Of a DNA stretch of 64,000 nt, positions 1-64,000 are shown one piece after another. This stretch comes from a bacterium (GTDB lineage: Bacteria > 4484-113 > JAFGCY01): positions 1 through 64,000 of the forward strand of contig JAFGCY010000084.1 in NCBI GenBank assembly GCA_016932385.1. The letters run 5' to 3'. Position 1 is the stretch's first letter. The number at the start of each line of letters is the position of its first letter. A program made the translations under genes and the position numbers. The notes below the pieces were generated by a model that made no database searches, was not told where the DNA came from, and saw only the letters and a list, made by a program, of their open reading frames with translations.

Positions 1-10
1 CAGTTACGAA

Positions 11-790
11 TTGCCGGACTCCAAGAAGTCGTATGCCGACATTATGCGCGAGGCCGGCGGCGGACGGCGTACGGGGCTGAGAACTAAACCGGTTCCACCG
101 GTGATTAAACAATCCGAGTCCGAAAAGCTGATCGAAGAGCTGCTGGCGACGCTGGGCCGGCTCTGCCGGCTACGGCCTGTGGTTTACAGCGTGCTGGCCA
201 ACCTCGGCTTAGCCGCCGCGTTTGTCGTCCTCGCCTTGGCAATGAACTGGTCGACCGGGCGAATCTTCTGGTTATGGCTTGGCCTGTTTAGCCCCGCGTT
301 TCTCGCGCTGTCGCTGCTCGCGGAGCGGGATTATCAACAATTCCGGCCGAAGCTCGACGCTGCGATCAACGGATCGAGCCTGGCAGACCGGCTGATCATG
401 GGCGCGCATGAACTACCCGACATCCACCAATATATCCGGTTGCCATTCCCATTCATGGTTGTCGGTTTCAAACCGCGCAACCTGACTGAGCTTGCGCGCT
501 TGGTCGCGACCAATCTCGACTGGTATTTAGCAGAACCAAAACCGGTCATCCGGCTCTCCTGGATTTTGAACTACCTGAGTCTGATGGCCATGCTCGCGTA
601 TACAACGTTGGCGTTCTATCAGATCAGTTCCCATCAGAGCCCTGGCGCTATCGTAATGTTTTTGGTCGTCTGCCCTTACTTCTTCGTTGCCATCATGATG
701 TACACGGCCCGCAAGACCTCCTACGGCGCCGCCAAGCTGCTGGCGCAGTTGCGCGAGCGCTTTGTCGATTTCAGCAAAAGGGGACAGTAA
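11..790 (+). CDS. Polytopic membrane protein, unknown family
   Basis: Encodes 259 aa with two hydrophobic hairpins (about residues 58-104 and 184-233) separated by a soluble stretch of about 80 residues. I do not recognise the family. The N-terminus (MPDS, then a YADIMREAGG motif) matches the start of the next gene (MPDS, LADIQRETGG), and the soluble plus second-hairpin part matches both halves of that neighbour, so the two are paralogues. The start is TTG at 11; the shared MPDS opening supports it, although the frame stays open to the window edge. Its TAA overlaps the ATG of the next gene (TAATG), implying translational coupling in one operon. Confidence 0.7.
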   Translation: MPDSKKSYADIMREAGGGRRTGLRTKPVPPVIKQSESEKLIEELLATLGRLCRLRPVVYSVLANLGLAAAFVVLALAMNWSTGRIFWLWLGLFSPAFLALSLLAERDYQQFRPKLDAAINGSSLADRLIMGAHELPDIHQYIRLPFPFMVVGFKPRNLTELARLVATNLDWYLAEPKPVIRLSWILNYLSLMAMLAYTTLAFYQISSHQSPGAIVMFLVVCPYFFVAIMMYTARKTSYGAAKLLAQLRERFVDFSKRGQ

Positions 791-1380
791 TGCCGGATAG
801 TGAAAGCGCGCCGGATCAGCGCCGACAGCCTTCCGAGAAATGGCTGGCCGATATCCAGCGCGAGACCGGCGGCGACGAGTTCCCGACCGGCCCGCCGCGC
901 CTGGTTGGGCCTCGGCCAGCAGCCATCTCCAGCGCTATCGAAGAAGATCCATTGCCGACACTGCGCCGTGTTGCGCAAGAAGAAAATAGCGGCAGCGACA
1001 ATCTACTCCAGTACCTGTTCGGGCAGATTTTCCTGTATTGCTGGCTGTGGTTCAGTGCTTTGCATGGAGCCGAGGGCTTCCCCATCCAGAACATATCGCT
1101 ATCAAGCCTTTGTTTGATCGCCATCCTTGTCGCCTTAGCCATATTTAGCTTCATTCAACTTAAACGCTTCAAGGCGCAGAAGGTTAACCACATAGCGGGG
1201 TATTGCCTAACCATCCTGTTGGATCCAGCTGCCGATCTGCTTGGTTTTTTAAAGCAACTTACGGTCCCGGTCGGCTGGCCCTGGGGAAACCTCCGCAGCG
1301 ATTCAGCGAGAAAGCACGCCTGGTATTGCGCCATTACAACTACTTCATTGACAGGCCGGCGCGATATTACGGGTCGCTAA
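790..1380 (+). CDS. Polytopic membrane protein, 5' part before an apparent -1 frameshift
   Basis: 196 aa in the zero frame. It starts at the ATG that overlaps the upstream stop. The N-terminal motif LADIQRETGG and the first hydrophobic hairpin (about residues 75-120) parallel the upstream paralogue. After residue 167 (PVGWPWGN) similarity to the paralogue stops in this frame and continues in the -1 frame (PPQRFSEKARLVLRHYNYF aligns with PRNLTELARLVATNLDWYL of the upstream gene). The last 29 residues before the TAA at 1378-1380 look like random out-of-frame sequence. A G GGA AAC heptamer lies in the correct phase at 1284-1290. It is either programmed frameshifting, a pseudogene, or a one-base assembly error. 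Confidence 0.65.
   Translation: MPDSESAPDQRRQPSEKWLADIQRETGGDEFPTGPPRLVGPRPAAISSAIEEDPLPTLRRVAQEENSGSDNLLQYLFGQIFLYCWLWFSALHGAEGFPIQNISLSSLCLIAILVALAIFSFIQLKRFKAQKVNHIAGYCLTILLDPAADLLGFLKQLTVPVGWPWGNLRSDSARKHAWYCAITTTSLTGRRDITGR
1284..1290 (+). other. Candidate -1 slippery heptamer G GGA AAC
   Basis: In the zero frame of the 790 ORF the codons read TGG GGA AAC CTC. GGGAAAC therefore fits the X XXY YYZ rule for tandem -1 slippage and leads into the frame of the 3' ORF (next codon CCT at 1290). The lambda tail gene G/GT site (GGGAAAG) differs in one base. I could not make out a convincing downstream stimulatory hairpin. Confidence 0.4.
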
Positions 1381-2303
1381 ACGGAGCGCTTCGAAACTGC
1401 TGGACCCGGTTGATTACAGCTATTATCGTGCTGCTGCTGTATGCCATCGTATTCGGCACGGTCGCGGCGATACTGGCATCGTACTTCAGCGATGAAGTAA
1501 TCCTGGTCGGGGGATTGTTTGTTATTTGCGTCATCATTCTGCTGTTCTCCCATTATCAGGCGAAGTACGACCTGGTCACAAAGTCGGTAGCGGACTTCGC
1601 CTATCGCCGGATGCAACCACCGCCCAATCCTGTCCGTCGGGAAAGCCGTGGCATTGCCGATTTTCGACGGGCGATTCTTGATGAGCTGGGCTTGATCCAG
1701 AGCTACTATGCAGCGGCAATGGGGTTATGTGTTGCTATCTTAATGATCTACATCGCTCAGCTCGGAATGCAGGAATTCAACCCGGGGCTGGCCCTGGCTT
1801 TCGTGGTCGGGACCATCATTGCCTCGCTGTTGCTGATTCATTGGCAGACGACGCTGAAGCAGCAGTATGACCAGCAGATAGCCGCCGCCGGGCTGGTTAT
1901 CAAACTTGTCAGCCAGCCCGAGGAGTTCCTTTCGATCTTCAGGTTTACCCCTTGGCCGTTGTCGCAGATGCTGTTGGGAAATCCCCCGCGCCAAGTTAAA
2001 GGCTATACGCGGCTTTTATTGCGTAACCTGCAATGGTACCTGGAGCCACCGCGCCTTAACCTCGGCCCATCCACGCCATATTTGATCTGCGCACACTTGC
2101 TGATGACGGGTTTGCTGTTATCGGATCTCACCGCGGGATTGGGCGAGACCGCGAGACAGCTGATGTACGTCGGCACTCAGGCGCTCCTGATGGGCGCGCT
2201 GATAGCCGGCGCGGTGCGAGCTTACAAGCGCTTGCTCTTGGCCCGGGAGTTCAGCGAACATGCCAGCGCGCACTTGGCCGGTGAAGATCTGCAGGATTCC
2301 TAA
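1290..2303 (+). CDS. Polytopic membrane protein, 3' part after the -1 frameshift
   Basis: The -1 frame carries about 337 aa from the slip site to TAA 2303. It contains two further hydrophobic hairpins (for example TRLITAIIVLLLYAIVFG and TPYLICAHLLMTGLLLSDL) and a second copy of the soluble module ending in TRLLLRNLQWYLEPPR. The ORF track opens this frame at TTG 1203, but those first residues have no counterpart in the paralogue, so an independent start is unlikely. Joined to the 5' part it would give about 504 aa, twice the length of the upstream paralogue, as expected for a tandem duplication of the unit. Function unknown. Confidence 0.6.
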   Translation, partial: PPQRFSEKARLVLRHYNYFIDRPARYYGSLNGALRNCWTRLITAIIVLLLYAIVFGTVAAILASYFSDEVILVGGLFVICVIILLFSHYQAKYDLVTKSVADFAYRRMQPPPNPVRRESRGIADFRRAILDELGLIQSYYAAAMGLCVAILMIYIAQLGMQEFNPGLALAFVVGTIIASLLLIHWQTTLKQQYDQQIAAAGLVIKLVSQPEEFLSIFRFTPWPLSQMLLGNPPRQVKGYTRLLLRNLQWYLEPPRLNLGPSTPYLICAHLLMTGLLLSDLTAGLGETARQLMYVGTQALLMGALIAGAVRAYKRLLLAREFSEHASAHLAGEDLQDS

Positions 2304-2314
2304 CCGCGCGCGGG

Positions 2315-2320
2315 TACAAT
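2315..2320 (+). promoter_or_regulatory. -10 hexamer TACAAT of tyrS (leaderless arrangement)
   Basis: TACAAT ends 8 nt before the tyrS ATG at 2329 and there is no Shine-Dalgarno between them. Transcription would start at or next to the start codon. Confidence 0.5.
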
Positions 2321-2328
2321 ATCCCGCT

Positions 2329-3852
2329 ATGACGGAATTAGCCACACGCATGAGTATCGACGAGCAGCTCATCTGGCTGTTCGAGGGCACCAGCTTCGCG
2401 GACGAGGCAGAACTGCACCAGCTGGAGCGGCAGTTCAGCGCGGAAGCCGGCATTGTGGCCAGCCTGCACGACAAGGTTTCCGCTGGTCAGGCCGACGAGG
2501 ATGATCAACAGCGATACAAGTCGTCCTGCCGCGAAATCGACCGGCTCCGTCAAGAGATTGATAAGCTCAAGGCAGAGCTGCGTGGACCGGAAGCCGCCGA
2601 AACCGGCCTGCGCGGGCAGATGCGTAAGGAACTGCAACAGAAGCTGGAGCTGAGCGCGAAGCTCAAAGCCAAGGGGTTGTCCGACTGGCCGCTGCGGATC
2701 TACCTCGGTGTCGACCCGACGCGCGAAAGCCTGCACATCGGCCACATGGTGCCCTGCGTGCAGCTGCGCAAGTTCCAGGCACTAGGCCACCAAGTGATCT
2801 TTTTAATCGGCGACTACACCGCGACGATCGGCGACCCGAGTGGACAGTCGAGCGAGCGCGAACAGCTGACCCACGAGCGCGTGCTGGAGCTGGCGAAGTT
2901 CTATACCGCCCAGGCCTTCCGCCTGCTGGATGAGGACAAAACCGAAGTCCGCTACAACGGCGAATGGCTGGCCAAACTGACCTTTGCCCAAACCGCCGAG
3001 CTGGCGGCGCAGTTTTCGCTGAGCCGGATCGCGGCCCGCCAGGACTTCCGCAGCCGTGCCGAGGCCGGCCAGGAAGTAGGGTTGCATGAGTCGTTGTATG
3101 CATTGATGCAGGGCTACGATGCCTTCGCGCTGAACTGCGACGTGCAGGTCGGCGGCTACGACCAGCACCTCAACCTGCTGGCCGGGCGCACGCTGCAGAA
3201 ATACTTCGCCGCCAAGTACGGGCGTGACGGTGAACACCCGTTATATGCGGATTTCCCGGCCACCGGCAAGCGCGTCAAGGGGCCGCACGTCATGCTGACC
3301 TACCCGCTCTTGATGGGCACCGACGGGCGCAAGATGAGCAAAAGCTGGGGGAATACCATCGACGTACTCGATACGCCCGAGGACATGTACGGCAAGGTGA
3401 TGCGGATCAGCGATGAGATGCTGGCGAATTACATCGACGTGGCCATCGAGGCGCGCCAGACTGAGAAGGATCAGTGGAAGGCCAAGGCGCAGGACGACCC
3501 GATGGGCGTCAAGAAGTGGGTGGCGCATCGTCTGACGGAACTCTATCACGGCGCCGAGGCCGCCGCCCAGGCCGCGGAGCAATTCCGCCGCACCGTGCAG
3601 GAGAAGACGTTCAGCGAGGAAGATATCGAGGACGCCAGCGTACCGGACGAGTTCAAGTCCAGTGAAGTACGGCTCGTCGACCTGGTGGTCGCACTCAAGC
3701 TGGCGCCCAGCAAAAAGGAAGCGCGGCGGCTGATGGAACAGGGCGGCGTGAAGCTCAACGACGATCCGGTGACCGATCCGTTCGCGGCGTATACGCATGA
3801 GCCCGGCACGGTCCTGCGCGTCGGCAAACGCAAGGTTGTGAAGCTGATGTAG
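2329..3852 (+). CDS. tyrS: Tyrosyl-tRNA synthetase with N-terminal coiled-coil insertion
   Basis: 507 aa class I aminoacyl-tRNA synthetase that charges tRNA-Tyr in the cytoplasm. Visible: HIGH at 136-139 (ESLHIGHM), GDYTATIGDPSG, KMSKS at about 335-339, and a C-terminal S4 RNA-binding domain (APSKKEARRLMEQGGVKLND). Start chosen at ATG 2329 because TACAAT lies 8 nt upstream and the longer track start (2260) overlaps the previous gene. In ordinary TyrS the LRIxLGxDPT strand begins near residue 35. Here it begins near 122, because about 80 charged, coiled-coil-like residues (about 33-116) follow an otherwise normal first segment. No T-box or other leader is visible. Confidence 0.95.
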   Translation: MTELATRMSIDEQLIWLFEGTSFADEAELHQLERQFSAEAGIVASLHDKVSAGQADEDDQQRYKSSCREIDRLRQEIDKLKAELRGPEAAETGLRGQMRKELQQKLELSAKLKAKGLSDWPLRIYLGVDPTRESLHIGHMVPCVQLRKFQALGHQVIFLIGDYTATIGDPSGQSSEREQLTHERVLELAKFYTAQAFRLLDEDKTEVRYNGEWLAKLTFAQTAELAAQFSLSRIAARQDFRSRAEAGQEVGLHESLYALMQGYDAFALNCDVQVGGYDQHLNLLAGRTLQKYFAAKYGRDGEHPLYADFPATGKRVKGPHVMLTYPLLMGTDGRKMSKSWGNTIDVLDTPEDMYGKVMRISDEMLANYIDVAIEARQTEKDQWKAKAQDDPMGVKKWVAHRLTELYHGAEAAAQAAEQFRRTVQEKTFSEEDIEDASVPDEFKSSEVRLVDLVVALKLAPSKKEARRLMEQGGVKLNDDPVTDPFAAYTHEPGTVLRVGKRKVVKLM

Positions 3853-3872
3853 GGGCTGATCTAAGACACGTG

Positions 3873-3905
3873 TAGGGGCGTCCCGCCGACGGCGGGACGC
3901 TCCTA
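3873..3905. terminator. Long hairpin between convergent tyrS and clp genes
   Basis: TAGGGGCGTCCCGCC / GGCGGGACGCTCCTA is a 15-bp stem with one G-T wobble and a GAC loop, 20 bp after the tyrS stop. It has no T-tract, so it could act as a bidirectional terminator or be half of a dispersed palindromic repeat. Confidence 0.5.
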
Positions 3906-3910
3906 GGCTG

Positions 3911-3966
3911 GTAGCGCAAACGTCCCTGCTTGCGTCATGAATCGCGAGCACGGGGGCTCGCGCTAC
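3911..3966. repeat. Compound palindromic element (REP/BIME-like candidate)
   Basis: An outer inverted repeat GTAGCGC (3911-3917) / GCGCTAC (3960-3966) encloses two small hairpins: CGCAA/TTGCG (3915-3934) and CGCGAGC/GCTCGCG (3943-3962). The right arm contains the TAG stop of the clp gene. The nested symmetry suggests a small dispersed repeat, but I found no second copy in this window. Confidence 0.45.
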
Positions 3967-6392
3967 ATGGTCGTAAACACAATCCCACCGTCGGCGTCGG
4001 CATCCACCACCACCGTCGTACCGTCGGCGAACTCGCCGGCGATCACGCGCCCAGCCAGCGGGTTGATCACGTCGGTCATAATCGCGCGCCGCATCGGCCG
4101 CGCCCCGAAGGCGGCGTCGTAGCCGTGCTCGGCCAGCACATCGTAAGCCGCGTCGGTTACCTGAAGCGTGATGCCCTGGGCCATCAGCCGCTCGGCCGGC
4201 GCCCGCATCTGGAGCCGGGCGATCTGCTTGACCTGCTCGTGTGTCAGGGTATGGAACACCACGATGTCGTCGATGCGGTTCAAAAACTCCGGCTTGAAGT
4301 GGTCCTTCAGGCGCCGCAGCACCAGCTCGCGCAGCTCGCCGTAACCCGCCTCGATCGCCGCCTCGTCCTTGTCCGCGGTGAACTGGGCGATCTCGTGCGC
4401 CGCGACGTTGCTGGTCATCACCACGAGCGTGTTGGCGAAGTCGACGGTCACGCCCTTGCTGTCGGTCAGCCGCCCGTCGTCCAAGAGCTGCAACAGCACG
4501 TTGAGCACGTCAGGATGCGCCTTCTCGAGCTCGTCGAGCAGCACGATGCTGTAGGGCTTTCGGCGCACGGCCTCGGTCAGCTGGCCGCCCTCCTCGTAGC
4601 CGACGTAGCCCGGCGGGCTGCCGATCAGCCGCGTCACGGAGAACTTCTCGGTGTACTCGCCCATGTCGATGCGCACGATCGACTCACGGCTGCCGAACAG
4701 CTCGCCCGCCAGCACCTTGACCATCTCGGTCTTGCCGACGCCGGTCGGCCCGCAGAACATGAAGCTGCCGATCGGCCGCCCCGGTTCGGACAGCCCGGCC
4801 TTGTTGCGGCGCACCGTCTCGCTGACCGCCGATACCGCCTGGTCCTGGCCGATCAGCTGCCGGTGCAGCACGTCCTCCAGCCGCAGATATTTCTGTTTCT
4901 CGTCGGCGCCGAGTTGCTCGACCGGCACACCGCTCCAGTTGCTGACGATCGCCGCGACATCCGCCGCGGTCACCTCGGCAGACCGCTCGCTCTCGCCCAG
5001 GCGTTCGCGCTCGGCGGCGACCTGCTTGGTGAGTGCCAACACGTGCTGTTTGCACTGGGCGGCGCGCTCATAGTCGCCGGCGGTGTGGCTCTCCTGCTCG
5101 TCCTGATTGGCGCGCTTGAGTTCGTCCTCCAAGCGCCTGAGTTCGCCGACCTGGCCCATGTTCTCGATGCGCACGCGGCTGGCCGCCTCGTCGATCACGT
5201 CGATCGCCTTGTCCGGCAGGAAGCGGCCGCTGATGTAGCGCACCGAGAGATCCACCGCGGCGTCGAGCGCTTCGTCGGTGATCGCGATGCCGTGGTGCTC
5301 CTCGTAACGCCCGCGCAACCCGCGCAGGATCGCCTTGGCCTCGTCGGGCGTCGGCTCGTCGACGATCACGGGCTGGAAGCGCCGCTCCAGCGCGGCATCC
5401 TTCTCGATGTACTTGCGGTATTCCTTGAGCGTCGTCGCGCCGATGCACTGCAACACGCCGCGCGCCAGGGCGGGCTTTAGCATGTTGGAGGCGTCGAGGC
5501 TGCCCTCGGCCGCCCCCGCGCCGACGACGGTATGCAACTCGTCGATGAACAGGATCACGCCGCGCCGGGCGGCCTTGACCTCGTCCAGGACGGCCTTCAA
5601 CCGCTCCTCGAACTCGCCGCGGAACTTGCTGCCCGCCACCAGCGCGCCCATGTCTAGCGTCAGCACGCGCTTGTCGCGGATCACCTCGGGCACCGCCCCC
5701 TCGGCGATCTTCAGCGCCAGCCCTTCGGCAATAGCCGTCTTGCCCACGCCGGGCTCGCCGATCAGCACCGGGTTGTTCTTGGAGCGCCGGGACAGGATCT
5801 GCACGGTGCGCTCGATCTCCTGGTCGCGGCCGATGATCGGGTCGATCCGGCCCTGGCGGGCGCGCTCGGTCAGGTCGATCGTGAAGCGCTCCAGCGCCTG
5901 GTATTGCTCCTCGCCGCTCTCGGAGTCGAGGGTGTGCGTGCCGCGTAGTTCCTTCAGCGCGGCGTAGACCGCCTCGTGGGTCAGGTTGAACTCCGCCAAG
6001 AGCGCCGCGGTGCGCCCGCGCTTGAGCGCGATCAGCGCCAGCAGGATGTGCTCGGTGCCGATGAACTTGTCGCCCATCTGCTCCATCTCGTCCTCGGCCT
6101 GCGACAGCACGTCGTGGGCGTCGGGCGTCAGGTAGATCTGCTGAGAGCCCCCGCCGGCCGTGTCGTCGAGTTGCTGGCCGCGCTGCACCAGCTGCCTGAT
6201 CCGCGCGCGGGCATCGTCGGCATTGCCGCCGGCGTGTTCGATGATACCGCCGACTAGGCTGCCCTCGACGAAGGTGATGCCGTAAAGCAAATGCTCGCAG
6301 TCGAGCTGTGTCTGGTGCAGTTTCGCCAATGCGCCCTGCGCCGTCTCCAGCGCCTCGCGCGCCTTTTGTGTAAACCTGTCGAACTTGATCAT
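3963..6392 (-). CDS. Clp/Hsp100 AAA+ disaggregase (ClpB/ClpC type)
   Basis: 809 aa. N-terminal Clp-N repeats (residues 1-150); first AAA+ with Walker A GEPGVGKT (about 212-219) and Walker B ILFIDE; a short ClpC-like middle domain (about 415-470, not the long ClpB propeller); second AAA+ with Walker A GPTGVGKT (about 548-555), Walker B VLLDE and the ClpB-C domain. Between the second Walker B region and [10 protein letters not shown] see no [LIV]-G-[FL] tripeptide, the ClpP-docking loop of ClpC/ClpA, so it probably works without ClpP. ATP-dependent unfolding or disaggregation in the cytoplasm is inferred from the family. Ends in the palindromic element shared with the convergent tyrS. Confidence 0.9.
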
Positions 6393-6610
6393 TCCCTGTT
6401 ACCTTTAGTACAAACCACAGGCCGCAGCCTGTTGTCACTATATATTACCTGCGTTTTAGCTGAAAATCAACATATCTTAGTGATATAGGCTAAGATAATA
6501 TGCCTCATATAAAGTCATATTCGACAAATTACCCAAGGCTAAGTGTCTTTGAACATGCCGAGCCTCAAGCTGGATTACTGCCGTAAAGAGCCTAGGAAAG
6601 GGAAGTACAT

Positions 6611-6754
6611 ATGAACTGGTTAGCTAAGCTGCTGATCGCGACCGGCATTGTAGGATTGCTAGCAGCCTGCTGCTGCTTCGGCGGGTTACATGATACGGAA
6701 GTGGAAATGGGTCCAATGGGCATTCATAACGAAGGGAACGGAGGGGACGTCTGA
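6611..6754 (+). CDS. Small lipoprotein, 47 aa
   Basis: Too short for the ORF track. ATG 6611 is preceded by a purine-rich ribosome-binding stretch (AAAGGGAAG). The product has a Lys-containing n-region, a hydrophobic core and a lipobox LAAC at residues 17-20, followed by two more Cys (ACCCF), then a polar Gly/Asn-rich tail with GPMGIHNEGNG. It reads like an entericidin-sized membrane-anchored lipoprotein, but I recognise no family. It stands alone between the divergent clp gene and the convergent hydrolase gene. Confidence 0.6.
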   Translation: MNWLAKLLIATGIVGLLAACCCFGGLHDTEVEMGPMGIHNEGNGGDV

Positions 6755-6844
6755 GATATCGTGTGGCCTGCGCCCTCGCTTCACATCCTGAATGGCATCC
6801 CTGCGCAACTTGCGTCCGTTCCTGCGGTTGTTACCGTCCCACTT

Positions 6845-8500
6845 TCACCACTCCTCCACTTGCTCCACCACGGGCAGGATCAACGCGGACGGGTACTGTG
6901 GCCCGCAGTGCAGCGTCACGTTCTGCTGCTTGAACCGGCAGTGGTCGGTCCAGACCTCGCCGGTGCCGGGATTCAGGTCCCAGCGCGGAAAATTGCTGCC
7001 GCAAACGCTGATCCGGATCTGGTGCTCTTTGTTGAAGATGATACTCGTCGACCACAGGTCGACCTCGACTTCATAGATCGCGCCGGGGATCATCGGCACC
7101 GCGCGCTCCATCCCGTCGCGCTTGGACAGGCGCAGGATCCCGTCGGCAATCAGCATCGAGCGGCCGTCCGGATAGACGTCGCAGAACCGTACCGCCACGT
7201 CGGCATTGGGGGTATCGGCGCTGACCCAGAAGCGGCAGATCAGCCGGCCGGTGACCTCCAGTGGTTCTTCAAGTACTGCACTGGAGAACACCAGTACGTC
7301 GTCGCGCACCTCCAGCCAGCGCTGGTCGTACATGCCGGCATCGAGCACCAGGTTGCGCCCGCCCCTGGTCGGCACGGGATCCTCCGGATCGCAGAGGTAA
7401 GTAATCTCGGCGGCTTCGGCGGGAGGCTCAGCCTGGAGCGTACCGTCGGCGTGCAGATAGTACGGCGTCTCCGTGGCCGGTACCGGCCAGTCGTCGACGA
7501 AGCGCCAGCGGTTGCCCGGCGCCAGCGGCGCATACAGGTCGCCGATCGTGTAGTACATCACGTGCGGAGTGTCGCCGATACCATTGTCGATGTCTTTCAG
7601 CCAGTAGTCGAACCACAGGTCGAAGGGGTTCCCCGGCGCGTTTTCGGCGTTCTTCGGAAACTCCACTTCGCCGACGAAGACGTCTCCGGTCGAGTGCGTC
7701 CAGGGTCCCATCACCAGCCACTGCCGGCCGCGGGCGCCCTCGCCGCCCATGTGCTGGCGCAACACGTAACTGTCGAGCGTGCCCTGGCAGAAAGTATCGA
7801 ACCAGCCGCCGATATGCACCGCCGGCGTGTTGATGTCCTCGATGCGTTCGGCGATGTTGAACTGCCGCCAGAAGTCGTCGTAGTCCGGGTGCTCCTGGTA
7901 GAGCCTGAGCGCTTCGGGATCAAAGCCCGTATTGGTCAGCCAACCTTCGACCTGCGACTTGCGCTGGGCGCCGCCCTGGTAAGCCGCCTGGTGGTAAAGC
8001 GACGAAACCGCCACGCCGATATGCTGCGCCACCAGTCCCGGCGGTTCGGTCGGCGCCATCAGGTTCTGCGTAATGCCCAGCGCGGAGCCGCCGACGGTAC
8101 CGATCCGGCCGTTGCACCAGGGCTGGCTGTTGATCCAGGCGATCGTGTCGTAACCGTCCTGCTCCGCTCCCCAGCCGCAGGCGATGAACGGCAGGTTCGC
8201 GCCCTCACTGGCGTGGCGGCCGCGCATGTCCTGCGCGGCGAGCACATAGCCGTTGCCGGTGGCAATCGCGCCGTAAGCGGCGGCGCCATCCTTGTTATAG
8301 GGCGTGCGCATCAGGATCACCGGCCAGGGGCCGTCACCTTCAGGGAAATACAAGTCTGTCGCCAGGCTGACACCGTCCCGCATCGCAATCATCTTCAGCA
8401 CCGGCGTGCCAACCACAATCGTGTCGTCGGCGCAAGCAATCGCCGCCATCAGCGCCGTGAAGATCAACACCAACGCAGCGCGTGTCAGTCTTTCCGCCAT
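6845..8500 (-). CDS. Exported CocE/NonD-family hydrolase (X-Pro peptidase S15 type)
   Basis: 551 aa. After a signal peptide (ending near ACADD) comes the S15 alpha/beta-hydrolase fold: DLYFPEG.GPWPVILMRTPY, RGRHASEG, then GGSALG with the presumed nucleophile Ser. Family members have GxSYxG, so Ala replaces Tyr here. The C-terminal half is the PepX-C jelly roll (GRLICRFWVSADTPNADVAVRFCDV). Start: GAGGAG lies 5 nt before ATG 8500, which favours this codon over GTG 8506 used in the track. Likely an exported esterase, amidase or dipeptidase; substrate not deducible. Convergent with the small lipoprotein gene. Confidence 0.85.
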   Translation of the reverse strand: MAERLTRAALVLIFTALMAAIACADDTIVVGTPVLKMIAMRDGVSLATDLYFPEGDGPWPVILMRTPYNKDGAAAYGAIATGNGYVLAAQDMRGRHASEGANLPFIACGWGAEQDGYDTIAWINSQPWCNGRIGTVGGSALGITQNLMAPTEPPGLVAQHIGVAVSSLYHQAAYQGGAQRKSQVEGWLTNTGFDPEALRLYQEHPDYDDFWRQFNIAERIEDINTPAVHIGGWFDTFCQGTLDSYVLRQHMGGEGARGRQWLVMGPWTHSTGDVFVGEVEFPKNAENAPGNPFDLWFDYWLKDIDNGIGDTPHVMYYTIGDLYAPLAPGNRWRFVDDWPVPATETPYYLHADGTLQAEPPAEAAEITYLCDPEDPVPTRGGRNLVLDAGMYDQRWLEVRDDVLVFSSAVLEEPLEVTGRLICRFWVSADTPNADVAVRFCDVYPDGRSMLIADGILRLSKRDGMERAVPMIPGAIYEVEVDLWSTSIIFNKEHQIRISVCGSNFPRWDLNPGTGEVWTDHCRFKQQNVTLHCGPQYPSALILPVVEQVEEW

Positions 8501-8654
8501 GTCCACTCCTCGTCACTCACGGGCAGTATCAGCATGATTAGTCCCCGCGGGAAAATCATATCGCAATGCCGTTGCCAGTCCTAATTAAATTCCGGTCAAT
8601 ACCACGCCCATCAACACTAAAGACCATCGAATCAGCAGCCAGGCTGAACAGGCG

Positions 8655-8660
8655 TATAAT
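8655..8660 (+). promoter_or_regulatory. -10 hexamer TATAAT, leaderless arrangement
   Basis: TATAAT ends 7 nt before ATG 8668 of the tetraheme lipoprotein gene; no Shine-Dalgarno in between. Confidence 0.5.
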
Positions 8661-8667
8661 CTGGGTG

Positions 8668-10272
8668 ATGGCTACGCATCCCGCAAGTACGTGTTTCCGG
8701 CTGGCGTACGGGTTGATCCTCGCTGCCTGCCTGTTCCTGGCAGCGTGCCCCAGTGGCGGTGCATCACCGGTCGGCGGCACCGATGGGAAAACGACTGGCG
8801 GCCACCCGGCTACCACCATTCAGCGCCCGCAGGTTACGGTCGATCCCGGACCCAAGCCCGCTGCCGCCACGTTGGCTTACATCGGCAACTTCCGCGGCTT
8901 CCAGAAACCCTGTGGTTGCGCGGTGCAGCAGAGCGGCGGCCTGTTCCGGCTGGGCAGCGTCAGCGAGCAGCTCGACGGCTGGTTCGCCGATCCCGAGAAG
9001 ACAATCCCGCTAGATGGGGCGACCCCTCTCTACGAGCCGCCGGAGGATCTGGTCCGGCCCGAGCCGCTGTGGTTCGTGGAATGCGGCAACTTCGCGGATC
9101 CAAACGCGCATTTCCCGGTCGAGCGTGTCAAGACGCACCTGGCGGCGCTTGAGCATCTGATCCCGCGCGGACTGAAAGCCGCCGTACTCGGCAGCAGCGA
9201 ACTGCAGCTGCCGGTCGCCCACGTGCGCGAGGCGTTCGCGGAAACCGCGGTACCGATCGTCAGCTGCAATGTCACGTGCGATCCGGCGCTGCTGACGGTC
9301 AAGCCGTACCAGCAGATGGCCGAGGGTTGGTATCTGACCGGCCTGACCACCTGGAAACCCGCCACCATCGATCCGCCGGAGGAGCCCTGGTGGACGCTGG
9401 CCGATCCGCTGGAATCTGTCGCGGCCGTCGCAGCCGGACTACCCGCCGATGCCAACCTGATCGTTGTGGCGATGTACCAGGACGCCGAAGTAATCCGCCA
9501 GGCCGCCGCCTTGCCGGCCGTCGCGGTGGTGATCGGCCATAGCAGCGAGTTCGACAAACAATGGACGGAAGACCTGGCCCCGGCGATCGGCAACCCACCG
9601 GCCAAGGGCCTGTCGCTGAGACTGCTTTCGCTGACCGCGCGCACTGCCGACGGCCGCGGCACGGTAACCGACTGGGACATCCCGCTGGCCGACGGCTGGG
9701 CCGATGAGCAGTTCATGGTCGAGCTGGTCGATGCGGAACGCGATCTGGTCCGCCAGAAACTCACCGAGTTGATGGCGGCCAAGCAAGATGGCGGCTGGGA
9801 AAACGTTGACTGGGGTAGTGCCGAGAAATACCTGCCGGACAAGGAAGCCAAGTGGGAATTCTGGGCCGAGTCACCGCCGCATTATCTGGGCAGCCGCGCG
9901 TGTGTGGATTGCCACCCGCAAATCTATGCCAGCTGGCTCAAAACCCGCCATGCCGAGGCACTGGTTTCGCTGATGCAAAAGCAGGAGCATGAGACGCTGG
10001 ACTGCCTCAGCTGCCACGTCACGGGTTTACTGGAGCCTTCCGGTTACAATCCCGATGCTCCGGAGAAGGCACTGGGCGCCGTGTCCTGCGAAAGCTGCCA
10101 TGGACCCGGCTCAGTGCATGCCGGTCTGCAAGCCCTGGGGCGCGAAACGGGCGACCAGCACATCATTCGCGGTACTTTGGAGGGTTGCCTGGACTGCCAC
10201 GATGAATACAACAGCCCGGCTTTCGAGGCCACCTCGTATTGGCAGAAAATCAAGCACCAGACTCCGGACTAG
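8668..10272 (+). CDS. Tetraheme c-type cytochrome lipoprotein with nucleotidase-like N-domain
   Basis: 534 aa. Signal peptide with lipobox LAAC (about residue 28). The N-terminal two thirds contain IGNFRGFQKPCGC.VQQSGGLFRLG, the opening motif of a 5'-nucleotidase/metallophosphatase-like group that in other bacteria is fused to cytochromes. The C-terminal third has four CxxCH heme sites (CVDCH, CLSCH, CESCH, CLDCH) spaced as in cytochrome c-554-like domains, with CESCHGPGSVH typical of that fold. Likely a periplasmic or outer-membrane-anchored redox protein. Start at ATG 8668 is supported by TATAAT 7 nt upstream; the track start (8566) is too long. Confidence 0.8.
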   Translation: MATHPASTCFRLAYGLILAACLFLAACPSGGASPVGGTDGKTTGGHPATTIQRPQVTVDPGPKPAAATLAYIGNFRGFQKPCGCAVQQSGGLFRLGSVSEQLDGWFADPEKTIPLDGATPLYEPPEDLVRPEPLWFVECGNFADPNAHFPVERVKTHLAALEHLIPRGLKAAVLGSSELQLPVAHVREAFAETAVPIVSCNVTCDPALLTVKPYQQMAEGWYLTGLTTWKPATIDPPEEPWWTLADPLESVAAVAAGLPADANLIVVAMYQDAEVIRQAAALPAVAVVIGHSSEFDKQWTEDLAPAIGNPPAKGLSLRLLSLTARTADGRGTVTDWDIPLADGWADEQFMVELVDAERDLVRQKLTELMAAKQDGGWENVDWGSAEKYLPDKEAKWEFWAESPPHYLGSRACVDCHPQIYASWLKTRHAEALVSLMQKQEHETLDCLSCHVTGLLEPSGYNPDAPEKALGAVSCESCHGPGSVHAGLQALGRETGDQHIIRGTLEGCLDCHDEYNSPAFEATSYWQKIKHQTPD

Positions 10273-10292
10273 CAGCAGCTAAACCGCATAGC

Positions 10293-10769
10293 TTAGAAAC
10301 GGGTTCGATCGTAATAAGGAATATTCGTGCCGACCTCGGATTCGTGCAGCCAGCCTAAAAGGCCGCTCGGCGATTTGACCATCACCCATTCGCCTTCGGT
10401 TCTCTGGGCGTACAGCCGCGTGCCGACGAGGATCGTCAAGGGCGCGCTACTCACCGACGCCGCGCGATAGCTGTTGCCCCCGGGCGTGATGCGCAGGATC
10501 GCTGAATGCTGCGTATAAATCCAGTCGGTCTGAGGTTTTTCCTCTTTGTGCTGCTGCGCGGCATAGGTGACGGGCGGGGCTGGCGCGGAGGTGATCGGGG
10601 CTGTGACCACCGGAGCCGTTGTGGCCGCCGGACTGGCCGGGGTCGGCGTGGCCGGTTGGTTCACGGGTTGAGGTTGCCTTGCCCGATACACCGGCCAAAG
10701 CGAGAAACCGGCGAATAGCAGAGCGATGACAGCGATTAAAACCAAAATAACGCGGAATCCACCTGACAT
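10293..10769 (-). CDS. Membrane-anchored SH3-domain protein
   Basis: 158 aa. One N-terminal transmembrane helix (about residues 8-28), then a Pro/Thr/Ala-rich linker (about 30-75), then a bacterial SH3-like domain ending in EGEWVMVKSPSGLLGWLHESEV. Such domains usually bind peptidoglycan or peptides in the periplasm. GGGAG 7 nt before ATG 10769 sets the start, 10 codons inside the track ORF. Convergent with the tetraheme gene (20 bp apart). Confidence 0.75.
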   Translation of the reverse strand: MSGGFRVILVLIAVIALLFAGFSLWPVYRARQPQPVNQPATPTPASPAATTAPVVTAPITSAPAPPVTYAAQQHKEEKPQTDWIYTQHSAILRITPGGNSYRAASVSSAPLTILVGTRLYAQRTEGEWVMVKSPSGLLGWLHESEVGTNIPYYDRTRF

Positions 10770-10864
10770 AGCTTGCTCCCAAAAGGCGCCTAACCGCAAT
10801 TACAGCGCCCCTACGTAAACATTATAGACCGGAAACCTTCGGTTTGGTTCCCCGCGCCGTTGCT

Positions 10865-10870
10865 TATAAT
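10865..10870 (+). promoter_or_regulatory. -10 hexamer TATAAT of ruvC, leaderless arrangement
   Basis: TATAAT ends 6 nt before ATG 10877; no Shine-Dalgarno. Confidence 0.5.
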
Positions 10871-10876
10871 CAGGCA

Positions 10877-11365
10877 ATGCGCATCCTGGGCATTGATCCC
10901 GGTTATCACCGATGCGGATTCGCCGTTGTAACCACCGGCGAGCGCCAGCCGGACCTGCTGGGCAGCGGTACGATCACGACCAAACGCGGTGACGCCCTGC
11001 CCGTGCGCCTGCACGCCCTGGCGTTGGAGCTGGACCGGCTGATTCTGGAGTGGCAGCCGGACTGCCTGGCGGTGGAAGAGCTGTATTTTGCCAAGAACGT
11101 CAAGACCGGCATCGGCGTCGCCCAGGCGCGCGGAGTCGTGCTGGAACACAGCGCCGCCGCCGGCCTGCCCGTCGCGGAGTACGCGCCGTCCGTCGTCAAA
11201 AGTCAGCTGACCGGCAACGGCCAGGCGGACAAGCAGCAGATTGCATTCATGGTCGGCCGCTGGTTCAAGCTCGATGACCAGTCGCGCTTGGACGATGAAC
11301 TCGACGCGATCGCCGTTGCGCTCTGCCATGCGATGCGCGCCAGCATTCCCGATCAACTGCGCTAG
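10877..11365 (+). CDS. ruvC: Holliday junction resolvase RuvC
   Basis: 162 aa, normal RuvC length. MRILGIDPGYHRCGFAVV carries the first catalytic Asp, VEELYFAKN the catalytic Glu, and DELDAIAVALCHA the C-terminal acidic pair. With RuvAB it cleaves four-way junctions during recombination. The start at 10877 gives the canonical N-terminus directly downstream of TATAAT. It is separated from ruvA by two genes for exported proteins, and ruvB is not in the window. Confidence 0.95.
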   Translation: MRILGIDPGYHRCGFAVVTTGERQPDLLGSGTITTKRGDALPVRLHALALELDRLILEWQPDCLAVEELYFAKNVKTGIGVAQARGVVLEHSAAAGLPVAEYAPSVVKSQLTGNGQADKQQIAFMVGRWFKLDDQSRLDDELDAIAVALCHAMRASIPDQLR

Positions 11366-11410
11366 ATAAAAAAGCCAAACTGAACCAACGCTGTTCTTGG
11401 GAGGGATAAC

Positions 11411-12643
11411 ATGTTCAAGCTTCATGCGCGTTCGCCGCTGGTGCATGGTGGCAGCTATCTGCCTTTCCTGCTTGTCTTCCTGGTAGCCACCGGGCTAGCT
11501 TGGCCGTCGGCGGCACGAGCGCAAGACGATGATAGCGCCGAGCCGGGCGACATCACTCCGGCGGCGGACCCGGCCGATGACGAGCTCGACGAGATCTGGG
11601 AAAGCTACCTACCGCCGATGCCGCTGATCACCACCAATGAGTTGACCAAGACCGAGCTCTACCGCGAAAGGGACGGCGAGCTGGCGGCAACCATCTTCAC
11701 CCCCCGCCTGGAAGACCTCAACACGATGGAGGGCTTTCCGGCCATGGATCTCCACGGGTTTATCGGCTATACCAGCGGGCTCGACCCGGCGTTTGAGAAT
11801 CTGGCGCTGGAATTGGCGCGCTGGCAGCACCCGGAAGACGCGACGGATGTCGCCAGCATCCAATTGCTGCAGATCCACACGTACTGCAACGACCCGGAAA
11901 TGAAAGGCATGCCCGAGATCACGGTGCTTGGCGATGCCACCAGCCTCTACGGCGACGTCTATGAGGTGATCATCCTGCATCCGCTGAACGTGCCCCTGGC
12001 CGGAGCCCATGTAATTCCAGTCGACCCCTGCGACAGCTTCGGTGTCACGATGCTGATGCTGGGAAGCCTAGCCTCCGACAGGTGGGTGATGCCCGAGCCT
12101 GTCGAGATCGACTACGATGCGCTGTCCGAGGAGGAGCAGTACTTCACCATTCTGCCTGAGTATTTGCCGCCGGTTGACCTGCAGTCGGTCAGCCTGCTGG
12201 AAACCTACAAGATCGTCGGCGGCGAAGGCGGGACGATCGGGCGGCTGGCTGTTCCGGCCTGGGCCTATGCCGACAGCGAAGCCGGTTTTCCGGCGCTGGA
12301 CCTGTACGAGTTCATGCACGAGGCGGTTCGGGAGGATATGTCCTTCGCCAATCTCGGCGTCAAGCTGGCCTGGGAGGATGTCCCCGCGGACATGGTCAGC
12401 CTGCCCAGTTGGCAGCTGATGATCACACACCTGTTCTGCGGCTATCCCGATAACGAGGAGTTTACGCCGGAACTGGAGCATTATGGATACAGCACGTTCC
12501 TGTTCGGTGACGAAAGAGATTGCGTATTGGTGCATCCACGCAACATTCCGATCGCGGGGGCCATCATCACCCCCGAAAACAACGATCGCGATTTCATCAA
12601 CCTGCTGACCGCGGTGGGCGAGTTGATTTATTACTTCCGCTAG
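11411..12643 (+). CDS. Exported protein with two copies of an unrecognised domain
   Basis: 410 aa. Signal peptide with a probable cleavage site after ARA (SAARAQDDD). Two tandem homologous units (about residues 60-215 and 235-405) share the pattern YLPPxxL, then E.FPAxDLxxF, then ASxQLLxxHxxC and the hydrophobic xxxVLVHPxNxPxAGAxI. The same unit occurs once in the next gene. Acidic overall, with one conserved Cys per unit. Shine-Dalgarno GGGAGG precedes ATG 11411. No enzyme motif recognised; periplasmic or surface location inferred from the signal peptide. Confidence 0.75.
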   Translation: MFKLHARSPLVHGGSYLPFLLVFLVATGLAWPSAARAQDDDSAEPGDITPAADPADDELDEIWESYLPPMPLITTNELTKTELYRERDGELAATIFTPRLEDLNTMEGFPAMDLHGFIGYTSGLDPAFENLALELARWQHPEDATDVASIQLLQIHTYCNDPEMKGMPEITVLGDATSLYGDVYEVIILHPLNVPLAGAHVIPVDPCDSFGVTMLMLGSLASDRWVMPEPVEIDYDALSEEEQYFTILPEYLPPVDLQSVSLLETYKIVGGEGGTIGRLAVPAWAYADSEAGFPALDLYEFMHEAVREDMSFANLGVKLAWEDVPADMVSLPSWQLMITHLFCGYPDNEEFTPELEHYGYSTFLFGDERDCVLVHPRNIPIAGAIITPENNDRDFINLLTAVGELIYYFR

Positions 12644-12699
12644 CTACCGTCGGCGGTTACCTCGGCTACACTTAGTACAGCAAACATGAGAGGTGCTAT

Positions 12700-13323
12700 A
12701 TGTTGACCTTTGCATCCCCGCTGTGGCGTACGCCGGCCGCCCGGATCGCCCTGTTGGTCCTGTTGGTTTTCGCCTGCCTGCTATGCGGCGCTGGCGCGGC
12801 ACAGGCTCAGGAAAGCGATCTCACCGCCGAGGAGTATCTCGGCCTGTATGCGCCGCCCGTCGATATTTACACGACGGACTGGGTGGAGTCCTATGAGTGC
12901 TATCGCTACTCCGACGACGCGCTGGCGGTCGAGATCTTCGTGCCCGATTCCTCGCAGCTAGATGATGTCGAAGGCTTCTTCGCGATGGACCTGGCGGCGA
13001 TGATCGGCCACATCAGCGAGATCGATCCGGGCTTCACCGCCCTGGCCGAGGAATTGGCGGGTTGGGAAGCGCCGGCGGACAGCACGGACACGGCCTCGAT
13101 GCAGCTGGCGCTGATTCACGCGATTTGCGACAGCGAGGAATACGAGAACATGCCGGCCGCGACGGTGCTGGGCGACAGCACCAGCCTGCTGGGCTTCGAT
13201 TATGAGTTCGTGATCTACCATCCGTACAACGTTCCGTTGGTCTGCGCGCTGATCTACACCGAGGACGCCGACCCGCTGGGCATCGCCCTGTTGATGGCCG
13301 GCAGCCTGATTCTGACGCAGTAG
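12700..13323 (+). CDS. Exported single-unit paralogue of the preceding protein
   Basis: 207 aa. Signal peptide cleaved near AQAQE. One copy of the unit seen twice upstream: YAPPVDIY, DDVEGFFAMDLAAMIG, IDPGFTALAEELAGWE, TASMQLALIHAICD, MPAATVLGDSTSLLGFDYEFVIYHPYN. It is clearly paralogous to the first unit of the 11411 gene (there: LNTMEGFPAMDL, IDPAFENLALELARWQ-like, PEITVLGDATSLYGDVYEVIILHPLN). GAGAGGTG precedes ATG 12700. Function unknown; local gene duplication inferred. Confidence 0.75.
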   Translation: MLTFASPLWRTPAARIALLVLLVFACLLCGAGAAQAQESDLTAEEYLGLYAPPVDIYTTDWVESYECYRYSDDALAVEIFVPDSSQLDDVEGFFAMDLAAMIGHISEIDPGFTALAEELAGWEAPADSTDTASMQLALIHAICDSEEYENMPAATVLGDSTSLLGFDYEFVIYHPYNVPLVCALIYTEDADPLGIALLMAGSLILTQ

Positions 13324-13334
13324 CCGCCATCGCG

Positions 13335-13340
13335 TATACT
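13335..13340 (+). promoter_or_regulatory. -10 hexamer TATACT of ruvA, leaderless arrangement
   Basis: TATACT ends 7 nt before ATG 13348; ruvA therefore appears to have its own promoter just after the preceding stop codon. Confidence 0.5.
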
Positions 13341-13347
13341 CACGGCG

Positions 13348-13956
13348 ATGATCGCGGCACTCTACGGCACGGTGGAACATCGGCGCGACGACGGGCAGCT
13401 GGAGCTGCGTTGCGGCCCGGTGGTTCTGGAGCTGACGCTGCCGGTCAGCCAGGCGCGCGAGCTGCGGCCGGGCGACGAGGCGGAGTTGTTCACGCACCTG
13501 CAGCTGTCCACGACGGCGGACAGCATCCGGCTCTACGGCTTTACCAGCCGGGTCAGCCGCGAGTTGTTCGCCACGCTGCTGACCGGTCCCGGCGTCGGCC
13601 CGCGGGTGGCGCTGGCGCTGCTGGAGCTGGGCGCCGCCGGCCTGGTGGCGGCGGTCCGCGACGGGGATGAAAAGGCGCTGACCAGCGTCAAGGGCGTCGG
13701 CCCGAAGCTGGCCAAGAAGATCATCCTCGAGCTCTCCGAGAAAGTCGGCCAGGAATTCGCCCAGGTCGCCCGGGCCGAAGCGCGCCGCGTGGCCGAACAG
13801 CCGACGGAGGTCGGCGACGCGTTGGACGCCGTGGTCGCGCTGGGCTATCCGCGCCCGCAGGCCGAGCAGGCGCTGGCCAAGGTGCGCGAAAGTTATGACG
13901 GGACGGAAACCACTGCGTTGATCCGCCGGATGCTGTCCGTGCTGTCAGGCATGTAA
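13348..13956 (+). CDS. ruvA: Holliday junction helicase subunit RuvA
   Basis: 202 aa, normal length. N-terminal OB-fold (MIAALYGTVEHRRDD), helix-hairpin-helix motifs (GVGPRVALALLELG and VKGVGPKLAKKIILEL) that grip the DNA junction, and a C-terminal domain III (GDALDAVVALGYPRPQAEQAL) that contacts RuvB. Four bp separate its stop from the convergent lipoprotein gene. Confidence 0.95.
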   Translation: MIAALYGTVEHRRDDGQLELRCGPVVLELTLPVSQARELRPGDEAELFTHLQLSTTADSIRLYGFTSRVSRELFATLLTGPGVGPRVALALLELGAAGLVAAVRDGDEKALTSVKGVGPKLAKKIILELSEKVGQEFAQVARAEARRVAEQPTEVGDALDAVVALGYPRPQAEQALAKVRESYDGTETTALIRRMLSVLSGM

Positions 13957-13960
13957 CGGG

Positions 13961-15049
13961 CTATTGCCGGAAGGTGAACTCGGCGATCGGGTCCCGCGGC
14001 AGCTCGACCACCGGCGCGCTGTTCTGCTCCTGAACGCGCGCCAAGCCGGCGAAAGCGAAGATATTGGTTTCCAGTTTGTGCTGCGGCCAAATCTCGCGCC
14101 AGTGCAGGTCCACGTCGCGCAGGATCACGTCCAGGCCGTCGACGACGAGTGCGTCCAGATACTTCAGCAGCTTGAGCCGCGCGATACTGGCCGAAACCCG
14201 CGGCTTGGCATAGCGCCCCTGGGGAAGCTGGATTTCGTCCCACGGCGTTTCCGTCAAGTCGACCCGGGCCAGTTCCTGAATCCGCAGCACATCCTGCTCG
14301 ATCGCCTGGTCCATGCTGTAGCGCACTAAAAGCGCCGCTTCCAGGCGCTTGAGGGCCAGCGATAACTCGTCGCAACCGGTGGGTACATGGCTTTCGGGAT
14401 TGGGTAGCGTCTCCGGCTCGAAGCCCAGATAGATCATCGCCAGCCGGTTGTATTCGTTGTCGTAATAATGTTGCAGCGCGGCGGTCCGTTCGGCGTCCGG
14501 CGCGGGAGTGAGTTCCTCGCGCAGCGCCGCCGCCGTACCGGCCAAATCGAACTCCAGGTCCTGCTCCGGCCAGACCTCGGTCCAGGCGGATTCCAGCTCC
14601 GCCACCGCCCGGGCGATACCGGCATAGGCTTCGCGCCACCGCTGGCGTTCGGCCTGATGCGCCGTGTGAAAACCCTCGATCTGCGGCGCCAACAGCTCGA
14701 TGTTGGCGGTATCCCGGCGCGTCAGCACCTCCAGCATCTCGGCGGCGAACTCCAGGGAGGTCTGGCTCTGGCAGCGCAGGCTGTACCAGGCCGCGCGCTC
14801 CTCTTGCGCGGCGGCGATGATACCATGGTATGCCGGTATCACGGTATCTTCGCAGACCCGCGGCGCGGGCGGTTCGGCGGGCAGTTCCACCTCGTCCTGT
14901 TCCGCCACATAGGCCTGGACCGTAGCCTGCCAGCAGGCGGCATGAAACTCGCGATAGGCGCGGGCATCGATCTGGGCCACCAGCTCGCAACCGGAACTGA
15001 ATAGGCAGACGCACGCCGCACCGGTCACCAGCAGGCGGGTTAATCCCAT
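13961..15049 (-). CDS. Lipoprotein of unknown function
   Basis: 362 aa. Lipobox SSGC at about residues 18-21 (CLFSSGCELVAQ). The rest is helical, rich in Glu, Ala, Trp and Arg, with two similar Glu-Trp segments (AWTEVWPEQDLEFDLAGTAA and HWREIWPQHKLETNIFAFAG) that suggest an internal duplication. Shine-Dalgarno GAGGTGGG precedes ATG 15049, which overlaps the end of dacA (ATGGGATTAA), so translation is coupled. No family recognised. Confidence 0.7.
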   Translation of the reverse strand: MGLTRLLVTGAACVCLFSSGCELVAQIDARAYREFHAACWQATVQAYVAEQDEVELPAEPPAPRVCEDTVIPAYHGIIAAAQEERAAWYSLRCQSQTSLEFAAEMLEVLTRRDTANIELLAPQIEGFHTAHQAERQRWREAYAGIARAVAELESAWTEVWPEQDLEFDLAGTAAALREELTPAPDAERTAALQHYYDNEYNRLAMIYLGFEPETLPNPESHVPTGCDELSLALKRLEAALLVRYSMDQAIEQDVLRIQELARVDLTETPWDEIQLPQGRYAKPRVSASIARLKLLKYLDALVVDGLDVILRDVDLHWREIWPQHKLETNIFAFAGLARVQEQNSAPVVELPRDPIAEFTFRQ

Positions 15050-15834
15050 GTACCCACCTCGCCGGCATAGAGGCCGTTCTGCTTCAATACCAATTCCGCG
15101 TCCCGAAAACCGTCCTGGACGCCGTCACTGCCCAGCGTGATCACGATGTAATTGCGGCCGTTGGTGTTGTAGTACAGGATCAGGCAGCGACCGGCGGCGC
15201 GCGTATAGCCCGTCTTGCCGCCCAGCAGGCCCGTGTGCCGGTCGTAAAGCGGCTTGAGGGTGCCGTCGTAGGTCTTGCCTCCCAGTTCGACCTGCTTCAG
15301 GTGCACCACGCGGCGGATCGAGGGATAGAGCATCGCCACGCGCGCCAGGATCAGCAGGTCGTCCATCGTCGAGTACTGCTCGCCGCCGGGCAGGCCCGAG
15401 GCGTTGGCAAAGTGGGTGTTGACCATGCCCAGCTCCAGCGCTTTAGCGTTCATCGCCTGGGCGAAGCTGGTCTCGTCGCCGGCGGCGTAGCGCGCGATGA
15501 TCTTGCAAACGCGGTTATTGGAGGGCACCAGCGCCATTTCAAGCATCTTGTCGGCGCGCATCGTGTCGACGCCGAAGATCTCGCGCTCCTCGGCGTTGAG
15601 GATATAGCGGCCGTCGAAACGCAGCCGCTCGCAGGCCAACACGGCGGTCATCAGCTTGGTCAGGCTGGCAATCGGCTGCTGCTGCTGGCGATTGTGCACG
15701 ACCACGATCGTTTCGGCGTCGATGTCGTAGATCAGGTAGGCCTTGAGGGTCAGTTCGCTGTCCGCCGTTTCCTGGGCGTGCACCGGCAGGCCCAACAGGA
15801 CCAGCAGCAAGCCCACGCAGGCGATCCGGCGCAT
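15040..15834 (-). CDS. dacA: D-alanyl-D-alanine carboxypeptidase (DacA-type PBP)
   Basis: 264 aa penicillin-binding serine peptidase that trims peptidoglycan stem peptides in the periplasm. Signal peptide (LLLVLLGLPVHAQ), catalytic SxxK as SLTK, SxN as SNN, and the KTG triad as GGKTGYT. It ends shortly after the catalytic domain and lacks the C-terminal PBP5 beta domain and amphipathic anchor of E. coli PBP5. Start at ATG 15834 (MRRIACVGLL) is fixed by the signal peptide and by TAGAAT 8 nt upstream; the track ORF runs too far upstream. Confidence 0.9.
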   Translation of the reverse strand: MRRIACVGLLLVLLGLPVHAQETADSELTLKAYLIYDIDAETIVVVHNRQQQQPIASLTKLMTAVLACERLRFDGRYILNAEEREIFGVDTMRADKMLEMALVPSNNRVCKIIARYAAGDETSFAQAMNAKALELGMVNTHFANASGLPGGEQYSTMDDLLILARVAMLYPSIRRVVHLKQVELGGKTYDGTLKPLYDRHTGLLGGKTGYTRAAGRCLILYYNTNGRNYIVITLGSDGVQDGFRDAELVLKQNGLYAGEVGTWD

Positions 15835-15842
15835 CGCGCGGT

Positions 15843-15848
15843 ATTCTA
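15843..15848 (-). promoter_or_regulatory. -10 hexamer TAGAAT of dacA, leaderless arrangement
   Basis: On the minus strand TAGAAT ends 8 nt before ATG 15834; no Shine-Dalgarno. Confidence 0.5.
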
Positions 15849-15908
15849 GCAGAGCCAGGGCCGGGATTTCATCCATCGCCGTTAAGACACCCCGCGGTCC
15901 CGGCCGGT

Positions 15909-17678
15909 TCAGTTGCGGCGCTTGGCGGGACGGTTGGCGCGCAGGTCGCTCAGCCAGGCGGCAAATGCGATCAGCGGCCAACCGGCCAGCGCTGCCACCC
16001 AGGCCAGCGAGGGCGGGCCGGGCACGTATCCGTCGGTATTCAGCAGCGCCAGCCGCCAAGCCAGCAGGTCCAGGCAGATCAACGCACCCGTTAGATGAGC
16101 AAGGAGCAGCAGGCGCCGCGTTTTCAGACGGTAGAGCCAGGTGGCGCGTCCGACGGCCACGGTGGCCAGTATACCCAGTGCCAACGCCCCGGCGGCCTGC
16201 CAGATGTTCAACTCCTCACCCCAGGCGGGCAACGGCCAGACGAACAGCCGCACCACCGTCCAGCCCGCGAACAGCGCCAGCCAGGCCTGCCAGAGGACCA
16301 GCGCCAAGCCTTTGATGATCCGGACGGCCGAAGCCTCCTCCGGCGCGACGGGCAGGCTGCGAATGCGGTCGGCGGCCTGGGCCACGACATCGGGCACCGG
16401 CTGCGGCTTGGGCACGTGATCGGCCATCGCCTCGAGCTGCGCCTGGATCATCACCTCGCGCAACGACGGCCCGGTGCGCTTGCGCCGGACGCTACCGGGT
16501 TGCTCCGGCTCCACCGGCAGCGGCTCGGGCATCAGCAGGTCGCTGAGCTCGATCCGGATCGGCGGCAATTCGGCCGCGCTGACTGGCTCCGCGGCGATCG
16601 CCGGCGTCGGGGCTGTCTCGCCCGGCTTCGATTCGCTTGCGACTGTCGTGCCGGCTATCTCCCCTGGAACCACGAATTCCGGTGGGACCCAATCCTCGGT
16701 ATCGACATACTCGGGCAGCTGCGGCGGACCGGGCTCGGCGATTTCCGCGCTTATTTCCGCCGGCAACGGTTCATCCAGCAACTCCGCTTCCACCACAACC
16801 TCAGTTGGCTTACGGTCGACCGCGGCTTCCGTGACCGGCTCCAGCGCCCCCACCGGCTCCAGTGGCGGCGGGTCGGCTTGAATAACCGGTTCAGTCTCAT
16901 CTGCCACCTGCGTCTCGAACTCATCCGCCGTCGCCGGCGGAGGATCAGCTGCTTCGAGAACCGTCTCGGCTCGCAAAATGGGCTCTTCCTCCACTACCAC
17001 CACATCGATGGGCACCAGAGGCATGACGGCAGACCTGGCTTGCTCGGCGACTGGAGGCGCTTCCGTCAGTTCGGTTTCCGCTTCCGCGCACTCAGTTTCC
17101 AGAACCGCCGCGGGCGGGGTTAGCGGTTCGGGCACAGGTTCGGCCCCGGCAAGATCAGCCGCGAGTTCCGCCGCGTCGAAGTCCAGCGTAGCCTGCCGGT
17201 AGACCGCTGCGGCCTTTTCCGCGGCGGCAACTGCGGATTCCAGTTCAGGCGTAGGTTCCGGTTCCGGCTCGCCGGCTGCCATCGCTGCCGCTTCCGGCTC
17301 GATTTCCGCGTCTACTTCCACCTCGGGCTCAAGTACGGATTCCGGCTCCTCGTCTGTATCCATTACCAGGGCCGGGGCTTCCACTACGGCAATCGCGTTT
17401 AAGCGGCTGATCATCGCCTGGACGCCGTCGCCGACCGCCGTCGACCCGCCGTGAACACGCTGGATGAAATGCAGGGCTTCGTCGAGGGCGGCCAGTTCCT
17501 CGCGCACCTCGATCAGCGGCGCCTGCATCAGCCGTCGCCGCCGGCCTTCCGTCGCCGCCAGCACTTCCTCGAGCGAACAGCCGGGCTCCAGCCGCGGGTC
17601 GATAAATTCCAGCGCCGCCAGATATAGATCCGCCAATTTAGTTTCGCCGCCGCTTTTGGCTGCAGCTTCGAACCCCAT
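15909..17678 (-). CDS. Large membrane protein with Pro/Glu/Ala-rich linker
   Basis: 589 aa. The N-terminal 100 residues are helical and charged. Residues of about 105-400 are a low-complexity acidic linker of Glu, Pro, Ala and Val. A short basic patch (VRRKRTGPSLREVMIQ) follows, then about four transmembrane segments at the C-terminus (LVLWQAWLALFAGWTVVRLF onward). No catalytic motif is evident. The Shine-Dalgarno and start lie in an 8-bp hairpin (17679-17699). It follows the M42 peptidase gene by 31 bp and is probably co-transcribed with it. Function unknown. Confidence 0.7.
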   Translation of the reverse strand: MGFEAAAKSGGETKLADLYLAALEFIDPRLEPGCSLEEVLAATEGRRRRLMQAPLIEVREELAALDEALHFIQRVHGGSTAVGDGVQAMISRLNAIAVVEAPALVMDTDEEPESVLEPEVEVDAEIEPEAAAMAAGEPEPEPTPELESAVAAAEKAAAVYRQATLDFDAAELAADLAGAEPVPEPLTPPAAVLETECAEAETELTEAPPVAEQARSAVMPLVPIDVVVVEEEPILRAETVLEAADPPPATADEFETQVADETEPVIQADPPPLEPVGALEPVTEAAVDRKPTEVVVEAELLDEPLPAEISAEIAEPGPPQLPEYVDTEDWVPPEFVVPGEIAGTTVASESKPGETAPTPAIAAEPVSAAELPPIRIELSDLLMPEPLPVEPEQPGSVRRKRTGPSLREVMIQAQLEAMADHVPKPQPVPDVVAQAADRIRSLPVAPEEASAVRIIKGLALVLWQAWLALFAGWTVVRLFVWPLPAWGEELNIWQAAGALALGILATVAVGRATWLYRLKTRRLLLLAHLTGALICLDLLAWRLALLNTDGYVPGPPSLAWVAALAGWPLIAFAAWLSDLRANRPAKRRN

Positions 17679-17699
17679 GGGATCACCTCCCGTGATCCC
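17679..17699 (-). promoter_or_regulatory. Hairpin masking the ribosome-binding site of the 15909 gene
   Basis: GGGATCAC / GTGATCCC, perfect 8-bp arms with a 5-nt loop. On the mRNA the Shine-Dalgarno GGGAGGTGAT spans the loop and 3' arm, and the ATG follows directly. It could limit translation of the downstream gene of the operon. Confidence 0.4.
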
Positions 17700-17709
17700 G
17701 TCTTCCGCC

Positions 17710-18747
17710 TTATCCGCCGGTCAGCCAGGCTGCCAGCAAATCAACACCCGCCTTCATGTCGCGCATATCGATCGTTTCCACCACCGTGTGGATATAGCGC
17801 GTCGGCACGGACAGCGCCATCACGCGCCGGCCGGGGCCGAAGCGCTGCAGTGCTGCCGTGTCGGTGCCGCCCATCGGCAGCAACTCGTACTGGAACTTGA
17901 TCTTCTTCTTCTCGGCCAGGGCCACGAACTCGTCGAACAGCGAGCGCGTGGTGATCACACTGCCGTCGGCCACCTTGATGCCGATGCCCTCGCCCAGTTT
18001 GGAAACGCTGTCCTCCGGGCTCGAACCCGGGGTGTCGATCGCCAGGGTGGTATCGATGGCGATGCCCACCTCGGCGGGAATATTCTGCGCCGCCACATGG
18101 GCCCCGCGCAATCCGACTTCTTCCTGGGCGCTGCCCACGAAGTAGATGTCGTAAATGTTCTTGCCCTTGGCTTTCTTGATCGCGTTCAAGGCCACCCAGG
18201 GGCTGATCCGGTTGTCCATGCACTGGCCGCTGACCAGGTTGCCGATCTTCTTGGTCGTCTGCTCCAGCACGACCGGGTCGCCCGGCCGCACCTTCTTCTT
18301 GACGTCGGCAGCGCTCAGGCCCATATCGATCATGAACTCCAGCACCGTCGGGATCTTCTTGCGGTCCTCCGGCGAGGCGACGTGGATCGGCTTGGTCGCC
18401 GGATTGAGGATGCCCGGCAGGTCGCCGTTCTTAGTCATGATGATCACATGGCGGGCGAACAGGTTGCGCGGATCGAATCCGCCCACGGGCGCGATGCGCA
18501 GAAAGCCATTGTCGTCGATCGAGCGCACCAGGAAGCCGATCTGGTCCAGGTGGCAGGAAATGATGACGCTCTTTTCCTTCTGGCCGCGCTTGCGCTTGCC
18601 GGCCTTCACCAGACCGATCAGGTTGCCGATCGCGTCTTCCTCGAGCTTGTCCCACCAGCCGCGGGTGTGCTGCTTGATCAGTTCGCGTACACGTTCTTCG
18701 CGCCCGGGAACGCCGAGCGTCTCCGTCAGCTGCTTCAGAAATTTCAT
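17710..18747 (-). CDS. M42-family metallopeptidase (glutamyl aminopeptidase/endoglucanase-like)
   Basis: 345 aa, normal length for M42. Metal and catalytic motifs in order: SCHLDQIGF (His, Asp), DNRIS (bridging Asp), EEVGLRGA (catalytic and ligand Glu), IDTT (Asp), and GGTDTAALQ near the C-terminus. These are cytoplasmic dinuclear-metal aminopeptidases that form dodecameric shells. Start ATG 18747 is preceded by AGGAAGG 6 nt upstream and gives the canonical MKFLKQLTETLGVPGRE; the track start is 54 codons too early. Heads the minus-strand operon with the 15909 gene. Confidence 0.9.
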   Translation of the reverse strand: MKFLKQLTETLGVPGREERVRELIKQHTRGWWDKLEEDAIGNLIGLVKAGKRKRGQKEKSVIISCHLDQIGFLVRSIDDNGFLRIAPVGGFDPRNLFARHVIIMTKNGDLPGILNPATKPIHVASPEDRKKIPTVLEFMIDMGLSAADVKKKVRPGDPVVLEQTTKKIGNLVSGQCMDNRISPWVALNAIKKAKGKNIYDIYFVGSAQEEVGLRGAHVAAQNIPAEVGIAIDTTLAIDTPGSSPEDSVSKLGEGIGIKVADGSVITTRSLFDEFVALAEKKKIKFQYELLPMGGTDTAALQRFGPGRRVMALSVPTRYIHTVVETIDMRDMKAGVDLLAAWLTGG

Positions 18748-18962
18748 TGATTGCCTTCCTCGCAGGGAGTAATGCGATTTTAGCAGACAACTCGATCCCG
18801 GATAAGCGACTGAATCTGAGCAGTGACAGCGAATTAAAATGCCGGAATTAGCAGACAAACCGACACGGCACTGACTCCGGGAATTGCGATCACTGCCAGA
18901 TATTGGCAATGTAAACTCCGCTTATACTTTGGGCTAGGTATCGCATTGGGAGGTTACCAGAG

Positions 18963-19793
18963 ATGGCTTTGGTTAAATCGCACAACTGGCAGGTTTGTTT
19001 TCTACTGGTAGTAATGACACTTATCTACATGCATCCGGCTAATGCTGCAGCGGAAACACCGGGTTCGGGTCCAGATAAAACCAACAACGACAAACTGCTG
19101 GCCGATCCGCAAGATCAGGAAAGTGTCGGTGGTCAGTGGCATTATCAGAGATTGGTTGACGGCGAAATCGTTGATGAGGGCTTCCTTGTTGTCGAAAAAG
19201 GGAAATGGGTGTTTACGGAGCACCAGAGTAACTCCGGGGGTGTTTTGAGCTTATGCGCTTTACTGTTCCCGTTTGAGCCGGGCGGCCGGGATTTTTCTTA
19301 TAAGCAGGACAAGCGCTATTTCGATGGACGCATACCGGAAGTGGGGCGAATCTTCGCAATTGAGCACGAACCTGGTGAAACCTGGGTGTTCGACTACAAC
19401 GGTTATATCATCGTCGACGACGAAGGTTTTGTCCCCGGGCTGCTGGAATTCGAGATCACCTGCGAGCTGGCAGATCGCTGGAGCGAAACCTGGACGGGCT
19501 CTATCTCAAACGGTGCCTGGGCTGAGGTTAACTGCTCCGGCCAGACCGATTACCTGATCGGCTCTTCGGGCATGCAGTGGGAAGAACTCAGTCCCGAGTA
19601 TCGCGAACTGGGCTTGGTTGAGATCAAGTTCCCGGTCTGCCGGGCTCATTTCTACGGGCGCTGCCATGAGGAAGGCGAGCTCTGGACGGTTAAAATCGGT
19701 GGCGAAATCTGCACGACGGTCGTAGCGCAAAAGGATCCCCTCGCAATTCCGCTCGATGCCGTGGAGTCGGAGTGCGGATCTGAAGAACAGTAG
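18963..19793 (+). CDS. Exported protein of unknown function
   Basis: 276 aa. Signal peptide ends near ANAAAE. The mature part is beta-rich, with many Trp, Gly and Glu (for example GGQWHYQRLVDGEIVDEGFL) and six scattered Cys in the C-terminal half, consistent with a periplasmic disulphide-bonded protein. GGGAGG precedes ATG 18963, and TATACT at 18923-18928 is a plausible -10 giving a leader of about 28 nt. No family recognised. Confidence 0.65.
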   Translation: MALVKSHNWQVCFLLVVMTLIYMHPANAAAETPGSGPDKTNNDKLLADPQDQESVGGQWHYQRLVDGEIVDEGFLVVEKGKWVFTEHQSNSGGVLSLCALLFPFEPGGRDFSYKQDKRYFDGRIPEVGRIFAIEHEPGETWVFDYNGYIIVDDEGFVPGLLEFEITCELADRWSETWTGSISNGAWAEVNCSGQTDYLIGSSGMQWEELSPEYRELGLVEIKFPVCRAHFYGRCHEEGELWTVKIGGEICTTVVAQKDPLAIPLDAVESECGSEEQ

Positions 19794-19829
19794 AATCGGC
19801 TAATCAGCAGAGCCCCGCCGGAAAGGCGG

Positions 19830-19835
19830 TAACAT
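19830..19835 (+). promoter_or_regulatory. -10 hexamer TAACAT, leaderless GTG start
   Basis: TAACAT ends 7 nt before GTG 19843 of the helicase gene; no Shine-Dalgarno at that distance. Confidence 0.4.
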
Positions 19836-19842
19836 ATGAGCA

Positions 19843-22080
19843 GTGGATGAACCGCGGGAGATTCAGCGTTTACGCCTATCGCGCACCGGGCAGCAGGACC
19901 TGCCGGTGGCACGCGTCGACTGGCACAGCGGCTTAAACGACCAGCAGCTGGCGGCGGTGACCGCGCCGGACGGGCCGGTGCTGGTGCTGGCCGGCGCCGG
20001 CAGCGGCAAGACGCGCGTGATTACCTACCGCGTCGCCTACCTGATCAGCGAGCGGCGCGTCCTGCCCCAGCAGATCATGCTGGCCACCTTCACCAACAAG
20101 GCCGCGCGCAGCATGCTCAAGCGCTGCGAGGAAGTGATCGGCCGCACCGCGCGCGACGTCACCGGCGGCACCTTCCACCATATCGCCAATCTGTTGTTGC
20201 GGCGTTACGCCAAGGCGCTGGGTTACCAGAGCAACTTCACGATCCTCGACGAGTCCGACGCGCGTTCGATGATGAAGGTCTGCCGCACGGAGTCCGGCAT
20301 CGATACCAAGACGATCGCCTTTCCCAGCGACCGCGTGCTGACGGCGATCGCCAGCGCGATCGTCAACACCAACACCGACCTGGAGACGCTGCTGGCCCGC
20401 CGCTATCCGCACCTCTACGAGCGGCGCGACGATATCGAGCGCGTGCTGATCACCTACCACGAGCGCAAGTTGGCCAGCAACCAGATGGACTTCGACGACC
20501 TGCTGGTCAACCTCTACAAGCTGCTAAGCGACCACCCGCGCATTCGCCTGGGGCTGGCACGGCGCTTCCAGCACGTGCTGGTCGACGAGTACCAGGACGT
20601 CAACCACCTGCAGGCGGCGATCGTCCGCGAACTGTTCCGCGGCGAGGCGGACCTCGACGCCGAGACACTCGCGCTGGAACCGGACGAGCCCGGCAACTTG
20701 GCACCCATCACGCTGGCCGACTACGATGACGACGGGCTGGCGCCACCGCGGGATGCGGGCGCGGTTGACGAACCAGAAAAGAAGCCAGAACCTGAGATGC
20801 CCCGGTCGCCATCGATCGCGGAGCGCGTGGGCCTGACCGGACGCGGGCTGTTCGTCGTCGGCGATGACGCGCAGAGCATCTATTCCTTCCGCGGCGCGGA
20901 CTACACCAATATCCGCACGTTCCCGGACGCCTTCGCTGACGCCCACGTCTTCAAGCTGGAAACCAATTACCGCAGCGTGCCGCAGATCCTGACACTGGCC
21001 AACGGCATCCTCGACGAGGCCGACCCGTTGTTTCGAAAAGAGCTGCGGCCGGTCAAACCGGGCACCGACGAGCGTCCGCTGCTTCTGGCCTGCCGCGATG
21101 CCGAGGAACAGGCCGAGTTCGTCGCCGAGCAGGCGATCCGCCTCAGAGAAGAGGCGGACATGTCCTGGGACGACATCGCGATCCTCTACCGCGCCCACAA
21201 CAACCGCCTGGAAGTGGAACTGGAGTTCGCCCAGCGCAACATTCCGTTCATCGTGCGCGGCGGATTGCGCTTCTTCGAGCAGGCGCACATCAAGGATCTG
21301 GTCAGCTTCCTGATCGTGCTGGCCAACAACCGTGACGAGTTGGCCTGGCAGCGGATGCTCAGCCTCTTAAACCGCGTCGGGCCCAAGACGATCGCCGGCG
21401 TGCTGAACAAGATGCGCGGCGCCACGGACGAGGAAGGCGGCGCCTTGGGCCGGTTCATCAACAACGGCGTGGCGGATTCAGTCCGCGGCCAGGCCAAACA
21501 ACCGATGGTCGAGCTGCGCGACTTCCTGCGCGAACTGCACAGCCACGTCGAAACCACTCCGCCGGCGGAGCTAATCAAGCGCATCGTCGACGAACGCTAC
21601 CGCGGCTACATGGAATTGAAGTGGGAGAACTGGCAGCAGCGCCTGGAGGACCTGGAGCAGCTGCAGGTCTTCGCCGGCCGCTTCGAATCGCTGGTCGGCT
21701 TCCTGACCGACATCGGGCTCAACGGCAGCTTCTCGGGCAGCCAGCTCAGCGACTCGTATTCCGACGAGGACCGCGCCGAAGGGGCGGTCACGCTCTCGAC
21801 GATCCACCAGGCCAAGGGCTTGGAGTGGAAGGCGGTGTTCGTGATCTGCGTCCACGACGACGTGATCCCGCACCGGCTGGCGCAGTTCGATCCGCACGGC
21901 GAGGAAGAGGAGCAGCGGCTGCTGTATGTCGCCGTTACCCGCGCCGAGGAACTCCTGTACATGAGCTATCCGGTCGAGACCAAGACCCGCGACTTCCAGC
22001 GCATCATCAACAAGCCGAGCCGGTTTTTGGATGGGCGCGCGCGCCAGGGCTTCGACGAGGCGATGCTGGAGTGGGATTAA
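19843..22080 (+). CDS. UvrD/PcrA-type superfamily 1A DNA helicase
   Basis: 745 aa ATP-dependent 3'-5' helicase for excision and mismatch repair or replication restart. Motifs in order: Walker A LAGAGSGKT, Walker B LVDEYQD, GDDAQSIYSFRGA (III), LETNYRS (IV), TIHQAKGLEW (V), VAVTRAEE (VI). An acidic, Pro-rich segment of about 65 residues (EPDEPGNLAPIT to PEPEMPRSP) lies between motifs II and III, where UvrD and PcrA have only a short link. The C-terminus stops soon after motif VI and lacks the tudor-like tail of PcrA. GTG start chosen from the TAACAT spacing. Confidence 0.9.
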   Translation: MDEPREIQRLRLSRTGQQDLPVARVDWHSGLNDQQLAAVTAPDGPVLVLAGAGSGKTRVITYRVAYLISERRVLPQQIMLATFTNKAARSMLKRCEEVIGRTARDVTGGTFHHIANLLLRRYAKALGYQSNFTILDESDARSMMKVCRTESGIDTKTIAFPSDRVLTAIASAIVNTNTDLETLLARRYPHLYERRDDIERVLITYHERKLASNQMDFDDLLVNLYKLLSDHPRIRLGLARRFQHVLVDEYQDVNHLQAAIVRELFRGEADLDAETLALEPDEPGNLAPITLADYDDDGLAPPRDAGAVDEPEKKPEPEMPRSPSIAERVGLTGRGLFVVGDDAQSIYSFRGADYTNIRTFPDAFADAHVFKLETNYRSVPQILTLANGILDEADPLFRKELRPVKPGTDERPLLLACRDAEEQAEFVAEQAIRLREEADMSWDDIAILYRAHNNRLEVELEFAQRNIPFIVRGGLRFFEQAHIKDLVSFLIVLANNRDELAWQRMLSLLNRVGPKTIAGVLNKMRGATDEEGGALGRFINNGVADSVRGQAKQPMVELRDFLRELHSHVETTPPAELIKRIVDERYRGYMELKWENWQQRLEDLEQLQVFAGRFESLVGFLTDIGLNGSFSGSQLSDSYSDEDRAEGAVTLSTIHQAKGLEWKAVFVICVHDDVIPHRLAQFDPHGEEEEQRLLYVAVTRAEELLYMSYPVETKTRDFQRIINKPSRFLDGRARQGFDEAMLEWD

Positions 22081-22129
22081 GCCCCGGCTAAATGCCATCT
22101 GGGCCCTGTCTCAGACAGCCCGGACGCGG

Positions 22130-22135
22130 TATGAT
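22130..22135 (+). promoter_or_regulatory. -10 hexamer TATGAT, leaderless arrangement
   Basis: TATGAT ends 6 nt before ATG 22142; no Shine-Dalgarno. Confidence 0.45.
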
Positions 22136-22141
22136 GTACAC

Positions 22142-22696
22142 ATGTCCGAGGATGATACCCCCAAGCCCCCGCGCCAGGAGCTGCCCGGGCCGGAGGGCGG
22201 GCATTTCTACGCGCCCCCCGACGACCGGCGGAAACTTGCGCGAGGCCGCCGCAAGGATGACCAGGAACCGGCGCTGGCCGGCCCCGTGGACTACAAGCTG
22301 AGCCATCGCAGCCAGCGCGACTTTCCCGAGGCCTACAGCCCGGTGTCACGCACGTTTTGGGAAGGCCTGAGCAAGGAGCAGCAGGACGCCGTGATGCGTC
22401 TGCAGGCGGTGGCGATGGAGAAGGCCGGCTTCGAGAAGGGCGCGCCGAAGATGTTCATCGCGGACTTCGACCCGTCCAATCCAGCCGCCGCGACCGGCGC
22501 GCGCGGGGCGATTGAATCCGATCCGGTAGCGCTGGCGGCGCCGCGACTCGTCCTGGGCGGGATTCTGCTCGGGATGGGCGGGCTGGCGCTGGCCCTGTCG
22601 CTGATCGGCATGTTGCAGCCGCTGGGCATTGTCGCGGCGGCCTCGGCCACGGCTCTGATCATCGGCGGGATCATGGCCGCGAACCAGCGGAGCTGA
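22142..22696 (+). CDS. Small membrane protein of unknown function
   Basis: 184 aa. Residues 1-130 are polar and Pro/Arg-rich (PPDDRRKLARGRRKDDQ); the C-terminus has two transmembrane helices (LVLGGILLGMGGLALALSLIGML and GIVAAASATALIIGGIMAA). Start at ATG 22142 is set by TATGAT 6 nt upstream. Its TGA ends 1 nt before the rimO ATG, so the two form an operon. No family recognised. Confidence 0.7.
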   Translation: MSEDDTPKPPRQELPGPEGGHFYAPPDDRRKLARGRRKDDQEPALAGPVDYKLSHRSQRDFPEAYSPVSRTFWEGLSKEQQDAVMRLQAVAMEKAGFEKGAPKMFIADFDPSNPAAATGARGAIESDPVALAAPRLVLGGILLGMGGLALALSLIGMLQPLGIVAAASATALIIGGIMAANQRS

Positions 22697-22697
22697 G

Positions 22698-24083
22698 ATG
22701 AACCCAGTGCGCCTCAATCCCGCGCCGCTGGTCGGCTTCATCAGCCTGGGCTGTCCCAAGAACCAGGTCGACTGCGAACTGATGATCTCGCGCGCCGTCG
22801 ACACCGGTTTTCAAATCACGACGGATATCGCCCGGGCCAATGCGTTGGTCGTGAATACCTGCGCTTTCATCGAACAGGCCCAGTCCGAGGCCGACGAGGC
22901 GATCCGCGAGGCGCTGGAATACAAGGAGCGCGGGACCTGCCGCGCGGTGATCGTGGCCGGCTGCCTGCCGCAGTACCTTAAGGAACGCTGCAGCGAAGCC
23001 TATCCCGAGGTCGACGCCTGGCTGACACCGAACAACCCGCATCGGCTGGGCGAGGTACTCGCCGGCCTGCTGGTCGACGAGCCGCCGCTGGTCGCCGATC
23101 CGCACTTTCCCCTCCCCGAGTACCTGGCCACCGCCGCCGATGGACGCGTGCTGTCCACGCCGCCGTCGCTGGCGTACTTGAAAATCGCCGAAGGATGCGA
23201 CCATCACTGCCGGTTCTGCCTGATCCCCGGCCTCAGAGGGCGCTACCGCAGCCGCGAACAGGACGACTTGCTGGCTGAAGCCGTCGCGCTGGCGGAAATG
23301 GGAGTCAACGAGATTGCCCTGGTCAGCCAGGACAGCAGCTATTACGGGCGCGACCTGGGCAACACCTCGCTGGCCGAGTTGCTGACCGGCCTGGCCGACC
23401 AGGACGGTGACTTCTGGATCCGCGTGATGTACTTGTATCCCGACCACCTGACGCCGGAGCTGCTGGAAACCTGGGCCGGGCTGGCGCAGCGCACGGACGG
23501 CCCGCGCCTGCTGCCCTACTTCGATATCCCGGTCCAGCATGTCAGCGCACCGGTGCTCAAGGCGATGGGCCGCCGCGGCGACCGCCGGTCGATCGACGCG
23601 CTGTTCCGCCGCGTGCGCGCGGCCTGTCCCGAGGCGGTGATCCGCAGCTCGCTGATCGTCGGCTATCCCGGCGAAACCGAGGACCAGTTCAACGAGCTAT
23701 TCGACTGGGTGCAGTCCGGCAAGGTCGACCGGCTGGGCGTGTTCACATACAGCGACCTGCCGGAGATGAACAGCCATCAGCTGCCGGACCACGTGCCGCC
23801 GGAACTCGCCGCCCAGCGCCAGGATCTGCTATTGGAAGCGCAGTATGACGTGGCGCTCGAACTGAACACGGCGCTCACGGGCAGCGAGGTCGAGGTTCTG
23901 CTGGAAGAAGAAGCCGAGGGCGGGGGCAGCGAATCTGTCTACATCGGCCGCAGCTGGCGCGAGGCCTTCGAGATCGACGGCCTGGTCGAGGTGCGGTCTG
24001 CCAGCCCGCTCGAGTTGTTCACTCGGGTACGGGCCCGCGTGGTTTCGGCCGAGGCCTACGACCTTTATACGGAAGTTCGCTGA
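22698..24083 (+). CDS. rimO: Ribosomal protein S12 methylthiotransferase RimO
   Basis: 461 aa radical-SAM methylthiotransferase that modifies an Asp of ribosomal protein S12. UPF0004 N-domain with SLGCPKNQVDCELM, CAFIEQAQ and AGCLPQ (three Cys for one 4Fe-4S cluster), radical-SAM CDHHCRFCLIPGLRGRYRSR, and a C-terminal TRAM domain (GSEVEVLLEEEAEGG, YIGRSWREAFEIDG). Translated from an ATG one base after the upstream stop. Confidence 0.95.
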   Translation: MNPVRLNPAPLVGFISLGCPKNQVDCELMISRAVDTGFQITTDIARANALVVNTCAFIEQAQSEADEAIREALEYKERGTCRAVIVAGCLPQYLKERCSEAYPEVDAWLTPNNPHRLGEVLAGLLVDEPPLVADPHFPLPEYLATAADGRVLSTPPSLAYLKIAEGCDHHCRFCLIPGLRGRYRSREQDDLLAEAVALAEMGVNEIALVSQDSSYYGRDLGNTSLAELLTGLADQDGDFWIRVMYLYPDHLTPELLETWAGLAQRTDGPRLLPYFDIPVQHVSAPVLKAMGRRGDRRSIDALFRRVRAACPEAVIRSSLIVGYPGETEDQFNELFDWVQSGKVDRLGVFTYSDLPEMNSHQLPDHVPPELAAQRQDLLLEAQYDVALELNTALTGSEVEVLLEEEAEGGGSESVYIGRSWREAFEIDGLVEVRSASPLELFTRVRARVVSAEAYDLYTEVR

Positions 24084-24110
24084 CGGGTTCAATTCAGGCC
24101 GGCAAGGCAG

Positions 24111-24116
24111 TAGAAT
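24111..24116 (+). promoter_or_regulatory. -10 hexamer TAGAAT, leaderless arrangement
   Basis: TAGAAT ends 6 nt before ATG 24123; no Shine-Dalgarno. Confidence 0.5.
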
Positions 24117-24122
24117 CAGCCG

Positions 24123-25727
24123 ATGGACGAATGGCACGAGATAGGCATCCGCGTGATCGGCCTGACGCGCAAGCTGGTAACGGCCCTGTCGATCGTCGAT
24201 ACCGACGGCGAGGCGGCCGTGGCCGACATCCTGGCGGACTACCTGCGCGAGCAAAGCCGCGATCTGCCGCACGTGGAGATCAACGCGGTCGAAGTACCCA
24301 AGCCGACGGCTTGCCGCTCGGTGCTGGCCTTCAGCCCGGCCGCCGCGGACACGGCGCGGACCCTGGTGCTGATGGGGCATATCGACACCGTCGGCCTGGA
24401 GCCCTACGGTTCATTGGCATCCCTGGCAACGGACAGCACGGCCCTGAAGAAGCATTTTGCCAAGCATGAAAGCGCCGCCATAGCTCAGGCCGCCCAGAGC
24501 AAGGACTGGGCCTTCGGGCGTGGCTGGTTGGATATGAAAGGCGGCGTCGCGGCGATCGCGGAAGTGTTCCTGCGCGAGGCCCGCACGCGCGAATTACCGG
24601 TGAACCTTGTCCTGCTGCTCACTCCCGACGAGGAGTCCGCCAGCCGCGGCCTGCGCGCGCTGGTACCCGAGCTGATCAAGCTCAAGGCGCAGCACGGACT
24701 GCAGTTCGAGCATGTCGTCAACGCGGACTACGTGGCGCCGCTGACCGAGACCGACGAGAACCGCTATTTCTACAGCGGCGTGGTCGGCAAGTTCTTGGTC
24801 GGCTTATCCGTTTTCGGGCGCACGACCCACGTCGGCGAGACCTTCGGCGGCGTCAACGCCAGCGCGCTGGCCGGCTACCTGGCCTACGGGCTGGAGCACG
24901 ACCGCAAGCTGATGGCGGGTGTGGGCGGTGAGTGGCTGCCGCCGCCGACCGTCCTGCACATGGGCGACCGCCGCCAGCGCTATGACGTGATGACGATGGA
25001 CCTGGCCGAGTTATTTGTCAACGTGTTCCACCTGTCCCCCGAACCGCAGGCCTGGTGGCGCGCGCTGCTGAATGAAATCCGGCGGCTGGTCAACCGCTAC
25101 GACATCGAGCTCAGGCGCCGTTACAACCGCTTCGTCGCCAAGTCCGACCAGCAGCTGCCCCGCTATGACCAGACGCCCGAGGTGATCGACTTCGCGACCC
25201 TGCTGGCGCGCGTCGAGCAGGAAACCGGCCGGGCGCAGGCCTTGGCGGCAGAGCTGCGGACGGAGGCATGCGCGGCCCACACCGATGAGCGGCAACGGGC
25301 CCTCCACGTAATTCGCGGACTGCATGGGCAACTGCCGCCGGGCCGGCCGGCCGTGGTCGTCTCGCTGTTGCCGCCGTTCTATCCCGCCCAGGACAACACC
25401 AGGCACGATCCGCATACCGCCAGCCTGATCGAGCTGGCCCGGGCCGAAGGCCTGAAGCATAAGCGGATCTACCCGTACATCTCGGACATGAGCTATTTCT
25501 GCTTCAGCGACCGCGAGTCCTTAGCTGCCTGGGCCGCGCAAAGCCCGGTCTGGTTCGACCCGGCGGAGATCGACGGCTACGAGCAGATCGCGGCGCGCGT
25601 CTGCAACATCGGGCCCTGGGGAATCGGCGCGCACACCGCCGAGGAACGCGTGCACCTGCCTTATCTGCGCGATACGTTGCCGCGGCTACTCAGCGCCGCG
25701 CTGCACCGTTTGGCGGGCATCGAATAA
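24123..25727 (+). CDS. RocB-like M20-family peptidase
   Basis: 534 aa. M20 dinuclear-zinc motifs: LMGHIDTVG, GRGWLDMKGGVA (bridging Asp) and TPDEESASRG (catalytic and ligand Glu). The long C-terminal half, with YIELRRRYNRF-like and PYISDMSYFCFSD segments, matches the RocB arginine-degradation group rather than short ArgE or DapE. It is probably a cytoplasmic amidohydrolase or peptidase. No other arginine-catabolic gene is adjacent, so the substrate is open. Confidence 0.85.
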   Translation: MDEWHEIGIRVIGLTRKLVTALSIVDTDGEAAVADILADYLREQSRDLPHVEINAVEVPKPTACRSVLAFSPAAADTARTLVLMGHIDTVGLEPYGSLASLATDSTALKKHFAKHESAAIAQAAQSKDWAFGRGWLDMKGGVAAIAEVFLREARTRELPVNLVLLLTPDEESASRGLRALVPELIKLKAQHGLQFEHVVNADYVAPLTETDENRYFYSGVVGKFLVGLSVFGRTTHVGETFGGVNASALAGYLAYGLEHDRKLMAGVGGEWLPPPTVLHMGDRRQRYDVMTMDLAELFVNVFHLSPEPQAWWRALLNEIRRLVNRYDIELRRRYNRFVAKSDQQLPRYDQTPEVIDFATLLARVEQETGRAQALAAELRTEACAAHTDERQRALHVIRGLHGQLPPGRPAVVVSLLPPFYPAQDNTRHDPHTASLIELARAEGLKHKRIYPYISDMSYFCFSDRESLAAWAAQSPVWFDPAEIDGYEQIAARVCNIGPWGIGAHTAEERVHLPYLRDTLPRLLSAALHRLAGIE

Positions 25728-25744
25728 AGGTTATCCACGAAGAG

Positions 25745-26548
25745 CTATTCGCTGTCGCCGGAGGTTTCCGCCGCCGTTTCACCTGCGGCATCCTCGCCTA
25801 CGGTTAGCGGGCCGACCTCGGTCTCGATCAGGTCCAGCAGGGTTTGCTCGCCCGTGCCCGGCACGGTCGTCGGCGATACTATCTCTTCGCCCGGCTCGAA
25901 CGCCGTGACTTCCCACTGCGGATAGGCCGGATCGCCATCCACGATATCGGCCAGCTGCGCCTCACGTGCTTCCATCTGCTGCTCGACCAGTTCGACCGCC
26001 GCGTCCTCGTCGCCGATCACGCGGTAGGGCAGGCCTTCGCCGTCGCTACGCTCGCCGGTCTGCGTATTGACGAAGTAGGTATAGACGATCTGGCGGCGGC
26101 GGTTGGTGTTGCGCGTGCGATTCCGCGTCACGTTGATCCGCTTGTACAAAATGCCGTCACTGCCGAAGAAGTGGTCGTAGTCGGTGAACTCGCCGAAATA
26201 GCGGACCCAGCCCTCGATGACTTCGCCCTTGAAGTTCAGGGTGGCATAAGTCGTGCCCACCGGTCCCGGCTTCCAGTAGCCCGTGTAATTGTCGTAGTAA
26301 TAGGTCTGACCGTTGAAGGAGCCCATCCAGTAGGCGAACATGTCGCCGTAAAACACATCTTCAACGTAGACCTGGCCCAACGCGAGCAGGCCGGTTTCGA
26401 GCCGGATCAGGCTCTGGACGGACTCGCCGACATTGACCGGCACCGTCGGCTGGTATTCCAGACCCGACACCTGGTATTCGTAGCCCTGGGCGAACGCCGC
26501 GGAGGCGATCGCACACGCCAGCACCATGGCAATCAATATTGCGCGCAT
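25745..26548 (-). CDS. Exported protein of unknown function
   Basis: 267 aa. Signal peptide cleaved near AFAQGYEYQV. The mature protein is Tyr/Gly/Phe-rich and beta-like (YYYDNYTGYWKPG, GWVRYFGEFTDYDHFFG), with a basic Arg/Asn stretch (NVTRNRTRNTNRRRQ) and an acidic Glu/Thr tail. Start ATG 26548 (MRAILIAMVLAC) fits the signal peptide; GGAG is 9 nt upstream. The -10 candidate TAGAAT at 26577-26582 overlaps the stop codon of the upstream gene. No family recognised. Confidence 0.65.
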   Translation of the reverse strand: MRAILIAMVLACAIASAAFAQGYEYQVSGLEYQPTVPVNVGESVQSLIRLETGLLALGQVYVEDVFYGDMFAYWMGSFNGQTYYYDNYTGYWKPGPVGTTYATLNFKGEVIEGWVRYFGEFTDYDHFFGSDGILYKRINVTRNRTRNTNRRRQIVYTYFVNTQTGERSDGEGLPYRVIGDEDAAVELVEQQMEAREAQLADIVDGDPAYPQWEVTAFEPGEEIVSPTTVPGTGEQTLLDLIETEVGPLTVGEDAAGETAAETSGDSE

Positions 26549-26579
26549 AATCGTCAGCTCCAAATGGATTCACCTTATT

Positions 26580-28529
26580 CTACCCGCCATCCGGACGGGA
26601 ATGTACATTGCTTTCTTCAGCATCTCTCGAGAGGCCGATTACCGCGGTGGATTGCTGACGGGCGATATTGCCGGCCACCAGGTTCAGCGCCCCGTCGTCC
26701 AGCAGCCGACCGGCCGGATCCTTGTTGCCCAGATAGCCTTTGTGGTTGTGTCCCTGCTTCTCCGCCACCAGGTGGTATTCCTGGTCATAGGTGCACAACT
26801 CGCCGCTGGCATCGACGGAATGATAGTTCGCCGGCGCGTGCTCGGGATGCTCAATGCAGACTTCGCCCAGCGACTTGTCCGCCTCCTTGACCCAATAGAA
26901 AGCTCCCAGCGCGGTATCCTTACCGCTGTAGTAGTTAAAGAACTCGCCGCAGGCCGTTTCGATCGCCTCGCCGTAGCGCTCCCCGCACTCGACGACCTCG
27001 TTGTCCAGCGACGCGCCCAGCAGATGGACGGTATCGATCTTCACTCCCGTATTATTGAAGCGGGGCTCATCTGTCAGCTGCCAGAGGCACTCCAGTGCCA
27101 TCCGGCAACCCATCGAATAGCCGATGACATGCAGGCGGGTGTGCGGATTCCGCCGTTTCCAGTCCACCGCGAACTGGGCCAGCTTGGCTCCGTTCAGCGC
27201 GGCATGCCGGTCGCCGGTGTGAAAGCCGGTGATCCCGATTGGATCGTGCTGGGTATCCGCGTCCCAGCTGAAACCAACCACCTGGCCCGTGAAACCGGCG
27301 TTTCGCAATGAGCTTTGCGCCAGGTCGAACTTGTAGAGGGCCTTGTCCGGCGGATTATTGAAACCGTGAATCACGATGACAATATCCGCGGGCGCCGGCT
27401 GATCAGCGGTTAAGCCTGGGATCGATCCCACGATTTCATAGCCCGTGGTGTCGTTTTCATCGACGAGCCAGCCCGCCCGGCAATGACCACGCGTGGAAAT
27501 AACAGGAATGCTCAGGTCCGGGCTGGGGTAGCAGTCCGGGTTGACCAGCACGCCGCTACGCAAGACCGCCAGCCAGCCGATTGCCAGCGCCGCCAGGCCC
27601 AGTCCACCCCAGGCCAGAACCTGCGGCCAGCGGCTGGCCAGGAACGCCTGAGTCTTGCGCCAGCCTTTGGCAGCGACATCCGCCGGCCCGCTGATCGATT
27701 CCGGTGGCATGGCCGGCAAGCCGTCGTAAAGGCCGGCAAAGCTCACATGGGGCCAACGGGCCAGCCGCCACCAGATACCGGCGGTGACCAGCGAGAACAA
27801 CGCAATCGCCGCCTCCAGAACGTACGGATACGCCGCGAACAAGTGCAACTGGCCCCAGTGGTGGGTTTGCGGCAGGTAGTAGTTTGCCAGCATGTAGAAG
27901 CCAGCCAGTCCTGCAGTCCAGCCCAGGTACCAGACGTATCGGCGCCCGCGATGACGGAGGATCAGCCATTGCTGGAATTCGCACAGGCTAACGCAATCCG
28001 CCGTGAGTAACAGCCAGGGAAACAACAACTGGCCGATGGTCAGGACCGTCGTGGCCGGTCCCAGGTAATGGACCAGCAGAGTGATCACGGAAGGCACATA
28101 AAACAACGCCGCCATCCAGAAATACACCGCGCGGCGCACGGAGCCGCGCACCGCCGCATACAACCCGGCCGGCCCGCCGTCCTGCCTGGCCAGATGCGTC
28201 AGCAAGGCATAGGCCAATCCCAAGCCGACCATGATCCCCAGCATGCGCCGCAGGCTGGGTGCAAAAAAGCCCAGGTCGTAGACCAATGACATCAGCGGAT
28301 AGGACCAGGAATCGCGATCGGCAACAACGACTGCCGGAATCCAGGCCAGCTCCTGGCGGTTGCCAGCCAGCATTATCAGGGATTCGCGGATCAGATCGAC
28401 CACCGCCGGCAGCCAGGTCAAAACCAGGGCGGCCGCAAGCAGCCAGGCCCACCGGCGATGCCAACGGGAGTTTTGCTTAAGCACATAGCGCAGCAGGGCG
28501 GATACCGGTTGCGACTTATTACGGTCCAC
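26580..28529 (-). CDS. Polytopic membrane protein with C-terminal alpha/beta hydrolase
   Basis: 649 aa, GTG start. The N-terminal half has about eight hydrophobic segments. The C-terminal 280 residues form an alpha/beta hydrolase of the DUF900-like group: oxyanion region VIVIHGFNNPPDKAL and nucleophile elbow GYSMG, with GVKIDTVHLLGASLDN downstream. The N-terminus is cytosolic or periplasmic depending on the helix count, so the catalytic side is not determined. It follows the 23-heme gene by 80 bp and may share its transcript. Substrate unknown. Confidence 0.7.
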   Translation of the reverse strand: MDRNKSQPVSALLRYVLKQNSRWHRRWAWLLAAALVLTWLPAVVDLIRESLIMLAGNRQELAWIPAVVVADRDSWSYPLMSLVYDLGFFAPSLRRMLGIMVGLGLAYALLTHLARQDGGPAGLYAAVRGSVRRAVYFWMAALFYVPSVITLLVHYLGPATTVLTIGQLLFPWLLLTADCVSLCEFQQWLILRHRGRRYVWYLGWTAGLAGFYMLANYYLPQTHHWGQLHLFAAYPYVLEAAIALFSLVTAGIWWRLARWPHVSFAGLYDGLPAMPPESISGPADVAAKGWRKTQAFLASRWPQVLAWGGLGLAALAIGWLAVLRSGVLVNPDCYPSPDLSIPVISTRGHCRAGWLVDENDTTGYEIVGSIPGLTADQPAPADIVIVIHGFNNPPDKALYKFDLAQSSLRNAGFTGQVVGFSWDADTQHDPIGITGFHTGDRHAALNGAKLAQFAVDWKRRNPHTRLHVIGYSMGCRMALECLWQLTDEPRFNNTGVKIDTVHLLGASLDNEVVECGERYGEAIETACGEFFNYYSGKDTALGAFYWVKEADKSLGEVCIEHPEHAPANYHSVDASGELCTYDQEYHLVAEKQGHNHKGYLGNKDPAGRLLDDGALNLVAGNIARQQSTAVIGLSRDAEESNVHSRPDGG

Positions 28530-28579
28530 GGTCAGGCCTGTCTACCGATTAGGTTCCTTGCCGCATTGTAACCGGTGTT

Positions 28580-28593
28580 GACCCATCCGGGTC
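28580..28593. terminator. Weak hairpin after the cytochrome operon
   Basis: GACCC ATCC GGGTC, a 5-bp stem with no T-tract, lies 17 bp after the 23-heme gene stop. It is a weak terminator candidate at best. Confidence 0.2.
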
Positions 28594-28609
28594 TCACGCT
28601 TCGAACCAG

Positions 28610-30232
28610 CTAGATCTCGCTCTCCTTGTGGATCGCATGGCAATCCGTACACTCGCCGGCCGGAATCTCCGCCAAATGCACGAAGTCCTGGTGGCAGAGC
28701 TCGCAGCTGTTGGCGCTGCCGCCGTACTGCGCCGTGTGGTTATTGGCATGGCAGTTCTGGCAGACCGTATGCGGCATCGGCGGATTTTCCGGATAGATAT
28801 CGATATGGCACAAGTTGCACGAATCCGAATAGCGCCGGATATCGAAGACATGGGCTTCATGGCAAACGGCGCAGACGCGGTGCCCGAAGGGGATGTCATC
28901 CCAGGTCAGGGCTTCGCCGGGCATCGGCTCGGTGTGACAGGGAATGCAGCTGTTGACGGGACCGGCAAACGTGAAGCCGCGCGAGTCGATCGCGGACTGG
29001 CTATGGCAGTTTTCACAGGCCAGATGTTCCTCGGGCGTCTGGGGCTGGAACTCGAGGTGCATGCGGTCCGGATGGCAACCGCGGCAGGATCCGCTCTTGG
29101 CCATCGTTTGAATGCTGTGCGGATCATGGCAAGCCTCGCAGTCCGTCTGATGGAAGTTCAGGTTGTGCTCCAGCACCGAGTCGATCTCATGGCAATTGAT
29201 ACAGGTGTTCTGGAACGTCGCGTACCAGTGGTGCGGTTTATGGCAGGATGTGCAGGTCTGGTGCTCGTCGGGTAACCCCGCCAGCTGAGTGCTGGCGCCT
29301 TCCTGATCGTGGCAGGTCACGCAGGCCTGGTCGCCGTAGTAGTTGAAATTGCCGACGTAATGGCAATTCGTGCAGTCGCGGTGGGTCGTCGGCAGATGGC
29401 TCTCGCCGCCGTAATAGGTGTCATCGTGGCAGACCTGGCAGGCCTCATCGCCGATATCGGTGGTACTGAAGTGCGCGTTGTGGCAGGCCAGGCAGTCCTG
29501 CGGGTGATCGGGCACGTTGTGCACAAGGATTTCACCGCTGGCATAGTGGCATTTCGAGCAGAGCTCGCTGCTGTTGCGGATCGGGCTGTGCGGCGTATGG
29601 CAAACCAGGCACGAGCCATGCACCTTGTTGTCGGGGTTGACGATCTCCGCCACCTCGGGATGGCAGTCCGCGCAAACCTGTCCGCCGGAAACAACGGCGG
29701 TCTCGTGCGGCCGATGGCAATTGTCACAGGTAATATCGTGCGGTGACTCGGGATTGAAAGCGGTATAGATCACGCTGTCCAGCCCGTGGCAGTCCTGGCA
29801 TAATTCGCGCAGGATGTGCACGCTATCGGCGTAGTTCTCCGTGTATTTGCGGAACTGGTGGCAGGACAGGCAATGGTTATGCCAGACCTCGGCGGCGACA
29901 ATCCGCTCCCCGTGGCATTCCATGCACAGAGCCAGCGATTCCTCGTGGGTGATCCAGGTTTCCGTGCGGTGGCACCGGTTGCACTCGATCTGGGCATCCT
30001 CCACATGGGCTTGGTGCATCAGGTTGCCGATCATGCTGCTCGTTTCCTGCGGCGAGAACTCATAGCCGGTTAATTTAACCGGAATAGCAGTATCGGCAGC
30101 AGCGGTCGTCGGATGCTCGACCTGATGCGTACAGCCGGCAACAACGAGCGCCACCAACGTCAAGACGCAGGCCAGCAACCTCAGCTGCACGCGTTTTGCC
30201 TCGATCCACTTGATTGGTTGTTTGGTATTCAT
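28610..30232 (-). CDS. 23-heme c-type cytochrome lipoprotein
   Basis: 540 aa. Signal peptide with lipobox VAGC (about residue 34). I count 23 CxxCH motifs between about residue 83 and the C-terminus, one per 20 residues, often followed by PH or AH as in CHRPH, CHTPH and CHDPH. That density suggests a heme wire of the NrfB/MtrA/OmcS kind. Encoded last in a three-gene operon after HybA-like and HybB-like proteins; its ATG overlaps the HybB-like stop (TGATG). Inferred role: accepts electrons from the quinol-oxidising membrane module and passes them across the periplasm or to the cell surface. No terminal reductase is next to it. Confidence 0.85.
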   Translation of the reverse strand: MNTKQPIKWIEAKRVQLRLLACVLTLVALVVAGCTHQVEHPTTAAADTAIPVKLTGYEFSPQETSSMIGNLMHQAHVEDAQIECNRCHRTETWITHEESLALCMECHGERIVAAEVWHNHCLSCHQFRKYTENYADSVHILRELCQDCHGLDSVIYTAFNPESPHDITCDNCHRPHETAVVSGGQVCADCHPEVAEIVNPDNKVHGSCLVCHTPHSPIRNSSELCSKCHYASGEILVHNVPDHPQDCLACHNAHFSTTDIGDEACQVCHDDTYYGGESHLPTTHRDCTNCHYVGNFNYYGDQACVTCHDQEGASTQLAGLPDEHQTCTSCHKPHHWYATFQNTCINCHEIDSVLEHNLNFHQTDCEACHDPHSIQTMAKSGSCRGCHPDRMHLEFQPQTPEEHLACENCHSQSAIDSRGFTFAGPVNSCIPCHTEPMPGEALTWDDIPFGHRVCAVCHEAHVFDIRRYSDSCNLCHIDIYPENPPMPHTVCQNCHANNHTAQYGGSANSCELCHQDFVHLAEIPAGECTDCHAIHKESEI

Positions 30233-31548
30233 CAGGACACCGCCTGCTTATCCGGATTCGGTGCTTCCAGGGAGTGGGGCTCTTGTGTATCCACCAAGAC
30301 CGGGAAGTTGCGCACCATCACGTTGTAGAAGAAGAGAATACCGGCGACCAGGCCGGCACTGATCAGAAGCTCTTCCGGGCTGGGGAAATACGCGCCGTTG
30401 CCCGGCCGTTCCATCGCAAACAAGGTCACGTTGAACCGATTGAAGATCAGGCCGACGATGATCAGCGCCGCCGCGCCGAATCGCATCCAGGTCTGGTGCC
30501 GGAACTTGCAGTTGGCCAGCAGGATCATCGGGACAATGGCCCCCATGGCCAACTCAAAGAAAAACAGCCCGCCCATCGGGCTGAACAACAGGTCCAGGTG
30601 GCCGCGCTGAATGACATCCACAAAGCGCAAGACCGTATAGATGCCGAGGATATAAAACAGAATGTGGCCGAATCCCGCCAAAGCATCCGCCTCGATCGGC
30701 AGTCCGAAATTGCGGCTGCTCAGGGTGGACTCGAAGATCACCATGGCAAAGCCCACTCCGACAGCCGAAACAAAGAAGAAGACCGGTAACAACGGTGACC
30801 ACCACAGCGGGTGCAGCTTATCCTGCGTCAACAGGAACAATGTGCCCAGGCTGGACTGGTGGGCCGTGCTGAAGAGCACGCCGGCGATGATCAACAGGAT
30901 CGGCACCCCGCCCGGTGCCGAGACCAACCTGGGCAGGAATACGGCCAAAATGCTGGTAACCACCAGGGCTACCACCGCCCACACCCAGGAATGCGACATG
31001 ATGAAGGTGAACCAGGACAGCGCAATCACGACAAACACCGGCGTTACTTTGGCCAGCAGTCGTTGCGCCCACTCCCAGCCGAATCGCTCGAAGACGGACG
31101 GCAGAAACTCCAAGGCCAGCACCGAGGTGTATAGCATTACGCACCAGGCCACTTCGAACAGCGCGGAGTGCTTCGGCCAGAACAGGATCGGATGGTAGAT
31201 GTGCCAGGGCAAACCCAGGTCGACCAGCAGGCCGATCGCGACAAAGATGTAGCCCAGGAAACCGGTCAGAATTGCCGGCCGGGTCAGGCCATGGAATTTC
31301 TCCCCCCAGAACAGGTAGACCACGGCGGCGGTCGTAAAGCCGCCGGCGGCCAGGGCCACGCCGCAGATCACGTCGAAGGCCACCCAGATACCCCAGGGGT
31401 ACTGGTCGCTGAGGTTGGTGGTCGCTCCCAGGCCCAGCACGAACCGGTAGATCGTCGCCATCAGGCCGGCGGCCATCAGGATCAACAGCGCCGTGGTCCC
31501 CGGTGTTAACAGCTTGAATTCGCCGCGGTAGAAGGAGTGGCTAGCCAT
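30232..31548 (-). CDS. HybB/NrfD-family quinone-interacting membrane subunit
   Basis: 438 aa with about ten transmembrane helices. The segment LGLGATTNLSDQYPWGIWVAFDVICGVALAAGG closely follows the HybB pattern of E. coli hydrogenase 2, as does FLGYIFVAIGLLVDLG. These proteins have no heme and exchange electrons between quinone and an Fe-S partner. ATG 31548 overlaps the stop of the ferredoxin gene (ATGGCTAG), 32 codons inside the track ORF, and the stop overlaps the cytochrome start, so all three genes are translationally coupled. Confidence 0.9.
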   Translation of the reverse strand: MASHSFYRGEFKLLTPGTTALLILMAAGLMATIYRFVLGLGATTNLSDQYPWGIWVAFDVICGVALAAGGFTTAAVVYLFWGEKFHGLTRPAILTGFLGYIFVAIGLLVDLGLPWHIYHPILFWPKHSALFEVAWCVMLYTSVLALEFLPSVFERFGWEWAQRLLAKVTPVFVVIALSWFTFIMSHSWVWAVVALVVTSILAVFLPRLVSAPGGVPILLIIAGVLFSTAHQSSLGTLFLLTQDKLHPLWWSPLLPVFFFVSAVGVGFAMVIFESTLSSRNFGLPIEADALAGFGHILFYILGIYTVLRFVDVIQRGHLDLLFSPMGGLFFFELAMGAIVPMILLANCKFRHQTWMRFGAAALIIVGLIFNRFNVTLFAMERPGNGAYFPSPEELLISAGLVAGILFFYNVMVRNFPVLVDTQEPHSLEAPNPDKQAVS

Positions 31549-32413
31549 CCTGCACCCCCTGATCCTTGCCGGCGGCGCGTTCCTGCTCGGCCAGTTCGAC
31601 TTTGCGCTTCCAGAGCAGGTAGATCCCCGCCAGAACGAATCCACCGAAGACGATCAACGGCGGCACGCTGTCCAGGGCTGCTTCGGTGTACTCCGGATAC
31701 GGACGCTCGCCCGTGCGCGTCGGAAAGCCCAGGAGCGCGAACGGCACCGGCGACAAGTACAGCCACGCGGTGCCGCCGGCTTCCTTTTCGCCGTAGATAT
31801 GGTTCACATAACGACCGGGATTCTGCTGGATTCGCCGCTTGGCTTCGGCCAGTAGTTCATCGCGTTCGCCGAACTGCAGGCAACTGGTCGGGCACGCGGC
31901 CACACAGGCCGGGATCCGTTCCTCACGGCTCAGATCCTCGTTGGAAAACATCCGCTCGACACAGAAGGTGCATTTCTTCACGTAAGGAATCGGCTCACTC
32001 CACTGGTACGTCGGGACGTTAAACGGACAGGCCATCATGCAGTACCGGCAACCCATGCACTTGTTCATGTCATAGACGACCGGTCCTTCCTCCATGCGGT
32101 GGAAAGCCCCGACCGGACAGGCCGATTCGCAGGCCGGTTCCAGGCAGTGCATGCACTGGCGCTTGACGAAAACCCAGTTGGACTCGCCGACACCATCGGC
32201 GGTGTCATGGTATTCAACCACTGTAAAACGGTCCGCCGACAACGGTGGCCGGTGATCGGCTTGCTCGGTTCCCACATAGCAATCCTGGCGCTTGCCAGGG
32301 GTTGTAACATACGAGTCGCTGTCCAGGCTTTGACCGTGCTGCTGCCGGCAAGCCGCCGCACAAGCGCGCCCACCGGCGCACTGTGTCAAGTCCACGAGAA
32401 CACCAAAACTCAT
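31541..32413 (-). CDS. HybA-like 4Fe-4S ferredoxin subunit with C-terminal membrane anchor
   Basis: 290 aa. Several Fe-S Cys groups: CAGGRACAAAC (about 12-22), CMHCLEPACESACP, CMGCRYCMMACP and CTFC...ACVAACP. The first group lacks one Cys: the usual CxxCxxC has Gly in the second position. A C-terminal helix (LIVFGGFVLAGIYLLW) anchors it as in HybA. There is no Tat or Sec signal at the N-terminus (MSFGVLVDLTQ), so sidedness differs from HybA or export is by hitch-hiking. GGAG precedes ATG 32413; the track ORF starts too early. First gene of the operon. Confidence 0.85.
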   Translation of the reverse strand: MSFGVLVDLTQCAGGRACAAACRQQHGQSLDSDSYVTTPGKRQDCYVGTEQADHRPPLSADRFTVVEYHDTADGVGESNWVFVKRQCMHCLEPACESACPVGAFHRMEEGPVVYDMNKCMGCRYCMMACPFNVPTYQWSEPIPYVKKCTFCVERMFSNEDLSREERIPACVAACPTSCLQFGERDELLAEAKRRIQQNPGRYVNHIYGEKEAGGTAWLYLSPVPFALLGFPTRTGERPYPEYTEAALDSVPPLIVFGGFVLAGIYLLWKRKVELAEQERAAGKDQGVQDG

Positions 32414-32494
32414 TTTCAACTCCAGTTGTTCTAGCCAACCAACCCGCAGCACCGAGCGACACGACACGTAGCTTAACATACCTATTAGTTCATC

Positions 32495-32508
32495 TTATAA
32501 TATTATAA
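32495..32508. promoter_or_regulatory. Perfect 14-bp palindrome TTATAATATTATAA
   Basis: Lies about 80 bp upstream of the HybA-like start. It contains TATAAT on both strands, so it could be a -10 region, an operator or an AT-rich melting site. Confidence 0.3.
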
Positions 32509-32606
32509 CTACAGCTAGCAAGCTACAACTGCGATTTCACTCGTTTTTGCCCACACAATCACAATTTAACCTGATTATATGTGGGCTCAACAGCACATCG
32601 ATGATA

Positions 32607-32624
32607 ATGATATAATTATATCAT
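32607..32624. promoter_or_regulatory. Perfect 18-bp palindrome ATGATATAATTATATCAT
   Basis: About 195 bp upstream of the redox operon. The TGAT-N8-ATCA arms resemble an FNR/CRP half-site pair, but the spacing is not the FNR N4 spacing. Candidate operator. Confidence 0.35.
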
Positions 32625-32745
32625 ATTGAACAACAGTTTATTTTAAATGGAATATATGAGAATGTTTGAATGAAATATTAACTATCTACGAAACTCTACA
32701 CGCGATAATACCGACGGACAGCCTGCGTGATTTTTCTCTAAGTAT

Positions 32746-32762
32746 ACCATACTGGGTATGGT
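32746..32762. promoter_or_regulatory. Inverted repeat ACCATAC TGG GTATGGT
   Basis: 7-bp perfect arms with a 3-nt loop. It could be an operator or a short hairpin downstream of the HDOD gene. Confidence 0.25.
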
Positions 32763-32928
32763 TATTGGTCTGAGCCACAAGCCAACTCGGAGAACGCACC
32801 AGATTCCGAAACGAAACCCCGGCAGCGGGCCCGCCCTTAATTGAATTGAATCTTGGTTATCTTGGTAATTTCCGCCCACCGCCAGCCTGTGGCTGACATT
32901 AAATTCCGATTAAAGGCGACGGGTAGGT

Positions 32929-33861
32929 TCAGCTGATCACGGAATCGAACTCGCGGCGCACACGCGCGTTGCTCCAGGCTGTCGTCAGCGAGACGTTCAG
33001 CTTGTGCTCGTTGATGTTGTGCAGCAGGAACTCGTTGCCTTCGCGGCCGATCACTTGCTCGGGTTCCGGCACCAGGTCGGCTCCACTTACGATACAGGCC
33101 TGGGCGATCACCAGGCTGGCGGCCACCAGCGTCAGCATCCGCGGGTGCGGATCCAGCGGGTCCGGTGGCACCACCTTGCCCACCGGCATCCACAGGTGCG
33201 AAAGCAAGCTGGGCACCGGATGCGGAATATTCCAACGGTGGGCCAACTCGGCGCTCAGAACCGGCGTGATTACTTGCCACGTATCCATTTCCAAGTGCAG
33301 CCGGTCCGTTTCCAGCGATAACTGCCGGTAGGCATCCGTCGGTCTTGGATCGGCGCTGCCCAGCAGAAGCGAGCCCAAGCGTGAGATCAGCGCTAAGGTG
33401 GAGGCCGTCGAAGGATCGGCCAAAGCCGCATCCTGGCCCCAGCGAAAGGCCAGCACGGAAGCGCCGGCAGTCCAGTGACGGACGAATTCCATATGCTTGG
33501 ACTGGATCGGCGGTGCTTTGGAAAAGCCGCTCTCCAACAGATAGGCCACGATAATCGACTTAACCAGGTTGAAGCCCAGGTGCACCATCGCCCGTTGGAT
33601 GCTGGTCATCGGTTGGCGCAAGCCAAACCGCGCGGAGTTGGCCACAGCCAGGATCCGGCTGCCCAGCACTGCGTCGTGCCCGACTTTATCGGCCAGCGCT
33701 CGCGCATCGAAGTCTTCCAGTGTCAGGTGCGGGCCGCTCAACTCGCTCAGCAGCGGCGGGGCCGGCAACAGCTGGTTCATCCGTGCGTCCCACACGCTCC
33801 GGATCGATTCGTCGAGCTGGTCCCAGGCATATAACGGGACACGCGTTACCAAGTCGTTCAT
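32929..33861 (-). CDS. HDOD-domain signalling protein
   Basis: 310 aa. HDOD domain over about residues 28-230: LPAPPLLSELS, VGHDAVLGSRILAVANSARFGLRQPMTSIQRAMVHLG and LISRLGSLLLG. HDOD proteins are HD-GYP relatives that lack the catalytic HD pair and act as scaffolds in cyclic-nucleotide, chemotaxis or competence signalling. No output or receiver domain is fused. GATAAT lies 8 nt before ATG 33861. Last of four co-directional signalling genes. Confidence 0.85.
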   Translation of the reverse strand: MNDLVTRVPLYAWDQLDESIRSVWDARMNQLLPAPPLLSELSGPHLTLEDFDARALADKVGHDAVLGSRILAVANSARFGLRQPMTSIQRAMVHLGFNLVKSIIVAYLLESGFSKAPPIQSKHMEFVRHWTAGASVLAFRWGQDAALADPSTASTLALISRLGSLLLGSADPRPTDAYRQLSLETDRLHLEMDTWQVITPVLSAELAHRWNIPHPVPSLLSHLWMPVGKVVPPDPLDPHPRMLTLVAASLVIAQACIVSGADLVPEPEQVIGREGNEFLLHNINEHKLNVSLTTAWSNARVRREFDSVIS

Positions 33862-33869
33862 TGCTGGCT

Positions 33870-33875
33870 ATTATC
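33870..33875 (-). promoter_or_regulatory. -10 hexamer GATAAT, leaderless arrangement
   Basis: On the minus strand TGAGATAAT ends 8 nt before ATG 33861, in the short gap after the STAS gene. Confidence 0.35.
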
Positions 33876-33882
33876 TCACTTG

Positions 33883-34638
33883 TTAATCATTGTCCGCCAC
33901 TCGCTTGATCTGCGCGGCAACTTCTTCCCAGTCCACATAGCGCATCGCGAAGCCGAACATACCGTTGACCAGCGTTCGCTGGTGAATGACTTCCCGATGC
34001 TCGTGGATGACCATCCGGTGCAAACCATTGCCGGCTTCCACGTCGGAAGTGGCCTCCTGGATAATCTTGAGCGCATCCTGGCGCATCTGCTGCCGGCTGC
34101 GAAACCATTGCAGCACATACCAGGTTGGGTAGTTTACACAGTGCTCGTATTCCGGCAAGTGGTGGTATTTCGACAGGTCATGCCGTGTCGTCTCGGCCCG
34201 CGGCAGTTCGGGAATCCAGGATTGCTGGTACTCGATCAGACCCGTGGGCCCGCTCGGCCGCTGCAACTCGGTTGAACCCGCTGACGTCTCAGGCCGCAGT
34301 GCCGCCACGGCCTCGGCGGCTGATTTGTACCACTTGAATTCGCGCTCCAGCCGCGAGATATAGATCAACTCCAGCAGGTTCGCGCGCATGCCGGCCAGAT
34401 GAACCGCTCCATCCTGCAGTTTGATTTGCTGCACAAGCCGGGCCAACGCGCCCAGCCCGCTGGAATCAATGAACTTAAGCTCACTGACATCAAGTAACAC
34501 ATCAGTTTGGTCGAGTACGGCCAACTCAGAAGTAACAACCTGGTCGAATCGACTCGCGGTCAGCATCGTCAATTCGCCGATCAGCTTCAACACTGGATAG
34601 CCCTCGACACGAACTGCTTGCACGGTTAGCTCATCCAT
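33883..34638 (-). CDS. STAS-domain protein (anti-sigma-factor antagonist type)
   Basis: 251 aa. STAS domain over about residues 1-110 with the phosphorylation loop VSELKFIDSSGLGAL; the first Ser of DSSGLG is the usual kinase target. The C-terminal 140 residues (QQSWIPELPRAETTRHDLSKYHHLPEYEHC onward) are not a domain I recognise. STAS proteins of this form take part in partner switching that releases sigma factors or controls cyclases. Both kinds of target are encoded just upstream. GGGTGG precedes ATG 34638. Confidence 0.8.
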   Translation of the reverse strand: MDELTVQAVRVEGYPVLKLIGELTMLTASRFDQVVTSELAVLDQTDVLLDVSELKFIDSSGLGALARLVQQIKLQDGAVHLAGMRANLLELIYISRLEREFKWYKSAAEAVAALRPETSAGSTELQRPSGPTGLIEYQQSWIPELPRAETTRHDLSKYHHLPEYEHCVNYPTWYVLQWFRSRQQMRQDALKIIQEATSDVEAGNGLHRMVIHEHREVIHQRTLVNGMFGFAMRYVDWEEVAAQIKRVADND

Positions 34639-34675
34639 ATTCCACCCGCAAACTGGTTTCCCACCTAATGTCAGT

Positions 34676-36751
34676 TTACCTTGCCTGCTCTGGTTTGTCC
34701 GGTGGAACCCATTGTTCCGCCGGAACTGCCACCGCCGTTACCGGCTTGGCGGGCAGTTGGTAAATCTCCGGTCGCTCGGGATCGACGACGCGGTACATTT
34801 CCACGGGCTGCTCACGGCCCTTGACCTGGCGCGAGCCGACCAGCTCGAAATCGAAATCGCCGCGCGCGGCTTCCTTGACCTCGCGCGTCACGACCACCGC
34901 CCAGCCGAAATTCTTGGTTTCGCTTTCCACGCGGCTGGCGACATTAACCGCATCGCCGATCAGCGTATAGTCATGGCGGCGCTCGCTGCCGATATTGCCC
35001 ATCACCGCGGGTCCGACGTGCAGGCCCACGCCGACCTTGAATTCGGGCAGGCCCAGCTCGCGCATCTGCGGGTGTACGTTGTCATGCAAACCGCGGATCA
35101 TCTGCAAGCCGGCGCGGATCGCATCGCCACAGGGATCCTGCGTGGGCACGGGGGCGCCGAAGAACGCCATCAAGCCGTCTCCAAGGTACTTATCGACAAA
35201 CCCGTTGTTGTTCTGGATGACCTCCGTTACTTCGGAGAGGTAGATGTTGAGAAACTCGACGATCTGGTGCGGCGTCAGACGCTCGGTGATCGTCGAGTAA
35301 CTGCGGATGTCGTTGAACAACACCGCCACCGTGCGCTCGACGCCGCCCAGTCCGGCGAATTCCGGATTGGCGATAATCTGCTCGACGATCGCGTCGCTGA
35401 CATACCGGCCGAAGATGAAGCGGATCCGCCGCCGTTCCTTTTCCTCGGCTACGCCGCCGAATACCGTGCAGGCCACGAAGGGCAGGATAAAACCCAGCGC
35501 CGTAGTCGACTGCGTCAGCTCGACGCTGCGCAACGTGAACAGCAGGCTGTTCGCCAAGCCGAGGATCGCCAGGATGATGATCCCCGACAGCGCCCCACGC
35601 CAAATCGGTCGGGCCAGCGACGTGCCCCAGGCGATCAGGGCCAGGATGATCACCAGGATCCGCACCATGCCGGTGGGCACACGCTTGACCAGCCGGCCGC
35701 GGGCCAGCGTGTCGAAAGCCTGGGCATTGGTCTCCACGCCGAACATCTGGCCGAAGGGTGTATTGAAATAATCGTTGTCCAGGCGGCTGCAGCTGCCGAT
35801 GAACACCACGCCGCCCTGGAAAATCTGCGCCAGCGCCGCTTGTTCGGTTGTGGTCAATTCGCGCCGCAGGCTGGCCGGCCCGGGTGGATCGTCCCAAGTA
35901 TCGTCCGCGGGCGCCGCGGCCGCTCCCGACTCGTCCGACTCATCTTCCGTCATCCACAGCTCGGGGAACAGGCGGATATAGTCGTACTCATGACCGGCGT
36001 AGGTGGCGGGTTTGGCGCAGTAGTTGATCACGAAGAAACGCTGAGTGGTGTCGCCCTTGGCGCGCTGGCTCAGTTCGGCGCGGGCCAACTCTGTATCGAA
36101 GTCGCGTCCGTCTTGCCGGCAAAGCTGCCGGAACGCCTCGACCGCCTGCGAATAGTACGTAACATCCGCGCCGCCTTCGCCCAGCGGCAACGTCGCGCGG
36201 ACCTGCTCCAGCAGCTTGAAGCTGAGCTTGTCCCAGGTATTGCTCAGGCCCAGGTGCGGATCGGCTTCCAGGATAACGTCGGCGGGCTTGATCAGGCTTT
36301 CGATCCGCGCGCCGCTGACATCGACCTGCTCGATCGCCGCGGCCAGGATGACCTCACAACCCCGCTGCCGGCAGTATTCCACCGCTTCGCGTAAGGCCAC
36401 ATCTTCAACAGCGTCCCAGCTGTCCTTCTCGGTGAACAGGATGTCGATCACCACGACCCGTGCGCCGGCATCGGCCAGACGCGTCAGGGCGGCGGCGTGC
36501 CAGTCGCGCGGCAGCGGCGGGTAATAAATATCGTGCTCGGCGAACGCCGCGATCGTGTTTTCAGTGATCCCGACAACCTTGACATAGTCGGCGGGCGCTA
36601 CTTCACCGCGCAGCTTATAACGGGCCTGCGTCGCCACCAGGTCCAGGGTGTTCAACCACCGGCGTGATCCTTCGTACCAATGCGCGGCCAGCACAAGACA
36701 AAGGGCAATCCCCGCCACTAAAAGTGACTTCCAGGTTAGGCCGGAGACCAT
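34676..36751 (-). CDS. CHASE2-domain adenylate/guanylate cyclase
   Basis: 691 aa class III nucleotide cyclase. An N-terminal helix (residues 8-24), then an extracytoplasmic CHASE2 sensor (ARYKLRGEVAPADYVKVVGITENTI and RLADAGARVVVIDILFTE), three transmembrane helices (about 370-445), and a cytoplasmic catalytic domain: AVLFNDIRSYSTITERL (metal Asp), DKYLGDGLMAFFGAP (second Asp) and YTLIGDAVNVASRVE. Makes cAMP or cGMP in response to an external signal; which one is not certain. An acidic insertion (EDESDESGAAAAPADDTWDD) sits inside CHASE2. TACAAT 6 nt before ATG indicates a leaderless transcript. Confidence 0.9.
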   Translation of the reverse strand: MVSGLTWKSLLVAGIALCLVLAAHWYEGSRRWLNTLDLVATQARYKLRGEVAPADYVKVVGITENTIAAFAEHDIYYPPLPRDWHAAALTRLADAGARVVVIDILFTEKDSWDAVEDVALREAVEYCRQRGCEVILAAAIEQVDVSGARIESLIKPADVILEADPHLGLSNTWDKLSFKLLEQVRATLPLGEGGADVTYYSQAVEAFRQLCRQDGRDFDTELARAELSQRAKGDTTQRFFVINYCAKPATYAGHEYDYIRLFPELWMTEDESDESGAAAAPADDTWDDPPGPASLRRELTTTEQAALAQIFQGGVVFIGSCSRLDNDYFNTPFGQMFGVETNAQAFDTLARGRLVKRVPTGMVRILVIILALIAWGTSLARPIWRGALSGIIILAILGLANSLLFTLRSVELTQSTTALGFILPFVACTVFGGVAEEKERRRIRFIFGRYVSDAIVEQIIANPEFAGLGGVERTVAVLFNDIRSYSTITERLTPHQIVEFLNIYLSEVTEVIQNNNGFVDKYLGDGLMAFFGAPVPTQDPCGDAIRAGLQMIRGLHDNVHPQMRELGLPEFKVGVGLHVGPAVMGNIGSERRHDYTLIGDAVNVASRVESETKNFGWAVVVTREVKEAARGDFDFELVGSRQVKGREQPVEMYRVVDPERPEIYQLPAKPVTAVAVPAEQWVPPDKPEQAR

Positions 36752-36757
36752 GCAGAG

Positions 36758-36763
36758 ATTGTA
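36758..36763 (-). promoter_or_regulatory. -10 hexamer TACAAT, leaderless arrangement
   Basis: On the minus strand TACAAT ends 6 nt before ATG 36751 of the cyclase gene. Confidence 0.5.
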
Positions 36764-36779
36764 GCGGAGGTTCTAGCGT

Positions 36780-37715
36780 TCAGCGACGGCGGCGGGGTTT
36801 CGCCGCGCCATGCCCGAGATAGGCTTTGCGCATCTTGCGCAGGGCTTCACGCTCGATCTGGCGGATGCGTTCGCGACTCACCCCGCGTTCACGGGCCAGG
36901 CTTTCCAGCGTCGCACCGTCATCGTAATCACTGACGCCGCCACCTTCTCCCGCTTCCAGTTGCAGACCGAAACGGCGGCAAATCACGTAGCGCTCTTTGT
37001 CGTCCAGGTGCTTGAGCAAGGACCGCACGGTGATCTCATCCAGCGTGCGCAGGAACAACTCGTTGTCACCGCTGATCCGATCGGAGATCGGCTGGGCGGA
37101 GTCCTGCATCTCGTCGCCGTCGCTGTGCTCGAAGCCGCTTTCCAGCGACATGATATAGGGCACGGCGCTGGAGAACTTGCGGATGTCCTCCTCACTGAGC
37201 TTGCTTTGTTCCGCCAATTCGGTAATCGTCGGTTCGCGATTCTCCTTCTGGCGGAAGCGTTCGGTCTCCTTGCGCAGCTTGTTGATCTTGTCGATGATGT
37301 GTTCGGGCACGCGGATGATCGACTGGTTGCTGATGATGTAACGCAGGATGCGCTGGCGAATCCACCAGGTGGCATACGTGCTCAGCCGGTGGCCCAGTTC
37401 CGGGTTGAACTTGTCGATGGCGGTCATCAGGCCGATGTTGCCTTCGCTGATCAGATCGGCAAAGGGGATGCCCATGTGACGGTACTGTTTGGCGATGTTG
37501 AGCACCAGGCGCAGGTTGGCCTCGATCAGCTGGCGGCGCGCGTTCTCGCGCAGCACGCGCTCGTTATTCTTGTTGGCCAGCGTCGAAGTCAGATTGATTT
37601 CTTCCTGCTGGGTCAGCAGCGAGACCTGCGATAAAAAATCCAGGTAGTGGATCAGCGCGTTTTCCAGGTAGTCCTTGCTACGCTCGTCGCCCCCGTTTCT
37701 CCTGTGCTTGCTCAT
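36780..37715 (-). CDS. Sigma-70-family RNA polymerase sigma factor (group 2 type)
   Basis: 311 aa. No region 1.1. Region 2: NLRLVLNIAKQYRHMGIPFADLISEGNIGLMTAIDKF and STYATWWIRQRILRYI. Region 3: VPEHIIDKINKLRKE. Region 4 ends in a helix-turn-helix, LARERGVSRERIRQIEREAL. Shorter than a primary RpoD, so RpoS/RpoH-like or a secondary sigma factor. The basic tail (AAKPRRRR) is unusual but short. Upstream of the cyclase, STAS and HDOD genes on the same strand. Confidence 0.9.
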   Translation of the reverse strand: MSKHRRNGGDERSKDYLENALIHYLDFLSQVSLLTQQEEINLTSTLANKNNERVLRENARRQLIEANLRLVLNIAKQYRHMGIPFADLISEGNIGLMTAIDKFNPELGHRLSTYATWWIRQRILRYIISNQSIIRVPEHIIDKINKLRKETERFRQKENREPTITELAEQSKLSEEDIRKFSSAVPYIMSLESGFEHSDGDEMQDSAQPISDRISGDNELFLRTLDEITVRSLLKHLDDKERYVICRRFGLQLEAGEGGGVSDYDDGATLESLARERGVSRERIRQIEREALRKMRKAYLGHGAAKPRRRR

Positions 37716-37936
37716 TCGCCTTATTGGCTTACCATCCTACACTATGGGCCTATTGTGGGTTAAACAATAAGTTTAAATAACAACGCCGTCACGCCTTGCG
37801 CAGGCTTGAAAAAAGGGTGCTGGATGCGGACCGCGTAATTTGTCTGGCCGCCGCCGGTTGTCAACCAAACGAATTGCCGCGCGCAACATCGTGGCACATA
37901 AGCCTTACAAACCATGATACCCAGATCAGGCTGTGA

Positions 37937-38701
37937 TTATCGTCGCCGCGCGCGCTCGATCAGCCAGACCAGAACGACGCCAACCAGGTAAAGCGCCAGC
38001 AAGGGGGCGGTCAACACCAGCATGTTGAACGCGTCACCCGTGGGGGTGATCAGCGCGGCCAGCGTCATCAGCACCACCAGGGCCCAGCCCGTACGCTGCC
38101 AGAGCCAGCGAGATGTGACGAGTCCCAGCCAGCCCAGAACGCACATCACGGCGGGTAACTCGAACAGCAACCCTCCGGCGACGCAGAGTGCGGTGACAAA
38201 GCCGAAGTATTTTTCTTGCGTCAGCATCGGCTCGGCGGTCTGGTGGGCGAAACCCAGCAGGAACCCGATACTGACCGGCAGCAGAACGAAATAAACGAAC
38301 AACACGCCGGCGCAGAACAAGCCCAGAATCACGGGCAGCACCGGCCCCACCGCCCGTTTCTCCTCGCGCTTGAGTCCAGGTGCGATAAACGCCCACGCCT
38401 GCCACAGCACTACCGGTGAAGCCAGGACCAGCCCGCCGAACAAGGCCAGCCGGAAATAGACGATCCATGGTTCCTGTATGGCCAGGAATTTCAGGTTCAC
38501 GTCAGGCGCAGCCTGGTGCAAGGGGTAAAGCAACATCGAGTACAGCCAGCCGCGAAAGCAGAATGCCACGACCATGCCCGCGGCTACGCCCGCCACCGCA
38601 ATCCCGATCCGCCGCTTAAGCTCGCCCAGGTGTTCCCAGAAGGTCATCGTGCCTTCCACGGCCTGGACTTCGTTGGCAGGTTGCCCGGCGGAAGGAATCA
38701 C
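37937..38701 (-). CDS. tatC: Sec-independent translocase TatC
   Basis: 254 aa with six transmembrane helices. Canonical TatC N-terminal motif MTFWEHLGELKRRI, then FIAPGLKREEKR and FAHQTAEPMLTQEKYFGFV. The GTG start at 38701 overlaps the stop of tatA/B (CAGTGATT), so translation is coupled; an internal ATG at 38647 is the alternative. Forms the substrate receptor of the twin-arginine pathway with the neighbouring protein. Confidence 0.95.
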   Translation of the reverse strand: MIPSAGQPANEVQAVEGTMTFWEHLGELKRRIGIAVAGVAAGMVVAFCFRGWLYSMLLYPLHQAAPDVNLKFLAIQEPWIVYFRLALFGGLVLASPVVLWQAWAFIAPGLKREEKRAVGPVLPVILGLFCAGVLFVYFVLLPVSIGFLLGFAHQTAEPMLTQEKYFGFVTALCVAGGLLFELPAVMCVLGWLGLVTSRWLWQRTGWALVVLMTLAALITPTGDAFNMLVLTAPLLALYLVGVVLVWLIERARRR

Positions 38702-39081
38702 TGCGCCTCCTCCCCTTCGGTCAAGCCGGATGTGGCTTCCTTCGAACTTGCGTTGTCTGCGCCACCCGGATCATAGGGCGGAGGAGCCAGATAATCATCG
38801 GCGATCGGGACATGCGGGTCCGCGTTCGTGTTCGCCGGCAGGCGCTGCGGTCGAGGCAGGCCGATGGGCGGCCGGGGCCGCGCGACATCCATGTCGTCGA
38901 CATTCAGATCGATCTCCTGCCGGATCTCGGACATCGCATCGTCGACACGCCGGCGGATCTTAGCCAGTTCCTTGAAGACGGCACTGACGGTGCGAACGAT
39001 CTCGGGCAATCGCTGGGGACCGAGCACGAGTAATGCCACCAGGGCGATCACCAGCAGCTCGCTGCCACCCAGTCCGAACAT
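38698..39081 (-). CDS. TatA/TatB-family translocase subunit
   Basis: 127 aa. MFGLGGSELLVIALVALLVLGPQRLPEIVRTV is the TatA/B membrane helix and hinge; the GPQRLPE form is closer to TatB. An amphipathic helix (residues 22-60) and a Pro-rich acidic tail follow. Start at 39081 rather than 39237: TATAAT at 39089-39094 ends 7 nt before this ATG, and the in-frame ATG further upstream falls inside that hexamer. No second TatA/B paralogue is in the window. Confidence 0.9.
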   Translation of the reverse strand: MFGLGGSELLVIALVALLVLGPQRLPEIVRTVSAVFKELAKIRRRVDDAMSEIRQEIDLNVDDMDVARPRPPIGLPRPQRLPANTNADPHVPIADDYLAPPPYDPGGADNASSKEATSGLTEGEEAQ

Positions 39082-39088
39082 CGCGCCC

Positions 39089-39094
39089 ATTATA
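39089..39094 (-). promoter_or_regulatory. -10 hexamer TATAAT of the tat operon, leaderless arrangement
   Basis: TATAAT ends 7 nt before ATG 39081. It overlaps the ATG used in the track, so only the internal start is compatible. Confidence 0.5.
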
Positions 39095-39231
39095 CGGCGC
39101 ACTCCTGAGTATAAAAGCTCAAGGGCGCTATTGTGTCCCGAACCGTGTCCATTGATTTTGGGCACAACCGTGTCTTTAAGGGGCACTATGCGGCTGGGTA
39201 CAATAAACTGTGACGTCGTTTGGATAACGCC

Positions 39232-39817
39232 ATGCATATCCAGTTAGACCGGTCAATCGCCATGCCGTTGTATCGGCAGATCATCGGGCAGGTCGAGGCC
39301 TGGGTTAAAAGCGGTGACCTGCCGCCCGGAGCGGAGCTGCCCAGCGTGCGCCAGCTGGCGCGCGAGGACTTGCAGTTCAATATGCAGATTCGCCAGCATG
39401 ACGCCGACGGCGACGGCGAATGTGACGCCGTCAGCACCGCAATGAACCAGCTGCGCCTGCAATTCAACCGGACGCTGGGTGAAGGCGAAGACCAACTGGA
39501 GCCGCCGGCGGAAGTGCTCGAAGGCGTGCAGCAGATAGGTAGCGCCGACCGAGCGCTATCCGCTGACGGGCGTCGTCGTAGACGAGGACGGCGCTGGGGT
39601 GGAGAATGTCGGAATTTATATCGAGTCCGGTGACAATCGCCTGCGTGTCATCACCGATGAAAACGGCGAGTTCACCAAGCAGGTTCCGGCCGGCAACTAC
39701 ACGGTTACCCCGTTCCACCGCCACCTGGAATTCGACCCGGCATCGGCAACTGTCGAGGTGCCGATGGCCGAGGGTACGCAACTCATGTTTGTCTCTTCTC
39801 GTGTCAACAACGCCTAG
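39232..39817 (+). pseudogene. Composite, probably broken gene: GntR-like head and carboxypeptidase-regulatory-like tail
   Basis: Frame 1 from ATG 39232 begins with a YtrA-type GntR winged helix (MPLYRQIIGQVEAWVKSGDLPPGAELPSVRQLARED). It then leaves the family inside the recognition region and runs through unrelated DADGDGECDAV sequence to 39633. A second frame, opening just after TAG at about 39534-39536, encodes a carboxypeptidase-regulatory-like beta domain (PLTGVVVDEDGAGVENVGIYI, VITDENGEFTKQVPAGNYTV) ending at TAG 39817; this matches no start codon before GTG 39599. The simplest reading is a deletion fusion plus a +1 frameshift. TACAAT at 39199-39204 may be its -10. Confidence 0.5.
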
Positions 39818-39846
39818 CCGGCGCTGTTTCGTACAATTACCCGCTG

Positions 39847-39877
39847 AGCCGCCCGCAAGGGCGGCTTAGTGGTTTTT
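39847..39877 (+). terminator. Rho-independent terminator candidate
   Basis: AGCCGCCC GCAA GGGCGGCT (8-bp stem) followed after 6 nt by TTTTT. It lies after the composite gene, and its right arm touches the stop codon of the convergent znuB-like gene. Confidence 0.55.
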
Positions 39878-40669
39878 GAGCCAAGCTATGCTCAGGCAGC
39901 CGGCAAACCCCAAGCACTGCAGGAGAATGATCGTCGCACCGCTGGGCAGGTCCAAAAAATAGCTGCCGGTCAGCCCCAGCAAGGCCGCGACCGCCCCGAA
40001 CCCCACCGCCGCCAGCGTCATGGCCGAAAAGCGGCGCGTAACCAAGCGCGCCGCCGCCGCCGGAATGACCAAAAACGCGCTGATCAGCACGATCCCCACC
40101 ACCTTGGCCGCGGCCACCACCGTCACCGCCAGCAATACGCTCAGCAGGTAATCGTCGCGCCGGACCGGCAGCTTGTCGGCCAGGGCGCTCTCGCGGTCGA
40201 AGGTCGCATAGGCCCAGTTTCCCCACAGCGGCAAGGTCAGCGAAGCCATGCCGGTTACGACTGCCGCCGCGATCACGTCCGCCCAGCTGACCGTCAGGAT
40301 CGACCCGAACAGGATCGAAAACGCATCGGTGGCATAAGTCGGAATCCGGCTGAGAAAGACGATGCCCAGCGCCATGGCCAGAGCGAAGAAAATCCCGATC
40401 ACCGTATCCGCGCCCAGCCCGCTGCGCTCGCGGACCCAGGTGATCAGCAGCGCCACGAGCACCGTGAACGGCACGGCCACCCAAAGCGGCTCCTGGTTTA
40501 GCAGCAGGGCCAGGGCCACGCCGCCGAACGCCGCATGGGCCAACCCGCTGCCCAGGAACGACAGCCCGCGTTGAACGACGAAAACTCCGTAATAGCCTGC
40601 GGTCAGCGCCATCAACACGCCGGCGATCAGCGCGCGTTGCATGAAGGCAAGACCGAGCAACTCAGACAT
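39866..40669 (-). CDS. ABC transporter permease, zinc/manganese (ZnuB/MntB) family
   Basis: 267 aa with about eight or nine transmembrane helices; family motif SGLAHAAFGGVALALLL and a C-terminal VIPAAAARLVTRRF segment. Forms the membrane channel of a metal importer. Start ATG 40669 (MSELLGLAFMQRAL) has GGAGGAG upstream and overlaps the stop of the ATPase gene (ATGTCTGA); the track start is 15 codons too early. No periplasmic metal-binding protein or Fur/Zur gene is adjacent. Confidence 0.85.
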   Translation of the reverse strand: MSELLGLAFMQRALIAGVLMALTAGYYGVFVVQRGLSFLGSGLAHAAFGGVALALLLNQEPLWVAVPFTVLVALLITWVRERSGLGADTVIGIFFALAMALGIVFLSRIPTYATDAFSILFGSILTVSWADVIAAAVVTGMASLTLPLWGNWAYATFDRESALADKLPVRRDDYLLSVLLAVTVVAAAKVVGIVLISAFLVIPAAAARLVTRRFSAMTLAAVGFGAVAALLGLTGSYFLDLPSGATIILLQCLGFAGCLSIAWLKNH

Positions 40670-41414
40670 CGTGCTCCTCCCCACAGGCGCAGCCCCGATG
40701 AGTATGCGCGCCATGGCCGAAGGCCTGCCCCAGGTACTCCGGAGCCAGAGCCTCGCGGGCCGGGCCGTAGCTGATTACCCGGCGGTTGAGCAACAGAGCG
40801 TGGCTGGCGTGGTGGTGCGCCGCCAGCGCATCATGCGTCACCATCAGGATTGTCACGTCGCTGCGGTGGTGGTAATCGTCCAGAATCCGGTACATATCGC
40901 TTTCGCCCGCCATGTCGATACCCGTCGCGGGCTCATCGAGCAGGATCAGGGCTGGGTCGCGGACCAAGGCCCGGGCCAGGTAAACGCGCTGCAACTCGCC
41001 GCCGGACAGCTCGCTGAGCGGCCGGTGCGCCAAATGCGCCCCGCCCACCAGCTCCAACGCCTCCACCGCCGCGCCGTGCGCCCGTCGGCTGACGCGCCAA
41101 GGCCAGCGGTGGCAAAACCCACTCGCCACCAACTCACAGGACAACGCGGGAAAACTGCGGTCGAGGGTTTTGATCTGCGGCACGTAGGCGACCGACTCAC
41201 GGGCCACCTGGGCGGGCGGCTTGTCAAACACGCGTACATCACCGCCGCTGACAGGTACCAGCCCCAGAATGGCACGCAGCAGAGTCGATTTGCCGGCACC
41301 GTTCGGACCGGTGATGACGACGAAGCTGCCCGCTTCGACCTGCAGGTCAACGTTTTCCAGCGCCCGGTGGATTCCCAGGTCGACAGACAGTGCGGTCGTC
41401 TCGACGGCGTACAT
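40662..41414 (-). CDS. ABC transporter ATP-binding protein, zinc/manganese family
   Basis: 250 aa. Walker A GPNGAGKST, Q-loop VPQ, signature LSGGELQR, Walker B LILLDEPATGID, H-loop VTHD. The C-terminus (GHGAHTHRGCACGEEHDV) is rich in His and Cys, as often seen in zinc transport ATPases, and could bind metal. ATG 41414 is preceded by TAACAT 9 nt upstream; GTG 41423 is the alternative. Translationally coupled to the permease. Powers uptake of Zn or Mn from the periplasm. Confidence 0.85.
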   Translation of the reverse strand: MYAVETTALSVDLGIHRALENVDLQVEAGSFVVITGPNGAGKSTLLRAILGLVPVSGGDVRVFDKPPAQVARESVAYVPQIKTLDRSFPALSCELVASGFCHRWPWRVSRRAHGAAVEALELVGGAHLAHRPLSELSGGELQRVYLARALVRDPALILLDEPATGIDMAGESDMYRILDDYHHRSDVTILMVTHDALAAHHHASHALLLNRRVISYGPAREALAPEYLGQAFGHGAHTHRGCACGEEHDV

Positions 41415-41466
41415 GGTGTACACATGTTACTACCGCCGGCTATCGCACGCCAACCGCCGGACCGGT

Positions 41467-42681
41467 TTACAACTGCAGGGCCTGGCGTACGGCGTCAACT
41501 TTATCCAACCGCTCCCAGGGCAGATCGAGATCCGTCCGCCCGAAATGGCCGTAGGCGGCGGTCTGGGCATAGATCGGTCTCAACAGCTCGAGCTGGTTGA
41601 TGATCGCCTGCGGCCGAAAGTCGAAAATCTCCCGGCTTTCCACCATTGCGGCGATGACCGCTTCATCGACAATGCCCGTGCCGAATGTCGTCACCGACAG
41701 GCTCGTCGGATGAGCACGGCCGATGGCATAACTCACCTGCAACTCCAGCCGGTCCGCGGCGCCGGCGGCAACCAGGTTCTTGGCTACGTACCGGGCGTAG
41801 TAGCTGGCGGACCGGTCGACCTTGGACGGATCCTTGCCGGAGAACGCTCCGCCGCCATGCCGGCACATGCCGCCATAGGTGTCCACGATGATCTTGCGAC
41901 CGGTCACGCCGCTGTCCGCTTCGGGACCACCGGCAATAAACCGACCGGTTGGATTTACCAGAAATTCCACGTTGTGATGATCGCTGCCGGGCCAGAGGTG
42001 CTTGGGAATACAATCCAGGAAGACGTGTTCGTACAACTCGCGCCTGAGCAGCCGGTAGGAGACGTCCTCGACATGCTGGGTGCTGATTAACACAGTATTC
42101 AATTCGCGTGGCGTGAATCCCTCGTAGGCCAACGTCACCTGGGTTTTGCCGTCGGGCAGCAGCATCGGCAAGCGGTCGTCCTTGCGCACTTCCGCCAGCC
42201 GTCGCGCCAGCAAGTGAGCCAGGTGGATCGGCAGCGGCATATAGCTACCTTCGGCAATCGACTCGCTTTCAGTACAGGCGAAGCCGAACATCAAGCCCTG
42301 GTCACCGGCGCCACGGGCGTCGAGCGGATCGCTGGATCCTTCGCGGGTTTCCATCGAATGCCCCACACCCTGCCAGATGTCGGGGCTCTGCTCGTCGATG
42401 CTGACCAGCACCGCGCAGGAGTGCGCCGAGAAACCCTGGCTTTGGTTGTAGCCGATCCCGGCTAGCGTGCGCCGCACCACGTCGGCGACGTGGCAGTAAT
42501 GCGCCGTGGTGATCTCGCCCATCACCAGCACCATACCGGTGGTGGCCGCCACCTCACAGGCCACGCGTGCCTGCGGGTCATGGGCGATGATGTCATCGAG
42601 GATGGCATCGGAGATCATGTCGCAAACCTTGTCTGGATGCCCCTCGGTCACGCTTTCGCTGGTAAACAGATAGCCGCTCAT
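41467..42681 (-). CDS. metK: S-adenosylmethionine synthetase
   Basis: 404 aa. Canonical motifs: [12 protein letters not shown] (ATP binding), [33 protein letters not shown] and [17 protein letters not shown]. Makes SAM from methionine and ATP in the cytosol. GGAGGAG lies just before ATG 42681. No SAM riboswitch-like structure is visible in the 63-bp gap to rpe, and the gene is probably co-transcribed with the PASTA gene and rpe. Confidence 0.97.
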
Positions 42682-42744
42682 AGCTCCTCCGGTCGTTTTC
42701 CCGCACCGCCGCCCGTTGGGCCGGCTCAGCCGCCGGCATGCTTG

Positions 42745-43392
42745 TCAGGCAAGAGATTGTACGCGATTTACGAATTCCTCGGGTTGAGGGCAGGTAAAAA
42801 ATGCCTTGCCGGCGACAACAATGTCCACGCCGATCGCGGACAACTCGTCGATATTGTTCTGATTGACTCCGCCGTCCACCTGGATCGTGAAGACCAGCTC
42901 GTTCTCCTCGCGATAGGCATTGAGTTGCTCGATCTTGGCATACATCTGCTCGATAAACGGCTGTCCGGCGAAGCCCGGGTCGACGCTCATGATCAGCACA
43001 TTGGCGACAAGCGGCAGCACATGCTCCACCGCGGTCAGCGGTGTTTGGGGGTTCAGCACGACGGAGGGTCGCATGTCGTGCTCGCGGATCAAACTGATCA
43101 GCCGCGGAGCGAAGCGGGTCGCCTCGATCTGGAAGCTCAGCAGCTTGATATCCAGGCCAGTCAGCGGTTCCACGTAATCCGCCGGATTGGTGACCATCAG
43201 ATGAACATCGAACGGCAGTTTGGTGTGGCGCCGCGCCGCTTTGACCAGCGGCGGCCCGAAAGTCAGGTTGGGTACGAAGTGGCCGTCCATGATGTCGAAG
43301 TGCACCATGTCGCAACCCGTGCCTTCCAGGTGCTTGAGGCAAGTGCTCAGATCGGCCAGGTCGGCGGCCAGAATCGAGGGGGAGATTCTCAT
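42745..43392 (-). CDS. rpe: Ribulose-phosphate 3-epimerase
   Basis: 215 aa TIM barrel of the pentose phosphate pathway. MRISPSILAADLADL, HFDIMDGHFVPNLTFGP (metal and catalytic Asp), HLMVTNPADYVE, VDPGFAGQPFI, VDGGVNQNNI and AGKAFF are all canonical. Its ATG overlaps the PASTA gene stop (CTATGAG), so translation is coupled. Confidence 0.96.
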   Translation of the reverse strand: MRISPSILAADLADLSTCLKHLEGTGCDMVHFDIMDGHFVPNLTFGPPLVKAARRHTKLPFDVHLMVTNPADYVEPLTGLDIKLLSFQIEATRFAPRLISLIREHDMRPSVVLNPQTPLTAVEHVLPLVANVLIMSVDPGFAGQPFIEQMYAKIEQLNAYREENELVFTIQVDGGVNQNNIDELSAIGVDIVVAGKAFFTCPQPEEFVNRVQSLA

Positions 43393-44390
43393 AGCCGTTC
43401 CTCGCGGAAGGGGTGCTCCATGTCGTTGATGAAAATGTAGACCACCGCGCGTCCCGACAGGTCGAGCTGCTGGTTGACCACGAAATCCGCCTTGTGCACT
43501 TCCTCGTACACCACGCTGCCGCCGGGCGAATGATCGTCGAAGACTTTGATCTTGACACGCTGGTCGTCCGGTCCCGGCGGAACCGGAATTCGGACTGTGA
43601 CCGATCGCTCGTTGCGCTCCATCAGCGTGGTCGCCAGAGCCACCTGCAACTCCACGCTCGCTCCCAGCTGCACTTCCTCGCCGGCCCCCGGATTCTGGTG
43701 GATCACGGTCGTGCCGGGCACGGTATCGTCGGCGATGTACTCCACTTTGGCCAGGTGCAGATTGGCATTTACGAGCATTGCCTCAGCCTGGGCCAGCACC
43801 TGGCCGCCCAGATTGGGCATCTCGACCGCGGGCAGGTTCTCGTGGTCCGCCACCACGAGATCCACGGGAATCGAACTGGAAAACTCCGTAGCCGGCGCCG
43901 GATTCTGACTGATCACCTGGCCGGCGGTGACATCGGGACGGTAGATTTTCGTGATCTTGCCGATCAGCAGGTCCGTCGCCATCAGTTCCTGGGTCGCATC
44001 GTTCAAGGCCCGGCCGGTCAGGTCCGGCACGATGAAGCTGGCCTTGCCCAGGCTGATCCACAGCTTGATCCGCTTGCGCTTGGTCTTGCTGCGGGCCGGC
44101 GGGTCTTGCTTGAAGACCACTCCCGCCGGTTGCGTATCGTTGTGCTGCCGCTGGATCGATTTGGCCTGGGCCACCAAGCCCACGTCGTGCAGCAGGCTCT
44201 GCGCTTCCGTCTCGGTCTTACCGACCATGTCGGGGACCTCGATCACCTCGCCGCTGCTCAGCCAGTCGCTGGAAACCATCCGCACCAGGCTGTAGGCCAC
44301 CAACCCGATCAACACCACCACGGCCAGGAAAAGCGAGACCACGACAACCTGCGCAACCAGCTTTGCCCTGTTTTTACTCCGCGTAGCCAC
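43389..44390 (-). CDS. Membrane-anchored PASTA-domain protein
   Basis: 333 aa. Short basic cytoplasmic N-terminus, one transmembrane helix (about 12-35), then three PASTA repeats (IEVPDMVGKTETEAQSLLHD, FIVPDLTGRALNDATQELMA, VEMPNLGGQVLAQAEAMLVN), and a C-terminal beta domain (about 255-330). In other bacteria PASTA repeats bind peptidoglycan and are fused to Ser/Thr kinases; here no kinase domain is present. GTG start, with TAGAAT 9 nt upstream. Coupled to rpe. Confidence 0.85.
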   Translation of the reverse strand: MATRSKNRAKLVAQVVVVSLFLAVVVLIGLVAYSLVRMVSSDWLSSGEVIEVPDMVGKTETEAQSLLHDVGLVAQAKSIQRQHNDTQPAGVVFKQDPPARSKTKRKRIKLWISLGKASFIVPDLTGRALNDATQELMATDLLIGKITKIYRPDVTAGQVISQNPAPATEFSSSIPVDLVVADHENLPAVEMPNLGGQVLAQAEAMLVNANLHLAKVEYIADDTVPGTTVIHQNPGAGEEVQLGASVELQVALATTLMERNERSVTVRIPVPPGPDDQRVKIKVFDDHSPGGSVVYEEVHKADFVVNQQLDLSGRAVVYIFINDMEHPFREERL

Positions 44391-44399
44391 TATCCAATT

Positions 44400-44405
44400 A
44401 TTCTA
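44400..44405 (-). promoter_or_regulatory. -10 hexamer TAGAAT, near-leaderless
   Basis: TAGAAT ends 9 nt before GTG 44390 of the PASTA gene. Confidence 0.35.
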
Positions 44406-44467
44406 GCTTATCTAGGCGTATTGCGACTAGAGAGCGAGGAATGGTGGTCTCGTCGGGAAGGCCAACC

Positions 44468-45340
44468 CTAGTCCGTCGTGAAGCTCCACTCGACTTCCCA
44501 GGGAAAATCGTCGATGGTCGCGGTGACGGACACGCGGAACTCGTGGCCGCTGGGCAGCGGATCCTCGGGGATCAACGCGATCAGCTGCTCAAGATCCCAT
44601 TCCTTCAGGAACGGGTACCCGGGCCACTGCCGGTAGCACTTGATCTCACGGCTGGTATCGAGGTCCAGCACGAACGCACCCACGGAGTTGATCTTGTGAC
44701 CGATATCGCCGAAGAACTCCACCGTAATGGGAATGCCGAGTTCTTCGTCATCGGTGATCGGATGGGGAATTTCGCGTTTGTACTGCGTCGGCACGTTCTT
44801 CATCCCCGGCGCCGGAAAAACCACCGCCCCCCGTGCCGCTGCGGCGCCTTTGACGCGGCCGCTGTTTACGTCCATTACCTGATACTCGCCCTCGGATCCG
44901 AAACCGACGTAATACAAGTTGGGATCCAGCACGCCCAGCCGGTGGTAGAAGGTCCGCATCCAGTAGTCGATTGCTTCGGTGGGGGTTACGCCCTGGTAAA
45001 TGATGCTGTTGGCGCCGGCTTTCGCTCCGATGACCGAATAGCCGGGCAGGGCCGGATCCTCACCGTGCGCCGATAACCCGACTTCCTTCAGGCTGATGTC
45101 ATTGAGAGCCAGGTAATGGGCGTGATACTGGCAGTCCAGGGACAGCGCGTCCTCCAGGTCGACGGATTGGACCGCCGCCAGCTGCCGGTATGTATTGAAC
45201 CGCTCCAGCGCGGATTGGGCTGCGGCTTGATTGATGGTGACCTCGCTGCTCGACAACCCCCCGCCGCCACCGCAAGCGGCCAAGGCAGCCATCACGAGGA
45301 CTAGCCAGATTGCCCGGGTCAAACCATCCCGCCTATCCAT
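44468..45340 (-). CDS. CAP-domain (SCP/PR1-like) lipoprotein
   Basis: 290 aa. Lipobox LAAC at about residues 20-23, then GGGGG. CAP domain over about 35-180: ALERFNTYRQLAAVQSVDLEDALSLDCQYHAHYLALN, GLSAHGEDPALPGYSVIGAKAGANSIIYQG and HRLGVLDPNLYYVGFG, with the usual His/Glu cavity residues apparently present. The C-terminus is beta-rich. Extracytoplasmic; the precise activity of bacterial CAP proteins is mostly unknown. ATG 45340 rather than 45343, because TATACT ends 8 nt upstream. Confidence 0.85.
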   Translation of the reverse strand: MDRRDGLTRAIWLVLVMAALAACGGGGGLSSSEVTINQAAAQSALERFNTYRQLAAVQSVDLEDALSLDCQYHAHYLALNDISLKEVGLSAHGEDPALPGYSVIGAKAGANSIIYQGVTPTEAIDYWMRTFYHRLGVLDPNLYYVGFGSEGEYQVMDVNSGRVKGAAAARGAVVFPAPGMKNVPTQYKREIPHPITDDEELGIPITVEFFGDIGHKINSVGAFVLDLDTSREIKCYRQWPGYPFLKEWDLEQLIALIPEDPLPSGHEFRVSVTATIDDFPWEVEWSFTTD

Positions 45341-45348
45341 CACAGATT

Positions 45349-45354
45349 AGTATA
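45349..45354 (-). promoter_or_regulatory. -10 hexamer TATACT, leaderless arrangement
   Basis: TATACT ends 8 nt before ATG 45340 of the CAP lipoprotein gene. Confidence 0.45.
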
Positions 45355-45401
45355 CCCGCGCAAGTATCGGGCTATGGTAATTTAGCGGCAACTTCCCCGG
45401 C

Positions 45402-45662
45402 CTAGATACTGACCTCAAAAGCTCCGCGGCCGCTTGGTACCGCGGGTGTCGTATCGGTTACCAGCAGCATCCGGCACTTGAAACAGGTGTTCATTTTGAT
45501 ATCCAGCGCCGAGAGCTTTTCACCGCAATGCGGGCAGCTAGTGAGTTCGGCAGTTGGCACGGCGGCGGCGGCCGGTTCCTCGGCAACCGCCGGCGGCGGT
45601 TCCGGGGTGGTGGCAGGCACGTAACCCGGCACCGGAAGTAAATCAGTGTTGTTGCGACCCAT
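45402..45662 (-). CDS. Small zinc-ribbon protein
   Basis: 86 aa. An Ala/Pro/Glu-rich N-terminal half (TTPEPPPAVAEEPAAAA), then a zinc ribbon CPHCGEKLSALDIKMNTCFKC and a short tail. GAGGAAG precedes ATG 45662 (MGRNNTD). The long track ORF extending to 46151 covers the antisense or frame shadow of the GlsB gene and is not credible. TATAAT on the minus strand at 45816-45821 would give a leader of about 150 nt. Cytoplasmic; function unknown. Confidence 0.6.
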   Translation of the reverse strand: MGRNNTDLLPVPGYVPATTPEPPPAVAEEPAAAAVPTAELTSCPHCGEKLSALDIKMNTCFKCRMLLVTDTTPAVPSGRGAFEVSI

Positions 45663-45871
45663 CTCTCTTCTTCCTCTCCTAACTCCCCTGCCATCTGCCG
45701 TCAACAAGCACGACGGCGCTCCCATCATCACCGTGGTTGGACTCACGATCAAGCTGTCGGTTCCCGAAATCCAGAAAAGACCACCGGCACATTCGTAGTG
45801 CAACGGGACAGCCCGATTATACGCGGTTCCGACTGCGGTACGGTTTTCAAACGAGACAACAATCCGGCGGT

Positions 45872-46141
45872 TCAGTGCTGTTGGATCGCCGAAAACAGCC
45901 CGACGACCACGATACTGCCTATGATGGACCACGCCAGCGGGAACATCCTGGCACCCAGGTTTATCGGCAACAACAGGGGTAATCCGAAGAAACCGGCAAT
46001 CCACTGGCCGACGATCGCCCCGACGAATCCCAGCACGATCAGCACGACGATATTCACCCGCTTGGCGCCCATGATTTGCGCGGCAACAAAACCGCAGACT
46101 CCGGCGATAACCAACAAAAGCAGTATATTGACTAAATTCAC
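45872..46141 (-). CDS. GlsB/YeaQ/YmgE-family small membrane protein
   Basis: 89 aa with three transmembrane helices and the family pattern GFVAAQIMGAKRVNIVVLIVLGFVGAIVGQWIAGFFG. Family members are stress-associated membrane proteins of unclear biochemical role (the 'transglycosylase-associated' label is historical). GTG start; TAAAAT ends 8 nt upstream. Confidence 0.85.
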   Translation of the reverse strand: MNLVNILLLLVIAGVCGFVAAQIMGAKRVNIVVLIVLGFVGAIVGQWIAGFFGLPLLLPINLGARMFPLAWSIIGSIVVVGLFSAIQQH

Positions 46142-46149
46142 CAGTCAGC

Positions 46150-46155
46150 ATTTTA
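46150..46155 (-). promoter_or_regulatory. -10 hexamer TAAAAT, leaderless GTG start
   Basis: TAAAAT ends 8 nt before GTG 46141. Confidence 0.4.
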
Positions 46156-46248
46156 GCCGATTTTCACTCTAGGAAACAATGGTTGCGGCTTCTGAGCCGG
46201 ACTGCGTCAAAAGGACCGGAACGGCGCTACCGATTAAAACTCGCGGCA

Positions 46249-47058
46249 TCAGGTTTGGGTGCGGATGCTGCGCGTCTTTCTTTCCGGCCGCGGATCCGCT
46301 TCGGTATTCTCGATCTCCTCGGCCCGTTCGGCCAGCATCTGCCTGAGCTCAGCATCGACCAGGCCCGCCTTTTCACAGGCCGGCCACAGCGTGGTTTGAA
46401 ACTCGCTCAGTTGCGGCTTGATCTTAAGCAACTTGATCGATTCCTCCACGTCGCGGCGCTCGGCCCGGCCTTCCAGCAGCAGGTACATCAGGTTGACGCG
46501 CTGCCACTTGGCCGGCCCCAGGATTTCGCTGGGCTCGGTCAACAAGGCTTCATAGGCGCGCGTCAGCATCTCCCGATCCTGATGGGCAAACGCCCAGCCG
46601 GCGACGTGATGCCAGTCGCGGTCATCCAGCTTGTCAGGTGGAAGCTGGGCCAGCTGTGCGCGCAATTCATCGCCGGTCAACGGTTCCAAGCCGTCCATAT
46701 GCGCGTGCATGCGAATGTAAAACACGCGCCGGGCTTTCTCGATCCGCGCTGCTTCGAATTGTGCGGGCCGGCTAAGATGTGCCAGGGCCCGTCGATAGCT
46801 TGCGCTGTTCCAATTGTTGTCACCGGCCGGGTGCCACTGCCACCAGTACTCCAGATAATCCAGGTTGACCTCTGCTGCTTCGACCGCCTCCGGCGAAAGT
46901 CCGCTGGCGGCCAGGTCGACTCGGGCTTCCGCAAGTAAATCCCGGGCCTTAACCATCTGGAGGTTGTGGATCGCCGTGACAATCGGCTGAATCCACCTTT
47001 TCTTCCATTCCAGTTCCGCGGCAGCCGCTTCTTCGTTCGGCGCACTTTGGTTGATCAC
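46249..47058 (-). CDS. Helical protein of unknown function
   Basis: 269 aa, no signal peptide or membrane segment. Highly helical with many Trp, Arg, Leu and Glu (EWKKRWIQPIVTAIHNLQMVKARDLLAEAR), compatible with TPR- or HEAT-like repeats, although I could not define a repeat. The C-terminus is basic (ADPRPERKTRSIRTQT). GTG start, with GGAGGG about 10 nt upstream. Downstream of tamB on the same strand, separated by 173 bp. Confidence 0.6.
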   Translation of the reverse strand: MINQSAPNEEAAAAELEWKKRWIQPIVTAIHNLQMVKARDLLAEARVDLAASGLSPEAVEAAEVNLDYLEYWWQWHPAGDNNWNSASYRRALAHLSRPAQFEAARIEKARRVFYIRMHAHMDGLEPLTGDELRAQLAQLPPDKLDDRDWHHVAGWAFAHQDREMLTRAYEALLTEPSEILGPAKWQRVNLMYLLLEGRAERRDVEESIKLLKIKPQLSEFQTTLWPACEKAGLVDAELRQMLAERAEEIENTEADPRPERKTRSIRTQT

Positions 47059-47231
47059 TGCTGGCTATCCCTCCACTGTCGGACATGTAGTGGCGGGCGT
47101 CCATTGGGTGCTGGGCCATGCCCGCCACCATTTACTCACCTGTTTGATAATAACCCGGAGCGGAAATTATTTCATCCGCGACGGGCGGCTGGAAATTCCG
47201 GGGGTCCGTTCATGCACCGCTCAGGCCTAAG

Positions 47232-50200
47232 CTAGAACCGCGTGTTCCAGGTGAACATGAACTCACTGCCGGAGCCGCGGAACTCGCTTTGCTGGAAGTT
47301 GAGTTCCAACTCGACGTTGTTGTAGCGATTGCCGACGCGTTGCTCGAGAATCCTGTACTTCACGCCGTATTCCTCGGTCATATTCGCTTCCGTAAAAAAG
47401 TCGCGGTAATAGGTCACGCTGAAACCGGGCGTAAGTTCCTTCTCCAGGTCCATGTAGTACGGATTGTCTTCGTCGCCGGAGCCCCCGAAGCGGAAGGCTT
47501 CCAGGTTCAGTTCATCCTCGATGTAACGGCTGATGAAGCTGGAGCCGAAGGCCAGCAGTTCCTCCTGGGCAAACTGCTGCAGGTCACCGGATCCGGTCAG
47601 CATGTCCGCCGCGCCGCCGAGCAGGTATTGCAAGATTTTGTCCTCCGGCAGCGATGGTTCGCTGGACAGCTTGACGGCTTCGGCCGGCTCGCTGGATGGA
47701 TCGAGCTTGTGGTTGGCAAAGGAGAAATACACCAGCAGGTCACGCCGCGTTCCCGCCGCGCCGCCACCGCTGGATCCGCCCTGGTTGAGGCTGGCGAGTT
47801 CCGTGTCCGCCAACACGCGCGGCAACTCCAACACAGCCGTAGCCGTCAGGTACGGGTACATGTCGCCGGGTTCGTTGGTAAAAGTCAGGCGGTTACCGCC
47901 TGTCTGCAGTCGTACGATATGGCGGTACAACCGCATGGAACCCTTGGGCAGTTCCAGCGAACCCTCAACGCGCAAGGCGTCCGGATTACTGCGATCCCAG
48001 ATACCGGGCACGCCGCGCAGCGTGATCGCGCCGACCACATTCGTTTTCAAATCCAGGTTGGTGGGGTTGCTGCCGCGGTCATAGAGAAACTCGGTACCGT
48101 CGTTAAAGGCAATGCGCAGGCCGTCTCGCGGGCTGAAGCGGAACGGCGCCGGTTGCGATTCACCCGTGCGCTCCTTCGGTTTGGCCATCGACACGGATGA
48201 GCCCTTGCCGGGGTTGCTGATCCCCACCGAGCCACTGATTTCCAGCCGGTGGCCCGCCGCGGGGCGATCCGGCGCGCTGACCTGGATCGTGCCGCCCACC
48301 CAGCCCGCGAAATTGACCGGCAGCTCGTCGCCCGCGCCCAGCCGCGCGGGATCGGTCGCAGCGGTGTCGATGTAGATATACTCCTGGCCGCCCAGGTCGA
48401 TGGTCACCGAGCCGTTCTTGAGTTGGAAGGGGCTGAGCCGGATACCGCCCCCGCCCGTAATAATCGCCGCACCCTGCGCGCCGCTGCCGCCGGCCGGAGT
48501 CAGGCGCAGGCGGTTGATCGTGAAATCGCCGGGCACGAAGTCGATCTCCCCGCTGGCGTTCTCGATCAAGGCCAGATAAGGCGAGACCTGCGGCAGGCGG
48601 TTCAGGTCGAAGGTGACGTTGCCGCTCAGTTCGGGATTGGAGCTGGTTCCCGTTAGGTGCACGTTGCGGCAGGTGATGACGCCGCCCGGCACATATTGGC
48701 GCTGGGCTTCGGGGAGCAGCTGGGCGACGTTATCGAGGTCAAAGTCCTGGCTGCCCACGGTCACGTCGAGCGGCAGTCCGCGCTGCGTCCCCCCCGCTTC
48801 GAACACGGCCAGGTCCAGTTGGGCCGTCAGGTGCAGCGAATTCTGGCCCGACGTCAGCTGGCAGCGTTGCAGACGCAGCTTGTCGCTCTTGATGCTCGCC
48901 TCGGCTTCCAGGGCGTCGAAACGGATGGAACCGGCCCCGACCGCGCCGCCCACATTGCGGGCGTCGACCGTCAATTCCGGGTACTTGCCGCGGCCCGAGC
49001 CGAGTTCGAGGTCCAGGGCCAGCCGGCCGTTCAACGCGGGGATCTCCGGCGGCAAGAAGGGTGTCAGCAGGCCGAGGTCCAGCGAAGAGGCCTTGGCGCT
49101 AAGCTGGTACTGCCCGGGCGCCGGACCCAGTTGCCCGTTGGCGGTCAGATTGGTCCCCTGCGCCTGGACGCTGGCCGCGGTGATTTTCGTGACGCCGCCG
49201 CTAGTGCTCAATGTGGCCTGGGCCTGCGAGATGTCCGTGCCGTGGAAACGTCCGTTCTTCAGACTCAGTTGGCCGCTGGCCGAGTAGCCCCCGCTGTTGC
49301 CGCTGATTTCAACCGCGCCGTTGAGCAAGCCGGTCAGCCCCGCGAGCAGCTCATTGCCGGCCAACGGGGTCAGCACGGCAATATCGAACTCCTGCACGTC
49401 GATATCCGCCGTGTATGCCAACGGTTCGTAAGCGGCGTTGCCGGTCAGACTGATGCGCCCTTCGGTGCTGGTCACTTCGAACAGGCCCACCTTGGCCTGC
49501 TTCAGGTCCGCCGTGGCGTTCAACCGAGCGCTGGAGAAGGCGTGGCCTTCGACCTGGCCGGAGCCGCTGGTATAGCTGATCTCGGCCTGCGGATCGGCCA
49601 AGTCGCCGGTCAGGCGAACCTTCAACGGACCGCTCGATTTAATTTCCAGCGGCGGACGAATGTGCGTCGATTTCGCGCCCGATTGGTCGTCGACCGGCTG
49701 GATCGCCGCCAGCACGCTGAACAGGTTGAAGTCCAGGCTGGAAAACTCCAGGTTGCTGCCGGCTTGGCCCAGCGTACCGCCCGCCGTAAAGTGGTTGCCG
49801 TCGAAGATGAAGTGCCCGTCTGTGATGCTGACCGACTGGCCGCCCTGGTAGATCAGGTCGGCCTGGGCCTCGTGAACGGCATAGGCCCGGCGCGCTCCGT
49901 CGAAGACCAGTTGGTCCGCCGTTACGCTTCCCGTCACATCGGGCGCGCTGAAGGTTCCGCCGACCTCGGCGTTCAGCGACGCCTGGCCACGTACCCGCGG
50001 ATCCCCGCTGAACCGGCCCAGGTCCACGTCAGTGGCCGCCAGAGTACCCTGGATTTTCTCCTTGGCGAAATCCACCTTGCCGGTGAATTCCGCCGTTGTC
50101 TCCTGCCAGGTCAGCTGGGCGGTAACCGGGGCGAATCCTTCGCGGTAATGCCCCTGGGCATTGAAGACGAGCGGGTTTTCCGAATGCTGGCTCTTGACCT

Positions 50201-52118
50201 GCAGCCGCAATTCGGGATCGTTGGCCGGGCCGACGGCCTTGAAGCTCAGCCGGGCCTGTTCGGGCGCAAGGTTCAGCGTCTCGCCGGTGCCGACCAGAGC
50301 CAGCACCGGCGTCTGGTCCGGCAGCAGGCTGACCGATCCCCCCAACCGCAGGTCGGCCTTCAGCGGCCCATCGCTGGTGAAACCGGCCAGGTCTACGGCC
50401 TGGGGCGCGATGTAGAGGGCCTCGGCTTCCTTGATCTTGATGTTGGGCGGCTGGATCAGCGCGATGACATCGAGTGATTTCAACTGCTGCCCGTTGATCG
50501 ACAGCGCGTCGCTCCAGGTGCGGATACTGGTGGCCTGGCTGTCTCCGTCGAGCGTAATCGTCGCCGCGGCCGACAAGCTCCCCGTCAGTTCCAACTTACC
50601 CAGGCCGTCGCCGCCCCCGAATCGCGCCGCCAGGTCGCGCGCCTGCCGGGCCGGCAAGGCTCCGGTTGTCGCTTCCAGCTGGCCCTGGCGTTTAGCCAAA
50701 TTTATCCCGCCGGTGACTTTGAACGACACGTCGCCACCGGCGAATTCCAGCTTCTCGATTTTCAGCTCGTCCACGGCGTAGGCGATCACACCGTTCAGGC
50801 GACCCAGGTTGACCTCATCGTATTGCGCCTGCTTGCTCGACAGGGTCAGCGTGATGTCCGGCGCGGCGGTGGTGCCGCCGAGGTTGAGCTTGGCTTCGAC
50901 GGCGCCGCTGAGCGGCATGTCCGCCTGGCCGAGCTGGGCCGCCAGCGCTGCCGGATCCGCACAGGACAGCTGCAGCTCGCCGCTGAGCTGGCCATCTTTC
51001 GCCCGGAAGCGCGGCCGGCCTTGGATGCGGCAACCCAACGTCTGCGTATCGAGGTTGGCGGCATAACTCGCAGCGCCTGTATCGTAGTCGACTACCAGTT
51101 TATTGCACCGCATTCGCGGCAGGTTGTTGCTGCTGAACACCAGTCCGGAAAGGTCGGCGCTGCCTTTAATCACCGGCGACACCTCAGGCCGCTTGGTCAA
51201 CTGCAGGCTGGCGGCGTTGATCGTCGCACTCAGATTGGGCGCCACGGGCGGGGACTCGCCGCTGTCAGCAACGAGGCCCAGCCGCGGAAAGATCTGGTTT
51301 AAGTAAGAGCTCAGGCTGGCCAATCCCAGCTGGTCGATGTCCAGGTGTGCCTCATAAGCCGAGCCCGTCAGATTCGTGGTCCCGCGGACCTTGAGCAGGC
51401 CACCTTCATCCGCGCGCTCCAACCGCGCGTTCACGGCCAGCTCTTCACGCTCGGGATTGACCACGACCGTTCCCGTCAAAACGAGGGTTTCCTCATGCAC
51501 GCGGCTTTCCTGCGCGCCGGCCGGACGATAGCCCAACTCGTCCAAAAGCCTAGTCGCCAGTCCCTCGCCGGCCTTGATCTCCGGATACGATTGGTCCAAC
51601 AAGCACCAGTCGGTGAAGTCGACCTGCAGGTCGCGCAGGTTGACCGACACGCCCAACTGTTCACCGGTCGACTCGCGCGGTTTGACCAGCCGGGCCAGGT
51701 TGAACCGGCCATCGGGCTCGCGCTCCAGCCGGACCCAGGGCTCATACAGGGTGACCGAGACGGCGCGGCGCCCGCGGTTGGGTCCGAAGAACGTAAGCAG
51801 GTCGAAACCGACCAGCACCCGCGGGCAGGTTATCCAGGGCGCGTCACCCCCGGCTGGATAGACCTTGGCGTCCGTCATTACGGCGCGGCCGGCCAGGTCA
51901 ACCTCCAGCGTGGCAAACTCCAGCCGCCCTTCGATCGATTCATCGGCCTTGTCCCGCACAAGTCCGGTCAGCATGTCGCCCAGGTACCGATTGACCAGCC
52001 ACCAGGCTGCCAGCAGTAGCAGCACCGCAATTAAAACGGCGATCAGGCAGCCGAACAACACCCGCCGTCGTCGAGGCGGCTTGGCGCTATCCTGGCTGGC
52101 CGGCTGGTTGTTCATCAC
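47232..52118 (-). CDS. TamB-like translocation and assembly module protein
   Basis: 1628 aa. A basic cytoplasmic N-terminus (AKPPRRRR) and one transmembrane helix (about 18-45), followed by over 1100 residues of repetitive beta strands and the C-terminal TamB (DUF490) domain (about 1180-1628: FDLNRLPQVSPYLALIENASGEIDF, PGIWDRSNPDALRVEGSLELPKGSMRLYRHI, ELNLEAFRFGG, LELNFQ). TamB-like proteins bridge the two membranes and carry phospholipid or assemble outer-membrane proteins, so this gene argues for a diderm cell. No TamA/BamA gene is adjacent. No clear -10 or Shine-Dalgarno at the ATG. Confidence 0.9.
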   Translation of the reverse strand: MMNNQPASQDSAKPPRRRRVLFGCLIAVLIAVLLLLAAWWLVNRYLGDMLTGLVRDKADESIEGRLEFATLEVDLAGRAVMTDAKVYPAGGDAPWITCPRVLVGFDLLTFFGPNRGRRAVSVTLYEPWVRLEREPDGRFNLARLVKPRESTGEQLGVSVNLRDLQVDFTDWCLLDQSYPEIKAGEGLATRLLDELGYRPAGAQESRVHEETLVLTGTVVVNPEREELAVNARLERADEGGLLKVRGTTNLTGSAYEAHLDIDQLGLASLSSYLNQIFPRLGLVADSGESPPVAPNLSATINAASLQLTKRPEVSPVIKGSADLSGLVFSSNNLPRMRCNKLVVDYDTGAASYAANLDTQTLGCRIQGRPRFRAKDGQLSGELQLSCADPAALAAQLGQADMPLSGAVEAKLNLGGTTAAPDITLTLSSKQAQYDEVNLGRLNGVIAYAVDELKIEKLEFAGGDVSFKVTGGINLAKRQGQLEATTGALPARQARDLAARFGGGDGLGKLELTGSLSAAATITLDGDSQATSIRTWSDALSINGQQLKSLDVIALIQPPNIKIKEAEALYIAPQAVDLAGFTSDGPLKADLRLGGSVSLLPDQTPVLALVGTGETLNLAPEQARLSFKAVGPANDPELRLQVKSQHSENPLVFNAQGHYREGFAPVTAQLTWQETTAEFTGKVDFAKEKIQGTLAATDVDLGRFSGDPRVRGQASLNAEVGGTFSAPDVTGSVTADQLVFDGARRAYAVHEAQADLIYQGGQSVSITDGHFIFDGNHFTAGGTLGQAGSNLEFSSLDFNLFSVLAAIQPVDDQSGAKSTHIRPPLEIKSSGPLKVRLTGDLADPQAEISYTSGSGQVEGHAFSSARLNATADLKQAKVGLFEVTSTEGRISLTGNAAYEPLAYTADIDVQEFDIAVLTPLAGNELLAGLTGLLNGAVEISGNSGGYSASGQLSLKNGRFHGTDISQAQATLSTSGGVTKITAASVQAQGTNLTANGQLGPAPGQYQLSAKASSLDLGLLTPFLPPEIPALNGRLALDLELGSGRGKYPELTVDARNVGGAVGAGSIRFDALEAEASIKSDKLRLQRCQLTSGQNSLHLTAQLDLAVFEAGGTQRGLPLDVTVGSQDFDLDNVAQLLPEAQRQYVPGGVITCRNVHLTGTSSNPELSGNVTFDLNRLPQVSPYLALIENASGEIDFVPGDFTINRLRLTPAGGSGAQGAAIITGGGGIRLSPFQLKNGSVTIDLGGQEYIYIDTAATDPARLGAGDELPVNFAGWVGGTIQVSAPDRPAAGHRLEISGSVGISNPGKGSSVSMAKPKERTGESQPAPFRFSPRDGLRIAFNDGTEFLYDRGSNPTNLDLKTNVVGAITLRGVPGIWDRSNPDALRVEGSLELPKGSMRLYRHIVRLQTGGNRLTFTNEPGDMYPYLTATAVLELPRVLADTELASLNQGGSSGGGAAGTRRDLLVYFSFANHKLDPSSEPAEAVKLSSEPSLPEDKILQYLLGGAADMLTGSGDLQQFAQEELLAFGSSFISRYIEDELNLEAFRFGGSGDEDNPYYMDLEKELTPGFSVTYYRDFFTEANMTEEYGVKYRILEQRVGNRYNNVELELNFQQSEFRGSGSEFMFTWNTRF

Positions 52119-52225
52119 GGATCAGTCGCTGTCACCTATCGGGACGCATGAGCAGTCCGTCATCTTCATACATTATTATCGATGGAACCTGACTCCGTAA
52201 TATAACCGCGGCCTTTCGTTGATGC

Positions 52226-52231
52226 TAGAAT
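52226..52231 (+). promoter_or_regulatory. Extended -10 TGC-TAGAAT, leaderless arrangement
   Basis: TAGAAT, preceded by an extended-10 TGn, ends 6 nt before ATG 52238. Confidence 0.5.
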
Positions 52232-52237
52232 TCAGCC

Positions 52238-53713
52238 ATGCCGCCAACCCCGGACTCCCAGGCGCAAAGTGAAGCGCCCGTCGCCCCCCCCGACCGGCTG
52301 TCCGCCGGCCAACTGATGCGCCTGAGCGTGCTGTGGTTCGGCTTCCAATTTTTCTGGACCAGCAACCAGCTGATCGTCCTGCCCAAGAAAGTGCGGATCT
52401 TCGTGATGGAGATGCACGGCAACCTGGACCGCCTGGGTTTGTTCCGCAGCCTGATCGATTCCGTGGGCGCGCTAATCGTGGTCTTCACGCAGCTGTTCAT
52501 CGGCTATATCAGCGACCACGCCGAGAGCCGCCTAGGACGGCGCCGGCCATTTGTCCTGTTCGGCGTCTTGACCGGTCTGGGCGGCATCATCTTTTTCATG
52601 CTGGCCCCCAGCTATTGGTGGCTGTTCCTGGCTTACATGATTATCCAGTTCTGTCTGAACGTAGCCAGCGTGCCGTTCCAGAGCCTGCTGCCCGATCTCG
52701 TGCCCAAGGTCCAGCACAGCCGCGCCGGCGCTCTGATGGGCATCAACCAGGTCGGCGGCCAGTTGATCGGTCTCATCGTGTATATCGCGATGCTGGTCGT
52801 CTTCAAGGACAACATCGAGCGCGGCTGGCTGCACATCCTCCTGCCCGCCTATGTCGTGATCCTGCTGGTCACCTTGTGCATCGTGTTCTTCAGCGTGGAC
52901 GAGATCGGTTGGATGCGCAACGCCAGGGAGCGCCTGACCGGCGCGGTTGTCAAGCTGAAACTGCTGCCCGGTACCTTGGTGGTTTATCAGCAACGGTCGC
53001 GGTTCCTGCTGGTGACGATCGCCCGCGACTACCTGGCGATCGACCTGCGCCAGCATCCCAATTTTCTGTGGCTGGCGGTCAGCCGTTTCGCGATGTACTT
53101 CGGCTATTCCACGTTCCTCGACTGGGTGGCTTACTATACCGAGGTCAACCTGGACGGCGCGGGTTGGCTGAAATCGCTGGGACTGGGCCAGGATCTGCTG
53201 ATGATCGTCCTGCCGGGAATGCTGCTCAGCTTTTTGATTTCCGCGATGGTCGGCAACCTGCTGTCCGCGCCGCTGTCGGAGCGCTTCAGCAAGAAAGCCG
53301 TCATTGCCAGCGGAGGCCTGCTGGCGATCGCCATGTTCGTACCGCTCATCCTGACCAGCAACGTCTGGGTGGCGATCGGCAGTGGCGTATTCGTGGGCCT
53401 GGGCTGGGGCGCGTTCCTCGCCGCCGACTGGGCGTTTGCCTGCACGGTGATGCCCAAAGAAAAAGTCGGCAGCTTCATGGGCCTGTGGACGATCACCGGC
53501 TTGCTGTCCCAGACGCTAAGCCCCCTGATCAGCGGGCCGATCCGCGACCTGGTCTTCAACCTCAGCAAGGCGGGAATGGGGGAGCGCGGCGCGGAAGCCT
53601 TCGCTCATCAGGTCTTGTTCGCGATGATCATCGTCTACTTCCTGGTCGGCGTCTGGATGCTGCGGCATGTCCGCGAGCAAGGCTCGCCGACGGCGCACGG
53701 CAAGGCTACTTAA
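52238..53713 (+). CDS. Major facilitator superfamily transporter
   Basis: 491 aa with 12 predicted transmembrane helices. The loop GYISDHAESRLGRRRPFVLFG matches the cation:sugar symporter/SLC45-like group, and LLPDLVPKVQHSRAGALMGINQVGG is also typical of it. Likely a sugar or glycoside symporter; the substrate is unknown. Its stop codon overlaps the convergent coiled-coil gene by 8 bp. Confidence 0.85.
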   Translation: MPPTPDSQAQSEAPVAPPDRLSAGQLMRLSVLWFGFQFFWTSNQLIVLPKKVRIFVMEMHGNLDRLGLFRSLIDSVGALIVVFTQLFIGYISDHAESRLGRRRPFVLFGVLTGLGGIIFFMLAPSYWWLFLAYMIIQFCLNVASVPFQSLLPDLVPKVQHSRAGALMGINQVGGQLIGLIVYIAMLVVFKDNIERGWLHILLPAYVVILLVTLCIVFFSVDEIGWMRNARERLTGAVVKLKLLPGTLVVYQQRSRFLLVTIARDYLAIDLRQHPNFLWLAVSRFAMYFGYSTFLDWVAYYTEVNLDGAGWLKSLGLGQDLLMIVLPGMLLSFLISAMVGNLLSAPLSERFSKKAVIASGGLLAIAMFVPLILTSNVWVAIGSGVFVGLGWGAFLAADWAFACTVMPKEKVGSFMGLWTITGLLSQTLSPLISGPIRDLVFNLSKAGMGERGAEAFAHQVLFAMIIVYFLVGVWMLRHVREQGSPTAHGKAT

Positions 53714-53882
53714 GGCCGGGAACGTTCTCGCCCAACTTCTCCACCCACTGGCTGAGCGTGCTGGTCGCCTGGCGCAGGTCCGCGACCTCGCTGCGCAAAT
53801 AGGACACTTCCTGGCTCAGTTCCTTGATCTTCGTTTCCAGGTCGTTGATCCGGTCTTCGTGATTCCTCGTCTCTTCGCTCAT
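53706..53882 (-). CDS. 58-aa coiled-coil protein (SlyX-like size)
   Basis: Below the ORF-track cutoff. ATG 53882, product opening MSEETRNHEDRINDLETKIK and continuing with heptads (ELSQEVSYLRSEVADLRQA) to the end, so a short coiled coil. GGAG lies 7 nt upstream, and TATAAT on the minus strand at 53915-53920 would give a leader of about 25-30 nt. The TAG overlaps the stop of the convergent MFS gene. SlyX proteins have a similar size and shape; homology is not established. Confidence 0.6.
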   Translation of the reverse strand: MSEETRNHEDRINDLETKIKELSQEVSYLRSEVADLRQATSTLSQWVEKLGENVPGLK

Positions 53883-53949
53883 GGTTTTCTCCGCCTCTCG
53901 TTCGCCTCACCAGGATTATAGCAAGCTTAGTCCGCGCTTGCCGCTGTTT

Positions 53950-55806
53950 TTACTCAACCACTCGGTTGGGAAACAGTGGCCCGGCACATCCCAGCCCGCA
54001 GGCGGTACAGCGTTCGTGGCAAGGCGGGCTCGCTACGCCTAACTGGTAGGCCTGCCACTGCTGTTCCAAGAACTGCCGGCCCACGCCGCGGTCGATATGG
54101 TCCCAGGGCTGGGGCGCTTGTGGATCGCGCTCGGTAAACACTTGCTCGTCCAGGTTGATGCCCTGGTCGGCCAGCAACTGCTCCCAAATTGCATAGTCGA
54201 AGTTGTCGCTGAGCAACACCTGGCCGGCCCGGCTGGCCGCCTCAATCAAGCCCGCCAATTCACGCCCGCCCCGGCTCAACAGCGCCTCAATCACCGCCTC
54301 GCCCGTGTCATGCCAACTCAGCTTGACCGCCCCGCGGGGTTTCCTGAGCAGCTCCCGCAGCCGCTGCTGCTTGTGCTTCGTGAGCTCGGGTCGTTCCATC
54401 GCCTGCCAGGCCAGGGGTGTATGCGCCTTGGGCACGAGCACGCTCATCGACACATTGAACTGCGGCCTTCTTGCACCGAGTTCCCTCGCCAGTCCGAAGA
54501 GACCGTCGATCAGCTCCGCGGTCTCGTCCATCGCTTCCAGCTGCTCGCCGGCAAAGCCGCACATAAAGTAGAGCTTGAACTTGTGCCAGCCAGCCGTCAT
54601 CAGGTGCGTAAACGTCGCGCGAACGTCGTCCGCGGTAACGCGCTTGTTGATCGCGCAACGCAGCTGTTCCCCACCGGCCTCCAGCGCGATCGTCAGGCTG
54701 GTCTCGCGCGGCCGGCGCAGCAACTCCGCCAGGCGCGCGCTCATGGCATCCGCGCGCAGGCTGGGTACGGCCACACCAACCCCCGGCGGCAAAGCGGCTT
54801 TGACCCGCTGGATCAACTCAATCAGCTGCGGGTGGTCCAGCGTACTCAAGCTCATCAGGCTGATCTCGTCCGCGCCCGTATTACGCTGCAACTCGACCGC
54901 CGCCCGGGCCAGCAGATCCACCGGCCGCGCCCGGGCCGGTCGCGTGATATAGCCCGCCTGGCAGAACCGGCAGCCCTGCGGGCACCCGCGCATGACTTCC
55001 AGATAAGCCTTGTCGCTGGGTACTTCGACAAACGGCTGCACCGGATTGACCGGCAGCGGCCGGTCCGCCAGGTCGGCGACATAGCGCCGCTCGATCCGGG
55101 ACGGCGGCCCCGCCACCTGCGGCTCAACCTGCACCTGCCTGCCGTGGTTGCTAGCACGGGACGCATAGAACCGCGGCACATAGCAGCCGGGAACCGTGGC
55201 CGCCGTCTGCAACAGCTCCTCCCGCGAGTCGTTTTGCCCGGCAATCAGCAGGTCCAGCAGCTCATCCAGTACTGCCTCGGCTTCGCCGTTGACGATGATG
55301 TCGAAGAACGGCGCCACGGGCTCGGGATTGCACGTGCACTGGCCACCGGCGATCACCAGGGGGTGGGCGGCGCTACGCGCAGCCGCCCGCAGCGGAATGG
55401 CCGCCAGTTCCAGCAAGCGCAATGCGGACGGATACGCCAGCTCGTGGGTCAGGCTGACCCCTAGCATGGTGAAGTCGGCGACGGGCCGGCGCGATTCGAG
55501 CGTCCAGAGCGGCACCCCTTCGTCAAGCATCAGCACCTGCATATCCGGGGCCGGAATAAAGGTGCGCTCGCACAGGCAATCCGGCCGGGCGTTGATGTGC
55601 TGGTAGATCACCTCGCGGCCGTGGTAGCTCATGCCGATCTCGTACAGGTCGGGAAAGGCGTAGGCAAAACGCAGCCGCACGCTGTGCCAATCCTTATGGA
55701 TCGACCCCGGTTCCTGACCGAGGTAGCGCGCCGGGCTTTGTACCTCGAGCAATCGGGGTCTGATCAATTCTTCAAAAGCTGTATGTTGACTCGCCGGCCC
55801 AGGCAT
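53950..55806 (-). CDS. B12-binding radical SAM protein (TIGR03960-like)
   Basis: 618 aa. An N-terminal cobalamin-binding-like domain (RLRFAYAFPDLYEIGMSYHGREVIY, FTMLGVSLTHELAYPSALRLLELA, VIAGGQCTCNPEPVAPFFD) precedes a radical SAM core with RGCPQGCRFCQAGY and the elp3-type barrel. The C-terminus has CHERCTACGLGC, extra Cys possibly binding a second cluster. The usual partner, a DUF2344 protein, and ribonuclease E/G are not nearby. ATG 55806 (MPGPASQH) is set by TAGAAT 7 nt upstream; the track start is 11 codons too early. Substrate unknown. Confidence 0.85.
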   Translation of the reverse strand: MPGPASQHTAFEELIRPRLLEVQSPARYLGQEPGSIHKDWHSVRLRFAYAFPDLYEIGMSYHGREVIYQHINARPDCLCERTFIPAPDMQVLMLDEGVPLWTLESRRPVADFTMLGVSLTHELAYPSALRLLELAAIPLRAAARSAAHPLVIAGGQCTCNPEPVAPFFDIIVNGEAEAVLDELLDLLIAGQNDSREELLQTAATVPGCYVPRFYASRASNHGRQVQVEPQVAGPPSRIERRYVADLADRPLPVNPVQPFVEVPSDKAYLEVMRGCPQGCRFCQAGYITRPARARPVDLLARAAVELQRNTGADEISLMSLSTLDHPQLIELIQRVKAALPPGVGVAVPSLRADAMSARLAELLRRPRETSLTIALEAGGEQLRCAINKRVTADDVRATFTHLMTAGWHKFKLYFMCGFAGEQLEAMDETAELIDGLFGLARELGARRPQFNVSMSVLVPKAHTPLAWQAMERPELTKHKQQRLRELLRKPRGAVKLSWHDTGEAVIEALLSRGGRELAGLIEAASRAGQVLLSDNFDYAIWEQLLADQGINLDEQVFTERDPQAPQPWDHIDRGVGRQFLEQQWQAYQLGVASPPCHERCTACGLGCAGPLFPNRVVE

Positions 55807-55813
55807 TCGCTTA

Positions 55814-55819
55814 ATTCTA
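55814..55819 (-). promoter_or_regulatory. -10 hexamer TAGAAT, leaderless arrangement
   Basis: TAGAAT ends 7 nt before ATG 55806. Confidence 0.5.
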
Positions 55820-55847
55820 ACGGAACATCCCGAGCCCAAGCGCGGCG

Positions 55848-56222
55848 CTAGTCCTGGACCTCAGTCTTCAAGGTCTCCAGAACGCCGATAATCTTTAACA
55901 GGGCATTCTGGTTCAAGTTGAACTTGTTGCCTGGTTCTTCGTTGGCTTTTTTCAGGTCTGCGACGATCAGCTGCGCTTCCCGGAACGAGCCTTTCTTGCC
56001 GAATTCCGCTTCGCTCTTGGACAGCAGTTTTTCCAGCTTGCTGATCGAGGTTTCGGGAACATCGCCGTCACTCTCGATCTCCGCTTTGATCTTCAACAAG
56101 ACGTTGGTCAGGTCGGTTTTATACTTTTTATCTCCACTGAGCGCCAGCGAAGTGCAGCCAAATATGCTCAACAGCAATCCAACCGCAACGAGCGCCAGCA
56201 AAATGTTGCTAATCCGGTGCAT
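55848..56222 (-). CDS. Small lipoprotein of unknown function
   Basis: 124 aa. Signal peptide with Cys at about residue 23 (LLLSIFGCTSLALSG). The mature part is charged and helical (LTNVLLKIKAEIESDGDVPETSISKLEKLLSKSEAEFGKKGSF). GAGGAGG precedes ATG 56222, and TTAAAAT farther upstream is a possible -10, so this gene has a normal leader. No family recognised. Confidence 0.7.
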   Translation of the reverse strand: MHRISNILLALVAVGLLLSIFGCTSLALSGDKKYKTDLTNVLLKIKAEIESDGDVPETSISKLEKLLSKSEAEFGKKGSFREAQLIVADLKKANEEPGNKFNLNQNALLKIIGVLETLKTEVQD

Positions 56223-56326
56223 GGAATCTTCCTCCTCGAAAGCTAGCGGCGTATTTTAACCCGCGACGCCCAAGCTGGCAATGCGCCGCCGCCGAGAGCT
56301 ATACTGGCGGCTGAAGGAGCAACGAA

Positions 56327-56821
56327 GTGGCGCATACTGAACCACGGCCGATCATCCGGCCCGAACCGCTGGCGATGTACGAACTGGTCTTTCCCAGCGA
56401 CCTCAATCCCCACGGCTCGATGTTTGGCGGCCGGGTGCTGGCGATGATGGACAAGTGCGCCGGACTGTGTGTCGGGCGCTGGTGCAACCGGATTCCGGTG
56501 ACCGCCAGTATCGATGCGATCCAGTTTGTCACGCCGATCCGCCAGGGTCAGATGATCGAGGCCCGGGCGCAGATCGTCCATGTCGGCCGCTCCAGTTGCA
56601 TGGCGCGCGTCAGCGTCTATGCCGACGATATGTTGTCCGCCGACCGCTTTTTCTGTTGCGAAGGCTATTTCACGATGGTCGGGATCGACGCCCACGGCCG
56701 GCCGGTGGTCCTGCCCCAGATTCCGGTGGAGACGGACGAGGAGAAACGGCAGTGGGAGATCGCCGCCAAGATCAAGGAAAATCTACTGGCGCGGCGCGCC
56801 CAGGCCGAGCCCAGAAAATAG
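56327..56821 (+). CDS. Acyl-CoA thioesterase, hotdog fold (YciA/BACH type)
   Basis: 164 aa. Hotdog thioesterase with DLNPHGSMFGGRVLAMMDKCAGLCVGRW (active-site Asn/His/Gly region), TASIDAIQFVTPIRQGQMIEARAQI and FTMVGID, all typical of YciA-like enzymes that hydrolyse acyl-CoA in the cytosol. GTG start with AAGGAG upstream (leader from TATACT). Confidence 0.9.
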   Translation: MAHTEPRPIIRPEPLAMYELVFPSDLNPHGSMFGGRVLAMMDKCAGLCVGRWCNRIPVTASIDAIQFVTPIRQGQMIEARAQIVHVGRSSCMARVSVYADDMLSADRFFCCEGYFTMVGIDAHGRPVVLPQIPVETDEEKRQWEIAAKIKENLLARRAQAEPRK

Positions 56822-56841
56822 GTATAATTTGCGGTTGAGAC

Positions 56842-58161
56842 ATGTCGGCTTCAGCTACCACAAAACAGGTTAACCCCGACCGGCGGCGCCCGACGGGCTA
56901 TTGGCTCGGAACCATCATCGTTACCGTCTTTACGGCGGTTTGCATCCTGGCCTTCATCGGCCTGATGTTCCGTCCCCAGTCGGACAACGGCATCCGCATC
57001 TGGCTGTTGAACCACGCGCCGGACCAGACGGTAATCATCAACCCATTCAACGGCGTCGTGGAAAAGAAATTCCAGGTCGCCGACGGCTTGCGCGGGCTGG
57101 CCTTCAGCCGGGATGGCACGAAGGCTTATTTCTACAATGTCGTCGATGTTTCAAACCGCCTGACCGTCAAGGATACGCGAACCTACCTGACCGAGGAAGT
57201 GATCGAGGTCGACGGCGTGCCCCAGGGTATCGGCGTGTTTCCGGACAATCGCAAGCTGGCCGTGATTCTGGGCTCCAAGACGGACTTCATGGCCGGCGGC
57301 TTTGACGTGATCGACCTGATGGAGCAGTCCGCCGCCAATCCCGAGCGCAAGAAACGGCTGTACCGCGAGCGCGAGTTGCGGCTGACCCACAAGATCGCTG
57401 TCAGCGACGACGGCGACAAGATCTATTGCGTCGACGCCAAGTCGGACCGGATCAGCGTTTTTTCGTTTAAGCAAAAGCAGCTGATCAAAGAGATCGACCT
57501 GTACGGCGCGCCGGAGGAGCTGTTCTACCCCCGCGTCGGGCAGTACTACTACGTCAGCGTGCTGATGCACCGGGCGATTTATCAGATCGACAAGTCCACC
57601 GACAACGTCGAAGCGGTCTATGTCTATGCATTCCGTGAGCGCAACGAGAAAAAGGACACCGGCAAGCTGCGGCACATGGCGATCACCAGCGACGCCCGTT
57701 ATCTGGTCGGCACAAACTACGAGGACAAGACCGTCGCCATCTGGGACCTGAAAGACCGCAGCAAGAACGATTACGACTGGCAGGATGTGCCGTACTTCCC
57801 CGATGTTTACGAAGGCTCATATCGCTTCGAACGGACGCACTACCTGCCGATCCAGCGCTTCGAACTCAAGGGTGGTTACGATCCGAACATCAAGTACGTG
57901 CCCGGTGGCCAGCACCTGGCCATCGACCCCTTGGACCAGTACCTGGCGGTCGTCGACGATTACGGCGCCGTATACATCTATGACTGGCAAAAAGGCCTGC
58001 GAACCAACTGGAGCTACGAAGGGTCTGGAACCAGTGAACGAACCGGACTGCCGGTTCCGGAGCCGGTGAAAATCGTCGTGGACATTGCCGACAGAACCAC
58101 CGAGATACGGGACATGCAGTTTTCCATTCCGGCCATTCGGAATCAAGACCAGGAGGAGTAA
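56842..58161 (+). CDS. Membrane-anchored beta-propeller protein
   Basis: 439 aa. One transmembrane helix (about 23-47: IIVTVFTAVCILAFIGLMF), then an extracytoplasmic repeat region resembling a YVTN/WD40-type propeller: IINPFNGVVEKKFQVADGLRGLAFSRDGTKAYF, VDGVPQGIGVFPDNRKLAV, KIAVSDDGDKIYCVD, HMAITSDARYLVGTN, LAIDPLDQYLAVVDDYGAVYIYD. TATAAT lies 13 nt before ATG. TAATG overlap with the next gene couples the operon. Likely binds a partner or ligand at the outer face of the inner membrane; no family name is certain. Confidence 0.75.
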   Translation: MSASATTKQVNPDRRRPTGYWLGTIIVTVFTAVCILAFIGLMFRPQSDNGIRIWLLNHAPDQTVIINPFNGVVEKKFQVADGLRGLAFSRDGTKAYFYNVVDVSNRLTVKDTRTYLTEEVIEVDGVPQGIGVFPDNRKLAVILGSKTDFMAGGFDVIDLMEQSAANPERKKRLYRERELRLTHKIAVSDDGDKIYCVDAKSDRISVFSFKQKQLIKEIDLYGAPEELFYPRVGQYYYVSVLMHRAIYQIDKSTDNVEAVYVYAFRERNEKKDTGKLRHMAITSDARYLVGTNYEDKTVAIWDLKDRSKNDYDWQDVPYFPDVYEGSYRFERTHYLPIQRFELKGGYDPNIKYVPGGQHLAIDPLDQYLAVVDDYGAVYIYDWQKGLRTNWSYEGSGTSERTGLPVPEPVKIVVDIADRTTEIRDMQFSIPAIRNQDQEE

Positions 58162-58583
58162 TGTTGATCGCGGCCGTGGAAGTGTCTGGCATGCAACCGG
58201 TGGCACTGCTGCTATTGACGCTCTATTTGGCCGCCGCCGCGATCCTGGCGCCGCGCGAGTTGAGCTTCCTGGCCAAGGTCGAGCAACCCGACAAACGCCT
58301 GTTCATCACCCAGGATGTCCTGCTGTCGGCCAGCATTCTCGGCGTGCTGATTCCCGCCGCGCTGATCGGCGGTGACATGGGTACGCGCCAGGCCATTTAC
58401 CTGTTCACCGTGATCGGGGTGGCGTTCACCTTGCTGTGGATTGTCGCCGTCTGGATGGCGGTGGCCCGGCAACGTTACGTGCTCAAGCTATTGCAGGACT
58501 CAACCCGCGACAGCCAGGTGCAGATCGCCAAAATTGCGGAGCAGCTCAAACAGGCCCAGACGAAGGAGACGGATGATGCTTAG
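58161..58583 (+). CDS. Small membrane protein with C-terminal coiled coil
   Basis: 140 aa. Three hydrophobic segments (PVALLLLTLYLAAAAILA, ISQDVLLSASILGVLIPAALIG-like, IYLFTVIGVAFTLLWIVAVWMAV) and a C-terminal amphipathic coiled coil (about 108-137). Middle gene of the beta-propeller operon: its ATG overlaps the preceding TAA and its TAG overlaps the next start. Function unknown. Confidence 0.7.
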   Translation: MLIAAVEVSGMQPVALLLLTLYLAAAAILAPRELSFLAKVEQPDKRLFITQDVLLSASILGVLIPAALIGGDMGTRQAIYLFTVIGVAFTLLWIVAVWMAVARQRYVLKLLQDSTRDSQVQIAKIAEQLKQAQTKETDDA

Positions 58584-59118
58584 CAACGGACCAGCCTTGA
58601 TGGCCATATTCTGGCAGGCTGCCATGCCCCGCGCCCAGGCCGATGCGCTCAAGTTCACGGTCTATGTCGGCCTGTTCGTCCTGGTCGTAGCGATCGTCAT
58701 GTACTTCGTTTTCAAGAATCTGCGGCCGAAGACGGACAACAGCGCGACCGATAAACTGCGCGAGGAATTCGAAAAGAGCAAGGATACCCTGCTGATGGCC
58801 GCCCAGGCCCGCAAGGCGGCCCGTGAGGCCCAGGAGGGCGCTGAGCGCCAGCAGGACGCCGAAGCCGAAGAGCGCGAGATGCTGTTGAACAACGTCGATC
58901 CCGAACTGGTCTTCGGCAAGACTTGTCCTTTGAGCGGACTGGAAATGATGAACGATCAGGATCTGGTGATCGATCCTTACACCGGCCAGGGCTACCATTT
59001 CAGCTCCTTCCTCAACGACTGGCCCGCCAACCAGGAACGGCCGAAGTATATCTATCGTTATCCCCAGGGCACGATCGTGCGCTCTGACCAGATGGTCGGC
59101 AGCTTCAAAATCGGCTAG
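58576..59118 (+). CDS. Membrane protein with coiled coil and C-terminal CPLSG domain
   Basis: 180 aa. One transmembrane helix (about 26-46), an Ala/Glu/Arg-rich coiled coil (about 55-105), then a compact domain TCPLSGLEMMNDQDLVIDPY with a following YHFSSFLNDWP. The CP-hydrophobic-S opening, DxDLVIDPxTGxxY and aromatic ending faintly recall U-box-like folds, but this is only a visual impression. AAGGAG is 7 nt before ATG 58576 (4 nt before ATG 58573). The start overlaps the upstream stop. Last gene of the operon. Confidence 0.65.
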   Translation: MLSNGPALMAIFWQAAMPRAQADALKFTVYVGLFVLVVAIVMYFVFKNLRPKTDNSATDKLREEFEKSKDTLLMAAQARKAAREAQEGAERQQDAEAEEREMLLNNVDPELVFGKTCPLSGLEMMNDQDLVIDPYTGQGYHFSSFLNDWPANQERPKYIYRYPQGTIVRSDQMVGSFKIG

Positions 59119-59133
59119 CTGGATCGGCGCTGG

Positions 59134-59502
59134 CTAGTCGGCGCACTCGTCCCGGCAGGTACACGGCCCGGCACAAATCTCCAGCGGATCGGCGGTTACC
59201 GCCGGCAGGTGGCAGTCGTCGGGCAGGCAAAGCCAGCCGCAGGGATCGCAGGGCGTCACCGGTTGATGCGGGGGCGCATCCACGCAGATCGCGGCGCAAC
59301 AAGGTTCGCACGGCACGATGCATTGGTGCTCAGGCCAGTCGCAAATCGGGCGGTATTTCGCGATCACGCAGGCCGCGGTAATGATCCGGCAGCAGTCGAT
59401 GGCGGCATCCAGTTCGATGTCGCGGTCGCAATCATCCGCCGCCCAGGCTAGGCCCAGCGGCAGGAACAGGAATAACAGCAGCGTGACAGCCCCGATGCGC
59501 AT
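59134..59502 (-). CDS. Exported Cys-rich protein
   Basis: 122 aa. Signal peptide cleaved near AWAADDCD. The mature chain of about 100 residues has 18 Cys, often as CC, CxxC or CxxCC (VPCEPCCAAIC, TPCDPCGWLC, GPCTCRDEC), with many Pro and Asp. No CxxCH, so not a cytochrome; disulphide knot or metal binding are possibilities. ATG 59502 (MRIGAVTLLL) chosen because TACAAT ends 6 nt upstream. Confidence 0.7.
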   Translation of the reverse strand: MRIGAVTLLLFLFLPLGLAWAADDCDRDIELDAAIDCCRIITAACVIAKYRPICDWPEHQCIVPCEPCCAAICVDAPPHQPVTPCDPCGWLCLPDDCHLPAVTADPLEICAGPCTCRDECAD

Positions 59503-59508
59503 AGGGAG

Positions 59509-59514
59509 ATTGTA
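59509..59514 (-). promoter_or_regulatory. -10 hexamer TACAAT, leaderless arrangement
   Basis: TACAAT ends 6 nt before ATG 59502. Confidence 0.5.
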
Positions 59515-59562
59515 GCGCAGGACGGGCACCTGACGGTCAAGTCGGCGGCCGGCCGGACGTGC

Positions 59563-60324
59563 TTAAGGAACGCGGAAGTTGTCCAGAACCTCGACGACCG
59601 TGGACAGGACCATGATCCGCGAGTAAAGCTTGGAATTGCCCGGCACCAAGAACCAGGGCGCGTGCGGCGCGTCGGTTTCCTTGAACATCGCCTCGGCGTA
59701 TTTGAAATACTCATCGTACTTCTCGCGGTTGCGCCAGTCTTCCTTGGTGATTTTCCACTTCTTAAGCGGATCCTCGGTACGGGATTTAAAGCGCCTGAAT
59801 TGCTCATCCTTGTCGATGTGCAGCCAGAATTTCATCAGACAGTAGTGGTCGTCCGCCAGGTGTTTCTCGAACTGGCGGATCTCCTCTTTGGATCGCTCGT
59901 ACTCCTCCGGCGTATTGAATCCCTCGATGGGCTCGACCAGCATCCGCCCGTACCAGCTGCGGTCGAAGATCGCGATGCGTCCCTTGCTCGGCAGGCGCAG
60001 CCAGAACCGGCGCAGGTAGTGGTGCGACAGCTCCTGCGGCGACGGCGCGCCGATCGCATGCACCTCCAGGCCGCGGGGGTCGAGGAACTGCACCAGGCGC
60101 TTGATCGCCCCGCCCTTGCCGGCCGCGTCCATGCCCTCGAAGATGATCACCACGCGCATGCCGGTGTCCACGATCAAACGCTGCAGGCGTACAAGGTCGA
60201 TCTGCAATTGATACAACTGGGCATCGTATTCCTTGTGTTTTATCTTCCTGGCCAGGTCGAGATCGGCCAGTGAAAGAAGCCTGCCGGGCTTACCATTCGT
60301 GTTGTTCTTTGACTTCTTGGACAT
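59563..60324 (-). CDS. PPK2-family polyphosphate kinase
   Basis: 253 aa, single PPK2 domain. Walker A EGMDAAGKGGAIKRL, Walker B IFDRSWYGRMLVEPIEGF, lid region RFWLRLPSKGRI, KFWLHIDKDEQFRRFKSRTEDPLKKWKITKEDW. Transfers phosphate between polyphosphate and nucleotides in the cytosol. The short basic N-terminus (MSKKSKNNTNGKPGR) is variable. TAAAAT ends 6 nt before ATG. Confidence 0.92.
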   Translation of the reverse strand: MSKKSKNNTNGKPGRLLSLADLDLARKIKHKEYDAQLYQLQIDLVRLQRLIVDTGMRVVIIFEGMDAAGKGGAIKRLVQFLDPRGLEVHAIGAPSPQELSHHYLRRFWLRLPSKGRIAIFDRSWYGRMLVEPIEGFNTPEEYERSKEEIRQFEKHLADDHYCLMKFWLHIDKDEQFRRFKSRTEDPLKKWKITKEDWRNREKYDEYFKYAEAMFKETDAPHAPWFLVPGNSKLYSRIMVLSTVVEVLDNFRVP

Positions 60325-60330
60325 AGTGTC

Positions 60331-60336
60331 ATTTTA
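60331..60336 (-). promoter_or_regulatory. -10 hexamer TAAAAT, leaderless arrangement
   Basis: TAAAAT ends 6 nt before ATG 60324. Confidence 0.5.
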
Positions 60337-60412
60337 ATGCGCCCAGTGGTAAGCGGTAACGATTTGATGAACAGTTGAGGAGAATCTAAACCAGGTTTAA
60401 TCTAGCCGGTTA

Positions 60413-61255
60413 TCAGTCGTCATCGGGTTCGTCACCGTGTTCTTCCAGCCAGCTCAACTGTTCCAGCCGGCGCGTGAACGGCGTGCCCTGGACCGGGTAG
60501 CCGCTGATCGCATCGACAACGATCTGCAGCACATTCAACCGCGCAAATAGCTTGTCGTTTCCCGGCAAAACAAACCAGGGGGCATGCGGCGCGTGGGTGG
60601 CATCGATCATCTTTTGCGCATGGTCGATATAAACATCGTACATGGCGCGGTTGCGCCAGTCTTCGGGGGTCAATTTCCACGATTTGTACGGATTGGCCAG
60701 CCGCCGCTTGAAGCGCTTGAATTGTTCCTTTTGGTCAACGTGGATCCAGAATTTCAATAGCAGGTAGTCCTCCTCGGCCAGGACCTGCTCGAAGCCGCGA
60801 ATCTGAGCCGCGGCACGCTCGTATTCCTGCGCGGTGCACAGCCCCTCGATCGGCTCCATCAGCATCCGGCTGTACCAGGAATAATCGTCGAAAATGGTGA
60901 TCCGACCCCGCTTGGGCAGACGCATCCAGTACCGGCGAAGGTAGTGGTGCGTCGTATCGACTTGGCTGGGCGGCCCCAGGCTGTGCACGCGGTAGCCACG
61001 CGGATCGAGAAACCGGGTCAGCCGTTTGATCGCGCCACCCTTTCCGGCCGCGTCCATGCCCTCGAAAACCAACAGCACGCGCAGGCCGTAATCGCCGACT
61101 TTCTGCTGCATGCGCACAATCTCCAGTAACAGACCGCGCATGCGCTCGTTGTATTCCAGGCGGCTGATCGCGGTCGTCAGGTCGACTTTGGCCAACTCCA
61201 TCTCGGAGCGGTAGCTGACCAAGGCATTGATATCTATAGCGTTGGTTTCACCCAT
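60413..61255 (-). CDS. PPK2-family polyphosphate kinase, divergent paralogue
   Basis: 280 aa. Same fold as the neighbour: EGMDAAGKGGAIKRLTRFLDPRG, HHYLRRYWMRLPKRGRI, KFWIHVDQKEQFKRFKRRLANPYKSWKLTPEDW. The Walker B segment reads IFDDYSWYSRM instead of IFDRSWYGRM, so the conserved Arg is gone and one residue is added. The acidic tail (WLEEHGDEPDDD) is extra. TAATAT ends 6 nt before ATG; each PPK2 gene therefore seems to have its own promoter. Confidence 0.9.
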   Translation of the reverse strand: MGETNAIDINALVSYRSEMELAKVDLTTAISRLEYNERMRGLLLEIVRMQQKVGDYGLRVLLVFEGMDAAGKGGAIKRLTRFLDPRGYRVHSLGPPSQVDTTHHYLRRYWMRLPKRGRITIFDDYSWYSRMLMEPIEGLCTAQEYERAAAQIRGFEQVLAEEDYLLLKFWIHVDQKEQFKRFKRRLANPYKSWKLTPEDWRNRAMYDVYIDHAQKMIDATHAPHAPWFVLPGNDKLFARLNVLQIVVDAISGYPVQGTPFTRRLEQLSWLEEHGDEPDDD

Positions 61256-61261
61256 CGACCC

Positions 61262-61267
61262 ATATTA
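61262..61267 (-). promoter_or_regulatory. -10 hexamer TAATAT, leaderless arrangement
   Basis: TAATAT ends 6 nt before ATG 61255. Confidence 0.45.
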
Positions 61268-61331
61268 GTACGAATCTAGGTGCTGCTGAGTGAATTTCCA
61301 GTGAAGAAGGGCATTCGTTAAAACCAACCAA

Positions 61332-62849
61332 TTAGTTTTGTGGATTGTATTTCGACGCGGCCGTGCTGGGCGCCGGAGCCTGCGCATCCGATGTTTGCGC
61401 GCCAGCCAGCATTCCACTCTCATCCAGAGCCAGGACTAGGACGTTACTGACGGGCCGCTGCTCGCTTTCCGCCATATTCAGCACCTCGCCGGCCACGACG
61501 ATCGTGCTCGATCCACCGCCGTCCAAATTCATGGCGGTATACGCTCCTTCCGTCAGCAGCAAGTCGCTGAGCGCTTCCAAGGTCACGCCACCGAATCCGG
61601 CACTTTCCAGCTCCTTGACTACCGCCAGGATCAGCTGGCCGCTTCTGGTCAAAGCGACTGCCGTGCGGCTGCGCTCGCTTTTGGCGATATCGGCCCGTAC
61701 TTTGTCCTCGGCGGAACTGATGTTCACGGCACCGTTTTCGATCAACATCGGGGCGCCGCCGACGGCGCTTCTGGCCTGGACAACCTGGCCGTTCATATCG
61801 GTAATCCGCGTCTCCAGTTGTACGCTGGTTCCAGCCGGAATCTGCTGCAATGGATTGGCCTCGGGGATGATGTCCGTACCGATCAGCATCACCTCCGGCG
61901 CCAGCCACAATCCGCTCGTGCTGTAGCTGTAAAAACGCAGTTGGTTGTTTTCCAGCAGGTAATAGAACATCCCGTTCTGGGGCAGGTTTTCGATGGGATA
62001 CTTGTAGTCGTAAACGATCACTTTACCTGGCTCATACGGATAGTTTTTAGCGCTGACGGGAATGCGGCTGCCGTTGACGATCAGCGCTGTTTCCACGTTA
62101 AAGCGGCCGATCAACACCTGGCCGTCGGTGGTCACAACCATCAACGGCCGCGTTGGATAGACGCCAGTAGCGCGGATGATTCCGTCCTCGACAAGCGTGG
62201 AAAGATGCTCGCCGGCGCTGCCGAAAAAGCCGCCGTTAATAACCACGTCCGCGCCCTCGCGACGGGCGAAACTGGAGGCTTCACGGCGGCGGGTTTTACC
62301 ATCGTAGCGGTCCGCCGCGGCCGTGTACAGGCGTACCTGGGAGCCCGGGTCGATCTTCACCATATAAAGATGAAAATTGCTGTCCCGGTAGGCACTGGTT
62401 TTCTCGATCAGGCTAACCCCGGTAGCCAGTTGGATGGTCTGTTCCGAGCGCACGGAGGTGTAAAAGCGCAGGTAGTAGTTTTGTTGGTCGAAGCGGATCA
62501 ACGGCTGGACCGGCAGGTTCAGGTAAAACCCCAGTTGCAGGTTGTCGCTGGACTGATACGTGCTGATCCGAGTCAGCAGGCTGTGATCGATCTCGGCCAA
62601 CGCTGTTTTGACATCCTCCGGAACAACCAGCTTGCAACCCGTGAAGGTCAGCAGGTAACGGTCCGGATCAAAGCGGAATGCTTCAGTGTAGGCTGGCTTC
62701 GAATCGAATCCCAACCGGATATCCAGGAAATACTGCGAGTGGCTGACCACGATTTCACGTAACTCGGCCGCGCACGCGGGCCTTGCCATGGATACGATGC
62801 CTGCCGCCAATACAGCGCAGGTCAGAAGGAATGCCAGGCGTTTCACCAT
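61332..62849 (-). CDS. Exported AMIN-like and phosphodiester glycosidase (NAGPA) protein
   Basis: 505 aa. Signal peptide (LLTCAVLAAGIVSMARPACAAE), then an AMIN-like beta domain (about 30-140), then a NAGPA/DUF2233 domain (about 150-480) with VVINGGFFGSAGEHLS, SAVGGAPMLIENG and TAMNLDGGGSSTIVV, the family's catalytic signatures. Such enzymes cleave phosphodiester-linked sugars, often in cell-wall or teichoic/exopolysaccharide contexts. ATG 62849 (MVKRLAFLL) rather than 62858, because TACAAT overlaps the earlier ATG. Confidence 0.88.
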   Translation of the reverse strand: MVKRLAFLLTCAVLAAGIVSMARPACAAELREIVVSHSQYFLDIRLGFDSKPAYTEAFRFDPDRYLLTFTGCKLVVPEDVKTALAEIDHSLLTRISTYQSSDNLQLGFYLNLPVQPLIRFDQQNYYLRFYTSVRSEQTIQLATGVSLIEKTSAYRDSNFHLYMVKIDPGSQVRLYTAAADRYDGKTRRREASSFARREGADVVINGGFFGSAGEHLSTLVEDGIIRATGVYPTRPLMVVTTDGQVLIGRFNVETALIVNGSRIPVSAKNYPYEPGKVIVYDYKYPIENLPQNGMFYYLLENNQLRFYSYSTSGLWLAPEVMLIGTDIIPEANPLQQIPAGTSVQLETRITDMNGQVVQARSAVGGAPMLIENGAVNISSAEDKVRADIAKSERSRTAVALTRSGQLILAVVKELESAGFGGVTLEALSDLLLTEGAYTAMNLDGGGSSTIVVAGEVLNMAESEQRPVSNVLVLALDESGMLAGAQTSDAQAPAPSTAASKYNPQN

Positions 62850-62856
62850 GCTAAGC

Positions 62857-62862
62857 ATTGTA
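62857..62862 (-). promoter_or_regulatory. -10 hexamer TACAAT, leaderless arrangement
   Basis: TACAAT ends 7 nt before ATG 62849 and covers the track's upstream ATG. Confidence 0.5.
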
Positions 62863-63066
62863 TAGCAGACGCAGTAAATTCAACCCGGTTCACAGCAAGA
62901 TTGCCATTATCAGTTAGCCACCAACTCGACTACCCCTCAGGCTTATCGCAAGGACCATGTGCGAAAGGCTAAGATAACTATCCTGAGCTACTTGCAGCGC
63001 AATGATTTTAGAACCGCTGTATACATGATATGTCATGGATGTCAATCAATAGTTTGATTTATCAGG

Positions 63067-63072
63067 TATAAT
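63067..63072 (+). promoter_or_regulatory. -10 hexamer TATAAT upstream of the edge lipoprotein
   Basis: TATAAT 40 nt before ATG 63113, giving a leader of about 33 nt that carries AAGGAACTAGGTG. This gene is leadered, unlike its neighbours. Confidence 0.45.
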
Positions 63073-63112
63073 GAGCCGTATCTAATAAGCTCTCAACAAG
63101 GAACTAGGTGAT

Positions 63113-64000
63113 ATGACGCGTACATCCTATATCATAGTCGTTATGTTACTGGGTCTCAGCATCGTAAGCCTGATCGCCTGCCAGGGCGCGCCGGGTAACC
63201 GCGTTGCCATTGATCCGGCAACCGATACCTCATTATCAACAAAGCACGTCGACCTGGCGAGCGCTTTGAATTCGGTGGATGCTGCCGGCGCTCTCGACGA
63301 CCTTGATGCGGACCTGTACGCCCGCCTGAGCACTGAGCTGAAACAAGTGCTGATCGACCTCTACGGCGACGATCCGGTCGCCCGCCGCAACCGGCTGGCC
63401 GCCGCGGTACCCCCCAGCGACACCAGCCGGGCCTGGGCGCCGCAATGCACCAGCACGCTCAGCGGGGAGACGACGCTGTACTTCCGCGGACGCCATGTCG
63501 GTGACTACAACATGGACGGTTTGGTCAGCGTCAGCGATATCACTCCGCTGGGATTCCATTTCAACAAAAACGTCACGGTGGACGCCGATGGATTTCCGGC
63601 GGCAAATGACGATAACGAATGGGCCGCGGTCACGGACGGCAACGAGGACCTGCTCGTCGGGATCAGCGATATCACACCGATCGGCCAGAATTGGGACTCG
63701 CGCCTGCTGGGTTACCGCATTTACCTCGGCATCGCAGGCACCGACGAATCATTCTCTTGGGATACCGAATACCAGCCGAATCCGGACGACGCCGGGCTTC
63801 CCTACAGCCTGGCATTCAGCGACAGCCGCGAGCCGAGCCAGGTTCAGCTGTACTCGTATACGTTTACCCGGCCGGCGCTGAATCCCGGCGAGACTCTCTG
63901 GGCCCGGATTGTGCCCTTTGACGGAACCATCGAGGAAACCCCAACTGAACTTCCGGTTGTGGAGGGAGCCCACGCCCCGCAAAAGTGTCAGATCTGCCAT
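63113..64000 (+). CDS. Lipoprotein with dockerin-like loops and a CxxCH motif (cut by window end)
   Basis: 296 codons are open to the window edge; not in the track because no stop is reached. Lipobox LIAC at about residue 23. Two calcium-loop-like repeats, GDYNMDGLVSVSDITPLG and TDGNEDLLVGISDITPIG (D-x-N-x-D pattern with a closing D), as in dockerin-type proteins, then a beta domain with RIYLGIAGTDESF and LWARIVPFDGTIEE. The last visible residues are KCQICH, a c-type heme motif. If that is the start of a heme domain, this is a dockerin-like cytochrome. ATG chosen from the GGTG Shine-Dalgarno and signal peptide. Confidence 0.75.
   Translation, partial: MTRTSYIIVVMLLGLSIVSLIACQGAPGNRVAIDPATDTSLSTKHVDLASALNSVDAAGALDDLDADLYARLSTELKQVLIDLYGDDPVARRNRLAAAVPPSDTSRAWAPQCTSTLSGETTLYFRGRHVGDYNMDGLVSVSDITPLGFHFNKNVTVDADGFPAANDDNEWAAVTDGNEDLLVGISDITPIGQNWDSRLLGYRIYLGIAGTDESFSWDTEYQPNPDDAGLPYSLAFSDSREPSQVQLYSYTFTRPALNPGETLWARIVPFDGTIEETPTELPVVEGAHAPQKCQICH

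Follow-up and report, generated by a model that had tools for sequence, protein, structure and literature searches.

Three overlapping genes at positions 28610-32413 of the window, the whole 64,000-nucleotide stretch of DNA that we analysed, probably encode a quinone:multiheme-cytochrome oxidoreductase resembling the Hmc and HybAB modules, one that would provide a quinol-linked feed to a periplasmic wire. In this mechanism, the NrfD/HybB-like protein would pass electrons to or from the pool of (mena)quinone close to the periplasmic side of the membrane, the tail-anchored Fe-S protein would relay them onward, and the 23-heme lipoprotein, as a compact repeat-built wire, would carry them through the periplasm. 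The wire may deliver to other periplasmic cytochromes, for instance to the octaheme OTR systems whose genes lie at other loci of this genome, or it may lead towards the outer membrane. We favour outflow, in which quinol would be oxidised and the wire reduced. The module is supported by the overlap of its genes in one operon, by protein families and fold, and by published parallels; from these we infer complex formation, the periplasmic placement of the Fe-S protein, the length of the wire, its direction and its partners. Electrons may cross the periplasm by soluble shuttles or by one fixed wire, and a lipoprotein with more than 20 hemes whose gene accompanies a quinone module offers a compact system for testing this.

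Operon layout and the quinone module

All three genes lie on the reverse strand. The Fe-S gene (290 aa, 32413-31541) has a GGAG before its ATG and is overlapped by 8 nt by the NrfD-type gene (438 aa, 31548-30232), which in turn shares 1 nt (TGATG) with the cytochrome gene (540 aa, 30232-28610). Such tight overlaps, with a gap of ~0.5 kb before the Fe-S gene, are consistent with a single operon starting at that gene. The gap is partly AT-rich, and its AT-rich intergenic stretch (32470..32810, no strand assigned) is a probable promoter region; promoter consensus and terminator matches at the operon are at chance level only, and an Rfam search gave no match. An earlier note on this DNA had described overlapping genes for an Fe-S protein, a HybB/NrfD-type protein and a lipoprotein, and our coordinates, overlaps and family matches agree; as it also stated, no molybdoenzyme, hydrogenase or NrfA gene is adjacent to the trio. 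Beside the operon we also found no HmcD, HmcE or HmcF genes and recognised no porin. As for gene order in related genomes, which the note had asked to compare, the exact three-gene cluster was found in no relative, the trio being seen in one genome only, although two relatives of the same class carry analogous clusters of Tat-Fe-S, NrfD and OTR-type cytochrome genes, one of them with the NrfD protein and the cytochrome within a single 1059-aa ORF.

The NrfD-type protein is a quinone-interacting integral membrane protein of the HmcC/HybB/NrfD type with ~10 TM helices. It matches PF03916 (NrfD, E 6e-10), HmcC (7.2e-89), HybB (9e-87) and also QrcD, and is 34% identical to E. coli HybB. Its predicted structure is weak (56.6) yet shows a fold match to ACIII ActC; a PDB search with its sequence found nothing. 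The Fe-S protein is of the four-cluster, HmcB/HybA/FdnH-like type, matching HmcB (E 1.2e-82) and HybA (E 5e-62), and is 37% identical to E. coli HybA; its best solved homologue is FdnH (1kqf, E 3.8e-28). All NCBIfam matches of the three proteins fall below their equivalog cut-offs.

The earlier note was right that the Fe-S protein is membrane-anchored, with one correction: the anchor is a C-terminal TM helix (249-267, then KRK) and nothing else, and unlike HybA the protein carries no Tat signal. It starts with MSFGV behind the GGAG; the frames upstream contain no RR signal, and neither a signal peptide nor any other extension before this start was found. In addition, the Cys at position 15 in motif 1, which serves the first cluster, is replaced by Gly. 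A sequencing error is an unlikely cause, as the codon, GGG, is two changes away from TGC/TGT. In FdnGH, the cluster to which this Cys belongs is the one facing the catalytic subunit. The closest relative within the phylum is the signal-less beta subunit of a selenocysteine (Sec) formate dehydrogenase from the same class (55% identity for the Fe-S protein), and the NrfD-type protein is 58% identical to the gamma subunit of the same enzyme. The alpha subunit of this dehydrogenase carries DRRRFIKYSGLGG; the enzyme is Tat-exported and the beta subunit hitchhikes. Judged by sequence, the Fe-S and NrfD proteins look like the beta and gamma subunits of a formate dehydrogenase that may have been re-used with a cytochrome partner. 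The absent Tat signal, the lost cluster Cys and the closeness to a formate dehydrogenase beta subunit had all escaped the earlier note. With neither a signal nor the full set of Cys, the Fe-S adaptor makes its export and the type of its cluster concrete questions that can be tested.

The 23-heme cytochrome and its family

A recount of CxxCH motifs in the cytochrome gives exactly 23, the number reported earlier, with CxxCK and CX3-4CH variants both absent; across 1000 shuffled sequences of equal composition the average is 0.41 and the highest count 3. The protein is a lipoprotein (lipobox LVVAGC, Cys34) made of diheme repeats, with heme spacing that alternates between ~18 and ~22 aa, and it is peptide-minimised at 2.46 kDa and 22 aa per heme. 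The earlier note called this heme count high; it is not extraordinary, given that up to 86 hemes have been reported for multiheme cytochromes (PMC7096707) and 21-27 for the PCC3 periplasmic cytochromes (PMC10734462). Using the published relation of ~27 hemes per 200 Å (PMC7096707) and ~22 aa per heme, we estimate that a 23-heme wire would probably be ~170 Å long, near the width of the periplasm.

The cytochrome's family matches are to cytochrome c7/c3 (E 3e-18 and 5e-17). A close match to an NrfB/OTR-type reductase with a different role, which the earlier note would have counted against its reading, is absent: the best of these models, the DmsE-like TIGR03508, scores 41.5 bits against a cut-off of 192.2, and neither TIGR03146 (NrfB) nor TIGR04315 (octaheme OTR) matches. 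The HmcA model scores 21 bits against a cut-off of 400, and a PDB search with the sequence found nothing. An AlphaFold model built from five sequences (pLDDT 34, pTM 0.20) was set aside. After residue 60 there are 29 non-motif His for the 23 hemes, 20 of them conserved in a 38%-identical paralogue; this count and conservation are what one would expect if most hemes are bis-His and the protein is an electron carrier, not an enzyme.

That paralogue, encoded in the same genome, also has 23 hemes and lies in an operon with an OTR, an 8-heme protein and a cytochrome b. Together with relatives they form a family of repeat-built lipoproteins with 23, 23, 33 and 33 hemes. In a relative, the gene for a 33-heme member adjoins Rieske, cytochrome b and 9-heme genes, which encode a bc-type complex. 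One cytochrome family thus neighbours three quinone modules that differ in kind (HybAB-like, the cytochrome b/OTR operon and the bc-type complex), which supports a plug-in wire model. At other loci, the genome that carries the trio encodes a true OTR, with a score of 517 bits, and a second copy that is 47% identical. A broad genome scan with the cytochrome returned a single match, at a distant Marinimicrobia locus.

Direction of electron flow and candidate partners

The genome is 89.9% complete and belongs to a barely sampled candidate phylum. The earlier note had proposed a quinol-to-multiheme conduit, possibly for extracellular electron transfer. Its core, a quinone module with a multiheme cytochrome, is upheld by the families, the fold and published parallels; the extracellular part is not, with no MtrB/PioB porin found in any of the 10 genomes of the phylum (searched with the MtrB_PioB family).

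The same complex might also run in reverse: donors in the periplasm or outside the cell would load the wire with electrons and the HybAB-like module would reduce quinone, possibly electrogenically like QrcABCD, which is electrogenic when reconstituted in liposomes (PMC6303296). We consider this unlikely. HmcC and HybB are closest to QrcD, and the phylogeny of the three has been read as pointing to quinone reduction, and so to inflow, as the preferred direction, including for Hmc (PMC6303296), which speaks against the outflow that we favour. Iron oxidisers have been proposed to take up electrons through long PCC3-like periplasmic cytochromes (PMC5566968, PMC10734462), and genes for ACIII and a heme-copper oxidase give the genome an acceptor chain. 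In contrast, the cytochrome family and NrfD modules seen here are linked to OTR-type cytochromes, a reductase family; our search of the genome found no periplasmic hydrogenase or formate dehydrogenase as donor, and no MtrB-type porin was identified as an entry.

Returning to outflow, the points against our main reading include the export of the Fe-S protein: it has no signal peptide, and no Tat-exported catalytic partner for the Fe-S/NrfD pair was found in the ~90%-complete genome. Counts in a Tat-motif scan of the genome, for which positions through contig C57 were covered, are not above control, and the Tat-like substrates among the stretches screened are limited to ACIII ActB and two proteins without evident link to the module. 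A speculative and rather doubtful reading is that a pair of formate dehydrogenase type was left without its catalytic subunit and came to serve, in its place, a wire made of one polypeptide and long enough to reach across the periplasm, the enzyme-facing cluster being altered (the lost Cys, perhaps giving [3Fe-4S]) and the Fe-S protein reaching the periplasm through some Tat partner or other route. If true, it would make a direct, one-step electron bridge from quinol at the inner membrane to the outer membrane, with no soluble shuttles.

It is quite improbable that the pair is simply an orphan of a formate dehydrogenase (or hydrogenase), its Tat-exported catalytic subunit encoded elsewhere or missing from the incomplete assembly and the 23-heme protein an additional partner. 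The nearest relative is indeed such a beta/gamma pair with a likewise signal-less Fe-S subunit, and there are published cases of a [FeFe] hydrogenase with a Tat signal that is exported together with a signal-less Fe-S and HybB pair (PMC10924467). However, the genome's molybdopterin-type matches come down to NuoG and an FDH-like protein of the cytoplasmic NAD type, its NiFe hydrogenase is only of the cytoplasmic Mvh/Hdr type and its FeFe hydrogenases are of the cytoplasmic HydABC type; the Gly at position 15 also fits the loss of a catalytic partner. Least probable of all is a cytoplasmic Fe-S protein in an inverted, SoeABC-like complex linking cytoplasmic electrons to quinone, with the cytochrome separate: the missing signal and precedents for inverted NrfD-type complexes with cytoplasmic partners (SoeABC, PMC8076601) would allow it, but the NrfD protein's 58%-identical relative is paired with a Tat-exported enzyme and the basic tail just past the TM helix (KRK) is as in N-out tail-anchored proteins.

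Comparison with known systems

The trio differs from E. coli hydrogenase-2 in having no HybO/HybC, no Tat signal and no cluster-1 Cys, and in having a multiheme partner. It shares a signal-less, tail-anchored Fe-S subunit with FdnGHI-type and NrfD-anchored formate dehydrogenases, with a 23-heme cytochrome gene in place of the catalytic alpha subunit. In SirCD and Cbc4 (CbcSTU), an Fe-S protein and an NrfD-type (or b-type) membrane protein likewise connect the quinol pool to periplasmic cytochromes, and SirCD feeds quinol electrons to CymA-dependent pathways (PMC11434368); unlike SirCD, the trio has no reductase SirA. PCC3 cytochromes of iron oxidisers are similar in heme number and density (22-39 aa per heme, against 22-23.5 here) and have been proposed as repeat-built wires that span the periplasm (PMC5566968, PMC10734462), but the porin, extracellular cytochrome and five-TM, cytochrome-b-like HX13H inner-membrane protein of their clusters were not recognised beside our operon.

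The Hmc complex of Desulfovibrio (HmcABCDEF) similarly combines a large multiheme cytochrome, a tail-anchored four-cluster Fe-S protein and a HybB-like NrfD protein, and HmcB and HmcC are the best, sub-equivalog NCBIfam matches of our pair. In contrast to Hmc, the trio is without HmcD, HmcE (cytochrome b) and HmcF (cytoplasmic Fe-S); its cytochrome is a lipoprotein with 23 hemes rather than 16, and its Fe-S protein has no Tat signal. Three-gene modules of a tail-anchored Fe-S protein, HybB and an octaheme cytochrome were published in 2024 alongside Hmc (PMC10924467). These have the same three roles and likewise stand alone, unlinked to hydrogenase, and the trio has their C-terminal tail anchor on the Fe-S protein, with a HybB-like protein and an exported cytochrome c encoded next to it; their Fe-S proteins carry Tat signals and their cytochrome is often an octaheme OTR, whereas ours are a Tat-less protein and a 23-heme repeat lipoprotein.

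The arrangement of a tail-anchored Fe-S protein, a HybB-like quinone protein and a multiheme cytochrome c is therefore already known, from Hmc, the Tat tail-anchored modules, SirCD and Cbc4. What is new here is a cytochrome family that occurs with differing quinone modules, an Fe-S protein without a Tat signal and a Cys-to-Gly change in the first cluster: within a familiar gene order, the wire is unusually long and the Fe-S adaptor oddly modified.

An Fe-S adaptor lacking an export signal and a conserved cysteine

The trio lies on the minus strand, as the earlier note had placed it, with genes for a 290-aa Fe-S protein (32413-31541; GGAG before the ATG), a 438-aa NrfD-type protein (31548-30232) and a 540-aa lipoprotein cytochrome (30232-28610) overlapping by 8 and 1 nt, each behind a plausible ribosome-binding site. 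Inspection of the neighbouring genes bore out its statement that no molybdoenzyme, hydrogenase or NrfA adjoins them. Directly downstream is a DUF900 alpha/beta hydrolase gene (26580-28529, minus); a 46%-identical hydrolase directly follows an 18-heme lipoprotein gene (locus L025) in the family relative G006. The same strand also carries, about 5.5 kb upstream of the trio, genes that we read by eye as tatC- and tatA-like (37937-39237), so that Tat machinery is probably present in this organism.

In profile searches the Fe-S protein matches the HmcB and HybA families; its closest solved structure is FdnH of E. coli formate dehydrogenase N, and it ends in a transmembrane helix followed by KRK. 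It carries no twin-arginine or other signal peptide: its ATG sits behind GGAG, alignment to the HmcB profile begins only at position 36, and the upstream frames encode none. In contrast, HybA has a Tat signal, and so do the Fe-S proteins encoded in two class-relative clusters. Within the motif of the first cluster, CxxCxxCxxxC, Gly (codon GGG) replaces the second Cys, which HybA, FdnH, PsrB and the three in-phylum relatives retain. We take this residue to correspond to the FdnGHI ligand of FS1, the cluster on the side of the catalytic subunit, so that a [3Fe-4S] cluster, or one altered in another way, is likely here. Among the Tat-motif matches listed for this 89.9%-complete genome, we saw no exported catalytic subunit able to carry the Fe-S protein.

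A family of repeat-built cytochromes

A recount of CxxCH motifs in the cytochrome gave exactly 23, the number first reported, against a mean of 0.41 and a maximum of 3 in composition shuffles. The protein has a lipobox (LVVAGC34), and spacings alternating between ~18 and ~22 residues over most of its length indicate diheme repeats. It matches c7/c3-type Pfam families and, in Pfam and NCBIfam comparisons, no specific enzyme family. Beyond residue 60 there are 29 His outside the motifs, of which 20 are kept in a 38%-identical paralogue from the same genome that likewise has 23 motifs, and the histidine count fits mostly bis-His hemes. Per heme, the mature protein amounts to 22 aa and 2.46 kDa; peptide-minimised cytochromes hold ~27 hemes per 200 Å (PMC7096707). 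Structure prediction was unusable, so we infer from this published relation a wire of ~170 Å.

On one side of the paralogue is a gene of the octaheme tetrathionate reductase (OTR) family (TIGR04315, 517 bits); on the other, an 8-heme transmembrane cytochrome, a cytochrome b and an 8-heme lipoprotein are encoded. Two class relatives encode 33-heme members, one adjoining Rieske, cytochrome b and 9-heme genes. From these contexts, one wire-like family accompanies three kinds of quinone module. The 33-heme lipoproteins, of 747 aa (L023:7020-9263) and 781 aa (L024:4134-6479) and both on the minus strand, contain only 29-31 His outside the motifs, and some of their hemes may thus lack a distal histidine of their own.

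Other CxxCH-bearing proteins in the window include a 9-motif lipoprotein of 466 aa (63113-64000, plus, continuing at L006:5114-6514), which shares 36% identity over 445 aa with an 18-heme lipoprotein of G006, and a 568-aa protein (8566-10272, plus) that combines four CxxCH motifs with a domain of the cytochrome c554 type. Two polyphosphate kinase 2-like genes, read by eye, stand in tandem at 59563-61255 (minus).

Relatives, electron direction and known systems

Among ten genomes of the phylum, three have the Fe-S/NrfD pair; the complete trio turned up in no other genome examined. The pair most similar to ours (55-60% identity) is part of a selenocysteine formate dehydrogenase operon in the class relative G007 (L026:about 3000-9076, plus; in-frame TGA before HSPTVA), which encodes an alpha subunit with a twin-arginine signal, a signal-less Fe-S subunit, NrfD and an FdhE-like protein. 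The second type (42-45% identity) joins a Tat-bearing Fe-S protein and an NrfD protein to a 13-heme cytochrome, part of which is OTR-like. In G007 the NrfD/HybB-like and cytochrome parts form a single 1059-aa ORF (L027:7291-10470, plus) with a Tat-bearing HybA-like gene ahead of it; in G008, another class relative, they are separate genes. The single ORF supports physical coupling.

The NrfD protein best matches HmcC (E 7e-89), HybB (E 9e-87) and then QrcD, all below equivalog cut-offs, and a moderate-confidence model resembles ActC of alternative complex III. The genome encodes complex I and alternative complex III, along with a heme-copper oxidase and two OTR operons; it also has cytoplasmic hydrogenases of the HydABC and Mvh/Hdr types and an FDH-like protein that is likewise cytoplasmic, subunit names beyond Pfam hits being by-eye readings. 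The second OTR operon (L032:5153-9325, minus) encodes an OTR 47% identical to the copy on contig C13, a multiheme transmembrane protein and cytochrome b; possible sulfur-transport and rhodanese-like genes lie downstream.

Electrons would most probably pass from the quinone pool through the NrfD protein and the Fe-S protein to the 23-heme wire, and on to periplasmic cytochromes such as OTR or some outer-membrane step. Both the association with OTR and the precedents of SirCD and Cbc4 speak for this outflow. Flow toward quinone is a serious rival, because HybB and HmcC fall close to QrcD, a quinone reductase that is electrogenic (PMC6303296). The extracellular electron transfer that the earlier note raised is possible, but no outer-membrane component supports it; no MtrB/PioB porin was found in the ten genomes.

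The heme count is high, as first remarked, and not exceptional; the periplasmic cytochromes of PCC3, a porin-cytochrome cluster of iron oxidisers, have 21-27 hemes and are likewise proposed to be long wires, reaching across the periplasm. A three-gene architecture of this sort has already been described (PMC10924467); what is new is the pairing of a long wire built from repeats with an Fe-S adaptor that has neither a signal peptide nor the full set of cluster cysteines.
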